NCBI GenBank assembly: GCA_021773795.1
Contig: JAJFJT010000015.1
Coordinates: forward strand, 62,001 to 126,000
Direction: 5' to 3'
DNA: 64,000 nt
From: Gammaproteobacteria bacterium
Lineage (GTDB): Bacteria > Pseudomonadota > Gammaproteobacteria > HK1
Every line of letters begins with the position of its first letter. Position 1 is the stretch's first letter. Shown here one piece after another: positions 1 through 64,000 of this stretch. The position numbers and the translations under genes are program-made. Below the pieces are notes generated by a model. It was not told where the DNA came from. It did not search any database and saw only the letters and a program-made list of their open reading frames with translations.

Positions 1-1548
1 TCCTGGCAAGGATTGAATCCCGGGCGCTGTTCCCGCCTGCTGTGCTGGCGTCCCGCCCCCAACCCCCGGCTCCCCGCCCTCTGCGGCAGCATCTGAAACC
101 ACCGCAACCGAGGTGGCCGCACGACTGCTGAGATTACGCATTATCGGCCGCAGCACTCCAAATATAAGAAATAATACGAAGATTATACCGCTCGCCTGCT
201 TCCCGAGATCCCACACCCATGGCTGCTTCCAGATGGGAATTTCCGGCAATGGCTCTTCCGCGGGTGGCTCGATAAAGCGGTTATTGATGACTCTAATGCT
301 ATCGCCGCGGGAGGCATCAAAACCAATGGCGTCCTTGACCAGCCCGGTAACGCCCTGCAGCTCCTCTTCAGTCCATGCCTTACGCTCAATTTTTCCGCCG
401 CTGGCGGTAATGCTTCGATCATCAAGCACCACCGCCACCGAAACCCGGCGCACGATACCCGCCGCTGCACGGGTATGGCTGATAGTCCGGTCAAGACGAT
501 GGTTGACGATCTCCTCCCGCCGGAAATTATTGGCAGTCTCAGTACCCTCTGTGGCGCCTGCACCACCCGCCTGCTCTGGCGCTGCACCAGCCCCCGGCGG
601 TTGATTACTGAGCGCTCCAGGGACACCACCTGCTATAGCCCCACCGCCATCACGTTGCTCAACGACCTGACGACTCTCCACCGCCGGCAAATCGGGATTG
701 AAACTCTCACGGGTACGCTCGCTACGCGTGAAATCCATATCCAGCGCCACCTGGGCGCGAAATCCATCCAGCCCCACAAAGGGATTCAAGATCTCCTGAA
801 TCTTTTTCAGATAACCCTTCTCCACCCGCTGCCGATAACTGAGTTCCTGGTTATTCGGCGCCAGTGCGTCATCGCTTCCCGGGGCGTTGAGCAGATGCCC
901 CTTGTCATTGATGACACGAATATCACCCACCTCCATTCCAGGCATGGCTGCGGCGATAAGATGAGCGATAGTCCAGGCCTGCCCCTCCTCCATGCGCCGC
1001 CCTGGGTGCAGCTTGACCACCGCCGAGGCACTGCCCCGGCTACCACCACGAATAAAGGCACTGCGGGGGGGAGATGCCAGATGCACTCGCGCACTGGCAA
1101 TGTTGTTCATAGTGGAGATGGAACGCCCTAATTCCACCTCGCGGGCGCGCTGAAAACGTGCCCGTTCGAGAAAACGGCTGGTGCCAAAACTTGGGGCTTC
1201 ATTGAGGATCTCGTAGCCTGAACTGCTGCTCTTCGGCAGCCCCGCCGCCGCCAGTTTGATCCGTGCCTCGTCCACTTTTGATGAGGGAACCAACACTGCA
1301 CCGGATTTGTCATCCACGCGAAAGGAGATGCCAGACTGTTGCAGAGCACTCATTACCTCGGTGGCATCCTTACCACCCAGGCTACCGTACAACAGGCTGT
1401 AATTGGGGGTCCAGGACCACATGGCTCCCACCACCCCCAGGGCAACGCTGGCGGCCAGTGCCAGCATCAGTATGAGCTGCCGACCAGCGGCCATGAGTTG
1501 TATGCTGGACGTAGCATTGGATTCAGCGGGTAAATTTACGGTTGCCAT
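1..1548 (-). CDS. fliF: Flagellar MS-ring protein FliF, 3' end cut by window edge
   Basis: The frame starts at ATG 1548 and stays open for 516 codons to the window edge, so the C-terminal few dozen residues, which normally hold the FliG-binding tail, are missing. FliF builds the MS ring, the inner-membrane base on which the flagellar export gate and rotor assemble. The protein begins MATVNLPAES, has a membrane segment near residues 24-44, then a long periplasmic ring-building region (SLGGKDATEVM, ASARVHLASPP), and a second membrane segment near residues 455-470 (VLFLIFGVLRPIM). Two membrane spans around a large periplasmic domain are the FliF signature. It lies downstream of fliE in the same direction, as in most gammaproteobacteria. 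The identification is firm. Confidence 0.95.
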   Translation of the reverse strand, partial: MATVNLPAESNATSSIQLMAAGRQLILMLALAASVALGVVGAMWSWTPNYSLLYGSLGGKDATEVMSALQQSGISFRVDDKSGAVLVPSSKVDEARIKLAAAGLPKSSSSGYEILNEAPSFGTSRFLERARFQRAREVELGRSISTMNNIASARVHLASPPRSAFIRGGSRGSASAVVKLHPGRRMEEGQAWTIAHLIAAAMPGMEVGDIRVINDKGHLLNAPGSDDALAPNNQELSYRQRVEKGYLKKIQEILNPFVGLDGFRAQVALDMDFTRSERTRESFNPDLPAVESRQVVEQRDGGGAIAGGVPGALSNQPPGAGAAPEQAGGAGATEGTETANNFRREEIVNHRLDRTISHTRAAAGIVRRVSVAVVLDDRSITASGGKIERKAWTEEELQGVTGLVKDAIGFDASRGDSIRVINNRFIEPPAEEPLPEIPIWKQPWVWDLGKQASGIIFVLFLIFGVLRPIMRNLSSRAATSVAVVSDAAAEGGEPGVGGGTPAQQAGTAPGIQSLPG

Positions 1549-1613
1549 GATTTGGGCCTCTAGAGCCTCTGATTAGTCCGGGGATGCGCCATATTCCATA
1601 TAAATATGACCGC

Positions 1614-1934
1614 CTAAATCGGCATATTCATAACTTCCTGATAAGCAGTAATCAGCCGATTACGCACCTGGGTAACCGCTTGGAAGGAGAGATTCGCCTT
1701 CTGCATGGCGAGCATGACCTCGCCGATGGCCACATTGGGGTCCCCTCGCTCAAAAGATTCAGCCTTATGTGCCGCGTCCTTCTGCAAGCCATTCACCTGA
1801 TTTAGCGAGGCCTTGAAAATGCCGGAAAACCCCTCGGTTCCCCCGGTTTTTTCTGGCCCAGCGGGCATCCCCTGAGCCTGTGCCGTGAGCACACGCATCT
1901 GTGCTAGCAATTGATTCACATCATTGGTTTTCAT
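1614..1934 (-). CDS. fliE: Flagellar hook-basal body junction protein FliE
   Basis: The protein has 106 residues, the normal FliE length. FliE joins the MS ring to the proximal rod and is the first rod-type substrate exported by the flagellar type III system. The C-terminal half carries the family pattern: DPNVAIGEVMLAMQKANLSF, then an ALTQVRNRLI-like stretch (here VTQVRNRLI) and the end AYQEVMNMPI. It lies between fleR (28 bp upstream) and fliF (65 bp downstream). I see no separate sigma-54 or sigma-28 site in the short upstream gap, so it may be read from the fleSR transcript or from a promoter inside fleR. Confidence 0.95.
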   Translation of the reverse strand: MKTNDVNQLLAQMRVLTAQAQGMPAGPEKTGGTEGFSGIFKASLNQVNGLQKDAAHKAESFERGDPNVAIGEVMLAMQKANLSFQAVTQVRNRLITAYQEVMNMPI

Positions 1935-1962
1935 CGTCTCCCCTCCCCTTCAAACAGGCCAG

Positions 1963-3300
1963 TCATGCCGGTACTTCTATTCCCGCGGCGCGCATTCTGG
2001 CTAACTTATAGCGCAGGGTGCGTGGGCTGATACCCAGATTTTTTGCCACCGCACTACGATTACCCGCGGCCTGGGTCAGTGCCGTCAGAATCACCCCGTA
2101 TTCACGCTCTTTGAGCTTGTCCCCCAGCGCTTCCCCTACAGACAATGTGGGCGCCTGGATACTTTCTATAGCATCTTCCAATCCCCCCGTTTCCAGGCAA
2201 AGATCCGCCGCTTCTATGTACGCGCCTGCCTGCAACACCATCGCCCGCTGAATGATATTGTCCAATTCGCGAATATTTCCTGGCCATGACTGAGCGCGCA
2301 GACAATCCATGGCCGCTTCGCTAAATTTTGGCCGTGCGGCTGCATCATCACCAAAACGGGCCGCAAGAAAATCAGCCAGTGCGGGGATATCGCCACGGCG
2401 TTCACGCAGTGGTGGTGATTTAAGAGGAAAGACGTTCAGGCGATAGTAGAGATCTTCACGAAAACGACCTTCCTCTACTTCCTTTTTCAAATGCCGATTA
2501 GTGGTGGCCAGCACCCGCACATCCAGCGCGATGAGCTTGCTTGAACCCAGTCGTTCCACCTCACGCTCCTGCAATACGCGTAGCAGTTTGGCCTGCAGCC
2601 CAAGGTCCATTTCCGATATTTCATCCAGTAACAGGGTGCCGCCGTCAGCCTGCTCAAACTTGCCTGGGCATGCCTTATACGCACCAGTAAAGGCACCCTT
2701 GTCGTAGCCAAATAACACCGCTTCCAACATATTGTCGGGAATCGCCGCACAGTTAATAGCGATGAAAGGCCCCTCAGCTCGCGCTGATTGATCGTGGACA
2801 AAGCGCGCTAACACCTCTTTGCCACTACCACTTTCGCCGCTGATCATCACGGTGACATCGCTACCAGCGACCCGCCGTGCCAGCTCCACCACCGCCTTCG
2901 AACGTGGATCTTCGGCCACCATCGAAGTATCCACCGGTGCGGCCGGTAGATAATGGCTGACCTTACTTACCAGCACCTCCGCCTCAAAAGGTTTTACAAG
3001 ATAGTCGGCAGCGCCTTCACGCATGGCATCCACGGCCTGGCGTATGGTGCCGTAGGCGGTCATGAAGAGCACCGGGACGGCTGGATAATGGGGCCGCATA
3101 CTTTTTAGCAGGGTCAGTCCGTCCATAGGCTCCATCTTGATATCACTCAAGACCAAACCCGGGGACTCACTGGCAAGCACCTTCATCGCCGCCTGGCCAT
3201 CACCTGCGGCGAAGGTGCTAAAGCCGGCCATGCCTAAAATGTCACACAGTGCAGTACGCAGCTCCATGTCATCCTCAACCACCAATACGGATGCACTCAC
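1963..3300 (-). CDS. fleR: Sigma-54-dependent flagellar response regulator FleR/FlrC
   Basis: This 445-residue NtrC-type activator switches on the middle flagellar genes (hook, basal body) when phosphorylated by its partner kinase. The receiver domain has the acidic pair at D10-D11, the phosphoacceptor D53 in VLSDIKM and K103. The AAA+ domain has Walker A GESGSGKE near residue 155 and the sigma-54 contact loop GAFTGA at 192-197. A Fis-type helix-turn-helix ends the protein ([17 protein letters not shown]). The start overlaps the fleS stop by 4 bp, so the pair is translationally coupled. FleR/FlrC is chosen over other NtrC relatives because of its place between fleS and fliE. Confidence 0.93.
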
Positions 3301-4493
3301 CTTAATGCCCCTCCCATAACCTGTTTTTCCCCTGCATTTATCCCGGCATTTATTTCGTAATGGATATCGAGCACCGGCAATTCAATCACCAGCGTGGTTC
3401 CTCTGACCTCCGTAGAAAGCAGCATCAGTTGACCACCATGGGATTCAACAATGGCCCTCGCCACCGCCAGCCCCAGGCCGGTACCGTTGCTGCGAGTGGT
3501 ATAAAAAGCCTCGAATATGCGCGCCTGATTCTCCATTGATACACCCGGGCCATCATCGGCCAGGGTTATTCGAATCAAGGCATTGTCAGGCAGTTCGGCG
3601 CGTAAACTTAGCTGCGCCCCATCGCCACAAGCCTCCAGGGCATTGTTGATGAGATTTTGTAAGGCGCTTTGCAAAGACTCCCAGCTGCCGGAAATCATTA
3701 CCTCAGCATCCAGCGCATGAAAATCAAGGCTGGCTTTAGCGTGCTTTAGCTGGTTTTGCAGACCGTTAACGAAGTCATCCAGGCACGGCCCCAGAGAAAT
3801 AGGCACTACAGGAAAATCGCCGGCGCCCGCAAAGGCCAACATATCCTCCACCAGCTTTTCCAATTTCCCCAAGCGCCCGATAATGACCTCCCGCGCCCGC
3901 CCCCGCTCCAGGGCCGAGGCATAGAGCAGCGCGGAGGACAGCGGAGTACGAATCTGGTGGGCCAATACCGCGGCGGTCCGTCCCAAGGCGGAGAGACGCT
4001 CAAGGCGAGACACCCTCGCCTGCAGGGCCCGCGTCTCGGTGACATCGTTAATCAGAATCAATTGCCCCGGCTCATCACCAAGGGAACGTGTAGCAATGTT
4101 GACCCGCCGACCGTCTTGCAAGGAAATTTCATGGCCGTCATCGGCTCGTGGTGCAAATACCACGTTGACCACCTCGCGCCATGCCTCACCCAATAAGGGC
4201 CGTTGCAGCAAGTCGGTGGCAGCAGGATTACAGTGGCTGATGATGCCATCCGCATCCAGCACGATAACGCCGGCGGGCAAGGCGTTGAGTAAATGTTCAA
4301 GGCGTTGCGCCAGACGCTCTTTTTCCTTGAGGCGCACAGCGCTTTGATCGTGGGCCAGGCCAAGCGCGGTATTGAGCCCTTCAACCCGTTGCTCCAGATC
4401 GCGGTAGGCCGACTCGAGATCACGCGAGATATGGTTAAAAGCCTCAAAGGCCCCTTCCAATTCAACAATGGGCGTCGCGCTGGAGATACTCAT
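3297..4493 (-). CDS. fleS: Flagellar sensor histidine kinase FleS/FlrB
   Basis: This 398-residue kinase has no obvious membrane segment, as expected of the cytosolic FleS/FlrB family. An N-terminal coiled region and a PAS-like domain (about residues 64-160, GVIVLDADGIISHCNPA) precede the HisKA box with phosphoacceptor H179 (VLAHQIRTPL). The catalytic ATPase follows with N box NLINNALEAC, G1 box DDGPGVS and G2 GTGLGLAVA. It should phosphorylate FleR, encoded next to it with a 4-bp overlap. A clear sigma-54 type promoter lies about 60 bp upstream of its start, consistent with activation by FleQ. Confidence 0.93.
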   Translation of the reverse strand: MSISSATPIVELEGAFEAFNHISRDLESAYRDLEQRVEGLNTALGLAHDQSAVRLKEKERLAQRLEHLLNALPAGVIVLDADGIISHCNPAATDLLQRPLLGEAWREVVNVVFAPRADDGHEISLQDGRRVNIATRSLGDEPGQLILINDVTETRALQARVSRLERLSALGRTAAVLAHQIRTPLSSALLYASALERGRAREVIIGRLGKLEKLVEDMLAFAGAGDFPVVPISLGPCLDDFVNGLQNQLKHAKASLDFHALDAEVMISGSWESLQSALQNLINNALEACGDGAQLSLRAELPDNALIRITLADDGPGVSMENQARIFEAFYTTRSNGTGLGLAVARAIVESHGGQLMLLSTEVRGTTLVIELPVLDIHYEINAGINAGEKQVMGGALR

Positions 4494-4554
4494 CTATTGA
4501 GGCATCCTCTGATGGAAAGGTGCCCTCACCGATGAGCACCACTTGCGAGGATAG

Positions 4555-4572
4555 AAGCAAAGACCGTGCCTA
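4555..4572 (-). promoter_or_regulatory. Sigma-54 promoter of fleSR
   Basis: Read on the minus strand, AGGCACGGTCTTTGCTT has GG and GC exactly ten bases apart and matches the TGGCAC-N5-TTGC consensus at most positions. It lies about 62 bp ahead of the fleS start, leaving a leader of about 50 nt. It sits downstream of the fleQ terminator hairpin, so fleSR is separately transcribed. FleQ is the expected activator. Confidence 0.8.
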
Positions 4573-4600
4573 AACCAAAAACCCCCTGATAAACAGGGGG
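4571..4600 (-). terminator. Intrinsic terminator after fleQ
   Basis: CCCCCTG (4582-4588) pairs with CAGGGGG (4594-4600) around a 5-nt loop. On the minus strand the stem is followed by GTTTTTGG, a short U tract. It lies 36 bp past the fleQ stop and before the fleSR promoter, so it insulates the two transcription units. Confidence 0.75.
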
Positions 4601-4635
4601 ATATGAAGGCTAATTTACTGGAGAGCTAAAAAGCG

Positions 4636-6048
4636 TCAAAAACTGGACGCGCTCTCTTCGCGCTGCAAACCAAATTTCCGCATCTTTTCCACCAAGGTGG
4701 TGCGCCCCATCTTCAGGCGCTTGGCTGCATGGGCAACCACCCAATCGGCCTCCTGCAAGGCTTGGCGAATGAGCATGCATTCCAGTGAACTCAAATGTTC
4801 CTTAAGGTCCATGCCTTCGTTAGGCAGGGTTCGGGTGGCCACCACAAAGTTGGAAAGATCCGGATCCACCTCTAAATTTCCCGGGATCTGGCCAGCGCGA
4901 TACTTCTCTGGCAGGTCAGACCTTTCCACTACGCCGTAGGGAAAGAGGATGATCAAACGCTCAATGAGGTTGGCCAGCTCGCGCACATTGCCCGGCCACG
5001 CATAGCCACAGAGCGTACGCACCGCTTCAGAATTAAGTCGGATGGAACCCCGTTTTTCATGTTCCATACGGCTAATCAAATCATTAATCAGCAACGGAAG
5101 ATCCTCTACACGCTTACGCAGAGGGGGCATTTCCATGGGAAAGACATTGAGCCGGTAATAAAGATCCTCGCGGAAGCGCCCGCTAGATATGCCAGCTTCA
5201 AGATCATTATGCGTGGCCGCCAGGATGCGTACATTGGTGGAAATGCTGCGCGTTCCCCCTACCCGCTCAAAGGTACGTTCTTGCAGAACTCGCAGCAACT
5301 TGACCTGCATCATGAGCGGCATATCCCCAATCTCATCAAGAAACAGGGTGCCGCCATCGGCCAGTTCAAAACGCCCCCTACGGGAACTGATGGCCCCGGT
5401 AAAGGCACCTTTCTCGTGGCCAAATAGCTCGCTTTCCAGAAGATCCGGCGGGATTGCTCCACAATTAACTGGCACGAAAGGACCGTGGCGACGGGTGGAA
5501 TGAAAATGGATATTCCGGGCCACTACCTCCTTGCCCGTACCTGATTCTCCAAGGATCAGTACATTGGAATCGCTATCGGCCACTTGATCGATCATCTTGC
5601 GGATATTGCGAATACCCGTGCTGCTACCCACCAGATTACGAAATAATTCCAGCGCACGACGGCTATCTCCGTCCTTGCGACGCTGATGATGCAGATAGAC
5701 TTTGCGCAGTGCTTCCAGAACCTCTGTACGCCTGAGCGGCAAGGTCAGTTGCGCAACACAGTCAGCGCCGGATTTCATCTCCGCCATATCTGCAGCGCGG
5801 CCCATGAGAATAACGGGCAGGTTGGAACTTGCTTTTTTGAGAGCCGCCAACTGCCCACCCAAACCACGCGCTTTAGCCTCAACGGCCAGAATAAGGAGTT
5901 CTATATCGTTGTCGTCAGCCAGTAAGCCTAAAGCCTCCTGACTATCACTTAATATGCTCGGGCGGTGTTCCAGAAACTCGAAAAGGCCGTGCAGCAGGTC
6001 GTGATGCTGCGGGTCTTTATCGACAATCAGAATTTGCAGCGGATTCAT
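4636..6048 (-). CDS. fleQ: Flagellar master regulator FleQ/FlrA
   Basis: This 470-residue sigma-54 activator heads the flagellar cascade. The N-terminal domain has the receiver fold but lacks the phosphoacceptor: the expected Asp position reads LLILAVEAK, as in FleQ, which is not controlled by phosphorylation. In FleQ proteins cyclic di-GMP and FleN modulate the ATPase. Walker A GESGTGKE is at 167-174, the sigma-54 loop GAFTGA at 214-219, a DEIGDMP Walker B follows, and the C-terminus has a Fis-type helix-turn-helix (AAKRLKMGRTTLVEKM). It is transcribed alone ahead of fleSR and carries its own terminator. FleQ relatives also control exopolysaccharide genes; none are visible here. Confidence 0.93.
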   Translation of the reverse strand: MNPLQILIVDKDPQHHDLLHGLFEFLEHRPSILSDSQEALGLLADDNDIELLILAVEAKARGLGGQLAALKKASSNLPVILMGRAADMAEMKSGADCVAQLTLPLRRTEVLEALRKVYLHHQRRKDGDSRRALELFRNLVGSSTGIRNIRKMIDQVADSDSNVLILGESGTGKEVVARNIHFHSTRRHGPFVPVNCGAIPPDLLESELFGHEKGAFTGAISSRRGRFELADGGTLFLDEIGDMPLMMQVKLLRVLQERTFERVGGTRSISTNVRILAATHNDLEAGISSGRFREDLYYRLNVFPMEMPPLRKRVEDLPLLINDLISRMEHEKRGSIRLNSEAVRTLCGYAWPGNVRELANLIERLIILFPYGVVERSDLPEKYRAGQIPGNLEVDPDLSNFVVATRTLPNEGMDLKEHLSSLECMLIRQALQEADWVVAHAAKRLKMGRTTLVEKMRKFGLQREESASSF

Positions 6049-6142
6049 CTCTAGAGGACCCAGCCTTTATTCATCCCCGCCTCGACAATCGAAGTAATAG
6101 GGGGAAGTTTTTATGCACTCGTATCGGTGCAAATCGTTGGCT

Positions 6143-6172
6143 AGGTTAAACGGGGAGACGGCTAGATGTCAA
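6143..6172 (-). promoter_or_regulatory. Possible sigma-70 promoter of fleQ
   Basis: On the minus strand a perfect -35 hexamer TTGACA (6167-6172) is followed after 18 bp by TAACCT (6143-6148), a poor -10. It lies about 95 bp ahead of fleQ, in the only sizeable gap (6049-6259) of this region. Sigma-70 control of the master regulator is usual for the family, but the -10 match is weak. Confidence 0.35.
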
Positions 6173-6259
6173 AAATTTGGCGCGCCAGGGACTATATGGG
6201 TATATTACATTAGAACAATCATATAACATGTTGTTATTTATATATTTATGACAAGAGGT

Positions 6260-6589
6260 CTACTCTTGCATAGTATTGTGGTAAGCGGTGTTTGCACGTC
6301 TACCCTGATGGATATTTCGCAATGCCTCCTTACAGGTATCACGCACTGAGACAACCTGCAGACTAATTGATTTATTCAGTTTCAGCAGTACCCCAAATAG
6401 CACCACATCGTCTGCGCCCACCGCCGCCGGGGCAGCCAGGATATTCAGAAAGTGCTGGCGGCGCTTTAAGGTGTTGGCGAATGTATCCCACTGTTCCTGA
6501 CGCGCGCTGGCCAACATTTTCTCACTCAGCCGAAGCGCCTGTCGAAGGGCATTCAGCCGTAATGATGCTTCCTCAGACAGATCATGCAC
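6260..6589 (-). CDS. fliT: FliT-like flagellar export chaperone
   Basis: The likely start is GTG 6589, overlapping the end of fliS by 8 bp, which gives 109 residues, close to the usual FliT length; the frame is open further upstream but that part lies inside fliS. The protein is helical and charged (LRLNALRQALRLSEKMLASARQEQW, then KRRQHFLNIL), resembling the helical bundle of FliT-type chaperones that bind the cap protein FliD. Sequence similarity within this family is low, so the call rests mainly on size, composition and position directly after fliD-fliS. The GTG start has only a weak ribosome-binding site, fitting coupling to fliS. Confidence 0.6.
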   Translation of the reverse strand: MHDLSEEASLRLNALRQALRLSEKMLASARQEQWDTFANTLKRRQHFLNILAAPAAVGADDVVLFGVLLKLNKSISLQVVSVRDTCKEALRNIHQGRRANTAYHNTMQE

Positions 6590-7013
6590 TGGCCTTTTGT
6601 ACCTCGGTAGATTCACCCCTGACCTCGAGCGGCAACGCATCCCAGCCTGCCTTGATTTCTTGCAATAAACCATGCACCTCGGTCAACACTGCCACATCGT
6701 CACTTAGATTGGCCTCCACCAGTCGGCGGCCCATATATTCGTACAAGCTATCGAGATTGGCGGCAAGCGCCCCACCGTGCTGTCGATCCAAGCTGACGCG
6801 TAGACCTTCAATAATGGAGATCGCGCGTCCCAAATGCTCACCTTTCTTGGCGACCTCACCGCGCGCCATAAAGCCGCGGGCGGAGGCAATACGCGCCAAG
6901 GCACCATCCAGCAACATCTGGATCAGGCGATGAGGAGTGGCCTCCTCAACACCGGACTGTACCCCTACCGAACTGTATTCAGATAAGCCTTGTTTTGATT
7001 GACCAAAACTCAT
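6582..7013 (-). CDS. fliS: Flagellin export chaperone FliS
   Basis: ATG 7013 is preferred over an upstream ATG at 7028 because GGAGAG sits 7 bp before it; the protein then has 143 residues and starts MSFGQSKQG. FliS binds the C-terminal D0 helix of flagellin in the cytoplasm and delivers it to the export gate. The family pattern is present: ATPHRLIQMLLDGALARIASARGFM, then HLGRAISIIEGLRVSLD, then LYEYMGRRLVEANL. It lies between fliD and the fliT-like gene, the usual fliDST arrangement. Confidence 0.93.
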   Translation of the reverse strand: MSFGQSKQGLSEYSSVGVQSGVEEATPHRLIQMLLDGALARIASARGFMARGEVAKKGEHLGRAISIIEGLRVSLDRQHGGALAANLDSLYEYMGRRLVEANLSDDVAVLTEVHGLLQEIKAGWDALPLEVRGESTEVQKASA

Positions 7014-7038
7014 TATCGTTCTCTCCAATATTTATCTG

Positions 7039-8481
7039 TTATCGATTATTCTGATTGATGGTCAGACCCTGCAATGCAGTGAGTTGCTGATTCAGAAAAG
7101 TAGTGGTGCTCTGCAATTGATTGACCAGGGCGTCCATGGCATTAAATTGTGCGAGCAGCCGGGTCTCCCGACGTAGCAGCCGCTGATCCAATACCTCCCG
7201 TTGGCGGGTGATTTCATCTATACGGCTACTGAGTCCTGTATTGCGGCTATCGAGCGCCCCATCAAACTTGAGAAAGCCGTCCAGGACGGAATCGAGCCGG
7301 GTAGCAATACCATTGGTGCTGGAAAAAAGCTCCCCCACCGCATCGAAATCGGTGTCCAGTGCAGTATTGAGCGCGCTACTATCGAGCTTCAGAGAGCCAT
7401 CCGCCTGAGTGGTGATACCAATTTCCACCAAGCTATTAAAGGACGAATTGATACCACTCACCTGAGAGCCCAGTTCCCGCTGTATCTGGCTGCTGATTCC
7501 ACGCAAGGTAGCATCGCCCAAGAGAATGCCACGGGCACCGGAATCTGCATCGAATACAGATAAGTCATTAATGGTTGAGCGTAAGCTGTTGTAACTGGAG
7601 ACAAAACCTTGAACGGCACTGCTGACTGCTGCCTTGTCCAGGCTGACACTCAATTCCGTCGTTACTCCGGGAGCAGAGGAGACCTCGAGCAGGTCTATGG
7701 TCACCCCCTCAATGGCATCACCGATGCTGTTGGTGGAGCGGGTGATGGTCTGGGTATCTATCTTAATCTGAGCATCTATCGCGGCACTGAGTTGCGTTAA
7801 ATTGGTCGTGCCGCTGCCGAGTGGCAATGGATCGTAGACCAGTTGAGAGAGGCCACTACTATCCGTATGGTCGTCGTCATCATCCACCACAGTTAGCCGC
7901 AAACTGTTATCGGTACCCAAGCCATTGGCACTGAGTACCAGGCGGCTCTCATTACCACCCAAGCCATCATCCACGGTGACAATGGTCGCGGAGACGCTGG
8001 TATTGCCCGAAGCATTGTTAATAGCGCTGCGGATCTCCGCTAGCGTCTTGGCCGAAGACGGAATGCTGATACTGAAATTCTCACTTCCTGAGGTGATGTT
8101 AAGGGTGCCTGACCCCACCACATCACTGGAACTGCTAAAACCGGTAGCCGCCAGCTTATGAGCGCTGGCCAAAGTCACTACCTCTACATCGTATTTTGCC
8201 GGCACCGCACTACTGGTGGCGCTGACGGTAAAGACGTCCGTATCCGCCGATTGGGCGGAGCGGAGCTGAAAATCACTGAGATCCTTGAGGCTTGCTAAGG
8301 CTGTATTAAAGCTGGAGAGGGCGCTCTTGAGAGAACCGTTAGCCGAGATCTGGGCCTGAAAACGCGCCTCTTGGCCATTCAAGCGCAGCAGGGTTGGCTC
8401 GGCCTCGGCATTCAGGAGTTGGCTAACCAACGCGCTGATATCAATGCCTGATCCGGTACCCGGTGAACTGATTGTGGCCAT
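7039..8481 (-). CDS. fliD: Flagellar filament cap protein FliD
   Basis: FliD (480 residues) forms the pentameric cap at the filament tip that helps flagellin subunits fold into place. The N-terminus has the family pattern (GTGSGIDISALVSQLLNAE, then ARFQAQISANGSLKSALSSF), the middle is variable and rich in Ser/Thr/Asp, and the C-terminus returns to a conserved heptad-rich coiled coil (RLLRRETRLLAQFNAMDALV, then FLNQQLTAL). It is followed by fliS and the fliT-like chaperone gene, which normally serve flagellin and FliD. The 160-bp gap ahead of it shows no convincing flagellar promoter. Confidence 0.95.
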   Translation of the reverse strand: MATISSPGTGSGIDISALVSQLLNAEAEPTLLRLNGQEARFQAQISANGSLKSALSSFNTALASLKDLSDFQLRSAQSADTDVFTVSATSSAVPAKYDVEVVTLASAHKLAATGFSSSSDVVGSGTLNITSGSENFSISIPSSAKTLAEIRSAINNASGNTSVSATIVTVDDGLGGNESRLVLSANGLGTDNSLRLTVVDDDDDHTDSSGLSQLVYDPLPLGSGTTNLTQLSAAIDAQIKIDTQTITRSTNSIGDAIEGVTIDLLEVSSAPGVTTELSVSLDKAAVSSAVQGFVSSYNSLRSTINDLSVFDADSGARGILLGDATLRGISSQIQRELGSQVSGINSSFNSLVEIGITTQADGSLKLDSSALNTALDTDFDAVGELFSSTNGIATRLDSVLDGFLKFDGALDSRNTGLSSRIDEITRQREVLDQRLLRRETRLLAQFNAMDALVNQLQSTTTFLNQQLTALQGLTINQNNR

Positions 8482-8640
8482 TCCCGCCTATCTCCTCACG
8501 ATGTCCGTGAATTCTGTTGCGGAACCACCCGCGCTATCACTCGCCTGAGTGTTCCCCCCCATCGTGGAGGGGGAAACAACAAACTTCAGAGAAACGACAT
8601 TCAGGCACTAATCACGCACTGCCTGTTTGTCATGCCAAGC

Positions 8641-9075
8641 CTAAACTCTGACACCTGCCAATAAACCACCACCCAGATTCTGCAAATGCTCTAGCACCTG
8701 CAGCACTTCATCTGGCGGAATCTGCCGGACGACCTCTTCTGTTTCCTTGTTAATCACCGTAATAATCGTACGCCCCGAATCCTCCGAGACACTGAACTGC
8801 AACTCACGACGCAGGTCCTGAACCAGGTTATTTAACTGCTCCACAGCAGCCGATAAGCTCAGGCTCTGCTCATCTGAACGCTGTTCAGTGGTGACTTGAG
8901 ATTGCTCACTCGCTGGCCTGGCTTCCAGTACCGCAATCGCGCTGCCTCCTGCAGCGGGACCGCCTATGGTATTGGGAGCTACCAGCCCGGAGCTTTCTGT
9001 CTGTCCGGTAGGCACACTTGCAGGTTTGGCAGCCACACGCCCGGCGATTTGTGTTGATAAATCGATGGAAATCAT
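8641..9075 (-). CDS. flaG: FlaG family flagellar protein
   Basis: ATG 9075 gives 144 residues (MISIDLSTQIAGR); a GTG 12 bp upstream in the same frame is less likely. The C-terminal half carries the FlaG pattern: LNNLVQDLRRELQFSVSED, then TIITVINKETEEVVRQIPP and EVLQVLEHL. The N-terminal half is low-complexity linker. FlaG proteins are encoded between fliC and fliD in many polarly flagellated bacteria and affect filament length; the biochemical role is not settled. The position here, directly after fliC and before fliD, matches that pattern. Confidence 0.85.
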   Translation of the reverse strand: MISIDLSTQIAGRVAAKPASVPTGQTESSGLVAPNTIGGPAAGGSAIAVLEARPASEQSQVTTEQRSDEQSLSLSAAVEQLNNLVQDLRRELQFSVSEDSGRTIITVINKETEEVVRQIPPDEVLQVLEHLQNLGGGLLAGVRV

Positions 9076-9110
9076 GATGCTCACCACCCTACGAACTTAG
9101 TGTACGGTTG

Positions 9111-9141
9111 ATGCCCGGAACCCCTGACGGACTCCGGGCAT
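9111..9141 (-). terminator. Hairpin between fliC and flaG
   Basis: ATGCCCGGA (9111-9119) and TCCGGGCAT (9133-9141) form a perfect 9-bp stem with a 13-nt loop, 20 bp past the fliC stop. No U tract follows, so it may protect the 3' end of the flagellin message or attenuate read-through into flaG rather than act as a classical terminator. Confidence 0.45.
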
Positions 9142-9160
9142 GTCCCCGCTTAATGACCTC

Positions 9161-10717
9161 TTACTGCAACAGCGCCAACACGTTCTGCGGCAGGGAGTTG
9201 GCCTGGGATAGAATCGACAGACCCGCCTGCTGGAGAATCTGGGCACGGGCTAGTGCCGCTGTTTCCTGGGCAAAATCCGCATCCGTGATTCGTGACCGGG
9301 CAGCACTGATGTTCTCCGCCGAGGTTTCGAGGTTGGCGATGGTGGATTCAAATCGACTCTGTACCGCACCAAAGGTGCCGCGTAACACGTCGATATCCGT
9401 AATCGCCTGGTCAATACGGTTGATGGAGGCATCAATATCTGAATTATCCAGAATGTTGGACTGACTCAGGGTCGAGGCATTGGTGGTCGCCGTACCACCA
9501 TCAGCGATACCGGTAAAGATGACCTCATTGCCCACATCATCCGTGGTGACGGTGATATTTGCATTGGAGGACAAGGTCACAGTGCCCTTGAAGATGTTCA
9601 GCTCCTGCTCCGTTCCCACCGCACCACTACCCACCAAGGTATTGCCAAAAAAACCGACGGCCTGATCTGCCACATCAGTACCCGCAGTACCAAGATTCTC
9701 ATTAATCTCGATGTTGCGGCCATCTGAAGCAGTGAGGACCAGATCACCACCCGAAGTGGCATTGGCAGTTACACCGGTGATGGTTTGCTGGGCATTGATG
9801 ACCGAAACCAAATCAGCTGCCGTTGAAACGGTTTGCGCCCCTTCAGTCTGCTGGGTGATCTGCTGGCCGTTGATGCCTAGTGTGTAAGTAAGCGTATCGT
9901 CGGTACCAATATTGTCAGTAAAGGCAAAGGCGGCGATTTGCGCTGCGGTGAAGGTGGTCGTGGCCGCCCCGACGGTTGCGGTGACATTGTGGTTATCCGT
10001 CGATGCATTGATGGCCGCCCCGATAGCAAAGGCGCTGCCATCACCTCGTCCCGCCGTCCCGTCAGTCGCGGCGGCGACATCAAAGCCATTGATGTTGATT
10101 TCGCCTGAAGCATTCACATCCAGCGTATCTACGATGCTGGCTGCCGCAGCTCCCTGCGCCAGAGCGGTGAGATCCGGCGGGCTGAAGACCACCGTGGCAA
10201 AGTTACCGATGGCGTTGGTACGCATGCTGGAACTGACGTTGACCGAGATAGTCTCGCCCACATTGGCGCCCACCTGGAACACACTGGTACCCAGCGTTCC
10301 GTCCAACACCTTCCGACCGTTGAATGCCGTGGTCTGAGCAACTCGATCATTCTCCGAGAGTAACTGCTGGAATTCCGCATCCAGAGAGGCGCGATCCGCT
10401 GCGGTGTTGGTGGCATTACGTGACTGCACCGAGAGCTCACGCATCCGCTGCAGGTTGTTGGTCATCTGCTGCAAGGCGCCCTCACCAGTTTGCGCCAGCG
10501 AGATAGCGTCTGCCGCGTTCCGACCGGCCTGATTCATGCCTCGAATCTGGGCGGTCATGCGGTCTGAAATGGCCAGTCCCGCAGCGTCGTCCTTGGCTGA
10601 GTTAATACGAAGACCGGAAGAAATCCGCTGCAGGGAGGTTGCCAGCTCTCCCGCGGTACGGTTCAAGTTCCGCTGTGCATTCAAGGATGCAATATTTGTG
10701 TTGATGATTTGTGCCAT
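9161..10717 (-). CDS. fliC: Flagellin FliC
   Basis: Flagellin of 518 residues, the filament subunit. The N-terminal D0/D1 helices are classical (MAQIINTNIASLNAQRNL, SSGLRINSAKDDAAGLAI, LQRMRELSVQ) and the C-terminal D1/D0 is intact (ANLETSAENISAARSRITDADF, ending LSQANSLPQNVLALLQ). The QRMRELSVQ stretch is the region recognised by TLR5 in beta/gamma flagellins. The central domain is low in aromatic residues and rich in Thr, Asn and Asp, as is common for surface-exposed flagellin domains. It is the only flagellin gene in the window and has its own sigma-28 promoter. Confidence 0.97.
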   Translation of the reverse strand: MAQIINTNIASLNAQRNLNRTAGELATSLQRISSGLRINSAKDDAAGLAISDRMTAQIRGMNQAGRNAADAISLAQTGEGALQQMTNNLQRMRELSVQSRNATNTAADRASLDAEFQQLLSENDRVAQTTAFNGRKVLDGTLGTSVFQVGANVGETISVNVSSSMRTNAIGNFATVVFSPPDLTALAQGAAAASIVDTLDVNASGEININGFDVAAATDGTAGRGDGSAFAIGAAINASTDNHNVTATVGAATTTFTAAQIAAFAFTDNIGTDDTLTYTLGINGQQITQQTEGAQTVSTAADLVSVINAQQTITGVTANATSGGDLVLTASDGRNIEINENLGTAGTDVADQAVGFFGNTLVGSGAVGTEQELNIFKGTVTLSSNANITVTTDDVGNEVIFTGIADGGTATTNASTLSQSNILDNSDIDASINRIDQAITDIDVLRGTFGAVQSRFESTIANLETSAENISAARSRITDADFAQETAALARAQILQQAGLSILSQANSLPQNVLALLQ

Positions 10718-10784
10718 CAGAGTAACTCCTCTACGCGCCTCGACGGGCCTTAATCTTTAGCCGCGCCGCTGCGGTTACGAACAT

Positions 10785-10817
10785 GGCGGATATATTCAAT
10801 ATTGAATATTTACCGCC
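10785..10817 (-). promoter_or_regulatory. 5' leader hairpin of the flagellin mRNA
   Basis: A perfect 18-bp palindrome (10792-10809, ATATTCAAT/ATTGAATAT) is flanked by GGCGG (10785-10789) and CCGCC (10813-10817), which can extend the stem. It begins only about 3 nt after the transcription start predicted from the sigma-28 site. A hairpin at the very 5' end would protect the message from 5'-dependent decay; an operator role for the palindrome is the alternative. Confidence 0.55.
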
Positions 10818-10827
10818 TCCGCCTTGG

Positions 10828-10854
10828 CTAGCGGCCACGCAGAGAGGAACTTTA
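10828..10854 (-). promoter_or_regulatory. Sigma-28 promoter of fliC
   Basis: On the minus strand TAAAGTTC (10847-10854) is followed after exactly 11 bp by GCCGCTAG (10828-10835), against the consensus TAAAGTTT-N11-GCCGATAA. It lies 111 bp ahead of the flagellin start. FliA, released when FlgM is exported, should drive it. Confidence 0.85.
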
Positions 10855-10864
10855 GGCTTTATTT

Positions 10865-12064
10865 TCACAGGAAATTAAACAGTGACAGGCTCTCCACACG
10901 GGAGAAGGAAAGCTGTGCTGCTTGCAGGATATTGGCCTGCTGATTGAAGCGGGTGATGGCCTCGGCAAGGTCGATATCCTCTATGGAAGAGCGCACCCCG
11001 CGCAAATGCACCTCAAAACTCTCATTGACTGCCTTTTCATTCTCCACGGCATTGAGCTTGGCTCCCACTCCAGCCCGCACCCGCAGCAGGTTTTCCATGC
11101 CCTGGTCCACATCTGCCAGAAAACGGTTGATGGCATTGCTGCGGCTGGCGCTGGGAGCAGTGCCATCACCCTTAATCTCCAGCGCCTTAACCAGGTTATT
11201 CACCGTGGTAAACAGATCCTGGTGGGCACTGGAGCTCACCTGAAAGCTATCCCCCGACGCCGGCGTACCGGTGATGGCGGTTTGCACGCCATTAAAGCTG
11301 ATGGCCGCGCCATCCTGATAGGCGTTAGGGCCAATCACCAGCCCCCCGCCACTGTCCCGCACCTCGTAGCTGCTCGCACTCACAAAGGTGATGGTGTAGG
11401 TATCGGGAACCCAGGCCAAGGGATCGGGAACGGCACCCGGGTTGATGATCCCGGAACCGGTATTGGAGGCATTGTCCACCGTTGTAAAGGTGCCATTGCC
11501 ATTGCGGATAAGCTGGAAGACGCTGGCGCCGGAGTCATCAATGGTGATGCGAAAATCAGGACTTAGATCCAGCTCCCGCTGACCCTGATCACCGTTATAG
11601 AGAAAGGTACCGCTGGCAGAAGGCAAAAAGGGCTTGGTCTGGGTGGCATGTCCGGCAAACAGATATTCGTTATTGCCGTCCTTGGTGTTGGCAAGCCCCA
11701 CCAGCTCACCCTGACGAGCATTCACCTCTCCCGCAATGGCGGAGCGATCGGCATCGGTGAGATGTGCATTATTGGCCTGGATAGCCAACTCCCGAACCCG
11801 TTGCAGCAGATTATTTGCAGAGGTCAGGGCGTTGTCCTCCAGTACCAGGCGAGAGTTCGCGGTATCCGCGTTACGCTGGAACTGCTGAGTTGCCGCCAGC
11901 GCCTGATTCAGATCCAGAACCCGTTTGGCGCCAGCCGGATCATCAGCCGGACTGAGTATGCGTTTACCCGAGGCCACTTGCTGTTGTGCCTTGGCCATCT
12001 CGCTCTGGCTATCCAGCATGGCCGTGAGGCTGCGGGTAAAAGTCTGGGCTGTGGATATACGCAC
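10865..12064 (-). CDS. flgL: Hook-filament junction protein FlgL (HAP3)
   Basis: FlgL (399 residues) forms the second junction ring between hook and filament. The N-terminus is flagellin-like (MRISTAQTFTRSLTAMLDSQ, SGKRILSPADDPAGAKRVLDL, RELAIQANNAHLTDADR, NTKDGNNEYLFAGHATQTKPF) and the C-terminus matches the family (EAITRFNQQANILQAAQLSFSR split across the last helix, ending SLFNFL). It follows flgK with a 3-bp gap and ends 11 bp before the sigma-28 box of fliC, so the early/middle operon runs up to the flagellin promoter. Confidence 0.95.
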   Translation of the reverse strand: MRISTAQTFTRSLTAMLDSQSEMAKAQQQVASGKRILSPADDPAGAKRVLDLNQALAATQQFQRNADTANSRLVLEDNALTSANNLLQRVRELAIQANNAHLTDADRSAIAGEVNARQGELVGLANTKDGNNEYLFAGHATQTKPFLPSASGTFLYNGDQGQRELDLSPDFRITIDDSGASVFQLIRNGNGTFTTVDNASNTGSGIINPGAVPDPLAWVPDTYTITFVSASSYEVRDSGGGLVIGPNAYQDGAAISFNGVQTAITGTPASGDSFQVSSSAHQDLFTTVNNLVKALEIKGDGTAPSASRSNAINRFLADVDQGMENLLRVRAGVGAKLNAVENEKAVNESFEVHLRGVRSSIEDIDLAEAITRFNQQANILQAAQLSFSRVESLSLFNFL

Positions 12065-12067
12065 GGT

Positions 12068-14029
12068 TTATCTCCCAACGGCGTTGAGCAAATCAGAAAA
12101 CAGTTGATTGGCAGTGGAAATCACCTGAGCGCTGGCCTGATAGGCCTGCTGAAAGCGCAACAGATTCGCCGCCTCTTCATCCAGGTTGACGCCGGAGCTC
12201 GCCTCACGACGCTCGGTAACCTGACGCAACAAGGTGTCCTGTACCGCCACGCTGATTTCGGCCTGGCGCGTGAGCGTGCCGACCTCGGTCACCAATTGAC
12301 CATAACCCTCCTCCAGCGAGCTGCTACCACCGGTCAGCACGTTGGTGTTCTGGATTCCGGCGAGCAGCAGGGCATTACGGTTATCCCCCACGCCATTGCT
12401 GTTATCCCCGATGGTAAAGCTGTCGCCACTTTGCGGGACGCCGCTCACATTAAAACTGACGCCGCCATAGCCGGCAAAAGTGAAGCTCTTACCCACACTC
12501 TCAGTGGCAGGATCATAGGCAAGCGTACCCCCAGGGCCGTTGGTGACGGTAAAACCGGGGACGCCCGCGCCCAGCGCACTGGGGCTGAAAGTCAGCGTGA
12601 TGGTGCCACCGGAGCCCGAAAGCGGCAGATTGGTGGTGTTGGCCACTGATTCCCCACCGATAGTTCCACTGCCAAGATTAGCGATGGCCACCGCGGTCCG
12701 CAGTGGAGCAGCTGCAGCGATAATCCGTGGGTCACTGACGGCAAGATTAAAAGATCGTGCCGCTCTACGTGTTGGCTGGATGACGAAGCTGTCCCCGGGG
12801 GCAAAGGCACCAGCAGTAATGGCCCCCAGAGTAATGCCATCCACGGTCTCAGCACCCCCGGGAAAAGTAGTCAGCGTGGTCACATTATTATCGGACAGCC
12901 GGGTAAGGGTGTAATTCGTACCGTCATAATCCAACTGGTAGTCACTGGTAGTGAGCGCCGCAATATCACTCACAGTGGCCGTAAATTGGGGGGGTGGTGC
13001 GCCCATATTTTGTTGATTGGCAAGAACATTCGGTGCGGAGCTGTCAAGAGGCTGGAAAAAATCGCCACCCGCCACCCCGTTCAGATCAACGCCCAGCCGA
13101 TGCTGGAGATTGACCTCTACCGCCAGACCAATGGCGACCCGACCGATGGAATTTTCAGTCACATTGAGTATCTGATCACGAAAATCAAGAATTCCGGCCA
13201 GCTCCCCGCCGGTGAGAAAATCACTAATGGGCACACTGGTAGTGCCGGTTGTCAGTGCCACCTCTTCACGGCCCGGATCGAAGGCATTACGCACCACGTC
13301 CAGAATACCGATGCTGGTGCCCACCACCAGCGGCTGCCCTGAACCCACGCTGATATTCAGTGACCCGTCATCCTGCAGCAGAGTACGTACATTGATGCGT
13401 TCCGAAAGCTGCCGCACCAGTTCATCCCGTTGGTCCAACAGATCATTGGCGGGCTGCCCATTAGCAGCCCCCTGGGAAACTACAATCTGCTGATTTAAGT
13501 CGGAAATGCCCTGGGCAATGGAATTTACCTCTGCCACCACACTGCGCAAGCGTTCATTAGTCTCCGTACGCAAATCGCCCAGCCGTGCCGCCATTGAATG
13601 AAAGCGCTGAGCAAGGCTCTCCGCATTACCTAACAGAACCTGACGCGAGGCCGAGGAGCTCGGATCTGAACTCAGCTCCTGCAGTGACGAAAAATAGTCT
13701 TGCAAGGCTGGGCTCAAGCCACCATCAGGATCGGCAAGCAGGTTATCCACCTGGGCCGAAAGTTCCTGAAACACCTGAATCTGTTCACTGCCAGAGGTGC
13801 TCGAACGCACCTGCTCGGTGATAAAGCTGTCGAAAACACGACGAATACCGACTACCTCCACGCCCTTGCCGACAAAGCCATTGCCCTGCGCCTGCGGTGT
13901 CCGTGGGCCAAAATCCACCCGCTGACGGCTAAAGCCCGGGGTATTGGCATTGGAAATATTGTGTCCGGCGGTCGTCAAACCCCTACGGGCTGCCAGCAAG
14001 CCGGAGACGCCATTATCAAGAATCGACAT
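12068..14029 (-). CDS. flgK: Hook-filament junction protein FlgK (HAP1)
   Basis: FlgK has 653 residues, somewhat longer than the Salmonella protein. It forms the first junction ring on the hook. The N-terminus is that of rod/hook proteins (MSILDNGVSGLLAARRGL, TAGHNISNANTPGFSRQR) and the C-terminus has SGVNLDEEAANLLRFQQAYQ followed by ASAQVISTANQLF, the conserved axial helix. The extra length lies in the middle, surface-exposed region. It is followed immediately by flgL and preceded by flgJ, the classical flgJKL order. Confidence 0.95.
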   Translation of the reverse strand: MSILDNGVSGLLAARRGLTTAGHNISNANTPGFSRQRVDFGPRTPQAQGNGFVGKGVEVVGIRRVFDSFITEQVRSSTSGSEQIQVFQELSAQVDNLLADPDGGLSPALQDYFSSLQELSSDPSSSASRQVLLGNAESLAQRFHSMAARLGDLRTETNERLRSVVAEVNSIAQGISDLNQQIVVSQGAANGQPANDLLDQRDELVRQLSERINVRTLLQDDGSLNISVGSGQPLVVGTSIGILDVVRNAFDPGREEVALTTGTTSVPISDFLTGGELAGILDFRDQILNVTENSIGRVAIGLAVEVNLQHRLGVDLNGVAGGDFFQPLDSSAPNVLANQQNMGAPPPQFTATVSDIAALTTSDYQLDYDGTNYTLTRLSDNNVTTLTTFPGGAETVDGITLGAITAGAFAPGDSFVIQPTRRAARSFNLAVSDPRIIAAAAPLRTAVAIANLGSGTIGGESVANTTNLPLSGSGGTITLTFSPSALGAGVPGFTVTNGPGGTLAYDPATESVGKSFTFAGYGGVSFNVSGVPQSGDSFTIGDNSNGVGDNRNALLLAGIQNTNVLTGGSSSLEEGYGQLVTEVGTLTRQAEISVAVQDTLLRQVTERREASSGVNLDEEAANLLRFQQAYQASAQVISTANQLFSDLLNAVGR

Positions 14030-14042
14030 AAGTGCTTCCTCG

Positions 14043-14933
14043 CTAGTTCAGCGGCCCCCGCCCGGAATGCTTGATTCCGGCCATAGGCTCAGCCTGCATA
14101 AGTGCCAGGATTTTGGTGCCGTAATCAGGATCAGTGGCATACCCGGCTTGCTGCAAACCGTTCAGATAGGCGGCACCATTCTCGGCACTCGCCGCCACCG
14201 GTTGGTAGCGAGAGGAATCGAGGATGAAGCGGGTATAATCATCAAAACCCTGGGCGATAGATTTATAGGCGCGAAATTGGCCGCGGGTTTTAGTGAAGAC
14301 CCCTTGTCCGTATTCCACTGTGGGCACTCCCACGCGATCGCCCTGCCAACGGCTATCGGCCTTGATGCCGAAGAAATTGAAACTGGGCCGGCCTTGCGCA
14401 TCATGAATGACTGCCTGTCCCCAACCGGTTTCCAGTGCCGCCTGGGCAACCAGCACACGAGGCTCGATGCCAATCGCCGCTGCCGCCCGCCTGGCATGGG
14501 GCAAAACGGCATTCACAAAGGACTCCGGTGATTCAAATAAGGCCGTATGTCGACCAGCGTGCTCAGGCTGAACGCGCGATGGGCGCGACGACAAACCGGC
14601 CTTGGCATCAATTCCCGCCGGCACACGAATACCCGTAGCCCCCGATAACTGCCGCTCCAGAACTGCACTAAGGCCAATACCTTTGTCTGCGGACATTTGC
14701 AGGCTGATTTGATTGTCAAAGAGATCGCGGTACAGCTTCCCCTGATCACCGCCAAAAATCGGGTCACCGGGGGTGGCGTCACGCATGCTCTTTAACATCA
14801 TCTGCAGAAACAGCGCCTCGAACTGGCGTGCAACCTCCTTAGCCGCCTCCGGGGAATGTGCCCGTGCATCCGCGCGCAAGCCAGCAAAAGCAGAAAAATC
14901 GGTATAGGTATTGAGAGCAGCGGGTGTGCTCAC
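14043..14933 (-). CDS. flgJ: Peptidoglycan hydrolase and rod-capping protein FlgJ
   Basis: This 296-residue protein has the two-domain FlgJ layout. The N-terminal rod-binding part reads EVARQFEALFLQMMLKSMRDATPGD. The C-terminal glucosaminidase (GH73) part reads FVNAVLPHARRAAAAIGIEPRVLVAQAALETGWG across its start, with the catalytic Glu in AALETGWG, and later FFGIKADSRWQG. FlgJ opens the cell wall so the rod can pass through. It lies between flgI and flgK, with an AT-rich 54-bp gap (14934-14987) ahead of it. Confidence 0.95.
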   Translation of the reverse strand: MSTPAALNTYTDFSAFAGLRADARAHSPEAAKEVARQFEALFLQMMLKSMRDATPGDPIFGGDQGKLYRDLFDNQISLQMSADKGIGLSAVLERQLSGATGIRVPAGIDAKAGLSSRPSRVQPEHAGRHTALFESPESFVNAVLPHARRAAAAIGIEPRVLVAQAALETGWGQAVIHDAQGRPSFNFFGIKADSRWQGDRVGVPTVEYGQGVFTKTRGQFRAYKSIAQGFDDYTRFILDSSRYQPVAASAENGAAYLNGLQQAGYATDPDYGTKILALMQAEPMAGIKHSGRGPLN

Positions 14934-14987
14934 AGCGCATCACCAACAACTAATGCAGCATCGATATATATATAATATCCCATTGTT

Positions 14988-16118
14988 TTATATCACTATT
15001 AGTTGCGCTCTAAGTGCGCCTGCTTCCTTCAGCGCTTCCAGGATTGCGACCAAATCACCCGGTGCCGCACCCACCTGATTGATCGCCCTGACGATCTCGT
15101 CCAGGGCGATCCCCGGGGTGAACAGAAACATGCGGTTATTCTCTTCCCTCACTTCAATACGGGAGTTGGGCACCACCACAGTCTGCCCGCCCGCCAAGGG
15201 TGCCGGCTGGCTAACCCCGGTGACATTACTGATGGTGACCGACAGGCTGCCGTGGGTTACCGCCGCCGCCGTTACCCGCACATGGCGTCCAATCACCACC
15301 GTACCGGTACGGGAATTGACGATGACCTTGGCTGAGCCCTCTCCAGGCTCGAGTGAGACATTTTCCACCAGGGAAACAAAACTAACGCGTTGCCCTGCAT
15401 TACGCGGCGCATTAACCCGCACCGAAGTAGAATCAATAGCAGATGCAGCCCCCGCACCAACCTCTGTATTGATGGCATCTGCCAAGCGCTTGGAAGTCGT
15501 GAAATCCGGACGATGGAGATTCCACACCAGATAATCTTCGTGGCCAAACATCGTCGGTGCAGGGCGTTCCACACTGGCACCATTGGGAATTCTCCCGACG
15601 GTCGGAATATTTACCGTAATACGGTTGCCATCCTCGGTGGAGGCACCGAATCCACCCACCACCAGATTGCCCTGGGCAATGGCGTAGACCCGCCCATCGG
15701 CGCCCTTGAGCGGGGACATGATCAAGGTGCCACCACGCAGGCTCTTGGCGTTACCAATGGTGGACACCGTGACATCAATGTTTTGGCCCGGTTTAGCGAA
15801 GGGCGGCAAAATGCTGCTGAGACTGACGGCGGCAACATTTTTCAGCTGGGGGCTGACATTTGCCGGCAAGCTGATGCCATAACGGCTGAGCATGCTCTTC
15901 AGGCTTTGCACCGTAAATGGAGTCTGACCGGTCTGATCACCGGTGCCATTGAGCCCCACCACCAATCCGTAGCCAGCCAGTTGGTTGTCTCGAACGCCAG
16001 CAATAGTGGCGATATCCTTGACTCGTTCAGCCTGAGCTATACCAGTCACCAGCAACAGCGATACAAGGCCGGCGACACCTATCAGTTTGTTCCGGATATT
16101 CATGTTGCAATCTCGCAT
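14988..16118 (-). CDS. flgI: Flagellar P-ring protein FlgI
   Basis: FlgI forms the periplasmic P ring around the rod. ATG 16118 is chosen because GGTGAG lies 6 bp before it; ATG 16139 and ATG 16103 are alternatives. The product has about 376 residues, with a signal peptide ([19 protein letters not shown], cleavage before ERVKDIA) and the family sequences [24 protein letters not shown] (split), [20 protein letters not shown] and [15 protein letters not shown]. The end, [15 protein letters not shown], is typical. A 460-bp repeat-rich gap separates it from flgH, which is unusual within this operon. Confidence 0.95.
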
Positions 16119-16212
16119 TAGGAACTCACCCATCTTCATTGCAACTATCAGGCCAACTGCCGCTGTCGCTATTCAGCTTTTTAACGTTGAGGGAAGATCC
16201 ACAACCCCCTCC

Positions 16213-16274
16213 CGTCATCCCGACCACACCCCGCATCGTGGTGTGGGGCAGGCTGCGCGCGAGCCGGGACCCAG
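16213..16274. repeat. Palindromic intergenic repeat, CGTCATCCCG type
   Basis: The element starts CGTCATCCCG and ends GCCGGGACCCAGG, with an internal hairpin CCACACC/GGTGTGG. This resembles the dispersed CGTCATTCCCG...CGGGAATCCAG repeats found between genes in many proteobacteria. Only one copy was noticed in this window. Confidence 0.55.
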
Positions 16275-16456
16275 GGGACGGAGCCACGACGGTAGTGGGT
16301 CTTTAGCCTTCCGGGCTGGGATCATGAGCGACTACGCGCTTTGCTGACATGGTCTGGATCCTCGTCTACGCGAGCATGACTCGGGGTTGTTTGGGATGTA
16401 TGGGTGTGTAACGGGATTGTCCGGCCTATTTTGCCATTGCCGGAGTATGGCTATCT

Positions 16457-16560
16457 GTAGCCTGGATGAAACGAAGTGGAATCCGGGGCAGAGTCTGTGG
16501 CTAAGCCTCCGCGCGCCGATTCGACCTTCCCGGATTCCCCTTGCGCTACATCCGGGCTAC
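16457..16560. repeat. Large inverted repeat of REP/MITE-like type
   Basis: A 31-bp arm (16457-16487, GTAGCCTGGATG...GGAATCCGGG) is mirrored by a 32-bp arm (16529-16560, CCCGGATTCC...CATCCGGGCTAC) at about 80% identity around a 41-bp centre. The GTAGCCCGGATG...GGAATCCGGG pattern is a familiar dispersed repeat in gammaproteobacteria. It can form a long hairpin in the flgH-flgI transcript. Confidence 0.7.
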
Positions 16561-16599
16561 AGGCTGACTCCACGCCCACTGAGCTGAGTCATAAGGTGG

Positions 16600-17313
16600 T
16601 TAAAAGGGCAGAAGCGCCCCTACGAAGAATTTGGCTAGCCAACCAACCGCATTACTATCCGCTATGGCTCCTTCGCCGGCATAAATGATGCGAGCATTGG
16701 CCACCCGGGGAGAGGCAACGGAATTATTGGCATCGATATCAGCGGCCCGCACAATGCCGGAGAAACGGATGTGTTCGTGGCCCTGATTGAGGGTGAGGAT
16801 CTTCTCACCCTGCACCACCAAATTGCCGTTGGGCAGCACCTCCGCCACGGTAACCGTAATTTCACCCGTCAGGGAATTGCTCTGCACGCTCTCGGCCTCA
16901 CCATCAAAGGCATGGTTGGAGCCGAGAGAGGTACCCAGATTATTATTTCGAGTACTGGTCAACGGCAGCGCCCCGGGCAAATCAAACTGCGGGGTGGAAC
17001 CCAGAATGGTGGGATTGCTGATTGTCGTGGTATTGGTTTTGGTAAAGTCCGTCTCCGCCGTCTTGGAGGCATCGGTGCTCTCATTGAGGATGATGGTCAA
17101 CATATCCCCCACCAAGCGAGCCCGTTGGTCTTCAAACAGCGGTGCCGAGTAGCCGGCCTGAAAGATGGCACCATTGCGCGACTCCAGCGGTGGCATGGCA
17201 CTGGGACGAATCACGGCAAAGGCCGGGTCCCGTGTGGGTGCAGATTGGCAACCCACTAGCCCGACGAGGCCCATCAATAGCAAAACCCTCATTTTTCTGG
17301 CCGGAGAAAACAT
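16600..17313 (-). CDS. flgH: Flagellar L-ring lipoprotein FlgH
   Basis: FlgH (237 residues) forms the outer-membrane L ring. The N-terminus is a lipoprotein signal with lipobox LVGC (VLLLMGLVGLVGCQSAP), so the mature protein begins at that Cys. GAGG lies 8 bp before ATG 17313. Family sequences include YSAPLFEDQRARLVGDMLTI, LNESTDASK, GSNHAFDGE, LTGEITVTVAEVLPNGNLVV, GEKILTLNQGHEHIRFSGIV and the end WLAKFFVGALLPF. It follows flgG by 26 bp. Confidence 0.95.
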   Translation of the reverse strand: MFSPARKMRVLLLMGLVGLVGCQSAPTRDPAFAVIRPSAMPPLESRNGAIFQAGYSAPLFEDQRARLVGDMLTIILNESTDASKTAETDFTKTNTTTISNPTILGSTPQFDLPGALPLTSTRNNNLGTSLGSNHAFDGEAESVQSNSLTGEITVTVAEVLPNGNLVVQGEKILTLNQGHEHIRFSGIVRAADIDANNSVASPRVANARIIYAGEGAIADSNAVGWLAKFFVGALLPF

Positions 17314-17339
17314 TTAATTAACCTCACTTATTCATATGC

Positions 17340-18125
17340 TTACAGGTTATTACTCACAAACTGCAGCATCTGATCAGTCGTCGCGATAGCCTTGGAATTC
17401 ATCTCGTAGGCACGCTGGGTCTCGATCATATTGACCAGCTCTTCCACCACGTTGACGTTTGAGCTCTCCAGAGCGCCCTGCACCAGGGTGCCGATACCCG
17501 TTAGTCCGGGCGTGCCGGTCTGGGGTGAGCCACTGGCGGCAGTCTCCACGAACAGGTTGTTTCCACGTGGCTCCAACCCGGTGGGGTTGATGAAATCCGC
17601 CAGCTGTATGGTGCCGATCTGGCTTGGAGTCGAGCTGCCCGCCACCAGCACTGAAACCACGCCGTCCGAGCCGATAGTCAGGCTCAGGGTGTTGGCCGGC
17701 ACGGTAATACTGGGGGTCATGGCGAGCCCCTCGGAATTGACCACGCCACCGGCGCTGTCTATCTGAAAGCTGCCATCCCGGGTATAGGCGAAGCTGCCAT
17801 CGGCCTGGAGGATCTGGAAGAAGCCCCGACCCTGTATAGCAAGGTCCAGAGAATTTTCGGTGTGAGTGAGATTGCCCTGGGTAAAGAGCTTCTCCGTCGC
17901 TACGGTGCGCACCCCGGTACCCAGCATCAGGCCCGAGGGTAGTTGTGAATTTTGGGTGGATTGAGCACCCGGCTGGCGGATGTTCTGGTACAGCAGGTCG
18001 GCAAATACGCCACGATCCCGCTTGAAGCCCATGGTGTTGACATTGGCCAGATTATTGGCCACCAGCGCCATGCGCGTCTGTTGCGCATCCAGTCCGGTTT
18101 TTGCTATCGAAAGTGCTCGGTCCAT
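17340..18125 (-). CDS. flgG: Flagellar distal rod protein FlgG
   Basis: FlgG (261 residues) builds the distal rod. The N-terminal axial motif is [20 protein letters not shown], then [16 protein letters not shown], and the C-terminal one is [28 protein letters not shown] followed by [13 protein letters not shown]. The rod-specific sequence [17 protein letters not shown] after the first motif separates it from FlgF and FlgE. It lies between flgF and flgH. Confidence 0.96.
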
Positions 18126-18138
18126 TTTCTTGTCCTCT

Positions 18139-18879
18139 CTAGGAAATCCGCATAATCTGGGTTGTCACTTCAGCGTTTTCCTCGGCAATTCGCATCATCT
18201 TGACCTGCAATTCAAATTTCCGCGCCAGATCAATCATCTTGACCATGGCCTCTACACCATTGACATTGCTGGCCTCCAGCGCACCAGAAACCAGCCGTAC
18301 CTCGGCATCCGGCTCTAGCGGTTTCGCGTCACGAATATGCAACAGCCCGTCGGCTCCTTTGAATAATTGTTCCAGGGGCGGCCGTACCAGCTTGACCCGG
18401 TCCACCTCTGCCAGTGCCTTCGCCGCCTGCCCCAAGGGACGAACACTGATGGTGCCATCGCTGGCCACCTCTATTTTTTCTGCCGGTGGAATGGCGATGG
18501 GCCCGCCATTCCCTAGCACCAGTTGCCCCGCCGCGGTCTCCAGCAACCCATTGCTAGTGAGGCGGAAATTACCTGCCCGGGTATAGGCCTCACCGCCGTC
18601 GGCAGTCTGGACCGCGATAAAGCCATCGCCGTTGATGGCCATGTCCAAATCGCGTCCGGTGGTCTGGATAGCACCCGGATTGAGGTCCACCCCGGGGCGC
18701 TCACTCATGGCAAAAACTCGAGATGGCAGGCCCGCACCAAACAAGGGCTGGCTGCGAAACTGATTCAGATCAGCCCGAAAACCGGTGGTCGTCACATTGG
18801 CCAGGTTATGACTGTTGGCCGCTTGCGCCACCATCACCTGTTGGGCGCCGGTCATTGCAACATAGAGCATGTGGTCCAT
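18139..18879 (-). CDS. flgF: Flagellar proximal rod protein FlgF
   Basis: FlgF (246 residues) is a proximal rod subunit. It starts [20 protein letters not shown], with [20 protein letters not shown], and ends with the axial helix [20 protein letters not shown] and [11 protein letters not shown]. The FLxFRSQPL-like segment ([19 protein letters not shown]) is characteristic. It follows flgE by 51 bp and precedes flgG by 13 bp. Confidence 0.95.
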
Positions 18880-18930
18880 GACTATCTTCCTGCTTTCTTC
18901 GCTATAGGTACCGAAACACCTTCATCCCGA

Positions 18931-20139
18931 CTAGCGGATATTGATGATGGTCTGGGTCACTTCGTCCTCGGCACGAATCATCTGTGCATTGGCCTGGAAG
19001 TTGCGCTGGGCAACAATCATATTGACCAGTTGCTCCGCCAGATCCACATTGGATTCCTCCAGTGCTCCGGCCTGCAACACCCCCAGACTCGCGGTTCCCG
19101 GCGCACCCACCAATGCCGCACCAGAGCCACCGGTTTCCGCCCAAGCAGAATCTCCAAGCGCCTGTAAGCCCTGAGGGTTACTGAAGTTTGCCAATACAAC
19201 CTGCCCCTGCGCTGTAGCCTGACCATTGGTAAAACGAGCCAATACTATTCCACCCTCGTCAATGTCAATACCGCTCAACCGACCCGTGGTAAAGCCATCC
19301 TGCACTAGGGTATTGATGCCAAATTCGGCACCAAACTGCGTGCTGCCGGTATAGTCGAAGTTCAGCGTAAAGGCCGCCGCGCCCGTAGTAGGCGTGAAGG
19401 CGCCATGTGTCGTGGGCGAACCAGCCGTCAGGGCCCCCGCATTGCTAAAAGTCAGATTCTGGACGGCAGCTGTCTGGGCATTGTCCCCATCGACACGCAG
19501 ATGGGTAGCCCAGGCATTTGCACCTGTCTTGCGATAAAACAGGGTGGCAAGATGCTCCTGACCCAGGGAATCAAATACGGTAGTGGAAACAGAGTTGTTA
19601 AAGCTATTGGGATTGGCCGGGTCAAATGCAACCGCCGGGACGGCAGCTCCGGCATCCAGATTGATACCCACCTGCACTGAGCTACTGGCCTGAGGTGGAA
19701 TATTGGCTGAACTAAACTGCAATGCCCCAAGGGCACCGCTAATCACACCGGCGGTCGCTCCAAAGGCCAACAGACGATGCCCCGTGGCATTTACCACAAA
19801 ACCATTCTTATCCACACCAAAAGTGCCCGCACGGGAATAGAGGCGGCTGCCAGCAGTATCTTCCAGGGCAAAAAATCCCTCTCCGTTGATTGCCAGATCC
19901 AGGCTGTTATCGGTAAAGGCCACGTTACCTTGGTTAAACTGTTGGGAAACTGCGGCTATCTGCACACCCTGACCAATAGCATTTTGATTGCTGCCAAGGC
20001 TCGAAGCGGCGAAAAGATCGGAAAACTGCGCTCGAGAACTCTTGAACCCGGTAGTATTTGCGTTGGCAATATTGTTGCCCGTTGCATCCAGATCCGCGGT
20101 CGCGGCGCGAATTCCACTTACTGCTATTCTGAAAGCCAT
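18931..20139 (-). CDS. flgE: Flagellar hook protein FlgE
   Basis: FlgE (402 residues) makes the hook, the flexible joint between rod and filament. The N-terminus reads MAFRIAVSGIRAATADLDAT and NNIANANTTGFKSSRAQFSDL; the C-terminus reads EESNVDLAEQLVNMIVAQRN and FQANAQMIRAEDEVTQTIINI. The hook-specific middle contains STTVFDSLGQEHLATLFYRK. It follows flgD by 26 bp. Its length is within the usual range. Confidence 0.96.
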   Translation of the reverse strand: MAFRIAVSGIRAATADLDATGNNIANANTTGFKSSRAQFSDLFAASSLGSNQNAIGQGVQIAAVSQQFNQGNVAFTDNSLDLAINGEGFFALEDTAGSRLYSRAGTFGVDKNGFVVNATGHRLLAFGATAGVISGALGALQFSSANIPPQASSSVQVGINLDAGAAVPAVAFDPANPNSFNNSVSTTVFDSLGQEHLATLFYRKTGANAWATHLRVDGDNAQTAAVQNLTFSNAGALTAGSPTTHGAFTPTTGAAAFTLNFDYTGSTQFGAEFGINTLVQDGFTTGRLSGIDIDEGGIVLARFTNGQATAQGQVVLANFSNPQGLQALGDSAWAETGGSGAALVGAPGTASLGVLQAGALEESNVDLAEQLVNMIVAQRNFQANAQMIRAEDEVTQTIINIR

Positions 20140-20165
20140 GGTCTATTCTCCTCGTTTAATCGTGC

Positions 20166-20846
20166 TTACAGCAGTTCCCGCACTTGATTCATAGCGACGG
20201 CACCCAAGCCCTTGATATTAAGGCTGATACCCTCGGCAGCGCTCCCCAGGGTGACGCTCTCCACCCGTGACACCATCAATGTCGGTAACGCCTGTACTTC
20301 ATCGTCAATAACGGCCTGAGCCTGAACACGATAGCTACCCGCGGGTGCTCTTGTTCCCTGTTCATTCAGCCCATCCCAGCTAAAACGACTCACACCCGCC
20401 GGCTGTGGACCCAGCTCGAGACGTCGCACCAATTGCCCTGCGGCATCGAATACACCAACGCTGAGTTGCCCGGTGGAACTGGCTAATTCTGCCGCCCCAC
20501 GTAGACTCGCGCCGTCTTCAAGCACACTCTGATTTCCCGCAACCAGGATATCCCGCCCCACCAGCGTGGATGCCTGCAATGCCTGGCTCGACTGCCATGA
20601 ATTGGCCAGACCACTGAGTGATTTCTCCATGCGCTGGATACCATCTACAGTAGAAAACTGCGCCACCTGGCTCATAAATTCATTACTCTCCAGCGGCTTC
20701 AAAGGATCCTGGTTTTGCAGCTGGGCCACCATGAGTGCAAAAAATTCATTCTGCCCAAGCTGCGTATTGCGTGCCGTGCCGGTTTCCGGTTGTTGAATAC
20801 CGATGCCTTCAAAACCCGGAGGCAACACTTTTGGTAACTCGTTCAT
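20166..20846 (-). CDS. flgD: Flagellar hook cap protein FlgD
   Basis: FlgD (226 residues) is the scaffold at the tip of the growing hook. The conserved N-terminal part contains LGQNEFFALMVAQLQNQDPL, KPLESNEFMSQVAQFSTVDG and IQRMEKSLSGL. The C-terminal half has the FlgD immunoglobulin-like/Tudor region, including SRFSWDGLNEQGTRAPAGSY. It lies between flgC and flgE, 9 bp after flgC. Confidence 0.95.
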   Translation of the reverse strand: MNELPKVLPPGFEGIGIQQPETGTARNTQLGQNEFFALMVAQLQNQDPLKPLESNEFMSQVAQFSTVDGIQRMEKSLSGLANSWQSSQALQASTLVGRDILVAGNQSVLEDGASLRGAAELASSTGQLSVGVFDAAGQLVRRLELGPQPAGVSRFSWDGLNEQGTRAPAGSYRVQAQAVIDDEVQALPTLMVSRVESVTLGSAAEGISLNIKGLGAVAMNQVRELL

Positions 20847-20855
20847 CTCTAGCTC

Positions 20856-21272
20856 CTAGCGTCCCATGGACAGGGTGCGCAGCAACATCTGCTTCGATGC
20901 ATTGATCACTTCCACGTTGCTCTGATAGCTCCGTGAAGCGGAAATCATATTGGCCATTTCCTCCACCACATTGACGTTGGAGCGGAAGATATAACCCTCA
21001 GCATCCGCTGCCGGATGGGCGGGCTGGTATTCCTTGGGCAAGGGTGCCTGGCTTTCCACGATGCCCTTGATTTGCACACCTACGGTAGCCTCTGATGGAT
21101 TACGTGCACCGGCCAGGGCTGCAGCAAAAACCGGGTGCCGGGCCCGATAGGTGGTCCCGACGCTGCTGCTAACGCTGTCCGCATTAGCCAGATTACTGGC
21201 GGTGACATTAAGGCGCAGCGCCTGGGCACTGAGCCCGGAACCAGCGATGTCAAATACGCTGAATAACGACAT
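20856..21272 (-). CDS. flgC: Flagellar proximal rod protein FlgC
   Basis: FlgC (138 residues) is a proximal rod subunit. It starts MSLFSVFDIAGSGLSAQALR, has LNVTASNLANADSVSSS and YRARHPVFAAAL, and ends NVNVVEEMANMISASRSYQS and NVEVINASKQMLLRTLSMGR. The start follows the flgB stop by 2 bp, so the two rod genes are tightly coupled. Confidence 0.96.
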   Translation of the reverse strand: MSLFSVFDIAGSGLSAQALRLNVTASNLANADSVSSSVGTTYRARHPVFAAALAGARNPSEATVGVQIKGIVESQAPLPKEYQPAHPAADAEGYIFRSNVNVVEEMANMISASRSYQSNVEVINASKQMLLRTLSMGR

Positions 21273-21274
21273 CT

Positions 21275-21682
21275 CTATTCACCCCGGATTGCGGTTAACA
21301 ACGAACCAGCCCGGCCTTCGGCAAAACGCAAGCTGGCCTGATAGCGTAAGGCATTTTGGGTGAAGGCCGCCTGCTCAACCTGGGTCTCCACGGTGTTGCC
21401 ATCAAGGGATGGCTGCATTGGATTACGGTAGTGAAGTGGCAGGCTCCCGGCACCACGCTGATGGGAACTGATATGACCTGCGGAACCAAGTTTGAGATGC
21501 ACGGGAGCCAAGGTTTGGCCTCCCTGAGCCGTTGCGAATATCTGCGAGAAATCTACGTCCCGGGCCTTGTATCCAGGGGTGTCTGCATTAGCCAGATTGG
21601 CGGCAAGCACCTCGGCGCGCTGACTTCTCAGCATCATTGCCTGGGCGTGTATTCCAAATATTTTGTCTGCTACGAGTGGCAC
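21275..21682 (-). CDS. flgB: Flagellar proximal rod protein FlgB
   Basis: The likely start is GTG 21682 (MPLVADKIFGIHAQAMMLRS), with GGAG 9 bp upstream; the frame is open 63 bp further but that stretch contains the sigma-54 promoter and leader. The product is 135 residues, the usual FlgB length. The family pattern is AEVLAANLANADTPGYKARD and VDFSQIF, with C-terminal ETQVEQAAFTQNALRYQASL. It is the first gene of the flgBCDEFGHIJKL series. Confidence 0.94.
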   Translation of the reverse strand: MPLVADKIFGIHAQAMMLRSQRAEVLAANLANADTPGYKARDVDFSQIFATAQGGQTLAPVHLKLGSAGHISSHQRGAGSLPLHYRNPMQPSLDGNTVETQVEQAAFTQNALRYQASLRFAEGRAGSLLTAIRGE

Positions 21683-21720
21683 CGATTCGATCTCCAACTG
21701 TCTTTCCTGGGAAATGTAAC

Positions 21721-21737
21721 AGCAGAAACCGTGCCAA
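21721..21737 (-). promoter_or_regulatory. Sigma-54 promoter of the flgB operon
   Basis: On the minus strand TTGGCACGGTTTCTGCT has GG and GC exactly ten bases apart and a nearly perfect -24 element (TTGGCACG). The predicted start is near 21711, some 30 nt ahead of the flgB GTG start. This places flgB to flgL in the middle class controlled by RpoN with FleQ/FleR. Confidence 0.85.
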
Positions 21738-21879
21738 CCCCGCAAAGCCAGCTATTGGGCTGCTTTGGGGCGGAACTCGGGTGTATTAGATGGTGTCGGG
21801 GGCAAAACCCTGCCTTTGACGGCAAGCGCATGCCGGCCAGGAGCCTATGAGAACTCAGATGATGGTAGCGGAGGAAGCG

Positions 21880-22704
21880 TTAAAGGGGACGATAGACCTG
21901 GGCGCGGCCAAGACGCTCTGATCTGTAGTTACTGACCCCTTCGGGCATCACCTCGGTAGATCCCAGAAACAAATAGCCACCCCGATTGAGGACCCGATGC
22001 ATACGCTCAAGGATGTCGCATTTACGTTCACGAGAGAAATAAATGAGGATGTTGCGGCAGAAGATCACATCCACTTTACCCACCACACCATAGGGATGCA
22101 GCAGGTTCAGATCCCGAAAGCGAATGCGATTGCGAACTGCTGAGCATATTTTTTCACCCCTGCCATGGGAGACAAAAAAACGCTGCCGGAATTCCTTCGA
22201 TAAACCTCGGCGCAACTGGGTCTCGGAATATTCAGCCTTTCGCGCCTCAGCCAGTATAGTGGCTGAGATATCGGTGGCAATAAGCTCTGCATCCAGACTC
22301 GCTCCACCCAGCTGGGTACGGCGAAATTCCTCCACCAACATGCTGATAGAGTAGGGTTCCTGCCCGGAGGAACAGGCCGCCGACCAGATGCGAGCCTTTT
22401 TGCCAAGCTTGGAAAAATCTTTGAACACTACCTCGCTAAGGGCTTTATAGGGATGTTCATCACGAAACCAGCTGGTTTCATTCGTGGTCATGGCATCAAC
22501 CACCCGAACCCGCAGCCCCGCCGGCCGGCCGCTTTTTAGATGCTCGACCAGTTGCCGCAGGGAAACGGCGCCACATTCACGCATGATCCCCTGTAGCCGA
22601 CTTTTAATAAGGTAAGCCTTGTCATCCCCAAAACGAATGCCGCACAGGGGCTCCAGATAGCTTTGAAAACACTGGTAATCACTAGTGGTGCCCGACCCTG
22701 ACAT
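21880..22704 (-). CDS. cheR: Chemotaxis protein methyltransferase CheR
   Basis: CheR (274 residues from ATG 22704, with AAGGAA six bases before it) transfers methyl groups from S-adenosylmethionine to glutamates of chemoreceptors. The N-terminal helical domain precedes the Rossmann-like methyltransferase: NETSWFRDEHPYKAL, then RIWSAACSSGQEPYSISML (the SAM loop), DLNLLHPYGVVGKVDVIFCR and NILIYFSRE, and the end GYLFLGSTEVMPEGVSNY. It sits between cheV and flgB, the cheV-cheR-flgB order known from Pseudomonas. Confidence 0.95.
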   Translation of the reverse strand: MSGSGTTSDYQCFQSYLEPLCGIRFGDDKAYLIKSRLQGIMRECGAVSLRQLVEHLKSGRPAGLRVRVVDAMTTNETSWFRDEHPYKALSEVVFKDFSKLGKKARIWSAACSSGQEPYSISMLVEEFRRTQLGGASLDAELIATDISATILAEARKAEYSETQLRRGLSKEFRQRFFVSHGRGEKICSAVRNRIRFRDLNLLHPYGVVGKVDVIFCRNILIYFSRERKCDILERMHRVLNRGGYLFLGSTEVMPEGVSNYRSERLGRAQVYRPL

Positions 22705-22787
22705 TATTATTTCCTTCACGTGGCGCCCAAGGGAGCATGGCGACGGGCCGGCATTATCACACGAGTACAGCCGCTCCGCTTGTGCTC

Positions 22788-23732
22788 TCAGGAAGCGTCT
22801 CCGGAAACGCCGAAAATAGCATCAAAACAAGTGCGCACGGCGCCCGCCAGTTCATCGGGACTGAACTTGGGAAGAAATTTATCAGCGCCCACTTTCCGAA
22901 TCATCGCCTCATTAAAGGCACCACTCAGGGATGAGTGCAAAAGTACGTGGAGTTTTCCTAAAGCAGGATCTGTCTTGATTCTGTCACACAGGGTGTAACC
23001 ATCCATCTCCGGCATCTCTATATCCGAAATCACCAGACCAACCTTCTTATCCAAGCGACCCTCCTCGACCCAGGCACGCAGTAAACCCAGCGCCTCACGG
23101 CCATCCTTCGCCAGCTCGTAGGCAACCCCCATCTGCTCTAGCGTGCGAGCAATTTGATTGCGCGCAACCAGAGAATCATCAACCACCAGAGCGTGCTGAG
23201 CACTACCATCGCTCACCGTCACTTCATCAAGAACTGTTTCCGATATCCCCTCATTGACCCCGATAATTTCTGAAAACACCTTCTCAACATCGATAATTTC
23301 CACTAAGTCCTCATCCACTTGAGTAATGGCAGTGAGATAATTTGCCTCACCCAAACCTGGCGGCGGTGGTTGAATGGCCTCCCAGTTCACATTAATGATC
23401 TGGTCTACCGTGCTTACCAGTAGGCCTTGTACCGAGCGATTAAATTCAGCGATCATCAAAAATCCGTCTTCAGGGTTGGACAGTGGCGTACCGCCGATGG
23501 CAGAGCTCAAATCGATCACCGGAAAATTACTTTCTCGTACCCGGGCAACACCACACACCGCCGGACTTGCACCGGGCATTTTCATCAGAGAAGGACAGGT
23601 CACCACCTCGCGTATTTTGAAAACATTGATACCGAAGCGTTGGGAGGTGCCGAGTCGAAAGAGCAAAAGCTCCAGCCGGTTCTCGCCTGCCATTTGTGTG
23701 CGCTGATCGATGTCGTGTAATAGGTCAGCCAT
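22788..23732 (-). CDS. cheV: Chemotaxis coupling protein CheV
   Basis: ATG 23732 (MADLLHDIDQRTQMAGENR) with GAGAAG just upstream gives 314 residues. An N-terminal CheW-like domain (LELLLFRLGTSQRFGINVFK, REVVTCPSLMKMPGAS, VRESNFPVIDLSSAIGG) is followed by a receiver domain with phosphoacceptor Asp in LVISDIEMPEMDGYTL. CheV couples receptors to CheA and may act as a phosphate sink in adaptation. A strong sigma-28 promoter lies just upstream, so it is a late gene. Confidence 0.95.
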   Translation of the reverse strand: MADLLHDIDQRTQMAGENRLELLLFRLGTSQRFGINVFKIREVVTCPSLMKMPGASPAVCGVARVRESNFPVIDLSSAIGGTPLSNPEDGFLMIAEFNRSVQGLLVSTVDQIINVNWEAIQPPPPGLGEANYLTAITQVDEDLVEIIDVEKVFSEIIGVNEGISETVLDEVTVSDGSAQHALVVDDSLVARNQIARTLEQMGVAYELAKDGREALGLLRAWVEEGRLDKKVGLVISDIEMPEMDGYTLCDRIKTDPALGKLHVLLHSSLSGAFNEAMIRKVGADKFLPKFSPDELAGAVRTCFDAIFGVSGDAS

Positions 23733-23764
23733 AATTTCTTCTCTCCCACTTGAGTACAGCGCCT

Positions 23765-23791
23765 GTTTCGGCCCCAGCAGCCACAACTTTA
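23765..23791 (-). promoter_or_regulatory. Sigma-28 promoter of cheV
   Basis: On the minus strand TAAAGTTG (23784-23791) and GCCGAAAC (23765-23772) are separated by exactly 11 bp, matching the FliA consensus at 13 of 16 positions. It lies 33 bp ahead of the cheV start and back to back with the flgA promoter on the other strand. Confidence 0.85.
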
Positions 23792-23803
23792 AAAATATAA
23801 TCC

Positions 23804-23819
23804 TGGCATGACTCATGCA
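23804..23819 (+). promoter_or_regulatory. Sigma-54 promoter of flgA
   Basis: TGGCATGACTCATGCA has GG and GC ten bases apart (23805-23806 and 23817-23818). The predicted start near 23830 leaves a leader of about 38 nt to the flgA ATG. The -12 half (ATGC instead of TTGC) is one base off. Confidence 0.7.
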
Positions 23820-23867
23820 TGATATTTCCCTGAGAGCCACTAACAGCCATTCAGGAGAAATTAGCCA

Positions 23868-24557
23868 ATGCGTGCATTCTTTGCTCTGACACTCGCCCTG
23901 TTAATGCCGGCAAGTGGTGCCATGGCCAATCAATCGCTAAGCCATATCAGAGAGACGGTAGAGGACTTTCTGCTCCAGGATCTATCCCCCCGGGATGGGG
24001 AAATTCGAGTGGAAGTTATCCCACCGGACCGGCGTCTACAGTTGAGCGCCTGCAACCATCGCCTGAAACTGTTTCTACCTCCGGGAAGCCGGAAACACGG
24101 CAATATAATTGTTGGTGTACGTTGCCTGCAGCCCAAACCCTGGAAGCTCTACGTAGCGGCCAATGTTCGCCACTACCGTGAGGTGGTCGTGTTGGATAAG
24201 GCCCTGGCACGCGGCGAAAAAATAACCAAACGGCACTTGCGCCTGGAAAAACGTGACATCGGTATTGTAGGCGCCGCCTATAGCCAAACGGCAGATGCCC
24301 TGCTCGGGATGCATGTGCAACGAAACCTGCCTGCCGGATTTGTACTCCACAGGGGCGTCTTGACAGTCCCTCGATTGATAAGCCGAGGCGAACAAATAGA
24401 TTTGCTCGCTAACCTGGGCGGCATTAGCGTACGCATGAAGGGCACCGCACTTGCCAACGGCGCACGAGGGGAACGTATCACGGCAAAAAACAGGAGTTCC
24501 GGACGCGTGGTGGAAGGCATCGTAAGTGAACGCGGGATCTTGCGCATCAGCATGTAG
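23868..24557 (+). CDS. flgA: Flagellar P-ring assembly chaperone FlgA
   Basis: FlgA (229 residues) is the periplasmic chaperone for FlgI. A signal peptide (MRAFFALTLALLMPASGAMA) precedes the mature protein; AGGAG lies upstream of ATG 23868. The N-terminal half has VEVIPPDRRLQLSACNHRL and the C-terminal half is a SAF-type domain (KALARGEKITKRHLRLEKRD, GMHVQRNLPAGFVLHRGVL). It is divergent from cheV and leads the flgAMN set. Confidence 0.95.
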   Translation: MRAFFALTLALLMPASGAMANQSLSHIRETVEDFLLQDLSPRDGEIRVEVIPPDRRLQLSACNHRLKLFLPPGSRKHGNIIVGVRCLQPKPWKLYVAANVRHYREVVVLDKALARGEKITKRHLRLEKRDIGIVGAAYSQTADALLGMHVQRNLPAGFVLHRGVLTVPRLISRGEQIDLLANLGGISVRMKGTALANGARGERITAKNRSSGRVVEGIVSERGILRISM

Positions 24558-24577
24558 TACTCAAACATTGCTATATT

Positions 24578-24605
24578 TAAAGTTTTCCGCACCAATGGCC
24601 GCTAA
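24578..24605 (+). promoter_or_regulatory. Sigma-28 promoter of flgM
   Basis: TAAAGTTT (24578-24585, perfect) and GCCGCTAA (24598-24605) are 12 bp apart, one more than ideal but within the tolerated range. It lies 58 bp ahead of flgM, so FliA would drive synthesis of its own inhibitor. Confidence 0.75.
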
Positions 24606-24663
24606 AGTCTATAGGCTTAGCTTTAACAATTAATCTGCATTCAGACTCGGACAAGAGATATCA

Positions 24664-24984
24664 ATGTCAAATGAAATCAAAGGGATAAGCGGTCGCCGCC
24701 TTCCAGCCTCAAGCTCACGCGGAGCGGCTGTGTCGGCCGGACGAAGTGCTGGTGCAGGCAAGGGCACCTCATCCGGGGGTACCGCGGCTGCAGACACCCT
24801 CAGCCTTACCTCAACAGCGGCGAAACTACAGCAACTGGAGGAAAGCCTGCGCAGCATCCCGGTGGTTGACGCTGCGCATGTAGCCGAGACCCGACAAGCC
24901 ATTGTGGAGGGACGTTACGAGGTAGATCCCCAGCAGCTGGCAGATCATCTAATCCAGTTTGAGAGCCGACTCCATGGCGCCTAA
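24664..24984 (+). CDS. flgM: Anti-sigma-28 factor FlgM
   Basis: FlgM (106 residues) holds sigma-28 inactive until it is exported through the finished hook. The N-terminal half is disordered (Ser/Gly/Ala-rich) and the C-terminal half has the sigma-binding helices: DTLSLTSTAAKLQQLEESLR, VDAAHVAETRQAIVEGRYEV and DPQQLADHLIQFESRL. It is followed by flgN with an 11-bp overlap. Confidence 0.93.
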   Translation: MSNEIKGISGRRLPASSSRGAAVSAGRSAGAGKGTSSGGTAAADTLSLTSTAAKLQQLEESLRSIPVVDAAHVAETRQAIVEGRYEVDPQQLADHLIQFESRLHGA

Positions 24985-25471
24985 TCCAGACATCCGGCAT
25001 CCTCCATTTGCCCAACTTCGAAATATTCTGGAGCGGGAAATTGTCGGCGCAACAACACTGCTTCGTTTACTTCATGCGGAGCAGGGGCTTCTGCAACACA
25101 GCCAATTTTCCGGGCTGCCGGCAACGGCGAAAAAGAAAGAAGTGGAAATCACTGACCTCAATGCACTTGCTCGTGAACAGGGGGCCCTGCTCCGGGAACT
25201 GGGCATTACTGATGCTAGTGATAGCATCGTCCGCCGACTTTTTGCCCCACCAGGCATGCGCGAGCTGCGCATAAAATGGGAAGTATTACTGGGGCTGCTC
25301 CAGGACTGCCAACGACAGAATCAAATTAATGGCCAGGCTCTTGAACTGGGGCGCCAGCACAACAACAGGGCACTTGCCCTGCTGTTTGGAAATAACGATG
25401 CAGATAGCACCTATTCGCGTGACGGTGCTCGCCCTGCCATTTCTCCTAGCCGCTATACCGCTCTGGCTTAG
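24974..25471 (+). CDS. flgN: Flagellar export chaperone FlgN
   Basis: Start ATG 24974 (MAPNPDIRHPPF) overlaps the end of flgM by 11 bp. The 165-residue product is helical, with ILEREIVGATTLLRLLHAEQ near the start and a heptad-rich C-terminus, as in FlgN, the chaperone for FlgK and FlgL. Sequence conservation in this family is low; position after flgM makes the call. Its 3' end overlaps the convergent transferase gene by 26 bp. Confidence 0.88.
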   Translation: MAPNPDIRHPPFAQLRNILEREIVGATTLLRLLHAEQGLLQHSQFSGLPATAKKKEVEITDLNALAREQGALLRELGITDASDSIVRRLFAPPGMRELRIKWEVLLGLLQDCQRQNQINGQALELGRQHNNRALALLFGNNDADSTYSRDGARPAISPSRYTALA

Positions 25472-26105
25472 GGAAGCTCTGATATTCTGGCCAACCTAGG
25501 GGTAAGGCCTCCAGATCCGCTGGACGATCAATATCTCGTTTTGGTGCCAACTCGACTCGGTGCAAGGCTGAATCGGTCAACTTGTCCCGGGTTTCAGCCA
25601 GCACTGTCTCACTGCCCCAGCTTATATCCTGGAAGATCCGGGGGGCAGCTTCACGCAGACCAATCAGGCAATACCCCCCATCCTCAGTAGGTCCCAATAC
25701 GCTATCCACTCCGTCGCGCAACGCCCTGGCCAGCTGCTGAAGATCTTTGGTACGAATACCAGGGCAATCACTGCCCACCAGGATTGCCCCGGAATAAGCA
25801 GGCAAGACCGCATCAAAGGCAGCCGCCATACGCTTACCAAGATCAACACCTTGCTGAAGACGCAATTCCAGTGGGTAACGCTGAGCCAGAGTGGCAAAGC
25901 ATGAGTGTTCTGTGGTCGGGGTGGCATATAGAAACACCGGCCCCACAGCGGCGTGATGAGCGACACCAACCACATGCTTAAGCATCCGACTATGCAGTCG
26001 TGCCGCACCCTCGGGCCCCAGCGCAGGAATCAACCGACGTTTCGATTTTCCGGCAATTGGAGCCCGGGCAAAGATGAGTATTGGAATGTCTTCCATGCTA
26101 TCCAT
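25446..26105 (-). CDS. TIGR04282-type glycosyltransferase-like protein of the arsenosugar cluster
   Basis: The 219-residue protein has a nucleotide-sugar transferase fold of the DUF2064 type: ILIFARAPIAGKSKRRLIPA at the start, GAILVGSDCPGIRTKDLQQL and DSVLGPTEDGGYCLIGLREA. Proteins of this family are regularly encoded with the radical SAM protein ArsS and a second transferase (TIGR04283), and the set is implicated in arsenosugar biosynthesis. All three occur here in one coupled unit. The exact substrate is not known from sequence. An in-frame ATG at 26096 is an alternative start; the start region overlaps the upstream gene by up to 8 bp. Confidence 0.82.
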   Translation of the reverse strand: MDSMEDIPILIFARAPIAGKSKRRLIPALGPEGAARLHSRMLKHVVGVAHHAAVGPVFLYATPTTEHSCFATLAQRYPLELRLQQGVDLGKRMAAAFDAVLPAYSGAILVGSDCPGIRTKDLQQLARALRDGVDSVLGPTEDGGYCLIGLREAAPRIFQDISWGSETVLAETRDKLTDSALHRVELAPKRDIDRPADLEALPLGWPEYQSFPKPERYSG

Positions 26106-26796
26106 ATCGGCGTGCGAGTCCGGCAGGATCCCTGCCCAAGGCGTAAGACAGACGCAGCCACCACATGAGAAAAACTGTACGTATCACGCCATGCTCTTCC
26201 CAGCGACGGCTGGAGGTGACTACTCTTTCCCGGAGACAAAGGGGAGGTGCAAGAGACTTCAACGCACGACTCATACCGATATCTTCCATTAGCGGAATAT
26301 CCGGAAAACCCTTTACCTCGAAAAAGGCATTTCGGGTCAGAAAAATAGCCTGATCACCGGTGGCGATACCGCTCAATCGTGAGCGCAAGTTGATAAAAAC
26401 TTCCACCACGCGTAACAACGGCTGAGCACCAGAGAGTTTCACATCAAAGCGTCCCCAGCAGCGTCCGGGAAGTTCCAGGCCCTGCTGTACCCGCTTCAGT
26501 GCCCCAGCGGGCAAGCGGGTGTCGGCGTGGAGAAAGAGCAGTATCTCAGAACGAGCCACTGCCGCCCCGGCATTCATCTGGCGACCACGTCCTCGTCCGG
26601 ATAGCACCATCTGGTCAGCTAAAGGTTCGGCCACAGTCTGAGTGCCATCCTCACTGCCGCCGTCGCAAACGATGACCTCTACACCCTGAGCCCGTAACGC
26701 CTGCAAGGCCTCCAGGGTGTCAACGATGCTTTCTTCTTCGTTAAGAACGGGAATGATGATTGAATAGCGAGGTGCCTGATAGTCCCCTTCGCTCAA
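26098..26796 (-). CDS. TIGR04283-type glycosyltransferase (family 2) of the arsenosugar cluster
   Basis: A GT-A fold, family 2 transferase of about 232 residues: YSIIIPVLNEEESIVDTLEA, VEVIVCDGGSEDGTQTVAE, GRGRGRQMNAGAAVARSEIL and LFLHADTRLPAGA, where the HAD stretch supplies the metal-binding motif. No ATG is available near the start: TTG 26796, with GGTGGGG about 7 bp upstream, fits best; TTG 26814 is the other option. It starts at the end of arsS, so the genes are coupled. Members of this family accompany ArsS. Confidence 0.82.
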   Translation of the reverse strand: MSEGDYQAPRYSIIIPVLNEEESIVDTLEALQALRAQGVEVIVCDGGSEDGTQTVAEPLADQMVLSGRGRGRQMNAGAAVARSEILLFLHADTRLPAGALKRVQQGLELPGRCWGRFDVKLSGAQPLLRVVEVFINLRSRLSGIATGDQAIFLTRNAFFEVKGFPDIPLMEDIGMSRALKSLAPPLCLRERVVTSSRRWEEHGVIRTVFLMWWLRLSYALGRDPAGLARRYG

Positions 26797-27755
26797 GTCA
26801 ACGCCCCACCACAACTACTGCCCTGCCCCGCGGTACATCCATAACAATGGTTGTAGACCTGAATGGGCAAGCCTGGGAGTTTGGCACCCAACAATTCCGA
26901 AAGATGGGGCTGGGGAGTGCCGTTGAAATGCAAGGGCACCCCGAGCATCTGGTTAAAATCACAATCATAGACATGGCCCTGCCAGTCCACGCTCAACTGG
27001 CTGCGGCACATGACATTCTTCAAATTTTCAGGGCGGTGGGCATCCCGTAACAAATCCACATATCTCTGTAGTTTCCCCTTGGAAATCAAGGTACTACCAA
27101 AACGACCTACGGGCAGATTGGCAAGTGCATGGAGGGCATTGAAGTAAATACCATAACGCTCATCCAGGACTCGCTTGTAGTCCGCCTCCAACTCGTTCTG
27201 GGCGGGGGGTAAGGTGGCACCCTGGGGATTATAGATAAGATCGAGCTCAAGCCCGGTTCCGGCCTTCCCGTAGCCCAGATAATTAAGCCGCTGCAACATA
27301 CGGATACTGGAATCAAAGACCCCGTCACCGCGTTGTGCATCGACATTCTCTTCCAGGTAACAGGGCAAGGAGGCAACGATATCCACCTGTTGATCCGCGA
27401 GAAATTCAGCGAGATCCTCGTATCCTGGCTCTTCAAGTATGGTGAGGTTGCAACGGTCGATGACTCGCACCCCCATCTCCCGGGCGCTCTCCACCAGATA
27501 ACGAAAATGGGCGTTCATCTCCGGGGCACCGCCGGTAAGATCGATGGCCCCTGCCCCCGATAACTTTAGAAAACGAAGCACCAGATCCACTGTTTCCCGA
27601 TCCATCTCCTCCTTTCGTCGAGGGCTGGCGGCCACATGGCAATGCAGGCAGGAGAGATTGCAGCGGTAACCCAGATTGATCTGCAGCGTATCCAACTCTC
27701 TACGGCGGATGGCCGGAAAATCAGTTTCTGTAATATGGGGCAAGACGTCGTGCAT
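26793..27755 (-). CDS. arsS: Arsenosugar biosynthesis radical SAM protein ArsS
   Basis: ATG 27755 is preceded by GAGGAA and gives 320 residues. The radical SAM cluster motif is C32-x3-C36-x2-C39 (CNLSCLHC), followed by SAM contacts (IDLTGGAPEMN). The C-terminal domain has ArsS-type cysteines: CRSQLSVDWQGHVYDCDFNQ, then CYGCTAGQGSSCGG. ArsS is thought to attach the deoxyadenosyl group of SAM to dimethylarsenite as the first step to arsenosugars. The methyltransferase ArsM, which makes the substrate, is not in the window. The gene leads the three-gene unit. Confidence 0.9.
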   Translation of the reverse strand: MHDVLPHITETDFPAIRRRELDTLQINLGYRCNLSCLHCHVAASPRRKEEMDRETVDLVLRFLKLSGAGAIDLTGGAPEMNAHFRYLVESAREMGVRVIDRCNLTILEEPGYEDLAEFLADQQVDIVASLPCYLEENVDAQRGDGVFDSSIRMLQRLNYLGYGKAGTGLELDLIYNPQGATLPPAQNELEADYKRVLDERYGIYFNALHALANLPVGRFGSTLISKGKLQRYVDLLRDAHRPENLKNVMCRSQLSVDWQGHVYDCDFNQMLGVPLHFNGTPQPHLSELLGAKLPGLPIQVYNHCYGCTAGQGSSCGGALT

Positions 27756-27833
27756 CGATATTCCTCTGTGTGGACGTGGATAGTAACGGTGCTTAGAGGA
27801 GTACGCCACGTGGAAGGTTCCCTGATCCGGGGA

Positions 27834-27988
27834 GTCTGTTGGATATAGGCGTCCGTAGCGAGGGAAAGCTGTATTGAGACAGATTTTTTGGTCGTTTGGG
27901 GATAATAGTCAGTCTATTAGACGAAAAGGACCGGGAAATATGGCCAATAGAGCTTTTCCGCAGTAGGGCAGTCCTATATCCAACAGAC
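27834..27988. repeat. 155-bp imperfect palindrome (MITE-like element)
   Basis: A perfect 16-bp terminal inverted repeat (27834-27849 and 27973-27988, GTCTGTTGGATATAGG) bounds an interior whose two halves also mirror each other in part: GGAAAGCTGTATTG on the left faces CGGAAAAGCTCTATTG read from the right, and the centre GTCTATTAGAC is itself palindromic. The whole could fold into one long hairpin. It contains no gene. It lies between arsS and tRNA-Ala; no target duplication is obvious. Confidence 0.65.
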
Positions 27989-28043
27989 CACTGATAGAAG
28001 CTATGGCAGCGCTGATAACTGCGCGGTAGAATAGCGCGCCTGT

Positions 28044-28119
<76 letters not shown>

Positions 28120-28158
28120 ATTTCCCTTCCTGATCTTTCCCGGGTGGATTTCCGGCAA

Positions 28159-28692
28159 TCAACCCTGCGATATCTGGCCCAGCTTACGGGGAGTCACAAA
28201 GTGCTCCAATTCCCATTTCGCTGCGGCCGTTTCCTGCCACGACGACAAGTTGGCTTTCAGTATTGCCAAACCCGCGGTGGGATACTTGTTGCCCAACTCG
28301 GCACACAACCGCAGCTCCCCACTTTCCACTAACTGCCTGGCTAACTGCTGCATACCTGGATTATGAGCGATAACCATCAGAGAAGCGGGAGTGGCCTCCG
28401 CCTGATGGATACAGCCGAGAATGGTAGCTGGGCTTGCGAGGTAAAGTGCCTTGTCAAAGTGCACCCGTGGTAACTGCGGCAACTCGGCCAATACCCCTGC
28501 CAGAGTTTCACGCGCACGACAGGCCGGAGAGCAGAGTATTTGCTCTGGCACCAATTGCTGCTGACGGAGAAAGTCCCCTATGCACTGCGCGCCCTTGCGA
28601 CCTCGCTGGTTGAGGGGTCGGTCAAAATCCGGACAAGCCGGATCTCCCCAGTCGGACTTGGCATGGCGCAGCAAATAGAGTCGGGCATTCAC
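28159..28692 (-). CDS. sixA: SixA-like phosphohistidine phosphatase (histidine phosphatase family)
   Basis: The 177-residue protein has the phosphoglycerate-mutase-like catalytic start LYLLRHAKSDWGDPACPDFD, where the RHA His is the phosphate acceptor, then RPLNQRGRKGAQCIGDFL, ILCSPACRARETLAGVL and the second catalytic His in LMVIAHNPGMQQLA. This pattern matches SixA, which removes phosphate from phosphohistidine on signalling proteins. Here it lies just downstream of ppk1 on the same strand (33 bp gap), so a role in phosphate handling is possible. The substrate is not proven by sequence. Confidence 0.82.
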   Translation of the reverse strand: MNARLYLLRHAKSDWGDPACPDFDRPLNQRGRKGAQCIGDFLRQQQLVPEQILCSPACRARETLAGVLAELPQLPRVHFDKALYLASPATILGCIHQAEATPASLMVIAHNPGMQQLARQLVESGELRLCAELGNKYPTAGLAILKANLSSWQETAAAKWELEHFVTPRKLGQISQG

Positions 28693-28725
28693 TGGTTCAC
28701 AAGCCGCCCTAATTCAGCTAGCCCG

Positions 28726-31035
28726 TTAGCGGCGCCCATCTCCCCCGCGGCGGCGTGCAACCCCCTTGGGTTTTCTTTTGCGCAGGCGGGTGGCGGAAAA
28801 ATATTGGCGCTGGGCCACCTCAATGAATTTTTGCTGGGCCGAGAGTGTCTCGTTTCCCCGTCCCGGCCGTCGCTGCCGATAACTGCCGTCAGATTGCATA
28901 TCCCAAGCGGTACGATTGTCGTTTAACTGACTCGTAAGGATAAAATCCAGGTCCTCTTGTAACGCGGCTTCCTCCACCGGAATAACCAACTCCACCCGGC
29001 TCTCCAGATTCCGTTTCATCAGATCCGCCGAACCGATAAAATATTCATCTGCCCCACCATTGTGAAAGTGGAAGATCCGCGCATGCTCGAGAAACTGGCC
29101 AACGATACTGATTACCCGGATATTGTCTGAAATGCCGGCAAGCCCCGGTCGCAAACGACAGGTATCACGAACCACCAGTTCTACCCGAACCCCGGCTTGT
29201 GAAGCCTCGTAGAGCGCACGGGTGATGTCCGGGTCCTCCAAGGCGTTGGTTTTAAGCCGGATAAGTCCGCTTTGTGCCTCGGAATGGAGTTCGATTTCCC
29301 GCTTAATCTTATCCAGCAACGACTGTTTGAGCACCTTGGGTGCCGGCAGTAACTTCCCGTAATTACGTTTTGGCTTGTACCCCGTGGTCAGGTAGTTGAA
29401 CAGTTCGGTCAGCCCTTCGCCAATCTCCGGATCACAGGTAAGCACCCCGAGGTCCGAGTACAAACGTGCGGTGCCGGCATGATAGTTACCAGTGCCCACA
29501 TGAGCGTAGCGCCGTAAACCTTCATAGTCCCTGCGCACCACCAGACAAACCTTGGAATGAGTCTTGAGACCCACCACACCATAGGTCACATTGATGCCAA
29601 CCGTTTCCAGTCGATTCGCCCATCTGATGTTAGCGGCCTCATCAAAGCGCGCCTTCAACTCCACCACCACCGAGACATGCTTGCCGTTGCGTGCCGCATT
29701 CACCAGATAGTCGATGATCCGCGTATCCGCCGAGGTTCGGTAGAGAGTGAGTTTTATCGCCAGTACCTTTGGATCCGTGCTGGCCTCTTTGACAAAGCGT
29801 TCCACCGAGGTGGCAAAGGATTCGTAGGGGTGTTGCAAAAGAATGGGGCCAACGTCACGAATAATATGAAAAATATTTCGGGAATCGTGCAGCTTGGCAT
29901 TTTCCACCGGGTGATGCTCCACATCGTGGAGTTCCGGACCACCCAAACCTGCAAGGCTCATCAGATCCCCCATGCCCAGCACGGTGTTTTCAAAATAAAC
30001 ATCTGATTCCTCATCCAGACCCAGTTCAGCAGCCAGCATTCCCCGGTGCAGCGCCGTCATATTCTTGGTGACTTCAAGACGCACCATGGGCGAGAATTTG
30101 CGATCTCGTAGCTCCGTTTCGATCATGTCGAGCAAATCATCTGCAAGCTCTTCATCCTGCTCGGTATTAGCATTCCGTGTAACCCGAAACAATTCACAGG
30201 AGACCACTTCCATCCCCGGAAACAGGAAATCAAGATTGTGCCCCATGACCTCTTCCACCGGGATGAAACAATCGCGCTCACCGACACGCAGAAAACGCGG
30301 GATGCCGTTGCCCTGCGGCACCTTCAATCGTGCCAGTAGCAACTCTTCCTCACCCGGATGCCTCAAGGTCACCAGCAGGTTAAGAGAGAGATTGGAAAGA
30401 AATGGGAAGGGATGAGCCGGATCCATCGCTTGTGGGGTGATTAGCGGAAATATATCGGTGCGGAAATGCTCCCGCATGGCGGCCTGCTCTTCCTCGTTCA
30501 GATCGCGGTAGCAGGCAGGCAACTGGATGCCCTCCTTCTCCAGCATTCGACGCAGTTGCAAGAAAGTCTGGTGCTTGCCCTTTTGCAATTCCAGCACCAC
30601 CGCACGGCACTCGTCGATCTGCTGTTGCGGGGTACGCCCGTCGATGGTGGGCTCGTGGGCGCCGGCGGCAACCAGATGCTTGAGACCGCCGATACGTTTC
30701 ATGAAGAACTCGTCAAGATTGGAGTCGACGATGGAAAGGAATTTCACCCGTTCACCAAGGAGCGTACGCCGATCCTGGGCCTCGTGTAGCACCCGCTTGT
30801 TAAAATTCAGCCAGGTCAGCTCACGATTCAGATAAAGCTGAGGACTATCCAGGTCGATATCGGATGCGGCCTTTCCTGCCACCTCGGCAATGCCCTTCTC
30901 CTTAACGTCTAACGGTTCAGCCTTCCCAGGCTCAACTTTTTCCTCTAGCGCAGACATCTCCCCTTCCTTGGCTGAGGAAATGATAGTGTCCAGGATTTCC
31001 GTTACGCTTGTTACAGATTTTTCTTTGGCTGCCAT
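28726..31035 (-). CDS. ppk1: Polyphosphate kinase 1
   Basis: PPK1 (769 residues) makes long polyphosphate chains from ATP at the membrane. The usual protein has about 690 residues; here an N-terminal, charged and probably disordered extension of some 60 residues precedes the conserved start (YLNRELTWLNFNKRVLHEAQ). The autophosphorylated His is H493 in GLKTHSKVCLVV, and the second phospholipase-D-like His lies in FHFHNGGADEYFIGSADLMK. It lies between ppk2 and sixA, with 53 bp to ppk2. Confidence 0.96.
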   Translation of the reverse strand: MAAKEKSVTSVTEILDTIISSAKEGEMSALEEKVEPGKAEPLDVKEKGIAEVAGKAASDIDLDSPQLYLNRELTWLNFNKRVLHEAQDRRTLLGERVKFLSIVDSNLDEFFMKRIGGLKHLVAAGAHEPTIDGRTPQQQIDECRAVVLELQKGKHQTFLQLRRMLEKEGIQLPACYRDLNEEEQAAMREHFRTDIFPLITPQAMDPAHPFPFLSNLSLNLLVTLRHPGEEELLLARLKVPQGNGIPRFLRVGERDCFIPVEEVMGHNLDFLFPGMEVVSCELFRVTRNANTEQDEELADDLLDMIETELRDRKFSPMVRLEVTKNMTALHRGMLAAELGLDEESDVYFENTVLGMGDLMSLAGLGGPELHDVEHHPVENAKLHDSRNIFHIIRDVGPILLQHPYESFATSVERFVKEASTDPKVLAIKLTLYRTSADTRIIDYLVNAARNGKHVSVVVELKARFDEAANIRWANRLETVGINVTYGVVGLKTHSKVCLVVRRDYEGLRRYAHVGTGNYHAGTARLYSDLGVLTCDPEIGEGLTELFNYLTTGYKPKRNYGKLLPAPKVLKQSLLDKIKREIELHSEAQSGLIRLKTNALEDPDITRALYEASQAGVRVELVVRDTCRLRPGLAGISDNIRVISIVGQFLEHARIFHFHNGGADEYFIGSADLMKRNLESRVELVIPVEEAALQEDLDFILTSQLNDNRTAWDMQSDGSYRQRRPGRGNETLSAQQKFIEVAQRQYFSATRLRKRKPKGVARRRGGDGRR

Positions 31036-31088
31036 TTTAGCTTCTCTCTTTTCCTATAGTTGGGACGCGCTAGGCCGATCATGCGTAA

Positions 31089-31976
31089 TCAGTAGGCGTC
31101 GGGAACAAAACTCTGGTCGCTCATGGGGGGGCGCACATAGCCGGTATCCCCTTGCCGTGGTGGCAGTTTTATCCGCTTGGGCGTCATGTCCTCGTAGGGA
31201 ATCATGGCCAGCAGGTGCCGGATACAATTAAGCCGGGCGCGCTTTTTCACATCGGCATCCACCACATACCAGGGTGCCTGTTTGATATCAGTATGGGCAA
31301 AAAGATCATCCTTCGCCCGGGAGTACTCCGCCCATCTGGAACGGGATTCCAGGTCCATCGGACTCAGTTTCCAGTGCTTGGTGGGATCACCAATGCGTGA
31401 CTGGAAACGCCGCTCCTGCTCCTCGTCACTGACCGAAAACCAGTACTTAATCAGGATGGTTCCGGAACGCACCAGCATACGTTCAAATTCCGGGCAGGAA
31501 CGCAGGAATTCCCAGTATTCCTCATCAGAGCAAAACCCCATCACCCGCTCTACGCCCCCGCGGTTATACCAGCTCCGATCAAACAGAACCATCTCGCCAG
31601 CTGCAGGAAGATGGGGAACATAGCGCTGAAAATACCACTGGCTCTTTTCCCGTTCCGTCGGTGTCCCCAGGGCCACCACTCGACAAACACGCGGATTCAG
31701 GCTTTGGGTAATACGCTTGATCACCCCGCCCTTCCCCGCCGCATCCCGACCCTCAAAAATAACCACTGCCTTCAGGCCAGAATGCTTGATCCATTCCTGC
31801 AGCTTGACCAGCTCTATCTGGAGCTTGAGCAACTCCTTCTCATAGAGATTGTTCTTGATCTTCTTCCTTTTCCTTGCCAAGGCGGCCTCTGTCTTGATTT
31901 CACTGTTTGGCGCGACCCGAACCTGGCTTGGCACTTTGCTCCGCACACTTTTTTTTCTTCCCTCTAACTTGGCCAT
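31089..31976 (-). CDS. ppk2: Polyphosphate kinase 2
   Basis: PPK2 (295 residues) uses polyphosphate to phosphorylate nucleotides, or the reverse. The P-loop is GRDAAGKGG (76-84), the Walker B region DRSWYNRGG begins at D133 and the lid-module sequence RRFQSRIGDPTKHWKLSPMD follows. Single-domain proteins with this core are PPK2 class I, which mostly use nucleoside diphosphates, but preference for ADP or GDP cannot be read off. The N-terminus is very basic. It lies directly ahead of ppk1. Confidence 0.95.
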   Translation of the reverse strand: MAKLEGRKKSVRSKVPSQVRVAPNSEIKTEAALARKRKKIKNNLYEKELLKLQIELVKLQEWIKHSGLKAVVIFEGRDAAGKGGVIKRITQSLNPRVCRVVALGTPTEREKSQWYFQRYVPHLPAAGEMVLFDRSWYNRGGVERVMGFCSDEEYWEFLRSCPEFERMLVRSGTILIKYWFSVSDEEQERRFQSRIGDPTKHWKLSPMDLESRSRWAEYSRAKDDLFAHTDIKQAPWYVVDADVKKRARLNCIRHLLAMIPYEDMTPKRIKLPPRQGDTGYVRPPMSDQSFVPDAY

Positions 31977-32154
31977 AAATATTTAACCTCATGCAAAATA
32001 GCTGCCGCAAAGGCAGATGATGAAAGGAGGACGCATTCCCGCAGAAGCCGCCTTGAGAACATTAATAAATATCATAAATCCATCTTATATGGAATACCTG
32101 CCCGCCTGTCTCGGCAAGTTCCCGAGCAAATATGAAACGGGTTTGCGATGCTTA

Positions 32155-33711
32155 TTACCAGAAAGGTTTACACTCACTGAACTTCTTGAGCGCGCACTCG
32201 GCCCGGCGAAGCAACCGGGTCCTTTTCTGCATATGCCACCCCAGAACCACGCCCGCGGAAAAGTGAAGCCCCGCTTCCGGGCGATCCGACGCCTCATCAG
32301 CCAAATCGGACAATAATTTGCGCGCATTTGCCACATCATTCAGGTGGCCCAGCGCATCCTGCAAACGCCCGGCGGCGGCAAGAAAAGGCTTTGTCCGCTT
32401 GGCCGGATACAAGGACTGGAATCCCCGGGCCGCGTAACGCAATTTTTTTAGCTCAATACGCAAACGGTGACGCCCTTCGTCCGTTTTTGACTGAAAATTC
32501 TTCGCCCTTCGAGACACGCGCAAAAAATTCTTGGCCAATACCTCTTGTGCAAAAGCCCTAGCTGGTTTAACAAGCGCCCTTTCGTTCCGCTCGGCAGAAG
32601 TGTACTGCTCTCGCAGCCTGAACAGCCATAGCCCAAAGGCAAGCAGAAATTGGGTGCAGCGCGGAGATCGAAAAACGTTCGCCACCGCTAAAGCATTCAC
32701 TCCTCTTAAAACCTCCAAATGCGCGAGCAGGGGTTGCAATGAAGGCTCCTTCTCCAAACCACACTTGACCTCCTCAACCAACTCGGATTGCAATACTGCC
32801 CAGTCCCTGAGCGGAGCAAAAGCATGGTGTAACCATTTCAATTCAGTCCGCAACCAGTGAGTATCGTCGTTGGGAAACTGCTTGCGAAAGAGCCCTTCAA
32901 AAGTACGCAGACGACGCAAGGCCACCCGTGCCTGATGAACGGCTTCGTTTTCTGCACCGTGCAGCAGACCGGTCTCATTGCTGACAAGATGTTCAAGCCC
33001 GTTCTGCATGATCTGCATCAGGACCATGCCAGTATTTGCATCGGCAGGGAGCAGCACGGGCTTACCCTTAACGGCACCCAAAGGCTGCCCCGTCAGCCGG
33101 GCATAACCGCGCTCGGCCTTACTCAGTGTCGAAAGTTGAAGGGGTAGGTGCTGGTTAATTTCCAGCGCCAGGTCAAAGAGTCCCGCCGGATCGCCTTGTA
33201 CTAATTCAAGCTCCAGTTCGCACAGAGCCTCACACTGATCGCCGATACAAATTTCCCCGCGATCAAGGTCAAGACGAAGCCGCGTACCTCCGGGCGTTAA
33301 CAAAGGCCAACTGATGCGCTGAAATCGAGTTTCAAAAAGCGGGGAAAAACCTGACTTGCCCAATCGTCTAAGCCGGCGCCGCACCTTGGAATCAGGAATT
33401 GTACCTAGATCTGGCACGGGCTCCGCCAGTCTTGATTCATATTCACCACGGAATTCCAGCCCCCCCAAACGCTCCTTGCGGGATTTAACACACTGGATAA
33501 TCCCGTCCTCATCGTACCGAAGGCGAAGACTCAATCCCCGCTTACGCAAATCGTAAGTGGCCGTATCAAAATAGCAGGTACGAAGATGGGTAGTTGTGGC
33601 CACTCCCGTCGCCAAATGCTGAATTACGGGCAGTTCCCGTAAACCATCGTAAGCCGCTGGGGTGCACAACAGCTTTAGCTCAATCTCCTGTCCAGTGGTG
33701 TTTGCGTCCAT
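32155..33711 (-). CDS. CYTH and CHAD domain-containing protein
   Basis: The 518-residue protein has an N-terminal CYTH (triphosphate tunnel) domain with signature ExExK (EIELKLL, residues 10-16), Arg-rich strands (GLSLRLRYDED, CVKSRKE) and ELELVQGD, and a C-terminal CHAD helical domain of conserved His and basic residues (AVHQARVALRRLRTFEGLFR, GRHRLRIELKKLRYAARGF, LQDALGHLNDVANAR). CYTH domains hydrolyse triphosphate or tripolyphosphate and CHAD domains bind polyphosphate. It completes a polyphosphate cluster with ppk2, ppk1 and sixA on the same strand, about 180 bp ahead of ppk2. Confidence 0.93.
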   Translation of the reverse strand: MDANTTGQEIELKLLCTPAAYDGLRELPVIQHLATGVATTTHLRTCYFDTATYDLRKRGLSLRLRYDEDGIIQCVKSRKERLGGLEFRGEYESRLAEPVPDLGTIPDSKVRRRLRRLGKSGFSPLFETRFQRISWPLLTPGGTRLRLDLDRGEICIGDQCEALCELELELVQGDPAGLFDLALEINQHLPLQLSTLSKAERGYARLTGQPLGAVKGKPVLLPADANTGMVLMQIMQNGLEHLVSNETGLLHGAENEAVHQARVALRRLRTFEGLFRKQFPNDDTHWLRTELKWLHHAFAPLRDWAVLQSELVEEVKCGLEKEPSLQPLLAHLEVLRGVNALAVANVFRSPRCTQFLLAFGLWLFRLREQYTSAERNERALVKPARAFAQEVLAKNFLRVSRRAKNFQSKTDEGRHRLRIELKKLRYAARGFQSLYPAKRTKPFLAAAGRLQDALGHLNDVANARKLLSDLADEASDRPEAGLHFSAGVVLGWHMQKRTRLLRRAECALKKFSECKPFW

Positions 33712-33820
33712 AGGCAGAGAATAACCTATAGTCGGGCGCCGCTAAACACCACTTTTCGCCAACACGCTACATCCCTTTGAAACGGGTCAGCAGCGCCCTC
33801 CTTAAGCCCTCAGCATCACT

Positions 33821-33849
33821 TTGTCTGTGTTCAACACAGCGTGTACTAT
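33821..33849 (+). promoter_or_regulatory. Possible promoter of tRNA-Arg
   Basis: TTGTCT (33821-33826) and TACTAT (33844-33849) are 17 bp apart, placing a start near 33856, just ahead of the tRNA at 33879. The -35 is weak. The rest of the 33712-33878 gap shows nothing else. Confidence 0.4.
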
Positions 33850-33878
33850 GCGCTCGGCTTCACCCAGTATACCTTTGC

Positions 33879-33955
33879 GCCCCGGTAGCTCAGTTGGATA
33901 GAGCGTCCCCCTCCTAAGGGGAAGGCCGGGGGTTCGAATCCTCCCCGGGGCGCCA
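33879..33955 (+). tRNA. tRNA-Arg (anticodon CCT), integration target
   Basis: The 77-nt tRNA is complete: acceptor GCCCCGG/CCGGGGC, D arm AGTTGGATA, anticodon stem TCCCC/GGGGA with loop CTCCTAA (anticodon CCT, reads AGG), T arm with TTCGAAT, discriminator G and encoded CCA. Its 3' half, from within the anticodon stem to just past CCA, is duplicated at 42863-42909. The element has therefore inserted here and the attL copy restores a working tRNA. Confidence 0.95.
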
Positions 33956-33956
33956 T
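33910..33956 (+). repeat. attL of the integrated element
   Basis: These 47 bp are identical to 42863-42909: they begin CCTCCTAAGGGG in the anticodon region and end GGGGCGCCAT one base past the CCA. The flanks differ at both ends (C before and T after here; T before and A after at the right copy), so the repeat length is exact. Integration at a tRNA 3' half is typical of tyrosine integrases. Confidence 0.93.
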
Positions 33957-33978
33957 TCCTTAGGTACAATTGGCAGCG

Positions 33979-33997
33979 GTGCTACCCCGGTGCTACC
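33979..33997. promoter_or_regulatory. Integrase arm-type sites near attL
   Basis: GTGCTACC occurs twice (33979-33986, 33990-33997), 11 bp apart in direct orientation. The same pair with the same spacing lies near attR. Paired direct repeats next to both attachment cores are expected of arm-type sites bound by the N-terminal domain of a tyrosine integrase. Confidence 0.6.
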
Positions 33998-34013
33998 TTT
34001 TGGAGACATAGCC

Positions 34014-34220
34014 ATGGTCCGCAGGGCTCACCGATTTTCCTACCACGGCCGCGACCTCACCCTACGTGAGATCGCGAAAGATGCTGGCCTTAACCTCTGG
34101 ACATTGCGATCTCGCCTCAGCCGCGGCTGGACCATCGAGCGCGCTGCCACCACCAGTACCATCGACCCATCCGAATGCGGCCGCCTGGGCCGTGCAAAAT
34201 CTGGTTGGATCGGCTCATAA
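34014..34220 (+). CDS. Small basic helix-turn-helix-like protein next to attL
   Basis: ATG 34014 follows TGGAG by a suitable spacing and opens a 68-residue, strongly basic protein. The middle (LTLREIAKDAGLNLWTLRSR, then LSRGWTIERAAT) looks like the short DNA-binding module seen at the C-terminus of phage homing-type and AP2-like proteins: a helix-turn-helix followed by a GWSIEKA-like end. I do not recognise the exact family. It is read toward the element's interior, ends at a terminator and lies beside attL, so a role as excision factor or regulator is possible but unproven. Confidence 0.6.
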   Translation: MVRRAHRFSYHGRDLTLREIAKDAGLNLWTLRSRLSRGWTIERAATTSTIDPSECGRLGRAKSGWIGS

Positions 34221-34249
34221 AAAAACCCACCATTTGAAGCGGGTTTTTT
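34220..34249. terminator. Bidirectional terminator
   Basis: AAAAAACCC (34220-34228) pairs with GGGTTTTTT (34241-34249) around a 12-nt loop. Each strand ends in a T run, so it can stop the small HTH gene from the left and the tail-Z gene from the right. Confidence 0.8.
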
Positions 34250-34280
34250 ATACATCCGGTTTCCCGGGAAACGGCGAGGG

Positions 34281-34850
34281 TTAGCGCGGCCTCATCAGCT
34301 TTTTGATCCGGAACTCGAACTCGTGCTTGAGGAAAGCGGGATACTTGGAGCGCATGACATCGCGCTGAACTCTCTGGACGATGCTTGTTGCCCCAGGTAG
34401 TAGCGGGATGGTCTGCTTCTTGATAGGAAGGCGCGCCCTCCCCTTGCGTTTGAACACGGTACGCCCGCCACCTGGCATGGTGGCAAAAAAGCCGCCAGGT
34501 ACAAAGTGGCCGCCGGCCTTTACCCCGTGTTTATTCTGTTTTCCGCCAGCTGCACGAACGCTGATTCCGCGCACACCCAGCCACAGGCGCGCCCATGTGT
34601 TCGAGGGGCTGGCAAGGCGGATCCGGATACGGCGGCGGATGAGCTTTTGCTGGACACCGCTCTCGTCCGAGACCTCGCGCACAATATCCGTGCGCGCCTT
34701 CCTTACCGTTTTGTTGAGCGCTGCAGAAATAGCCTGGGTGGCCACCTTGTTGGCCTTTGGGCCGAACAAGCGTAGCGTGCGCTTGAACTCCCGCTCATCG
34801 ATCTCAAACTCAGCTTTTACACTGAGCCGTCCCGGGATTTGAATCGCCAT
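34281..34850 (-). CDS. Phage minor tail protein Z-like
   Basis: The 189-residue basic protein resembles minor tail protein Z of lambda-like phages: FEIDEREFKRTLRLFGPKAN, ATQAISAALNKTVRKARTDI and VREVSDESGVQQKLIRRRIR, then a Gly-rich part (GGHFVPGGFFATMPGGGRTV). Protein Z helps finish the tail end that joins the head. Its ATG shares an A with the stop of the tape-measure-like gene (TGATG), so the two are coupled. No other tail genes are seen, so its job in this element is unclear. Confidence 0.7.
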   Translation of the reverse strand: MAIQIPGRLSVKAEFEIDEREFKRTLRLFGPKANKVATQAISAALNKTVRKARTDIVREVSDESGVQQKLIRRRIRIRLASPSNTWARLWLGVRGISVRAAGGKQNKHGVKAGGHFVPGGFFATMPGGGRTVFKRKGRARLPIKKQTIPLLPGATSIVQRVQRDVMRSKYPAFLKHEFEFRIKKLMRPR

Positions 34851-36025
34851 CAGGTCGCAAACGCCGTGTTGTCCTTGTTCACGAGCCTCTTCAAAAGCCC
34901 AACCATTTCAGCGAATTCTGGCGCAGCGACTTTTTGCACAGCACCTGGGCCAAAGCTGTTGAGTGAGGTCCGGGAAAGATCGATTTCACGGAAAGCCCTG
35001 TGAACGCGAACAGAAGGGGAAGGCGAAAGGGAAAGCCCCGCTAGCGGGTTTTTTGCCTTTGTGGTTGTTTTCGAAGCCGCCTGGAAGAACTTCGAGGTAT
35101 CGATAACCCCGCTTTGCGTTTCCTTTTTGACGCGATCGACCAGCCCCAGCAAGCCCTTACCACTGTCAAATGCCTCTTTGGAAAAGGCTTGCAGGTCTTT
35201 GGCGGCCTCCTTGAACCCGAATAGCGAGGCAAAATCACCGGCAACACTCGACCCGAACGAGCCAACCAGGTTGTAAAACTGCCTCACGGACCGGGCGGTT
35301 GCTGCCGCGATGTCCGCGAAGACCGTTAAGGCCGGTGACACAAGCTTCGTTAAATCTTCGGCCATCGCCCCAAATGATTCATTCATCTTCTGGACGGCGT
35401 CGTTGGTTTCGGCGATAGCCTTCACATCCTTAAGGCTCAGGGTTTTCCCCAGGGCATCGGCAGATGCCATCATCTCCCGGAGTCCTTTGGAGCCATCTGC
35501 AAGAGCCGGTAGCAGCTCGATACCTGCCCGCCCAAAAATCTTGTAGGAAATGGCTGCCTTGTCGGTCTGAGACTTCACGCCCTTGAGGGCGTCCGCCAGC
35601 ACCATCAGTTTGTTTTCAGGCTTCAGCCCCTTGAATTGTTTGAGGTGTATGCCTAACGACTGGAATGCGGTTTTGGCTAACCCGGTGCCGGCGGCGGCAT
35701 CCGCAGTATTGACCTCGAGCTTTTCAAGGCTTTTGGCGAGCGTACCGAAGGAAAATCCTGATAGCTCCGATACCACGCGCAGCTGCGAAAGGGCCTCAGC
35801 GGAAGCGCCTATCTTGGTATTGAGTTTTTCAATCTGGTCCCCTGCCCTGAGCGCTTCACGCGACATAGCCACGAAACCGACAGCGATAGCGCCGACAGCC
35901 AGGTTTTTCAGAGACAAAGCCGTATTCTTGAATCCCGCCATTGAGTTTCTTGCTTGCTTTATTCCCGTCTGGAACTGGCTTGAATCTGCCCGCATTTTGA
36001 CGGTAAGGCTTGAGATGTTACCCAT
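34850..36025 (-). CDS. Short tail tape-measure-like protein
   Basis: ATG 36025 (MGNISSLTVKMRADSSQFQT) follows GGAG with an 8-bp gap; the frame is open 72 bp further upstream. The 391-residue product starts like tape-measure proteins (GIKQARNSMAGFKNTALSLK), has a hydrophobic segment near residues 44-56 (LAVGAIAVGFVAM) and helical Ala/Leu-rich repeats, including FGRAGIELLPALADGSKGLR. Full tape-measure proteins usually run from 700 to over 1000 residues, so this would specify a very short tail or act otherwise. It is coupled to the tail-Z-like gene. Confidence 0.7.
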   Translation of the reverse strand: MGNISSLTVKMRADSSQFQTGIKQARNSMAGFKNTALSLKNLAVGAIAVGFVAMSREALRAGDQIEKLNTKIGASAEALSQLRVVSELSGFSFGTLAKSLEKLEVNTADAAAGTGLAKTAFQSLGIHLKQFKGLKPENKLMVLADALKGVKSQTDKAAISYKIFGRAGIELLPALADGSKGLREMMASADALGKTLSLKDVKAIAETNDAVQKMNESFGAMAEDLTKLVSPALTVFADIAAATARSVRQFYNLVGSFGSSVAGDFASLFGFKEAAKDLQAFSKEAFDSGKGLLGLVDRVKKETQSGVIDTSKFFQAASKTTTKAKNPLAGLSLSPSPSVRVHRAFREIDLSRTSLNSFGPGAVQKVAAPEFAEMVGLLKRLVNKDNTAFAT

Positions 36026-36067
36026 TTCAGTGGCTCCTGGTAGCTTGTGATTTAGGAAGCAGATCGC

Positions 36068-36286
36068 ATGCGCGGCATTTGCTGCGGTCACGGCCACCCA
36101 CCCGGTGCCCGCGAAATCCCAGCCATGTACGGCAAGTCAACTTCCAACGGACGCCACAACGGCAAGGCGCAACGTCTCCGATTCTCCATTTACTCATGTG
36201 TCACCTTAAAAAACCCCCGTGTTGCCCTCATTGAGGGGAAGGCATCGGGAGGGGGATCCCATGGTTGGCAACCCATGGCCCGGTGA
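36068..36286 (+). CDS. Possible small ORF of unknown function, plus strand
   Basis: ATG 36068 with AGGAAG 9 bp upstream opens 72 codons on the strand opposite to the surrounding genes. The product is basic (GKSTSNGRHNGKAQRLRFSI near the middle, end GWQPMAR). It fills the 272-bp gap between the tape-measure-like start and the capsid hairpin, where no minus-strand gene is seen. I do not recognise a family with certainty, and it may not be expressed. Confidence 0.3.
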   Translation: MRGICCGHGHPPGAREIPAMYGKSTSNGRHNGKAQRLRFSIYSCVTLKNPRVALIEGKASGGGSHGWQPMAR

Positions 36287-36297
36287 TATGCCATGCA

Positions 36298-36334
36298 CCG
36301 TCGGCGGCACACATCACTTAGAAGCCGCCGACGG
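36298..36334 (-). terminator. Strong hairpin after the capsid gene
   Basis: CCGTCGGCGGC (36298-36308) and GCCGCCGACGG (36324-36334) form a perfect 11-bp GC-rich stem with a 15-nt loop directly after the capsid stop. No T run follows on the minus strand, so termination would need help; mRNA protection is another role. Confidence 0.6.
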
Positions 36335-38146
36335 TTAGGCAGTAACGGCGTCCTGGATGGCCGCGAAGGACTGAGGATGGCGAACGGAAATATCCACATC
36401 GAAAAACGCGGTCACTCGCACACCACCGGTGGAACTCAGGCTGTATGGATCGACCAGGATATCGAGCACGCCCCATTCACCGATCAGCAGGTCGGCAAAG
36501 TTCCCGTAGAGGATGGCGGAGAGGTTGGTACCGGTACCCTTGGTAAGGTTGCCCGGGACCTGGTTGGACACGGCCGCACGGATCCCCAGCAACCGGCCAT
36601 CCGTGAGTACGCCACCTTCCCAAACAAACCCCGCGCCGGCATCGCCGGAGACCTTCAGAGTCTTCAGCAATTTGGCACGGGTCACGGTGTTGACGAGGAA
36701 GCCGAGCGATCCTTGATCCGCATTGTCGGCCCCAAGCTCCTGCCCCAGGTCAACGATCAGATCGTAGGTTGGCACGCCTCCATTCGTTCCGATAGGCACG
36801 TCACCAATGCCGGAGGTGTTGAGAATTCCCGTGGGCTGCTCACCGGTACCCGAGCCATTGATGCAGACCCGATCGATTTCAAGCGCCACGGTGGTGGCCA
36901 GGTCATTACGAACGAAGCTTTCCGCATCGATGGACGATTGCTTCAAAAACCGCCGGGTGTATTCCGCGAGACCCGCCACGGATTTCGGCCTCAGGGCGAC
37001 CTGGTCAAAGGCCGCCTGACTCTCGGTGGGCGCGGCGCCTTCCGCAACCCAGTAGGCAGTCGATCCGCTGGTCTGGCGTGGAATATCTACGTTGCCCTGC
37101 AGATCCCTGAGGAAGGTAGCGCCCAGGCCGGCGACTTGCGCTTTGTTTCTCAGAACATCGATGAAGGAAGCGGACAGAAGATCCGTCGACACCAGGTGCC
37201 CGCCTGCGGTATCCGTTCCAACGTTCAGATCTCGCCGTTGAGGCACGGGGCACGGAACGAACACGCCTCGCGGAGGCCGACGCAACATTCGCGAAAGATG
37301 TTCGGAAGTTTCGATAGCCCGAGCGTAATCCCCCCCCCTATGATCAATCTGCATGTTGATCGCATCCAGGAAGGAAGAGCTCGCCTCGTTACCCATGCCG
37401 AAATTATCATCCATGATGGGCGCGGGGTGAGCACCGCCGAGTTTCGCGAGCACGGTGTTGCGGAAGCTTTCCGCAGAGCGGCCTTCCTGGATGGCGGCCA
37501 GTCCGAGATCGACAAAATCATGGTCCCTCGCAATGGCCATTATCTCTTGGACGCGGAACTCGGCCGTCTCGCGGAGTTTGTTCTCGCGGCGCCGTTGGCT
37601 CCGGGACGGCAAATCATCATCCTGGGTCGGTTCAATTGCTTGGTTGTTTTCCATTGTCCTATTACCTCGTGAAGTAAATTCGGCGGACCGGAATAGGCCC
37701 GCGTTTGGATCGGCACCAACACCTGTCGCGCTGACTTCGTTGACGGTCCAATCCGTAAATCGATAAACATCGCCACTCTCTCGAACGGGATCGCTGTTCA
37801 GGCTATAACCCACGGACAGATCGGTAATGTTGCCGGCAAGCATGTCGGCAAATCGCTCCTGTGCTTCCGTGGATTCTCCGCAGTGAATGTCACCACGCAG
37901 CTTTTTTCCTTCCACGCGGATATTGCGAACCCGGCCAAGCACGTTATTGAGATCGTGGCCCCAAAGAAGTGGGAGACCACGTGTAGCGCGGGACAAGTCA
38001 ACGCTACCAGGGGAGTGATCCAAAACCTCAATACCGTATCCGCGCTTGACGCCGGTCTCGGTCGAAAGGACGGAGGGAATTACTTTCTTCTTGCGGTCGG
38101 CAGCCCGGATGTCCAGGCTGACGGTTCTAAAAAGTGTTTCGCTCAT
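36335..38146 (-). CDS. Fused prohead protease and HK97-fold major capsid protein
   Basis: The 603-residue protein joins two phage head functions in one chain. Residues 1-160 match the caudoviral prohead serine protease: H64 in LPLLWGHDLNNVLGRV and S111 in ITDLSVGYSLN are the expected catalytic His and Ser. A charged, helical stretch (about 185-285, SRSQRRRENKLRETAEFRVQ) resembles the scaffolding delta domain. The rest is HK97-type capsid: GGHLVSTDLLSASFIDVLRN, AYWVAEGAAPTESQAAF, LKQSSIDAESFVRNDLA, INGSGTGEQPTGILN and LLGIRAAVSNQVP. In HK97 these are separate genes. It is the clearest phage structural gene in the element. Confidence 0.9.
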   Translation of the reverse strand: MSETLFRTVSLDIRAADRKKKVIPSVLSTETGVKRGYGIEVLDHSPGSVDLSRATRGLPLLWGHDLNNVLGRVRNIRVEGKKLRGDIHCGESTEAQERFADMLAGNITDLSVGYSLNSDPVRESGDVYRFTDWTVNEVSATGVGADPNAGLFRSAEFTSRGNRTMENNQAIEPTQDDDLPSRSQRRRENKLRETAEFRVQEIMAIARDHDFVDLGLAAIQEGRSAESFRNTVLAKLGGAHPAPIMDDNFGMGNEASSSFLDAINMQIDHRGGDYARAIETSEHLSRMLRRPPRGVFVPCPVPQRRDLNVGTDTAGGHLVSTDLLSASFIDVLRNKAQVAGLGATFLRDLQGNVDIPRQTSGSTAYWVAEGAAPTESQAAFDQVALRPKSVAGLAEYTRRFLKQSSIDAESFVRNDLATTVALEIDRVCINGSGTGEQPTGILNTSGIGDVPIGTNGGVPTYDLIVDLGQELGADNADQGSLGFLVNTVTRAKLLKTLKVSGDAGAGFVWEGGVLTDGRLLGIRAAVSNQVPGNLTKGTGTNLSAILYGNFADLLIGEWGVLDILVDPYSLSSTGGVRVTAFFDVDISVRHPQSFAAIQDAVTA

Positions 38147-38183
38147 CGCTAACTCCTAAAAGCTCGCGCTTGCTGAAACGCAA

Positions 38184-38265
38184 AGAGGCGGAGCCCCAGC
38201 AAGCGCATCAAGCAGCAGCCACAAAGTGGGTGCCATCTGTGCACGTCGCCGAAGACTCCGCCTCT
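38184..38265. repeat. Inverted repeat upstream of the capsid gene
   Basis: AGAGGCGGAG (38184-38193) and CTCCGCCTCT (38256-38265) are perfect 10-bp arms 62 bp apart. They lie in the 266-bp gene-free gap (38147-38412) ahead of the capsid gene, which otherwise shows no ORF. A regulatory structure in the capsid leader is possible. Confidence 0.4.
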
Positions 38266-38412
38266 CTGGAGGGGTCATCTTCCGTCCATCCCGTGGGCCT
38301 GGCCTGGTGGCGGCAGGCAAGCGCGAAGCATTGCCCTCGTAACCAAGCGTCTCCACAGGAGGAAAGACGTCCTAAGGGTCAATCTAAATCTTTTTTTTAT
38401 AGAACGCCACAC

Positions 38413-38673
38413 TTAATGTACCGGCGCATCTGATTGCATGCGTTTGGCATCTTCTGCAAGGTCGATAGCCGCCATTTTTACCCGTGCTGCCGCCTCGGTT
38501 GGCGTCAGTGGCCCGATCATATGCGTGAATACAATCTGCCGATGTTCGACTGCTACTACCGCCAGAGTTTTCGTGTGCTCACAATAGACAGAGACACAGT
38601 TTTCTTTTTTATGAGCGTGGAGATGGTCATACAGATCAGTGACACACGCGCTGCACAATTTTGGCTGGTTCAT
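38413..38673 (-). CDS. Small Cys-containing protein of unknown function
   Basis: The 86-residue product opens MNQPKLCSACVTDLYDHLHA and has four cysteines (C7, C10, C26, C31), arranged like a small zinc-binding ribbon. GGAGGAGG lies just upstream of ATG 38673. Its start overlaps the end of the upstream small gene by 4 bp. I do not recognise it. Its place between the origin-like repeats and the capsid suggests an element-specific regulatory or packaging role, but this is inference. Confidence 0.65.
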   Translation of the reverse strand: MNQPKLCSACVTDLYDHLHAHKKENCVSVYCEHTKTLAVVAVEHRQIVFTHMIGPLTPTEAAARVKMAAIDLAEDAKRMQSDAPVH

Positions 38674-38861
38674 TTGAGAGCCTCCTCCGCTAGCAGTAGA
38701 TCCATATATGCGATGATGTACGCCCGCTCATCTTTAGAAAGGTTTTCCATCTGTTGGCTAAAGTGTTGAATCTCCCAGGCAGACGGCGCCTCCGATCTTT
38801 TTATATTTGGATTGCCACCAACGATTCGAAGGTGGGGTTTCTTTGGGGCTGTCTCTTGCAT
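38670..38861 (-). CDS. Small protein of unknown function
   Basis: ATG 38861 (MQETAPKKPHLRIVGGN) is preceded by GAGGAG and gives 63 residues; an upstream in-frame start at 38879 is less likely. The C-terminal half is a probable helix pair (LSKDERAYIIAYMDLLLAEE). It overlaps the next gene by 4 bp and so is coupled to it. Function unknown. Confidence 0.6.
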   Translation of the reverse strand: MQETAPKKPHLRIVGGNPNIKRSEAPSAWEIQHFSQQMENLSKDERAYIIAYMDLLLAEEALK

Positions 38862-38969
38862 AGTGCTCTCCTCAATCAACTCGTGAACCCATATCCAGAA
38901 TCCTCACAGCTAGCTAAAACTCGCGAGTATCTTGCCCGTGAGGTGGCTTATCTAGGGAGGACCCGCTAG

Positions 38970-39212
38970 CTAAAACATCGACCGTTCGAATTCGGCCGCA
39001 TCTTCGGCCCAATCCTTTTGAATTTGTTCTTCGAGTCGTTCCCACTCCCCATCCATCTCCCCATCATATTTTCCTTCACCCTGGTCAGCTGAAATCACTC
39101 CCGTGGCGATCAGCCCCTTCACGTGAGAAATAATTTCTTTCCTCCGTTCCTTCATCTTCCGTTCAACTGCAATCGAAAGGTTTTTCTGTAGTACTTCTGT
39201 ATCGATGCTCAT
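38970..39212 (-). CDS. Small charged protein of unknown function
   Basis: ATG 39212 (MSIDTEVLQKNLSIAVERKM) with GGAGAAG upstream gives 80 residues: a basic helix (KMKERRKEIISHVKGLI), then a very acidic C-terminus (EWERLEEQIQKDWAEDAAEF). The frame is open to 39257, but that part lies in the iteron-like repeats. Function unknown; position beside the repeats makes a replication or regulatory role conceivable. Confidence 0.55.
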   Translation of the reverse strand: MSIDTEVLQKNLSIAVERKMKERRKEIISHVKGLIATGVISADQGEGKYDGEMDGEWERLEEQIQKDWAEDAAEFERSMF

Positions 39213-39240
39213 GCTCTTCTCCTGGTCGCCTATACAAACG

Positions 39241-39396
39241 ATGGCCACCTTGGCCACCTATACATAAAAGGTAGTAGTAGTAAGGGTTTCACTTGGCCAC
39301 CTTCACTTGGCCGTCTTGGCCGTCTTGGCCGTCTTCCGAAATGCGGCGAAGGTGGCCAAGGTGTCCAAGTTTTGATGGCAGGGGATCTTGGCCACC
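39241..39396. repeat. Cluster of nine 9-bp iteron-like repeats (possible replication origin)
   Basis: The motif TTGGCC(A/G)(C/T)C occurs at 39241 (one mismatch), 39250, 39293, 39307, 39316, 39325 and 39388 on the plus strand and inverted at 39351 and 39360 (the last with one mismatch). Three copies are in perfect 9-bp tandem (39307-39333). Opposed copies let 39315-39369 fold into a long hairpin. The cluster fills the gap between the ATPase gene and the next small gene, as expected of an origin bound by its replication protein. A regulatory operator array is the alternative. Confidence 0.6.
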
Positions 39397-39397
39397 T

Positions 39398-40423
39398 TCA
39401 TGGTTTAAGATCCATAGGATGGGTGGTACTTGGTAACTCCCAGAGCCAGTCACCATTGGCGCCCGTTGATTTAATCGAATTTACGTCCAGGGCTTTTTTG
39501 GCGCGACGTATCGTCCTACGTGCGATATGCGCACGCGCAGCGCGACTCTCTAATTCCTTTTGAGCCATCGGTCCGTGTGCTAGCTCTTCAGTAAGCCAAC
39601 TCTTTGCTTCACCCATTTTCGATGCGCGCACAGGATGGGCTGCTTCCAGCGCCGATGATGCGTCGATAAAGACAGGATCATCCTCCCAAGCAATCATGGG
39701 CGCACCGGTTTCTTGAGAAACCACGATTCTGTAGGCAAGCCCGCCTTGGTCAGTCCCCAGGTTGTTCTTGACGGGCAGAAATAAGCGCCTATCTGGATCC
39801 GCTCCATCTTTCGTCACTAAAAACGCAGCTCGCACCGTGGCGACAAATGCCAGGCTTCCAGATGTTCTATAAAGAGCATTGGTTCCGCTGGCTTTATTCA
39901 GATGGCTCACTAGCAATACAGCAACACCAAACTTTGCAGCCGTATCAACTAATGGCATAAGCAGACTGCGAACGTCCGCATTATTATGAGTGTCCGTTCC
40001 AGAGAGATAGGCAGATATTGGATCAATAATCACCAGCCTGGTATCAGGTTTTTTTCGTAAACATAGTTCCAGCGCTGCAATATCCTCAGCCAGGGAAAAG
40101 TAATGCTCCTTTTTACCCTCGTCCTCGCTGAACGTTTCAACACATTTGACGCAATGAATATTTTCCACATTTGCACCGGCCGCATCGAGGCGAATGCGGA
40201 TTGTGTCAGCAGGGTCATCCTCTGCCGACATCATTATCACGTCGCCTTTGGGGGAACCGATATCACCTTCCGGCCATCTGCCGCCCGTGGATACGATGGC
40301 CGCTATATAGGTGGTGATAAGTGATTTTCCGAGCCCCGGGTCTCCAGCGATAAGAACCGGCTTACCTAAAGGAATTTTTCCTGGCCAAAGCCACTCAACT
40401 GGCTTTGGTTCAACGCTCGCCAT
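39398..40423 (-). CDS. RepA-like/DnaB-like AAA ATPase
   Basis: The 341-residue protein has a RecA-like ATPase core: Walker A GDPGLGKS (27-34), GDVIMMSAEDDPADTIRIR, Walker B LVIIDPISAYLSG, and LLVSHLNKASGTNALYRTSG. This is the RepA/AAA_25 type found in plasmid and satellite replication modules, where it acts as a hexameric helicase or loader. The C-terminal part (about 270-330) looks like a winged helix. The start ATG 40423 has only a weak ribosome-binding site and lies 41 bp past the HTH gene. No primase is encoded in the element. Confidence 0.8.
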   Translation of the reverse strand: MASVEPKPVEWLWPGKIPLGKPVLIAGDPGLGKSLITTYIAAIVSTGGRWPEGDIGSPKGDVIMMSAEDDPADTIRIRLDAAGANVENIHCVKCVETFSEDEGKKEHYFSLAEDIAALELCLRKKPDTRLVIIDPISAYLSGTDTHNNADVRSLLMPLVDTAAKFGVAVLLVSHLNKASGTNALYRTSGSLAFVATVRAAFLVTKDGADPDRRLFLPVKNNLGTDQGGLAYRIVVSQETGAPMIAWEDDPVFIDASSALEAAHPVRASKMGEAKSWLTEELAHGPMAQKELESRAARAHIARRTIRRAKKALDVNSIKSTGANGDWLWELPSTTHPMDLKP

Positions 40424-40463
40424 GCATACAGTGAGCAGCTCAACAAATAACGGGTGGTTAGAT

Positions 40464-40694
40464 TTATTTATGAGCCTGACTCCGCGTGGGAGAAGGATGG
40501 ACGGTGCGCTGTTCTATGAAAGCATCGAGGTCAGAGCGACGATAATAAACGCGCCGGCCAATCTTGATGAACGGAAGGTTATAGCGGCCTGTGCTGGCCC
40601 ATATTTCAAGCGTCGCCAGAGCCAAGCCCAGGTAATCGGCAGCCTCTTTTCGGCTTAGACGATCATTGTTAAAAGCGATTTTTTTTACAGACAT
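40464..40694 (-). CDS. Small MerR/excisionase-type HTH protein
   Basis: The 76-residue protein has an HTH_17 motif (RLSRKEAADYLGLALATLEI, then FIKIGRRVYYRRSDLDAFIE), the fold of excisionases and small plasmid regulators. Its start shares a base with the alpA stop (TAATG), so the pair is coupled. It may serve as excision factor or as regulator of the ATPase gene that follows. Confidence 0.8.
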   Translation of the reverse strand: MSVKKIAFNNDRLSRKEAADYLGLALATLEIWASTGRYNLPFIKIGRRVYYRRSDLDAFIEQRTVHPSPTRSQAHK

Positions 40695-40900
40695 TATTCC
40701 ACCTCATCAGTTGCCTTAGGTGGCGCCGCTATTTTTTTCAAATAGTCGGCAATGGCTGATTCACGCCAAGCGACTTGCCCGCCCGTCATCTTAAGCGGCG
40801 CAGGAAAGGTTCCCGCCCGAACGCGCCGAAAAATAGTAGATTGGGATCCGTACCCGAGTTGCTGCAGGTCGGCGTAGCTGAGTAGTTTTAGGTTTTCCAT
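40694..40900 (-). CDS. alpA: AlpA family regulator
   Basis: The 68-residue protein matches AlpA: LLSYADLQQLGYGSQSTIFR, then VRAGTFPAPLKMTGGQVAWR and ESAIADYLKKIAA. AlpA proteins control integrase or excision in P4-like elements, and AlpA is a hallmark regulator of Gram-negative phage-inducible islands. GGAG lies 6 bp upstream of ATG 40900. Confidence 0.85.
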   Translation of the reverse strand: MENLKLLSYADLQQLGYGSQSTIFRRVRAGTFPAPLKMTGGQVAWRESAIADYLKKIAAPPKATDEVE

Positions 40901-40969
40901 TGGTTGCTCCTAACGAACGATGCAAGCCAATGGTAGGTATTGATTACAGAGGGGTCATTCCAAGAATTC

Positions 40970-41488
40970 TCAGTATTTCTCAGAATGGCGCTTAAGCATG
41001 TTTAGATATTCGTAGTAAAGGTTTTTCGCATCGCCCTCACTCACGCTGAATTTTTTAGCCGCAGCGGGCCATAATTCGCTAAGTGGCTCTTCTTCATTTC
41101 GGCGATATATAAAGTTGAAAATTCGGGCGATTAACGGCATCCCATCAAACCTCTTTAGCCGCCGTTGTATTTGCTCTAAGTGCGCGCCTTTGCGGTGTGG
41201 GATATTGAAGGCTTCACCGAACTCGCGCACCTCCCAATCGCTCCAGCGTCTAAGCCCGGACTCCAGTTCCTCCCGCACCCAACTAGGCGCCGCAATCCGA
41301 TATTGGGCACAACGCCGAAGGGCCTCAAAAAGCATGAGGGTGTTGCCCTGGTTATAGGCGTCCTGGCAATCCTTTAGGTCCTTAAGGGCCACGTCAGAGG
41401 CCCAACACCACCCCAGCCCAGATTCCACGAACTGGCCAGTTCCCAGATTCGCAAACTTCTTCTTGAGCTCTTCAATGCTTCCCTTCAT
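40970..41488 (-). CDS. Protein of unknown function downstream of integrase
   Basis: ATG 41488 (MKGSIEELKKKFANLGTGQF) with AAGGAG six bases upstream gives 172 residues; ATG 41494 and a longer open frame reaching 41545 are alternatives. It overlaps the integrase 3' end by 17 bp. The product is soluble, helical and rich in charged residues and Trp (GWCWASDVALKDLKDCQDAY, LWPAAAKKFSVSEGDA). I recognise no family. Coupling to int suggests control of integration or copy number, or a cargo role. Confidence 0.65.
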   Translation of the reverse strand: MKGSIEELKKKFANLGTGQFVESGLGWCWASDVALKDLKDCQDAYNQGNTLMLFEALRRCAQYRIAAPSWVREELESGLRRWSDWEVREFGEAFNIPHRKGAHLEQIQRRLKRFDGMPLIARIFNFIYRRNEEEPLSELWPAAAKKFSVSEGDAKNLYYEYLNMLKRHSEKY

Positions 41489-42683
41489 GTCCATCTCCTT
41501 GGATAAGTTCACCGCTTCCCGTATCCGCAACCCCGCCGGCGGCAAACATCGCCCGGGCGGCGGTATTCACCGCCTTTCGCACCGGGTCCAGGCTCAGGCG
41601 CGCGTAGATCGCCGTCGTACTTACATTCTTATGCGCCAGGGTCTTGCCGATGATAGGCAAGCTCGCACCGGTTGCCGCTTGCCAGCTTCCGAGCGTGCGC
41701 CTGAGATCATGAATACGAAGATCCTCGATTTCGGCACGCTGTAGCAGCGATTTCCAAGCGCGGCGCATCTCTGTGAGATGGCCGGTCTTGCCGGTTCCTG
41801 GAAAAACCCACTCTGTTTGCGCTTCCTCCGCGCGAAGTTTGAGAATAGCCAGCGCCTCCGGCGCGAGCGGCACGGTATGTGGCTCTCCACTCTTGGTCTT
41901 GGGGATCCGCCAGGTGGCCCGCTCCCGGTTGATATCGGCCCAACGCATCGCCTGCAGATTACCTCGGCGCGCACCGGTCAAGAGCGCCAGCAATACAAAA
42001 TCGCGAAAGGTGGGATTTGATTCGTAGGCGAGCGCCTGGAAAAAACGCGGCATTTCATCAGGATGTAGGAAGCGATCCCGGGAGCGCTCTGGAAAGCGAT
42101 CAATATGGGCGCCCGGATTCTCGCCCTCGAAATCGCCCCAATAAAGTGCGCGGTTAAACATCGCGCGAAGCAAGGCCGTTGCCTTGTTCGCGCTTGCGCC
42201 GCTCCTTTTTGCGGCTATCTCCGCATGCAGGTTCTGTACCTCGGTGCGTTTAATCCGAGAGAGCTTGCGGGGGCCCCACGGCACAAAATAGCGGCGGTAA
42301 TAGGATTCCGGGTTCTTGGTTTGCATGCCGCGCGCCCGGATGTGCTGTTTCAGGTACTTCTGGAATAGCTCTTCCAGGGTAAGTTCCGTTCTCGCGGCAC
42401 GTTTGGCGGCCTGGGGATTCTCAGATGCAGCAATCTGTCCGTTGTACTGCTCTGCCGCATTGCGGGCCTGGTCGACCGTAGTTCCAGGAAAGCGCCCAAT
42501 GAAGATCCGTTCCGGCCTACCGTCGACTTTTCGGTACAGGTAAAATGAGCGCGTTCCCTTGCCAGTGATGCAGAGCGCGAGGTGAGGCATCCCGGCATCA
42601 TAGTAGTATTGCCGCTTGCCCTTTTCCGGGGGTACAAGATGGTCTATCCGGGTACGGGTGAAGTTAAAACGACGCTCGCTCAT
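41472..42683 (-). CDS. int: Tyrosine integrase of the element
   Basis: The 403-residue protein is a P4/DUF4102-type tyrosine recombinase: an N-terminal arm-binding domain (RQYYYDAGMPHLALCITGKG, IFIGRFPGTTVDQARNAAEQ), a core-binding domain, then the catalytic residues R239 (LTGARRGNLQAM), H325 and R328 (IHDLRRTLGS), H351 (LAHKNVSTTAIYARL) and the nucleophile Y360. It is complete and appears active. It lies beside attR, facing inward. A putative promoter and paired arm-type sites lie between it and attR. Confidence 0.95.
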   Translation of the reverse strand: MSERRFNFTRTRIDHLVPPEKGKRQYYYDAGMPHLALCITGKGTRSFYLYRKVDGRPERIFIGRFPGTTVDQARNAAEQYNGQIAASENPQAAKRAARTELTLEELFQKYLKQHIRARGMQTKNPESYYRRYFVPWGPRKLSRIKRTEVQNLHAEIAAKRSGASANKATALLRAMFNRALYWGDFEGENPGAHIDRFPERSRDRFLHPDEMPRFFQALAYESNPTFRDFVLLALLTGARRGNLQAMRWADINRERATWRIPKTKSGEPHTVPLAPEALAILKLRAEEAQTEWVFPGTGKTGHLTEMRRAWKSLLQRAEIEDLRIHDLRRTLGSWQAATGASLPIIGKTLAHKNVSTTAIYARLSLDPVRKAVNTAARAMFAAGGVADTGSGELIQGDGHEGKH

Positions 42684-42702
42684 GCGGCCCTCCCCTCTTT
42701 CA

Positions 42703-42767
42703 GTGCTACCCTGGTGCTACCCGAAAACGCAGGTTTAAGTAAACTTCACAAAGTTTACGGGTAGCAC
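42703..42767. promoter_or_regulatory. Integrase arm-type sites and operator-like palindrome near attR
   Basis: GTGCTACCC occurs at 42703-42711 and 42714-42722, 11 bp apart as near attL, and inverted at 42759-42767. Between them GTAAACTT (42739-42746) and AAGTTTAC (42751-42758) form a perfect palindrome with a 4-bp centre. The array lies in the integrase leader, so integrase or AlpA binding here could also control int. Confidence 0.6.
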
Positions 42768-42777
42768 AGCCAGGAGA

Positions 42778-42806
42778 AGAATAGGCTTAAGCGTTTGTTT
42801 TGTAAA
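42778..42806 (-). promoter_or_regulatory. Putative promoter of int
   Basis: On the minus strand TTTACA (42801-42806) and TATTCT (42778-42783) are exactly 17 bp apart. The predicted start near 42771 puts the palindrome and arm-type repeats inside the int leader. Confidence 0.5.
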
Positions 42807-42862
42807 GCTTCATATGGTTGGGGAAAGGGAAAGGTAGACCAATAAAACGCAGGCGCAAGTTT

Positions 42863-42909
42863 CCTCCTAAGGGGAAGGCCGGGGGTTCGAATCCTCCCCG
42901 GGGCGCCAT
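42863..42909 (+). repeat. attR of the integrated element
   Basis: This 47-bp sequence is an exact copy of 33910-33956 and carries only the 3' half of tRNA-Arg, without D arm or 5' acceptor strand, so it is not a tRNA gene. It marks the right end of the element; psd follows. Confidence 0.93.
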
Positions 42910-42997
42910 ATATATTTACTCGGTAGTACCCATACCATCGTCTACCGATAACCTGTGTTAAGACCTGTCGATGGAAGTGCCAGAGGAAATGACAGCG

Positions 42998-43909
42998 ATG
43001 AGCAAAGGACCGAAGCTTGCCCGTCCAGATACTGGCGGTGCCAACTACCTCGATCTTGTCTGTGGCTGGGTGCAATACCTCTGTCCGCAACACTGGTTAT
43101 CGCGACAGGTGTTGCGTGCCACCCGGATCCGCACTCCCTGGTTCAAAACACGCCAGATTGAATGGTTTAGCCATCAATTCAGGGTGGATCTCGGCACCGC
43201 CGCCAATCCTGATCTATCAACGTACCGCGACTTCAACAGCTTCTTCACCCGTGCTCTGCGTCCGGAACTACTTCCGCTATCCGCGGACGATGGCAGCCTC
43301 CTTTCACCGGTAGAGGGAACCGTCAGTCAGCTGGGAAGGATTCAAGAAGGCCGGATATTCCAGGCCAAGGGGCGAAGCTACAGTGCCTGCGAATTACTCG
43401 GAGATGATCGACAACGTGCGGAACCCTTTCACCACGGCGACTTCTGCACCATTTATCTGTCCCCCCGCAACTATCATCGGATACACATGCCAATTTCCGG
43501 TCAGCTACGAGAGATGATTCACGTGCCCGGTGGCCTGTTTAGTGTCAACGGACGTACTACGAGAGCCATTCCTCGCCTGTTTGCGCGCAATGAACGCGTG
43601 GTCGCAATATTTGATACACAATATGGCCCCATGGCAATGGTACTGGTGGGCGCGCTATGCGTCGGTGGCATTGAAATGGTATGGGCGGGATCCGTCACCC
43701 CACCCCGGGGGAAAAGCATCCGGGTTTCGGACTACCCGGCCACGGGCGAAAACAGCGTCTATCTGCGCCAGGGCGTGGAGATGGGGCGCTTCAATATGGG
43801 CTCGACGGTGGTTCTGCTATTCCCCAAAGACACTGTTGGATGGAAGTCAGATATGGCATCTGAAAAGCTGCTGAGACTTGGGGAAATTATTGGAAAGACA
43901 GCGACTTAG
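42998..43909 (+). CDS. psd: Phosphatidylserine decarboxylase proenzyme
   Basis: Psd converts phosphatidylserine to phosphatidylethanolamine at the inner membrane. Family sequences are present: FNSFFTRALRPELLPL, LLSPVEGTVSQLG, FHHGDFCTIYLSPRNYHRIH and PGGLFSVN. Self-cleavage to form the pyruvoyl group occurs at the Gly-Ser of LGST; here it reads NMGSTVVLLFP, so Leu is replaced by Met while G, S and T are kept. ATG 42998 (303 residues) is about 10 bp after AGAGGA; ATG 42971 and ATG 42989 are also possible. It lies right of attR and convergent with nuo. Confidence 0.92.
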   Translation: MSKGPKLARPDTGGANYLDLVCGWVQYLCPQHWLSRQVLRATRIRTPWFKTRQIEWFSHQFRVDLGTAANPDLSTYRDFNSFFTRALRPELLPLSADDGSLLSPVEGTVSQLGRIQEGRIFQAKGRSYSACELLGDDRQRAEPFHHGDFCTIYLSPRNYHRIHMPISGQLREMIHVPGGLFSVNGRTTRAIPRLFARNERVVAIFDTQYGPMAMVLVGALCVGGIEMVWAGSVTPPRGKSIRVSDYPATGENSVYLRQGVEMGRFNMGSTVVLLFPKDTVGWKSDMASEKLLRLGEIIGKTAT

Positions 43910-43942
43910 AACAATTTTCCCCTAAAGTTTTTGTCAGGGCTG

Positions 43943-43976
43943 ACTCGACATCCACCATCCTTGGTGGATGTCGAGT
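43943..43976. terminator. Terminator hairpin between psd and nuoN
   Basis: ACTCGACATCCACC (43943-43956) and GGTGGATGTCGAGT (43963-43976) form a perfect 14-bp stem with a 6-nt loop. TTTCTATATA follows on the plus strand, so it ends psd; nuoN stops 3 bp away on the other strand, so it probably serves both. Confidence 0.8.
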
Positions 43977-43978
43977 TT

Positions 43979-45421
43979 CTATATAGCGAAGGCGCTGATA
44001 CAAACGGCCATCAGGGCCCCGGGGTAGAGACCCAGTGCCAGGATTGCCAGAGCATTAGTGCTGATCATCACCCGCATATCCCCAGGTGCTGCCACCGCCG
44101 AATGATCGGTTGGCTTTTCAAAATACATCAGACGCACGATGCGGATGTAATAAAAAAGCCCAATCAGCGAGAACACCACTGAGACTACTGCAAGCCACAC
44201 CATGTCCACGGCAACCAGTTCACGTAATACCGACCACTTGGCCCAGAAGCCAAGGAAGGGCGGCAGGCCAGCCATGGACAACATCAGGATTAACATCAAA
44301 AAGGCATACCAGGGACTGCGCTCGTTGAGACCCCGGAAGTCATCCAGGCGGTCCGACTCGAAACCGGCTCGACTAAGCAGAATAATCATGCCGAAGCTGC
44401 CCATAGCCATCAGCGCGTAAACGATGATGTAGAACATCGAGGCTGCATATCCCGCTGCGGTGCCGGCAATCAAACCGAGGAACATATAACCCATGTGCGC
44501 GATGGTGGAGTAACCCAGCATCCGCTTGAGATTGGTTTGGGCAATGGCAACTACATTGCCGACGGCCAGTGAAAGGATCGCAAGCAGTACCAGCATGTCG
44601 CCCCAGTCACCCCGAAGCCCGCCCATACCATCCACCAAGAAACGCATGAGCATGGCAAAACCCGCCAGCTTTGGAGCAGTACCGATAAACAGGGTGACGG
44701 GAGTCGGCGCACCCTGGTAAAGATCAGGGACCCACATGTGGAACGGTACGGCACCCAGTTTAAAAGCGATACCCACCACCACGAACACCAAGCCCAGCAT
44801 CAGCACGATGTTGCGTCCCTCGCCCTCGGACCCAATGGCACTGTGCAATTCACTGATATCCAGCGTAGCCGTCGCTCCATACAACAGCGAGATTCCGTAG
44901 AGCAGGATCCCTGAAGCCAGGGCGGCAAGAATGAAGTATTTCATTGCGGCTTCGGTCGCCGCGGTGGAATCACGATGCAAGGCCACCAGCGCGTAGAGGG
45001 CTAGCGACAGCAACTCCAGCCCGAGATAGAGGGTGAGGAGGCTGTGGCCGGAGATAAGCACCATCATGCCCAGCACCGCAAACAGGCCCAACAGGTAAAA
45101 CTCGCCCTTAAACAGATTGCGCGCCCGCAGATATTCCTTCGAGTAAAAGAAGGCGAAGTAGGTCATTAACAGCACAAAGACCTTAAGTACACTGCCCATG
45201 CGATCCAGCACAAAGCTGTCGCTAAAGGTAAGCACTGATTCCGTGGGGTAGAGGAACATCACCAGTATTGCCGTTACCACCAACGTGGCTTGCGAAAGCT
45301 GGTAGGTCACTAGGCGATAACGCTCAGGAACATAAACGTCAACGATCAGGATCAGGCACGCCATAGAGAGGAGAAAGATCTCCGGTGCCGCGGGTAGGAA
45401 GTCGTTTAGCATAAGGCTCAT
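43979..45421 (-). CDS. nuoN: NADH-quinone oxidoreductase subunit N
   Basis: NuoN (480 residues) is one of the three antiporter-like membrane subunits of complex I that carry proton translocation. It has about 14 membrane segments. Family sequences include LGLELLSLALYALVALHRDS, AMKYFILAALASGILLYGIS, GAVPFHMWVPDLYQGAPTPV (with the conserved Trp-Pro-Asp) and MLGYSTIAHMGYMFLGLIAG. It is the last gene of the nuo operon, 35 bp after nuoM. Confidence 0.96.
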   Translation of the reverse strand: MSLMLNDFLPAAPEIFLLSMACLILIVDVYVPERYRLVTYQLSQATLVVTAILVMFLYPTESVLTFSDSFVLDRMGSVLKVFVLLMTYFAFFYSKEYLRARNLFKGEFYLLGLFAVLGMMVLISGHSLLTLYLGLELLSLALYALVALHRDSTAATEAAMKYFILAALASGILLYGISLLYGATATLDISELHSAIGSEGEGRNIVLMLGLVFVVVGIAFKLGAVPFHMWVPDLYQGAPTPVTLFIGTAPKLAGFAMLMRFLVDGMGGLRGDWGDMLVLLAILSLAVGNVVAIAQTNLKRMLGYSTIAHMGYMFLGLIAGTAAGYAASMFYIIVYALMAMGSFGMIILLSRAGFESDRLDDFRGLNERSPWYAFLMLILMLSMAGLPPFLGFWAKWSVLRELVAVDMVWLAVVSVVFSLIGLFYYIRIVRLMYFEKPTDHSAVAAPGDMRVMISTNALAILALGLYPGALMAVCISAFAI

Positions 45422-45456
45422 GTTTAGTCTGACTCAGTGCTGGCTAATAGCCGGCG

Positions 45457-46974
45457 TTACAGTTTGGATATGGCGATGTGCTGCAACAGGTTTTCTACAC
45501 TAGGCTGCAAAATTTCCAACACCGGCGCTGGCCACAGGCCAAGCCACAGAACCGGCACCGCGAGCAGAACCAGAAAGGTAATTTCACGTCCATTCACATC
45601 CTTCAGGCCGGCAACACCATCATTTGCCACCGGACCAAAGATCACCCGCTTATACATCCACAGCGTATAAGCAGCACCCAGGATAAGGGTCAGACCCGCC
45701 AGGAAGGCAATCCAGAAATTGGCCTTGAAACTGCCCATGATGACCATGAACTCGCCTACAAAACCTGAGGTACCTGGCAGACCGCTGTTGGCCAAAGCAA
45801 ACAACATCATGAAGGCCGCAAAAACCGGCATGGTGTTTACCACCCCACCGTAATCCTTGATCTCGCGACTGTGGAGACGGTCGTACATCACCCCGACACA
45901 CAGGAACATCGCGGCCGAGATGAAACCGTGGGAGATCATCTGTACCAGGCTTCCCTGCACCCCCATCGCAGCGCCAGCCATGCTCCCCGTATCGGCAAAA
46001 ATACGGAAGGCAATAAACAACCCCAGGGTGGCAAAACCCATGTGCGAAATCGATGAATAGGCGATGAGCTTCTTCATATCCGGCTGCACGATGGCTACAA
46101 AACCAATATATACAATCGCCACCAGGGAAAGCCCGATCATCAACCCGGCCAGTTCCAGACTCGCATCCGGGGTAATGGGCAAACTGAACCGTATGAGCCC
46201 ATAGCCGCCAAGCTTCAACATAACAGCAGCCAGAATGACCGACCCACCGGTGGGCGCCTCAACATGGGCATCCGGCAACCAGGTATGTACCGGCCACATC
46301 GGCACCTTCACCGCAAAGGCCGCCAGAAAAGCCAGGAATATCAGCGTCTGTTCGGTCAAGCTAAGCGGTAACTGATGCAAATCAGCGATCGCAAAGCTGC
46401 CTCCCTGAGCGTAGAGATAGAGCAAGGCCACCAACATCAATACCGAGCCAAAGAAGGTAAAGAGGAAGAACTTGATGGTGGCATACACTCGGCGTGGTCC
46501 ACCCCAGATTCCGATAATCAGGAACATGGGAATCAGCAGGGCCTCCCAGAACACGTAGAACAGGATGGAATCCAGTGCCGCAAATGCCCCTACCATGAGG
46601 CCTTCCAGTACCAGGAATGCAGCCAAGTATTGGGCGGCACGCTGCTTGATAACCGACCAGCTGGAAATAATCACGATGACGGTGATAAAGGTGGTCAGAA
46701 TAATCAGTGGCATCGAGATGCCATCAACACCGAGGTGATAATGAATATCAAAGGCGGAGATCCACGGCATGCGTTCGACAAACTGCATATCCGAGGTGCT
46801 GAGATCAAAGCGCGTATAGAGCGGCAAAGACAGCAAAAAGGTGAGGATTGACGTTGCCAGCGCAATAACGCGCGCGGTGGGCACATTACGCTCGCCACCG
46901 GCAACCAAAACCCAAATGCCCCCAAGGATAGGGGCCCAGATGATAAGACTCAGAAGTGGGATATCCGCCAACAT
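45457..46974 (-). CDS. nuoM: NADH-quinone oxidoreductase subunit M
   Basis: NuoM (505 residues) is an antiporter-like membrane subunit. Conserved features are HYHLGVDGISMPLIILTTFI near the start, FYVFWEALLIPMFLIIGIWG (with the essential Glu), KVPMWPVHTWLPDAHVEAPT and KKLIAYSSISHMGFATLGLF. It follows nuoL by 21 bp. Confidence 0.96.
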   Translation of the reverse strand: MLADIPLLSLIIWAPILGGIWVLVAGGERNVPTARVIALATSILTFLLSLPLYTRFDLSTSDMQFVERMPWISAFDIHYHLGVDGISMPLIILTTFITVIVIISSWSVIKQRAAQYLAAFLVLEGLMVGAFAALDSILFYVFWEALLIPMFLIIGIWGGPRRVYATIKFFLFTFFGSVLMLVALLYLYAQGGSFAIADLHQLPLSLTEQTLIFLAFLAAFAVKVPMWPVHTWLPDAHVEAPTGGSVILAAVMLKLGGYGLIRFSLPITPDASLELAGLMIGLSLVAIVYIGFVAIVQPDMKKLIAYSSISHMGFATLGLFIAFRIFADTGSMAGAAMGVQGSLVQMISHGFISAAMFLCVGVMYDRLHSREIKDYGGVVNTMPVFAAFMMLFALANSGLPGTSGFVGEFMVIMGSFKANFWIAFLAGLTLILGAAYTLWMYKRVIFGPVANDGVAGLKDVNGREITFLVLLAVPVLWLGLWPAPVLEILQPSVENLLQHIAISKL

Positions 46975-46995
46975 ACGATCAGCCCTAAGGCTCCC

Positions 46996-48960
46996 TTAGA
47001 GAGTTACAAACCAGGTAATCATTAGGAGCAGGCCGAGAATCATGGCCAGCGCATAATGGAAGAGAAAGCCGCTCTGAAGATGCCGCACCACAGAAGCAAG
47101 CCAAGCTACCGTACGAGCGGATCCGTTGACCAACAGACCATCAATGACCGCTGCATCACCACCACGCCAAAGCACGGTACCGATTCCGCGCGCACCGCCC
47201 GCAAAAAAGAACCCATTGAAACGGTCAAAACCGTATTTCTGGTCGAGCACATTGTAGAGCAGACCGAAACTCTGCTTGATGCGTTCAGGCAGCTCCGGCC
47301 GTGCCAGATAGAGGTACCACGCGACCGCCACCCCGGCCATGGCCAGCACGAAGGGTGCACCCGTTATGCCATGAAGCACGAAGCTACCAGCGCCGTGGAA
47401 ATCCGCCGCAATGGCGCCGAGCACATCGTGGCCCGGCAACACCGCGATGGAAGGACCGAATAACTCGCCAGTTAATACCGATTCAATCCCCAGCCAGCCA
47501 ATAATCACTGACGGAATAGCCAGCATAATCAGGGGAGCCGTCACCACGGCCCGTGTTTCGCGGAGGCTTGAACGCACGCTCGCACTCATGCGCTCCTTGC
47601 CATGGAACACCAAGAAATACATGCGGAAGCTATACAGGGCAGTGATGAAGACCCCGGCAAGCACACTGAAATAGGCAAAACCGGAACCGGGCAATCCTGA
47701 ATGATGTACCGCCTCAATAATCAGGTCCTTGGAGAAGAAACCGGAGAATCCCGGGAAGCCGATGAGGGCAATGGAACCGATGAGCGCGGTCAACCAGGTG
47801 ATGGGCATGTATTTGCGCAGGCCGCCCATGTTGCGAATATCCTGGTCATGATGCATGGCGATGATCACCGAACCGGCACCCAGGAATAACAGTGCCTTGA
47901 AGAAGGCATGGGTCGCCAGGTGAAATATGGCACCAGCATAAGCCGAGGCACCAAGCGCCACGGTCATATAGCCAAGCTGGGACAGGGTGGAGTAGGCAAT
48001 CACCCGCTTGATGTCGTTCTGAACGATGCCCACGAGGCCCATGGCAAGGGCAGTAATAGCACCGATAACCATGACCACACTCAGCGCGGTTTCCGATAAC
48101 TCGAACAGCGGTGACATGCGCGCCACCATGAAGATACCCGCGGTAACCATGGTTGCCGCATGGATGAGGGCGGAGATTGGGGTAGGGCCTTCCATGGAAT
48201 CCGGCAGCCACACGTGCAGCGGCATTTGCGCTGACTTACCCATGGCGCCAATGAATAGCAGGATGCAGATGACGCTCATCAGGGACCAGTTGACCCCGGG
48301 GAACACCTGGATGGTCAGGTCTCGTAACAACGGCGCAGTCTCAAAAACCGTGGCGTAATGCAGGCTACCGAAATACATCAGCACTGCGGCAATGCCAAGC
48401 AGGAACCCAAAGTCCCCAACCCGGTTGACCAAAAAGGCCTTGAGATTGGCGTAGATGGCTGATTCCCGCTGATACCAGAAACCGATGAGCAAATAGGACA
48501 TCACGCCCACCGCTTCCCAGCCAAAAAACAGCTGCAGGAAGTTGTTCGACATCACCAGGGTGAGCATGGCGAAGGTAAACAGCGAAATATAACTAAAGAA
48601 GCGCTGATAGCCGGGATCATCGTGCATATAACCGATGGTGTAGATATGCACCATCAGCGAGATAAAGGTCACCACGGTCATCATCAGGCTGCTCAGCTCA
48701 TCAATGCGAAAGCCGACCTCCAGGTGCACACCCTCAATCACACCCCAGGTGTACACTGTGGCGTCGTAGATCGGAGCACCATCAAAAACGATGCCCTTGA
48801 AGGTCAGAGCCGAAAGGCCAAAGGCAATGGCCACACCAATAATGGTCACCATGTGGGCGCCTATACGGCCGATAAGCTTTCCGCCAAAGCCCGCCAGCAG
48901 TGCCCCAAAGAGGGGTGCCAGAACGATTGCCAAATACATGGTTTGTGAATTTTGCGCCAC
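46996..48960 (-). CDS. nuoL: NADH-quinone oxidoreductase subunit L
   Basis: NuoL (654 residues) is the distal antiporter-like subunit with the long lateral helix at its C-terminus. Family sequences include RIDELSSLMMTVVTFISLMV, NFLQLFFGWEAVGVMSYLLI (key Glu), AQMPLHVWLPDSMEGPTPIS, ALIHAATMVTAGIFMVARMS and VIAYSTLSQLGYMTVALGAS. It follows nuoK by 3 bp. Confidence 0.97.
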   Translation of the reverse strand: MAQNSQTMYLAIVLAPLFGALLAGFGGKLIGRIGAHMVTIIGVAIAFGLSALTFKGIVFDGAPIYDATVYTWGVIEGVHLEVGFRIDELSSLMMTVVTFISLMVHIYTIGYMHDDPGYQRFFSYISLFTFAMLTLVMSNNFLQLFFGWEAVGVMSYLLIGFWYQRESAIYANLKAFLVNRVGDFGFLLGIAAVLMYFGSLHYATVFETAPLLRDLTIQVFPGVNWSLMSVICILLFIGAMGKSAQMPLHVWLPDSMEGPTPISALIHAATMVTAGIFMVARMSPLFELSETALSVVMVIGAITALAMGLVGIVQNDIKRVIAYSTLSQLGYMTVALGASAYAGAIFHLATHAFFKALLFLGAGSVIIAMHHDQDIRNMGGLRKYMPITWLTALIGSIALIGFPGFSGFFSKDLIIEAVHHSGLPGSGFAYFSVLAGVFITALYSFRMYFLVFHGKERMSASVRSSLRETRAVVTAPLIMLAIPSVIIGWLGIESVLTGELFGPSIAVLPGHDVLGAIAADFHGAGSFVLHGITGAPFVLAMAGVAVAWYLYLARPELPERIKQSFGLLYNVLDQKYGFDRFNGFFFAGGARGIGTVLWRGGDAAVIDGLLVNGSARTVAWLASVVRHLQSGFLFHYALAMILGLLLMITWFVTL

Positions 48961-48963
48961 GTC

Positions 48964-49269
48964 TTAACCCTTTAGGGAGTCGAGTTCGCCGACGTTAATG
49001 GTCTGGCGGTTACGGAATAGCACCACCAGAATCGCCAGCCCGATGGCTGCTTCCGCCGCGGCCACAGTGAGGATGAAGAAGACAAAGATTTGCCCCGCAA
49101 CATCGCCAAGATAATGAGAAAACGCCACAAAATTTATATTCACCGCCAACAACATCAGTTCCAGCGACATCATCAGGATGATCAAATTCTTGCGGTTGAT
49201 ATAAATACCCGCGACACCAAGGCAAAACATTATTGCGCCGAGGATAAGAAAATCAGATAAGGCGATCAT
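48964..49269 (-). CDS. nuoK: NADH-quinone oxidoreductase subunit K
   Basis: NuoK has exactly the usual 101 residues when started at ATG 49269 ([20 protein letters not shown]); the frame is open upstream into nuoJ but that is not expected to be translated. Three membrane helices carry the two conserved Glu residues in the [11 protein letters not shown] and [13 protein letters not shown] stretches, part of the proton path. Confidence 0.95.
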
Positions 49270-49282
49270 GGTACGCAGCCCC

Positions 49283-49900
49283 TTAAGGTGTATCCGAGTC
49301 CGGCCGCTCGGCCGCCATCTGTACCAGGCGCACCCGGTCCTTACGATTAACCGCCACCTGTTCTTCCGGTCGCTGTCCCTTGCGGTTTTTACGGTGCTCA
49401 CCGAGGCTCAGCGCAATGGCGGCAACGATAGCCACCAGCAACAGCACCGAGGCAATCTCAAAGGGATAGACATAAACGGTGTACAACACGCTACCGAGTT
49501 CCTCGATATTGCTATAGCCCGCGCCGTGATGCGCCGGTGCCGGCACGATATCAAGGCCAAACTGACTGGCTCCCACCACCATGCTGAGCTCCAATCCCAA
49601 CAGCACCGCGATGAGGATTCCCACCGGCAAATATCGGCTAAAGCCTTCGCGTAGCACTACCAGATTGACATCCAGCATCATGATGACAAACAGGAACAGC
49701 ACCATCACTGCGCCCACGTAGACCAACACCAGGGTCATGGCCAGGAACTCTGCATCCAACAACAACCAGATGCCGGCTGTAGTGAAAAAGCTGAGCACCA
49801 GGAAAAGTGCAGCGTGGATCGGATTACGTACCGTAACCACCATGCTGCCGGCAAAAACCAGAATCCCGGACAGTGCGTAGAAAACGAGTTGTTCAACCAT
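49283..49900 (-). CDS. nuoJ: NADH-quinone oxidoreductase subunit J
   Basis: NuoJ (205 residues) has five membrane segments; the conserved part is [20 protein letters not shown] and [20 protein letters not shown] followed by [13 protein letters not shown], which includes the pi-bulge helix coupling quinone reduction to proton transfer. It is separated from nuoI by 113 bp (49901-50013), the longest gap in the operon; I see no gene or clear promoter in it. Confidence 0.95.
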
Positions 49901-50013
49901 AAAAAAACGACCGACAGTCTGCTTAAATTATGTTGAAAAAGCCGGCAGGCTAGTTTCAACCCCAAACCGGAAAGATGCCCCCGGTCGGCTCACGTTAATT
50001 CTTATCTTTTGGT

Positions 50014-50502
50014 CTAGCGGTACTTGGCGTCCGCAGCCCGATCTTCGGCAATGCGCCCTTCTTCATCCGCACCCACTGCCAGCAACTTGACCTTATTCAT
50101 CAGCAAGTCGCTACGTTGCTCGCCATGGTATTCAAAGATCCGAGTCTCAACGATGGAATCCACCGGACAGGCCTCTTCGCAAAAACCACAGAAAATACAT
50201 TTGCTTAAATCAATATCGTAACGGGTGGTACGGCGCGACCCATCGTCGCGAGGCTCCACATCAATGGTAATGGCAAGGGCCGGACACACCGCCTCGCAAA
50301 GTTTGCAGGCAATGCAGCGCTCCTCTCCATTTTCATAACGACGCAATGCATGCAGGCCACGAAAACGTGGGGACTGAGGCGCCTTTTCCTCGGGATAGCG
50401 AACCGTAACTTTCCTGGCAAACAGATAGCGGCCGGTCAGGAACAGGCCCTTCCACAATTCCCACAGCAGGAAAGTCTTGATGAGTCGTTGAGCAGAATTC
50501 AT
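50014..50502 (-). CDS. nuoI: NADH-quinone oxidoreductase subunit I
   Basis: NuoI (162 residues) holds the two 4Fe-4S clusters N6a and N6b: [12 protein letters not shown] and [12 protein letters not shown] are complete. The start is typical ([40 protein letters not shown]). It follows nuoH by 12 bp. Confidence 0.96.
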
Positions 50503-50514
50503 GGCGCTATACCT

Positions 50515-51582
50515 CTAATCGAACCAGGGGCCAATACCAGCGGCAATGGCCACGCCAATTACAAAAATCCACACCAGGGTGACGGGAATAAATACCTTCC
50601 ACCCCAGTCGCATAATCTGGTCATAACGGTAACGTGGGAAGGTGGCCCGGAACCACAGGTAGAAAAACAGGAACAATGCGACCTTAAACACAAACCAGTG
50701 GAATCCGGAATCTAATAAGGAACCCAGAGGACTCGCTAGCGTTTCAGCCGATACCAGTCCCTCAAAAGGAGACAACCAGCCGCCCAGGAACATGGTTGAA
50801 GAGAGCACGCTGATTAAAATCATATTTGCGTACTCGGCCATAAAGAAGACCGAGAAACTCATACCCGAATATTCCACATGGAAACCGGCAACAATCTCCG
50901 ACTCACCCTCAGACACATCGAAGGGAGCGCGGTTGGTCTCCGCCACACCGGAGATAAAGTAGACCACAAAAAGTGGCAGCAGCGGCCACACAAACCAGTG
51001 CCCAAAGCCACCGGCCTGGGCATTAACGATCTCGCCAAGATTAAGGCTACCTGCCGCCATCAGCACCCCGACCAGGGCAAAACCCATGGCGATTTCGTAG
51101 GAAACCATCTGCGCCGCAGAACGCATGGCGCCAAGCAGTGCGTATTTAGAATTCGAGGCCCAGCCAGCAATTATCACCCCATAAATACCCATAGAGGTCA
51201 TAGCCAGAATATAGAGCAAGCCGGCGTTAATATCCGCCAGCACCCGATCCGGACCAAAGGGCACCACGGCCCAGGCAGACAAAGCAGCCGAGAGCGAGAT
51301 GATCGGCGCCAGAATAAACAGAAAACGATTGGCGCCCGCGGGGATAATAAGTTCCTTGAAAGCCAGTTTCACCGCATCCGCGATGGGCTGCAGCAGACCG
51401 ATGGGCCCGACCCGATTGGGCCCCATGCGCACCTGCATAAACCCGATAACCCGGCGCTCGGCATAGGTCAGGTAAGCCACGCAGAGTAACAAGGGAGTCA
51501 CGATAGCGATGATCTTCAGCAAGATCAGGGTCAGGGTCTGGAGGCCGCTGGGCAACAGGTCAAGCAATGGAATCTCAGGCAC
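50515..51582 (-). CDS. nuoH: NADH-quinone oxidoreductase subunit H
   Basis: NuoH (355 residues) forms the entrance of the quinone chamber. Family sequences are [80 protein letters not shown] and [20 protein letters not shown]. It overlaps the nuoG 3' end by 8 bp. Confidence 0.97.
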
Positions 51583-53929
51583 CTGCTTGGTCCTCCGTAT
51601 TATTACTTAGTGCAATGGCACCAAAACCCTCACCCAAACTGGCCGCAGTGACTGTACCTGCGGGCACTCGTACACAAGCATCCGGAATCGCGGCATCTAT
51701 ACGCAAGCTACAACGTACCTTGGCTCCATTTTGGGAGACCATCACCTCTCCAGCCTCCAGTAAGCCAAGTCGTTCGGCCAGTGCTGGATTAATGGCGGCG
51801 TAGTCTGCATCACCATCAGCTGTTTGCTGCAAAGCGCTAGCCCTGCGGACCAAAGCATCAGTCGCATAGGGAGCCACATCACCAATACGTTGCAGCTCAT
51901 CCTCGGTAATGCTCACGAGGCGCTCGGGGATGGCGAAATCAGTGCCAAACGGGATCCTGGGCTGATTTATCAAAGCACGTAGTTCAGTGAGAACGTCCGA
52001 GGAACCTTCATATTCAAAACCATCCGCATCTACCAGATTCCCAAGTACCCGCAGCACCTTCCAGCCAGGGCGCGCTTCTCCCGGGGGCGGCGATGCACCG
52101 GCAAAACTTTGCCATTGCCCCGCAAGATTGACGAAGGTGCCAGAGGTCTCCGGATACAGTCCAATGGGCAGCAAGACGTCCGCGTATGCTTCCATTTCAG
52201 TACTGTGATAAGCCGTTGCCACAACCACAAATTCAGCTTCATTAAGGGCCTTGCGTGCCAAACTTCCGTCGGCACAGTCACGCTCCGGCTCAAATCCTAG
52301 CAACAAATAGGCATCGAGTTGCTTGGCCAACATTTCCGTAGCAGCAAGGCCTGTATTCACGGATGAACCAGCAGGACCACGATGCGGTACGCAACCGGCA
52401 AGCCATGCACCAGCCGCATTCGCACCCTCAGGCAGGGTACCCAGCACCGAGCCTGAGGCCCGGGCAATCCGTTCAGCGATGGCATACAGCCCCGCTGCCT
52501 CGGGATGATTCAGGGCTGAAGCACCAAGCAACACCATGCTGCGTTCACCCGACTTCAGACGTTTGGCGATAGTCGCCTGGTCAACAGAAGCCTTGGCGTT
52601 GACCTCAGCCACTTCAAGCGCTGCGGCGATACCAGCCAGGTTATCGAATAATTCAGCCGGTGAGACCACAAGCTGCTTTTCGAGTTTGCAGTTGAAAGCG
52701 TAATCCACGGGATTGACTGCCATTAAGGCGCCACCCGCCTGCACCGCCTTACGCAGGCGATGCTGGAGCATAGGCTGCTCCTTGCGCAAATTGGAACCGA
52801 TAAGCAGTACCGCATCCTGCTGCTCAAGATCACCAATATCGCAACCAAGGCCCGGGGCCAAAGGCGCGGTTTGTTGATCACGAATATCCTGCACACGCAA
52901 GCGGTGGTCGATATTTTGGCTGCCGAGGGCACGCCCCAATTTCTGCAGCAGATAAAGTTCTTCTGTGGTCTGCGAGGCGGAAGCCATGACTCCAAGGCCC
53001 TTGCCGGCGTGCTTTTTCAGCCCCTCGGCGGTGGCCTGCAAGGCCGTATCCCAATCCACTTCCTGCCATTTTCCGTCACGCCGCATCATTGGCTGCTGGA
53101 GACGATCGTCACCATAGAGGCCCTGGTAGCTAAAGCGGTCACGGTCAGAAATCCAGACCTCGTTAATATCGGCATTGGTCCGCGGGACAGTTCGCAAAAC
53201 CTGATTGCGCAGTGTGTGTACAGAAATATTCGAACCCACCCCGTCATGAGCCGCAATGCTGGCATGTTGGCGCAGTTCCCAGGCACGCCCCTGGAAGCGG
53301 TTAACCTTCGAAGTCAGGGCGCCCACAGGACAAATATCAATAATGTTGCCGGATAATTCCGAATCCAGGCTCTGCTCAATGAAGGTACCAATCTCCACCC
53401 ATTCGCCACGCCCGGTAGCGCCCATCTGCGGCATACCTGCAATCTCATGCCCAAAACGAACGCAACGGGTGCAATGGATGCAACGGGTCATCTCGGTGGC
53501 AATCAAGGGGCCAATGTCTTTCTCGCGCACCGCGCGCTTGCCTTCCTGATAGCGGGAGACGTCCTTGCCATAACCAAGGGCAAGATCCTGTAACTCACAC
53601 TCACCACCCTGGTCACAGATAGGGCAATCCAACGGGTGGTTGATAAGCAAAAATTCCATCACCGCCTTCTGTGCCCCGCGGGCAAGCGGCGAACCGGTAT
53701 AGACATGCATACCTTCAGCCACCGTGGTAGCACAGGCCGGTAAGGGCTTGGGAATCTTGTCCACCTGTACCAGACACATGCGACAGTTCGCCGCTATGGA
53801 CAGATTAGGGTGGTAGCAAAAACGCGGGATCTTGATCCCGGCGTCGTCCGCGGCCTTGATAACCCGCGTACCTGGCTTAGCCTGTACGGAGATGCCGTCG
53901 ATTTCTAAATTGATCAGGTCGTCGCTCAT
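51575..53929 (-). CDS. nuoG: NADH-quinone oxidoreductase subunit G
   Basis: NuoG (784 residues from ATG 53929, [17 protein letters not shown]; the frame is open 39 bp further but overlaps nuoF) is the large iron-sulfur subunit of the peripheral arm. The 2Fe-2S ferredoxin part has [17 protein letters not shown], followed by [20 protein letters not shown] and [14 protein letters not shown] for the 4Fe-4S clusters, and a molybdopterin-oxidoreductase-like domain that holds no cofactor. The start has only a weak ribosome-binding site. Confidence 0.95.
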
Positions 53930-53942
53930 GGTTTTATCTGCA

Positions 53943-55244
53943 TCAGGCGGCATCGTCGCGGCGGACACTACCCGGTCCTACCAGACAGCGTTTATGTTCT
54001 ATGTGGTACTCGAATTCATCACGGAAGCGCCTTAAAAAGCCCTTAACCGGCCAGGCCGCCGCGTCACCCAGGGCGCAAATAGTCTTGCCCTCAATGTTGC
54101 TGGCAACATCAAACAGCAGGTCGAGATCTTCCGGTTTTCCCAAGCCGTGTTCGATGCGGCTCACCACCCGATGCATCCAACCCGTGCCCTCGCGACAGGG
54201 GGTACATTGGCCGCAGGATTCCATCTGGTAGAAACGGCTCAGGCGTTCGAGCACCCGCACCATACAGGTGTTTTCATCCATGACAATAACCGCGCCGGAG
54301 CCAAGCATGGAGCCAGACTTCTGCACACCGTCATAGTCCATAGTGGTTTCCATCATGATGTCACCAGGCACCACCGGCATAGAAGAACCACCGGGAATCA
54401 CGGCCTTGATTTTAGCCCCATTGAGCATGCCACCAGCCATCTCCAACAATTCAGAAAAAGGCGTACCCATAGGCATTTCATAGTTGCCCGGCTTGTTCAC
54501 ATGGCCGGAAACGGAAAACAGTTTGGTTCCGGCGGCCGAGGGGATTCCAAGGTTGGTAAACCACTCGGAACCGTGACGCATGATCGCCGCCGCCGAAGCG
54601 AAGGTCTCAACATTGTTGATCGTCGTGGGGCGTCCATAGACGCCAAAGTTGGCCGGAAACGGTGGCTTGAAACGCGGCTTGCCCATCTTGCCCTCAAGGG
54701 ACTCAATCAGCGCCGTTTCTTCACCACAGATATAGGCACCGGCACCGAGATGGATGTGCAGCTCAAAATCCCAGCCAGAACCCTGGATGTTTTTACCCAG
54801 CATACCCAACTCGTAGGCTTCCTTTAGGGCCGCCTCCACGCGTCGGAAGGGCTCATCCATGAATTCACCGCGCATGTAGATATAACCAACGCTCGCGGCC
54901 ATGGCATAGCCACCGATGGCAAGGCCTTCAATTAACTGATGCGGATTGAAGCGCAGGATGTCGCGGTCCTTGCAGGTGCCAGGCTCGCTTTCATCGGCAT
55001 TACAAACCACGTAATTCTGATCGCTACCACCACGTGGCATGAAACTCCACTTCAACCCCGAAGGAAAGCCCGCACCACCACGCCCGCGCAAGCCGGAAGC
55101 CTTGAGCTCACCAATAATATCGTCAGAAGTCTGCTTTTCCCGCAGCACCTTCTTCCAGCCTTCGTAGCCACCGATCTCCAGATAATTCTCCAGCGTCCAG
55201 GGCTGGTCGAATTTCATGGTTGCAAAGCAAACGTCATTCGCCAT
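53943..55244 (-). CDS. nuoF: NADH-quinone oxidoreductase subunit F
   Basis: NuoF (433 residues) carries the NADH and FMN sites and cluster N3. [16 protein letters not shown] is the glycine-rich nucleotide loop, [16 protein letters not shown] the FMN contact and [18 protein letters not shown] supplies three of the four cluster cysteines, with the fourth in [13 protein letters not shown]. It follows nuoE by 6 bp. Confidence 0.97.
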
Positions 55245-55250
55245 AGCGGG

Positions 55251-55739
55251 TCACTCCAGGGTATCCAGTATGGCGTCCACCTTTTCCGGAGTCAGGTCGA
55301 CGTGATAAACATGGTCCACCATCATCATCGGCGCACCGACACAGGCGGCCAGACACTCTTCCTCGGCTTTCAGGTGTATACGACCGTCGGCAGTGCTTTC
55401 CCCGCGCTTGATATCCAGCTTTTTTTCCAGATGGGCGACAATCTCATCGGCACCGCGCAACATGCAGGAAATGTTGTTACAGACGGAAACGCTATGGCGC
55501 CCGCAAGGCTCGGTTTCCAGCATGGAATAAAAGCTTGCCACCTCATAAACGTCGATAGGCGTCAGGTCCAGATAATCAGCAATGCTGTCCATCAGTTCCT
55601 TGGTGAGGTAACCATTGTTTTCGTGCTGGGCGCCCTGCAATGCAACCAGAATAGAGGAACGGCGTTGCTCCGGAGGATATTTCGTGCAGGAATGGTCAAT
55701 CTCGGCACGCAGGCTGTCAGAAAGCGGCTGTACGCTCAT
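55251..55739 (-). CDS. nuoE: NADH-quinone oxidoreductase subunit E
   Basis: NuoE (162 residues) has a thioredoxin-like fold with the 2Fe-2S cluster N1a. The four expected cysteines lie in VCNNISCMLRG and EECLAACVGAPMMMV, preceded by DVYEVASFYSMLETEPCGRH. Its start shares a base with the nuoD stop (TGATG). Confidence 0.95.
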   Translation of the reverse strand: MSVQPLSDSLRAEIDHSCTKYPPEQRRSSILVALQGAQHENNGYLTKELMDSIADYLDLTPIDVYEVASFYSMLETEPCGRHSVSVCNNISCMLRGADEIVAHLEKKLDIKRGESTADGRIHLKAEEECLAACVGAPMMMVDHVYHVDLTPEKVDAILDTLE

Positions 55740-56992
55740 CAGCGGTCAATCTCCCCGAATACGATGTCTTGAGTCCCTATCACAGCCACTACATCTGCCA
55801 GCATATGCCCCCGCACCATCTCATCCATAGAAGCCAGATGAGCAAAACCTGGCGCCCGCACCTTTAATCGGTACGGCTTGTTGGCGCCGTCAGAGACGAG
55901 ATAGACGCCAAATTCACCCTTGGGCGCCTCTACGGCGGCATAAGCCTCGCCCGCGGGAATACAGTAGCCTTCGGTAAATAGCTTGAAGTGATGAATCAGG
56001 GCTTCCATGTCCCCTTTCATATCCACCCGGCTGGGCGGTGAAAACTTGTGATCATCAAGTTTTACCGGACCCGGATTGGCACGCAACCAATCTACACACT
56101 GACGAATAATCCGGTTGGACTGCCGCATCTCTTCGATACGCACCAGATAACGGTCGTAGCAATCACCGTTAACGCCAACGGGAATATCGAAATCCAGTTG
56201 ATTGTAGACCTCGTAGGACTGCTTCTTGCGCAGGTCCCACTCAACGCCAGAACCACGCAACATGGGACCAGTGAAACCAAGCTGAAGCGCGCGTTCCGGA
56301 GAAACCGCCGCGATACCCACGGTACGTTGCTTCCAGATACGATTGTCCGTCAGCAGCGTTTCGTACTCGTCCACGCAAGCTGGGAAACGGTTCGTGAAAT
56401 CCTCGATAAAATCGAGGACTGAGCCTTCGCGGGGGGTATTCAGTGCACGTAGGGTTTGTGCATCGCGCCACTGGGAAGGGCTGTACTGGGGCATCTGCTC
56501 AGGCAGATCCCGCGCCACCCCACCAGGACGATAATAAGTCGCATGCATACGCGCGCCGGAAACCGCCTCATACACATCCAGCAGATCTTCCCGCTCCCGG
56601 AAGGCGTACAGGAAGATGGTCATAGCGCCGATATCGAGGCCATGCGTCCCCACCCACATCAGGTGATTAAGGATGCGGGTGATCTCGTCAAACATCACCC
56701 GGATGTACTGGGCACGTAGCGGCGGAGTCACTCCAAGCAGCTTCTCTATAGCGAGCACATAACCGTGCTCGTTACACATCATGGAGACGTAATCGAGGCG
56801 ATCCATATAACCGATGCTCTGGTTATAGGGCTTGGTTTCGGCCAGCTTTTCGGTGCCACGATGAAGCAGCCCGATGTGGGGATCCGCAGCCTCAATAACT
56901 TCACCATCCATTTCCAGGATGAGGCGTAACACACCGTGAGCCGCCGGATGCTGGGGGCCGAAATTCAGAGTGAAATTGCGGACTTCAGGCAT
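55739..56992 (-). CDS. nuoD: NADH-quinone oxidoreductase subunit D
   Basis: ATG 56992 ([20 protein letters not shown]) gives 417 residues, the usual length; the frame is open a further 81 bp inside nuoC. NuoD helps form the quinone site: [60 protein letters not shown] and [20 protein letters not shown]. It overlaps nuoC by 8 bp. Confidence 0.97.
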
Positions 56993-57686
56993 TTTGGCCT
57001 TCCTCTTCCACAACTGGCTCAACCTGCAGCGGCTCCTCTCGGATAATCCGTGGAACCAGGGTTCTGGGTTCAATATTTACCGGTTCATAAAGCACGCGCT
57101 TTTGCTCCGCGTCATAACGCATTTCCACATGTCCGCTCAGAGGAAAATCCTTGCGGAAAGGGTGACCCACAAAGCCATAATCGGTCAAAATCCTGCGCAA
57201 ATCCGGATGCCCGTCAAAATGGATGCCGAATAGATCAAAGGCCTCGCGTTCGTACCAGTTGGCGGAATTCCAGATCTCTACCACCGAAGGCACCTGCGGG
57301 GTATCTCCCAAGGCCGGCACACGGATTCGCAAACGTCGATTATGGCGAACAGAAAGCAGGTGATAGATCACCGCAAAACGTTCCTTGCCCGGCCAGGTGC
57401 AGCTGCCGAACTCCCCTTGAGCAACGGCGCGGGAAAAACCACCGGCAGTGGCGGTTTCACTGGTTTCCCAGTCACCCAAGCCATAACCGGAGTAATCGAT
57501 ACCACAAAGGTCGATCAGTTGTTCAAAGGAAAATTCATCGCGGTCACATAAGACTCGCGCCACCGCCAGGATGTGTGTAGCACTGACTTCTATGGTCAGT
57601 TCACCCGCGGCGAGGGTGCAGGCACTCAGCTCATTCTCGAACTGTGCCTGCAGCAGGTCTCGCAGTATTTCGTTGCTTGTGGCCAT
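56985..57686 (-). CDS. nuoC: NADH-quinone oxidoreductase subunit C
   Basis: NuoC (233 residues) is a peripheral-arm subunit. Family sequences are [76 protein letters not shown] and [19 protein letters not shown]. It is separate from NuoD, unlike the fused NuoCD of enterics. It follows nuoB by 8 bp. Confidence 0.96.
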
Positions 57687-57694
57687 GAGTTTGC

Positions 57695-58174
57695 CTAGCG
57701 CGCGGCTATGGTGTTGGTTCGCCGGATCTTGTTATGTAACTGGAGTATGCCGTAGAGCAGAGCCTCTGCCGTCGGCGGGCAACCGGGCACGTAGACATCT
57801 ACCGGCACGATACGGTCGCAACCGCGCACCACCGAATAGGAGTAGTGGTAATAGCCACCGCCATTGGCACAGGAGCCCATGGAGATCACCCAGCGTGGCT
57901 CAGCCATCTGGTCATAGACCTTGCGTAGAGCCGGCGCCATCTTGTTAACCAGAGTGCCTGCGACGATCATCACATCGGACTGCCGTGGACTGGGACGGAA
58001 AACCATACCGAAACGGTCCAGATCGTAACGCGCCGCACCGGCATGCATCATCTCCACCGCACAACAGGCAAGCCCAAAGGTCATGGGCCACATGGAGCCG
58101 GTACGAGCCCAATTGATCAGCTTGTCGGCCGTGGTGGTCACCACGCCCTCAGGAAGCACCCCTTCTATTCCCAT
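57695..58174 (-). CDS. nuoB: NADH-quinone oxidoreductase subunit B
   Basis: NuoB (159 residues) holds cluster N2, the last electron donor to quinone. The adjacent cysteine pair lies in [15 protein letters not shown], with the others in [20 protein letters not shown] and [20 protein letters not shown]. Its 5' end overlaps nuoA by 10 bp. Confidence 0.97.
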
Positions 58175-58521
58175 TCCAGTGCCCCTTTACGCCATTCGTA
58201 GATAAAGCCGATGGTCAGTACCGCCAGGAAAACCAGCATTGCCAGCAAACCGAAGATGCCTATCTGGTCAAGCACCACCGCCCAGGGAAACAAAAAGGCA
58301 ATTTCAAGATCAAAAATGATGAACAGGATGGCCACTAGGTAGTAGCGCACATCAAATTTCATGCGCGCATCATCAAAGGGCTCAAAGCCACACTCGTAGG
58401 GAGACAGTTTCGCGTCATCTGGCCGGTGGGGACCAAGGATCGAACCAGCCATAATCATCATCGAGCCCATAGCCAGGCTGACCACGATGAATACCAGTAC
58501 GGGCAGATAATTCTCAAGCAT
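58165..58521 (-). CDS. nuoA: NADH-quinone oxidoreductase subunit A
   Basis: NuoA (118 residues) is the first gene of the nuo operon and a three-helix membrane subunit near the quinone chamber. [20 protein letters not shown] and [20 protein letters not shown] are the conserved loop and helix. It follows tRNA-Leu by about 100 bp; no strong promoter is evident there, so read-through from the secG/tRNA transcript is possible. Confidence 0.96.
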
Positions 58522-58624
58522 GTTCAGCCATCCTGTCGATCTCGTACGCTCTCAAAATGGAACTCCAACTACTCTTGCCTAAGGAAGGCCTGATTTACTC
58601 AGGGCTCCCCGTTGAATTCAAATC

Positions 58625-58709
58625 TGGTGCCGATGGCCGGACTCGAACCGGCACAGCTTTCGCCACTGCCCCCTCAAGACAGCGTGTCTACCAATTCCAC
58701 CACATCGGC
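58625..58709 (-). tRNA. tRNA-Leu (anticodon GAG)
   Basis: The 85-nt sequence on the minus strand is a class II tRNA with a long variable arm: acceptor GCCGATG, D arm with AATTGGTAGACAC, anticodon stem CTGTC/GGCAG with loop TTGAGGG (anticodon GAG, reads CTC and CTT), T arm with TTCGAGT and an encoded CCA. It lies between secG and nuoA, a common gammaproteobacterial order. Confidence 0.95.
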
Positions 58710-58739
58710 GATAGGGTTCTTAAATCGAGCGGAGTACCC

Positions 58740-59114
58740 TTATCCGCCTTCTTTCGTGCCGGGAACTGAGGGTAGATCGGATACGGGTGCCACCGGCTCT
58801 TTACCAGCCTGGAGACCACTTTCTCCCGCGGGAACCTCAACTGTGGGGGCCTCCGCACGCTCAACGATACTACGGCGTTCAACACTACGACCACCGAGAT
58901 AACCCAGGCCGAGGCTGGTACTGAAAAAGATCACCGCAAGGATGGCTGTGGTGCGGGTAAGAAAAGTCGCCGGACCGCGACTTCCGAATACCGACCCGGC
59001 ACTACCGCTGCCAAAGGCGGCCCCGGCATCGGCACCTTTGCCATGCTGTAACAGCACCAGGCCAATAAGCCCCAGGGCAACCAGTACGTGCACGGAAAGT
59101 AAAAAAGTCTGCAT
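58740..59114 (-). CDS. secG: Preprotein translocase subunit SecG
   Basis: SecG (124 residues) is the small auxiliary subunit of the SecYEG channel. The two membrane helices (LLSVHVLVALGLIGLVLLQH and AILAVIFFSTSLGLGYLGG) flank the conserved GKGADAGAAFGSGSAGSVFG segment. The C-terminal tail is longer and acidic or Gly/Pro-rich. It follows tpiA by 2 bp. Confidence 0.95.
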   Translation of the reverse strand: MQTFLLSVHVLVALGLIGLVLLQHGKGADAGAAFGSGSAGSVFGSRGPATFLTRTTAILAVIFFSTSLGLGYLGGRSVERRSIVERAEAPTVEVPAGESGLQAGKEPVAPVSDLPSVPGTKEGG

Positions 59115-59116
59115 TG

Positions 59117-59869
59117 TCAGGCCGCCGCTGCGCAGATGGTTAAGAAGTCTTCGGCCTTGAGTGAAGCGCCGCCGATAAGACCGCCATCTATGTCGGGCTG
59201 GCCAAACAAGGTGGCTGCATTCGCCGCATTAGCGCTACCGCCGTAGAGTATGCGCACCCCTTCCGCAGCCGCCGCATCCACTGCCGCAATTCGACCACGG
59301 ATAAAGGCATGCACTTCCTGGGCTTGTTCCGGCGTCGCCGTCATGCCAGTACCAATGGCCCAGACAGGCTCGTAGGCAATGACGCTATCACATAGCGCTT
59401 GTACGCCGGCAGCCGAAAGTACCGCATCAATCTGACGGGCAATCACGGCTTCCATGGCACCACTTTCCCGTTCTTCCAGGCTCTCCCCGACACACAAAAT
59501 AGGGGTCAAGCCCTCCGCAAGGGCATGTACAAATTTCTTGCTCACCAACGCGTCATCCTCACCATAGAGCGTACGGCGCTCAGAGTGACCAATAATCACG
59601 TAGTCACAACCCACATCCTTCAACATCGCCCCGGACACTTCCCCGGTAAAGGCGCCTGCTTCTTGGTCGGATAAATCCTGAGCGCCCAGGGAAACACCAC
59701 TACCCTTGACCAGCGCGGCAACGCCCTGGAGATGGATAAAGGGAGGGCAGATGATGACATCTGCGGAAGGATTGCTTCCAACACTGGAAACCAGCGCCTG
59801 CACGAGCGCATTCGCGCTCTCCAGCGAGCCATTCATCTTCCAGTTTCCCGCAACAAAATTACGGCGCAT
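59117..59869 (-). CDS. tpiA: Triosephosphate isomerase
   Basis: TpiA (250 residues) interconverts dihydroxyacetone phosphate and glyceraldehyde 3-phosphate. The start MRRNFVAGNWKMNG holds the catalytic Lys; the catalytic His lies in YVIIGHSERRTLYGE, the catalytic Glu in AYEPVWAIGTGMTATPEQAQ, and the phosphate-binding end is ILYGGSANAANA. It lies between glmM and secG, transcribed the same way. Confidence 0.97.
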   Translation of the reverse strand: MRRNFVAGNWKMNGSLESANALVQALVSSVGSNPSADVIICPPFIHLQGVAALVKGSGVSLGAQDLSDQEAGAFTGEVSGAMLKDVGCDYVIIGHSERRTLYGEDDALVSKKFVHALAEGLTPILCVGESLEERESGAMEAVIARQIDAVLSAAGVQALCDSVIAYEPVWAIGTGMTATPEQAQEVHAFIRGRIAAVDAAAAEGVRILYGGSANAANAATLFGQPDIDGGLIGGASLKAEDFLTICAAAA

Positions 59870-60042
59870 TCGGAGGTCCTGAGAATTCGGAAAAAACGGC
59901 GCAAAGCTTAGCGGTTGGGGTTCGGAAAATCAATTTGACCGGGCACTTTTTTTTGCCTGCTGCAGATATGGAAAAAGGTACTGGACAAGTGCCCGTTTAC
60001 GTGAATGATTAGCGGCTGAAAAACCCCGCGTAGGTGACCAAA

Positions 60043-61395
60043 TCAGGCCACTGCTGCAACGGCATCCTGGACGGTATCCGCGATTTTTTGTGCCAGGCTC
60101 TCGACCTGCTCACGCTCCCGCCCTTCGACCATAACGCGCACCAACGGCTCGGTGCCCGAGAGCCGCAACAACACCCGGCCATTATCTGCCAGCGTCTGCT
60201 CTACTTCACGTACCGCCGCCTGCACCGCCGGCAGGGTCAGCACATCCACCTGCCTGGCAAGCCTTACATTCACCAATATCTGGGGATATTTGCTCATACC
60301 CTGCTTTAATTCGTGCAGGGATTTCCCACTACTGCGGGTGGCTGCAAGCACCTGGAGCGCGGCGACAATGCCATCACCAGTAGAAATTCGGTCCAGGCAG
60401 AGTATGTGTCCCGAGGTTTCCCCACCCAGATTACAGCCTCCTTGACGCATCATTTCGAGCACATACCGATCACCCACCTGCGCCCGGAGCAGCTCCGTTC
60501 CCTTAGCGCGCAATGCCTCCTCGAGGCCAAGATTGGTCATCAGGGTGCCGACAACGGCATTGCTAAGGGCTTTTTCAACCCGTCGGGATTCGGCAATCAC
60601 GTATAGCACCTCATCGCCATCCACGATCTCACCGGCGTGATCCACCATGATCAGCCGATCGCCGTCACCATCCAGCGCAATGCCAAGATCGGCCCCGCCA
60701 TCAAGAACAGCTTTCTGTAGTGCCTGGGGCTGGGTCGCGCCGCATGCCTCGTTGATATTAAGCCCATCGGGATCCACACCGATACAGCTGACCTCAGCAC
60801 CCAACTCGGAAAATACATCAGGTGCGACGTGATAGGTCGCCCCGTGAGCACAGTCCACCACCAACTTCAGTCCCCTGAGATCCATGCCATGTGGGATGGT
60901 GCTCTTGCAAAACTCAATGTAGCGCCCTGGCGCATCATCCACGCGTTGAGCCTTACCCAAGGACTCGGAACGGACACTCTGCATGGGCTTGTCCATTTCT
61001 GCCTCAATAGCAATTTCCACTTCATCTGCCAGTTTCATGCCCTCGGCGGAAAAGAATTTCACTCCATTGTCAGAAAAAGGATTATGGGAGGCACTGATAA
61101 CGACGCCGGCACGGGCATGCAGGGTCTGGGTCAGATAGGCAATTGCCGGGGTAGGCATGGGACCTAACAAATAGATATCCAGCCCAGCGGCTGATAGCCC
61201 AGCCTCCAGCGCTGATTCAAACATATAACCGGAGATCCGCGTGTCCTTTCCAATGAGGACTTTTCCGCGCCCACCCTTCGCAAGCACTCGCCCCGCCGCC
61301 CATCCCAGTTTGAGCATGAAATCTGGTGTGATCGGGTAGCTACCTACCTCGCCCCGGATACCATCAGTGCCAAAAAATTTGCGTTCCTGCGCCAT
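60043..61395 (-). CDS. glmM: Phosphoglucosamine mutase
   Basis: GlmM (450 residues) converts glucosamine-6-phosphate to the 1-phosphate on the way to UDP-GlcNAc. The phosphoserine loop is [13 protein letters not shown], the metal loop [15 protein letters not shown], the sugar loop [11 protein letters not shown] and the phosphate loop [22 protein letters not shown] near the start is the family signature. It follows folP by 5 bp. Confidence 0.97.
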
Positions 61396-61400
61396 CGTCG

Positions 61401-62261
61401 CTACGTCCTCCTTACCGCTGTCTGTACTTTTAGTGCATCCACCGTCGGTGCCACATCATGAGTACGAATAATGCTCACACCCTGCTCTGCCGCAATCATC
61501 GCCGCAGCGATGCCCGCCGCATCTCGCTCCGCCGCATCTCGTCCCGTCAGCGCGCCCAGCATAGACTTGCGGGAAATCCCTACCAGCACCGGCACGCCCG
61601 TGGCAACGAATTGCCCAAGATTGGCGAGTAGTTTGAGATTATGGGCAAGGCTCTTGCCAAAACCAAAGCCGGGGTCAATCAGAATCTTCTGGCGAGGGAT
61701 ACCAGCCTCTACACAAGCAGCCACCCGCTGCTCCAGGAATGCACCGACCTCAGCCACCACATCCTCATAATGTGGTGACTGTTGCATATCTTTCGGGACA
61801 CCCTGCATGTGCATCAGACAAACAATGGCACCCAGCTCGCGCACGGCTTCCACCGCACCCTCGGCCGCCAGCGCCCGAATATCGTTGATCATGGTTGCCC
61901 CAGCAGCGACTGCCGCACGCATCACCTCTGGCTTGGAGGTATCGACTGAAATGCTAACCGGCAACTCGGCAGCAATGGCCCGGATCACCGGGAGCACGCG
62001 TTCAAGCTCATCTTCGAGTGCTACCGGCTTGGCACCAGGGCGTGAAGACTCCCCACCCACATCAATGATCGCAGCCCCCTCCGCCACCATCTCCCGGGCC
62101 CGCTTGAGCGCCTTTTCAGGGGCAATAAAACAACCACCGTCGGAAAAGGAATCAGGCGTTATATTAAGGACACCCATCACCTTCGGTGGAATAAAATCAC
62201 GCGGGGAGACAGCCAACCCAGAGGGGGACACCATCATTGCTGGCTGCCGAATGGCCGCCAC
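61401..62261 (-). CDS. folP: Dihydropteroate synthase
   Basis: FolP (about 286 residues) joins p-aminobenzoate to the pterin in folate synthesis and is the sulfonamide target. [17 protein letters not shown] is the signature, followed by [19 protein letters not shown], the metal/pterin site INDIRAL and [17 protein letters not shown]. The start is uncertain: GTG 62261 lacks a clear ribosome-binding site and ATG 62234 or ATG 62237 could serve. It follows ftsH by 39 bp. Confidence 0.95.
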
Positions 62262-62300
62262 AGCCTGTTAACGGTAACGCGAGGCGTTTTCAAGAGCAGG

Positions 62301-64000
62301 CTAGTGCGAGCCGGCCGGACCACCAATCTTGGAAGACGAAGCATCTTTCTTCTCTCCCGCAGCGGGATCCCCACCATCAGACTTCGGCCCCGAATTGCCC
62401 CAGTCCTCAGGGGGAGGCGGCTCTTTTCCCTCCATAATGGCGTCAATCTGTCCGCTATCGATGGTCTCGTAGCGAATCAGCGCCTTGGCCATAAGGTGGA
62501 GCTTTTCGAGATTCTCCTGCAGCAGCCTCTCAGCGCGCTGGTAGTTGTTGTCGATCACACGGCGGATCTCTTCGTCAATTACATGCGAGGTCTCGTCGGA
62601 AATAACTTTGTGCTGGGTGACGCTGCGACCGAGGAAAACCTCACCCTCTTCCTCGCTATAGACCTGCGGTCCCAGCTTTTCAGACAAGCCCCACTTGGTC
62701 ACCATATTGCGGGCGATCTCCGTGGCACGCTGGATGTCGTTACTGGCACCGGTAGTCACATTATCGGCACCAAAAATAAGGATCTCCGCTATACGCCCGC
62801 CAAAGAGGCTGGAAATCTGGCTCTCAAGGCGTTCCTTGCTGAAGCTGTAGCGGTCCTCCTCAGGCAGGAACATGGTCACGCCCAGGGCACGCCCCCGGGG
62901 AATAATGCTGACCTTGTAGACCGGATCGTGGGAAGGTACCAGGCGCCCGACGATGGCGTGCCCCGCCTCGTGATAGGCGGTCAGGTTTTTCTCCTCATCG
63001 CTCATCACCATGGACTTGCGCTCCGCGCCCATCATGATCTTGTCCTTGGCACGCTCAAAGTTATCCATCTGCACCACTCGCTGATTACCGCGAGCCGCAA
63101 ACAGCGCCGCCTCATTCACCAGATTGGCGAGATCGGCACCGGAAAAACCAGGGGTACCACGCGCGATGATGCTGGCATCCACGCCATCGGCCATGGGTAC
63201 CTTGCGCATATGTACCTTGAGGATTTGCTCGCGCCCACGAATATCCGGCAGCGGCACAACGACCTGACGGTCAAAACGTCCCGGGCGCAGTAACGCGGGA
63301 TCAAGCACGTCTGGCCGGTTGGTAGCAGCGATCACGATAACGCCCTCATTGCCCTCAAAACCATCCATTTCTACCAGCAACTGATTCAGGGTCTGTTCAC
63401 GCTCATCGTGCCCGCCCCCAAGGCCCGCCCCGCGATGGCGGCCCACCGCATCAATCTCGTCGATAAAGATAATGCAGGGGGCTTGCTTCTTGGCCTGTTC
63501 GAACATATCCCTGACCCGGGATGCGCCTACGCCAACAAACATTTCCACGAAATCGGAACCGGAAATGGTGAAAAACGGCACCTTGGCCTCACCCGCAATG
63601 GCCTTGGCCAACAGGGTCTTGCCGGTGCCGGGATTCCCCACCATCAATACGCCACTGGGAATCTTGCCACCGAGTTTCTGAAACTTACCCGGGTCGCGGA
63701 GAAAATCCACCAACTCCCCAACCTCTTCCTTGGCCTCTTCAACTCCGGCCACATCGGCAAAGGTAATCTTGATCTGATCTTCGCCCAGCAGGCGAGCCTT
63801 GCTCTTGCCAAAGGACATGGCCCCACGCCCACCGGCTCCACCCTGCATCTGGCGCATGAAAAATATCCACACCCCGATGAGCAACAACATTGGGAACCAG
63901 GAGATAAAAATTTGCATTAACAGCGACTGCTGCTCCGGCGGCCGCGCATCGATGATCACCCCGTTTTCCAGTAAATCACCAATGAGTGCGCGGTTATCCG
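62301..64000 (-). CDS. ftsH: ATP-dependent zinc metalloprotease FtsH, 5' end cut by window edge
   Basis: The frame stays open through the right edge ([20 protein letters not shown]), so the N-terminal membrane helix and part of the periplasmic domain are missing. The remaining 560-odd residues show the second membrane helix ([19 protein letters not shown]), Walker A GNPGTGKT, Walker [12 protein letters not shown], the second region of homology ([14 protein letters not shown]) and the zinc site [11 protein letters not shown]. FtsH degrades membrane and regulatory proteins. Its place ahead of folP-glmM is conserved from E. coli. Confidence 0.97.

Follow-up and report, generated by a model that had tools for sequence, protein, structure and literature searches.

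Among known phage satellites, P4 and the SaPIs shrink the head of their helper by small factors or a capsid homologue, cfPICIs bring a full head-and-packaging kit and PICMIs leave the particle unchanged. Gram-negative PICIs are islands of about 9 kb at tRNA sites in which int, alpA, a replication gene and iterons follow one another. For SaPIbov5 it was described that Ccm, a satellite-encoded capsid homologue of the HK97 fold, redirects helper heads; it has no identified satellite protease and does not form shells alone (PMC8569155). PICMIs possess int, a gene overlapping int, alpA and a replication gene at minimal size, lie next to fis in Vibrionaceae, encode DUF3987/DUF5906 primases and have no capsid genes (PMC10803314). 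Moreover, the MulchRoom and MiniFlayer satellites encode their own capsid, keep both terminase subunits and the portal, and have no primase (PMC10690885). A satellite with its own tail-length ruler was not reported in the literature that we searched, which excludes most subscription journals.

Integration site

The element spans positions 33957-42909 (8,953 bp) of the window, by which we mean the whole 64,000-nucleotide stretch of DNA that was analysed. A repeat search of the window showed that it is flanked by exact 47-nt direct repeats, the first of which forms the 3' end of a tRNA-Arg gene, as had been proposed in an earlier note made from the sequence.

33910..33956, plus strand: attL, 47-nt core identical to the 3' end of tRNA-Arg(CCT) (100% repeat; ARAGORN, Rfam)
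42863..42909, plus strand: attR, second exact copy of the 47-nt core; the flanks meet at a single copy in G111 and G228

ARAGORN placed the tRNA-Arg(CCT) at 33879-33955 and the Rfam tRNA model covered 33879-33952. Two congeners (G111 and G228) have an empty attB with one repeat copy at the same tRNA, and the two flanks of the window are joined there at 65-86% DNA identity. These empty sites indicate that the element was gained as a unit and is not the residue of a prophage decaying in place, which supports its reading as a discrete acquired integrative element. The earlier note had named a full prophage at this locus in close relatives as the observation that would speak against a satellite. 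No such prophage was seen at the tRNA-Arg locus of the available relatives. The G+C content of the element (55.0%) is like that of its flanks (54.3 and 55.0%), therefore composition gives no sign of a recent arrival. Every recognised gene lies on the minus strand except one short ORF.

Integrase-side backbone

The following features lie between attR and the late genes.

41472..42683, minus strand: tyrosine integrase, 403 aa (PF00589 1.4e-26, Arm-DNA-bind_3; phrog_1 2e-67)
40970..41488, minus strand: 172-aa ORF overlapping the 3' end of int by 17 nt; longer TTG start at 41545
40694..40900, minus strand: AlpA, 68 aa (PF05930 2.3e-5, which exceeds the curated cut-off)
40464..40694, minus strand: HTH_17 DNA-binding protein, 76 aa (PF12728 6e-12)
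39398..40423, minus strand: AAA_25 replication-type ATPase, 341 aa (PF13481 1e-34; phrog_10729 primase family 7e-17)
39235..39400, no strand: iteron-like repeats, putative origin (copies of TTGGCC[AG][CT]CTT; repeat families D1-D3)

The motif TTGGCC[AG][CT]CTT occurs at 39293-39398 in five direct copies and one inverted copy adjoining the end of the ATPase gene. Thus the open tyrosine integrase, AlpA and the replication-type ATPase with iterons were all found as first described, and with them the int-alpA-replication backbone of Gram-negative satellites. The element therefore has both the gene order of a PICI, with a putative origin, and an integrase with att repeats at a defined site. For the 172-aa ORF the family searches gave no match; in position and overlap it resembles the 'iolg' gene of PICMIs (PMC10803314).

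Late genes

The left part of the element contains the genes for virion proteins and, at its end, a fragment related to HNH endonucleases.

36335..38146, minus strand: prohead protease, delta-type helical segment and HK97 capsid in one fused protein, 603 aa (Pfam, PHROGs, AF2 model)
34850..36022, minus strand: short tape-measure protein, 390 aa from an ATG with Shine-Dalgarno sequence, 415 aa from a GTG at 36097 (phrog_9483 4e-39)
34281..34850, minus strand: gpZ-type tail-completion/neck protein, 189 aa (PF06763 1e-14; phrog_27 'tail completion or Neck1' 1.5e-31)
34215..34247, minus strand: terminator-like hairpin AAAAAACCCGC...GTGGGTTTTTTT following the late genes (fold -23.4 kcal/mol, z -1.8)
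34014..34220, plus strand: 68-aa ORF, like the C-terminal DNA-binding part of HNH endonucleases (phrog_1065 6e-7, phrog_3377 8.7e-6), possibly a remnant

The capsid fusion matched S78 (1.5e-9) and Phage_capsid (2e-46) in Pfam as well as phrog_617 (6e-126). In its AlphaFold2 model (pTM 0.48) the protease domain is confident and connected by a helical linker to an HK97 core. A Foldseek search with this model returned HK97-fold structures, the best PDB match being the siphophage R4C capsid (8gta, 1.6e-19), and the capsid of the cfPICI EcCI2 was also among the matches. All aligned sequences share His64 and Ser111, which presumably form the catalytic pair of the protease. The phage members of phrog_617 are likewise single-gene protease-capsids, so that the fusion is not a satellite trait. 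Fused phages of the same capsid family, such as Synechococcus S-LBS1 and Roseobacter CRP-811, gave best matches of 33-46% identity. However, these phages have the full set of terminase, portal, neck, tube and tip genes, and in phages with phrog_617 capsids the capsid gene is directly preceded by portal and terminase.

In the element, no terminase or portal model rose above noise in any scanned ORF (Pfam, PHROGs). The same holds for terS, for which the HTH_17 ORF reached phrog_57 at an E value of 0.025 only; the terS-based packaging redirection of PICIs was thus not recognised. Nor do the ORF list, Pfam and PHROGs show the complete-phage set of terminase, portal, tail tube and tip, and lysis genes. 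The protease-capsid fusion, the short tape-measure-like protein, the tail-Z-like protein and the absence of terminase and portal had all been noted before and were borne out by these searches. The additional statement that there is no connector went slightly too far, since the gpZ-like protein is itself a neck or tail-completion protein.

The phrog_9483 match covers the N-terminal part of the tape measure only, corresponding to the first ~250 positions of phage tape measures. With 391 codons it is the shortest of 46 complete homologues, the other 45 having 497-1593 (median 632), counted from the first ATG or equivalent. Moreover, it has lost the conserved C-terminal part with the GERGPELFVPD motif. 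The stop codon of the tape-measure gene overlaps the start codon of the gpZ gene (TGATG). In the neck of 80alpha a gpZ-type protein, the tape measure and DNA touch one another (PMC11661146), which is why the last two genes of the element plausibly encode physical partners. The late genes have open frames and normal codon-position composition, with ribosome sites at the capsid and tape-measure genes. In this respect the uninterrupted genes cited earlier against decay were found again, but the shortened tape measure can still be read as early decay.

Terminase-less relatives

All fetched loci were searched with our own profiles of TerL, portal, capsid, Int, tape measure, gpZ, ATPase and a small CxxC protein (see below); those of TerL and portal derive from fusion-type phages. 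In L189, L253, L250 and L280 the absence of TerL was additionally judged by inspection of the ORF lists, and for L313 Pfam and PHROGs were used. Where a fusion-capsid locus includes upstream sequence, a portal is nearly always present and usually a terminase too. An integrase without TerL or portal was found in the fusion-type loci L099, L102, L104, L106, L108, L111 and L142, the first five of which are incomplete. Two of them come from cultured bacteria, L102 from Desulfobulbus elongatus DSM 2908 and L104 from Nitrosospira sp. Nsp11. The same pattern was observed with a non-fusion capsid type in L189 (G363) and L253 (G576). Such terminase-less elements with Int and capsid, most of which also have replication genes, were found in Desulfobacterota and in further Gamma- and Betaproteobacteria; their usual site is a tRNA. 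The elements of measured length are as follows.

L111: 9,026 bp, 56-bp repeats
L142: 9,736 bp, tRNA-Sec, 31-bp repeats
L189: 9,606 bp, tRNA-Ser, 15-bp repeats
L253: about 9.43 kb, adjoins tRNA-Leu, 16-bp repeat only
L313: viral contig of 9,151 bp with a 123-bp terminal overlap, circular at 9,028 bp

The circular L313 encodes an ATPase, a capsid, an HTH protein, an Int and a DnaJ-domain protein. Int is adjoined by tRNA-Ala in L104 and by tRNA-Lys in L106; a far border was found for neither, and the L104 contig ends inside the element. Together with the element of the window, the five listed above measure 8.95-9.74 kb, an agreement in size that rests on these six elements. By arithmetic only, if T=7 heads are assumed for the phages of this capsid family with their 30-35 kb genomes, ~28% of such a genome, or 8.5-10 kb, would fit into a T=3 head; three to four element copies per full-size head would fit the ~9-kb size as well. 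Besides, the alphaproteobacterial L250 and L280 combine portal, capsid and tape measure, and no TerL was found in them.

Several candidates were set aside. L179, a PICI-like element at tRNA-Thr, has an ATPase ~50% and an Int 34% identical to those of the element, but carries a terminase-small-like gene (called by eye) in place of the capsid and was rejected as a sister element. L193, L254, L256 and L258 look like ordinary cfPICIs, with terminase-like genes and portals (ORF inspection; HMM confirmation for L254), and L183/L133, like most of the remaining capsid loci, represent portal-bearing phages. Among viral contigs the tape-measure protein as query found no relative, and the ATPase found one match at 31%. 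The search for the same kind of element elsewhere, which the earlier note had advised, yielded independent elements, in several of which the tape-measure gene immediately follows that of the capsid. The combination of capsid and tail proteins, once considered unusual, is therefore not unique but recurs; in the literature searched, no satellite with such a set was found.

Origins of the capsid and tape-measure genes

The open-frame gap between capsid and tape-measure gene is 202 nt in the element, 249 nt in L108 and 134 nt in L189. In L104, judged by eye, a frame resembling the N-terminus of a tape measure opens 12 nt after the end of the capsid gene and runs for 54 codons up to the contig end. 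Across 66 other capsid loci, which are mostly phages and include some short contigs without visible portal, the smallest gap is 1,764 nt. Furthermore, the tape-measure families differ: phrog_9483 in the element and L108, phrog_2854 in L189, TMP_3 in L280 and TMP_2 in L250. They vary as if fitted to different helpers. The tape measure of L189 has 719 aa and that of L108, open at the contig end, 621 aa. Both are near full length, and a shorter tail is consequently no rule of the family. In a tape-measure tree with many long branches the three satellite rows formed no group; L108 had a phage sequence as its sister (100% SH-aLRT). The gpZ gene follows the tape-measure gene in the element, but lies between capsid and tape measure in the annotated relative Persinger.

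Five satellites, the element among them, grouped with 85% support in a quick tree of 98 capsids. This group was gone in a careful tree of 49 capsid rows, in which the starred branches force at least four changes; a single origin, or a satellite-only capsid clade with the element, was therefore dropped. The capsid of the element had no resolved placement in the careful tree and its branch was long. Firm satellite-only pairs were restricted to L104 with L106 and L108 with L111 (100/100). Since the careful tree forces several changes, we claim from these sequences that satellites have captured the capsid repeatedly, with several separate origins. L104 and L106 are 54% identical in their capsids and 55% in their Ints, have all frames open and lie at different tRNAs. 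Hence the terminase-less state has outlasted ~46% protein change, which repeated independent decay would explain poorly.

Interpretation

We lean towards reading the element as a phage satellite that joins a PICI backbone to late genes for capsid, tape measure and tail-completion protein and would borrow portal, motor, tube and tip. Points against this reading are the lost C-terminus of the tape measure, the long capsid branch, the HNH fragment at one end and a host genome without a PF04860 portal or PF03354 TerL; the first two fit relaxed selection as well as adaptation. The same points favour a cryptic remnant, that is, a prophage or cfPICI-like satellite from which deletions have removed terminase, portal and tail genes and whose late genes are disappearing. 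Nevertheless, we regard such a remnant as rather unlikely. The empty sites of the congeners indicate a gain of the whole unit, the late frames are open with normal codon-position composition, ribosome sites and the TGATG coupling, gpZ follows the tape measure unlike in Persinger, and the reduced set recurs, including the pair L104/L106 that has diverged without a terminase. Accordingly, the first description as a candidate phage satellite stands as far as the acquired element, the PICI-type backbone and the missing terminase and portal are concerned, with decay of the short tape measure as a remaining reading.

Alternatively, capsid, cut tape measure and gpZ homologue could act as dominant-negative proteins against virions of the helper or of a competitor, with the element itself spreading in unmodified helper particles. 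Satellites and prophages do act against assembly: Ccm strongly lowers helper titres (PMC8569155) and Tab blocks tails via the tape measure (PMC10884400). A tape measure cut at its C-terminus could plausibly act as a poison. However, the capsid gene retains its protease domain, the tape measures of L108 and L189 are near full length, and L250 and L280 also encode a portal, which is better suited to building; we consider such interference improbable. HK97-fold shells also serve cells, and the Foldseek matches included GTA and encapsulin shells. An immobile domesticated shell, either an encapsulin-like compartment or a gene-transfer-agent relic, was nevertheless rejected as very improbable because of the integrase, AlpA, the exact att repeats, the empty sites in congeners and the circular relative L313, and neither cargo nor GTA tail genes were found.

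For a satellite that builds its own head and tail parts, the following course is conceivable. The element would excise when a helper siphophage enters or is induced, by Int with AlpA as modelled on PICMI (PMC10803314), and the ATPase would replicate it from the iterons. The fusion protein would then build or co-build a prohead around the helper portal and the helper terminase would fill it. The tape measure and gpZ homologue of the element would take the place of those of the helper, so that helper tube and tip assemble to a tail length set by the satellite and the satellite DNA end is held. The likely product would be a small particle with ~9 kb, or else a full-size head filled with a concatemer. 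The shell might consist of the element's capsid alone or be mixed into helper shells as with Ccm, though the fused protease speaks for more autonomy than that of Ccm. In the host genome, searched with the two Pfam models PF04860 and PF03354, no portal or TerL was found; the helper is thus probably external or from another family, and a resident helper is unlikely.

Compared with Gram-negative PICIs, whose gene order, tRNA site and size it shares, the element is without recognised terS and carries shell, tape-measure and gpZ genes. By analogy it may work like a PICI-like satellite with virion parts swapped in for packaging redirection. Like cfPICIs it is integrative and brings a protease and an HK97 capsid of its own, but it has neither terminase subunits nor portal and adds a tape measure. 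It shares a capsid homologue with SaPIbov5, and differs in the fused protease, the tape measure and gpZ. The split of functions in MulchRoom and MiniFlayer, which likewise encode a capsid, is the opposite one. Although the element resembles PICMIs in its small set of int, int-overlapping gene, alpA and replication gene, it falls outside their definition with its AAA_25 ATPase, tRNA-Arg site and capsid genes. We therefore provisionally consider it a new satellite variant, neither cfPICI nor PICMI. More tentatively, and with less confidence than for the element itself, recurrent satellites of polyphyletic origin might re-specify the whole virion geometry of their helpers, with their own shell and tail ruler, with or without portal, and a borrowed motor and tail body. 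If this is true, satellites set tail length and perhaps DNA-injection properties besides head size, and capsid genes without nearby terminase or portal merit a check before they are filed as prophage debris. Through the element it also becomes testable which components of assembly have to be the satellite's own and which can be borrowed.

Small open reading frames

Three further ORFs lie between the iterons and the capsid gene.

38970..39257, minus strand: 95-aa ORF, no family above cut-off
38670..38879, minus strand: 69-aa ORF (ORF call)
38413..38673, minus strand: 86-aa CxxC ... CxH small protein just upstream of the capsid gene (own HMM, alignment)

No CxxC protein was found in the phage loci screened, and it has no Pfam or NCBIfam entry. 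Among 398 genomes of the phylum the family was present in that of the window only and absent from the 397 others. The AF2 model of the protein had a pLDDT of 67, which is too low to search for its fold. It is a guess that the protein regulates late or capsid expression. A CxxC...CxH protein of 83-113 aa adjoins the capsid gene upstream in the element, L104, L106 and L111, and the one of L106 was recovered by a profile built from the other three.

Comparison loci and the left end of the window element

L313: IMGVR_UViG_3300032215_001034, entire viral contig, 9,151 bp
L280 (G466): 1995-17271, element of ~15.3 kb at a tRNA-Ser site
L250 (G551): 3079-13174, alphaproteobacterial element of ~10.1 kb with an 18-bp repeat at a tRNA-Arg(CCT) site
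L179 (G057): 5285-13412, PICI-like element at a tRNA-Thr site
L111: 15559-16998, second integrase gene
Window: 34014-34220, + strand, HNH-like short ORF adjoining attL

The ends of L313 overlap by 123 bp, which leaves a circle of 9,028 bp encoding an AAA_25 ATPase, a protease-less capsid, an HTH protein, an integrase and a DnaJ-domain protein. Pfam and PHROGs scans of the whole contig revealed neither terminase nor portal. L280 carries a portal, an integrase, a Schlafen AlbA_2 protein and a protease-capsid fusion with a TMP_3 tape measure immediately 3' of it. L250 encodes an integrase, HTH, portal, capsid, TMP_2 tape measure and replication initiators. TerL was not seen in either element using the fusion-type-phage profile and reading of the ORF list.

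The ATPase of L179 is ~50% identical to that of the window element; L179 lacks a capsid gene and has a terminase-small-like gene (called by eye). Besides, L193, L254, L256 and L258, from Gamma- and Alphaproteobacteria, are cfPICI-like, with integrase and capsid genes, plus terminase and portal genes recognised by ORF inspection (HMM confirmation for L254).

In Nitrosospira sp. Nsp11, the genome of satellite L104 also harbors a siphophage prophage (L215) on a separate contig. It encodes a capsid, a 1138-aa tape measure and tail genes and is a candidate helper.

Since the second integrase gene of L111 begins directly past the right att repeat, tandem elements sharing one site are suggested there. 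The window ORF is similar to HNH endonucleases in their DNA-binding C-terminal portion and is possibly a leftover of earlier cargo.
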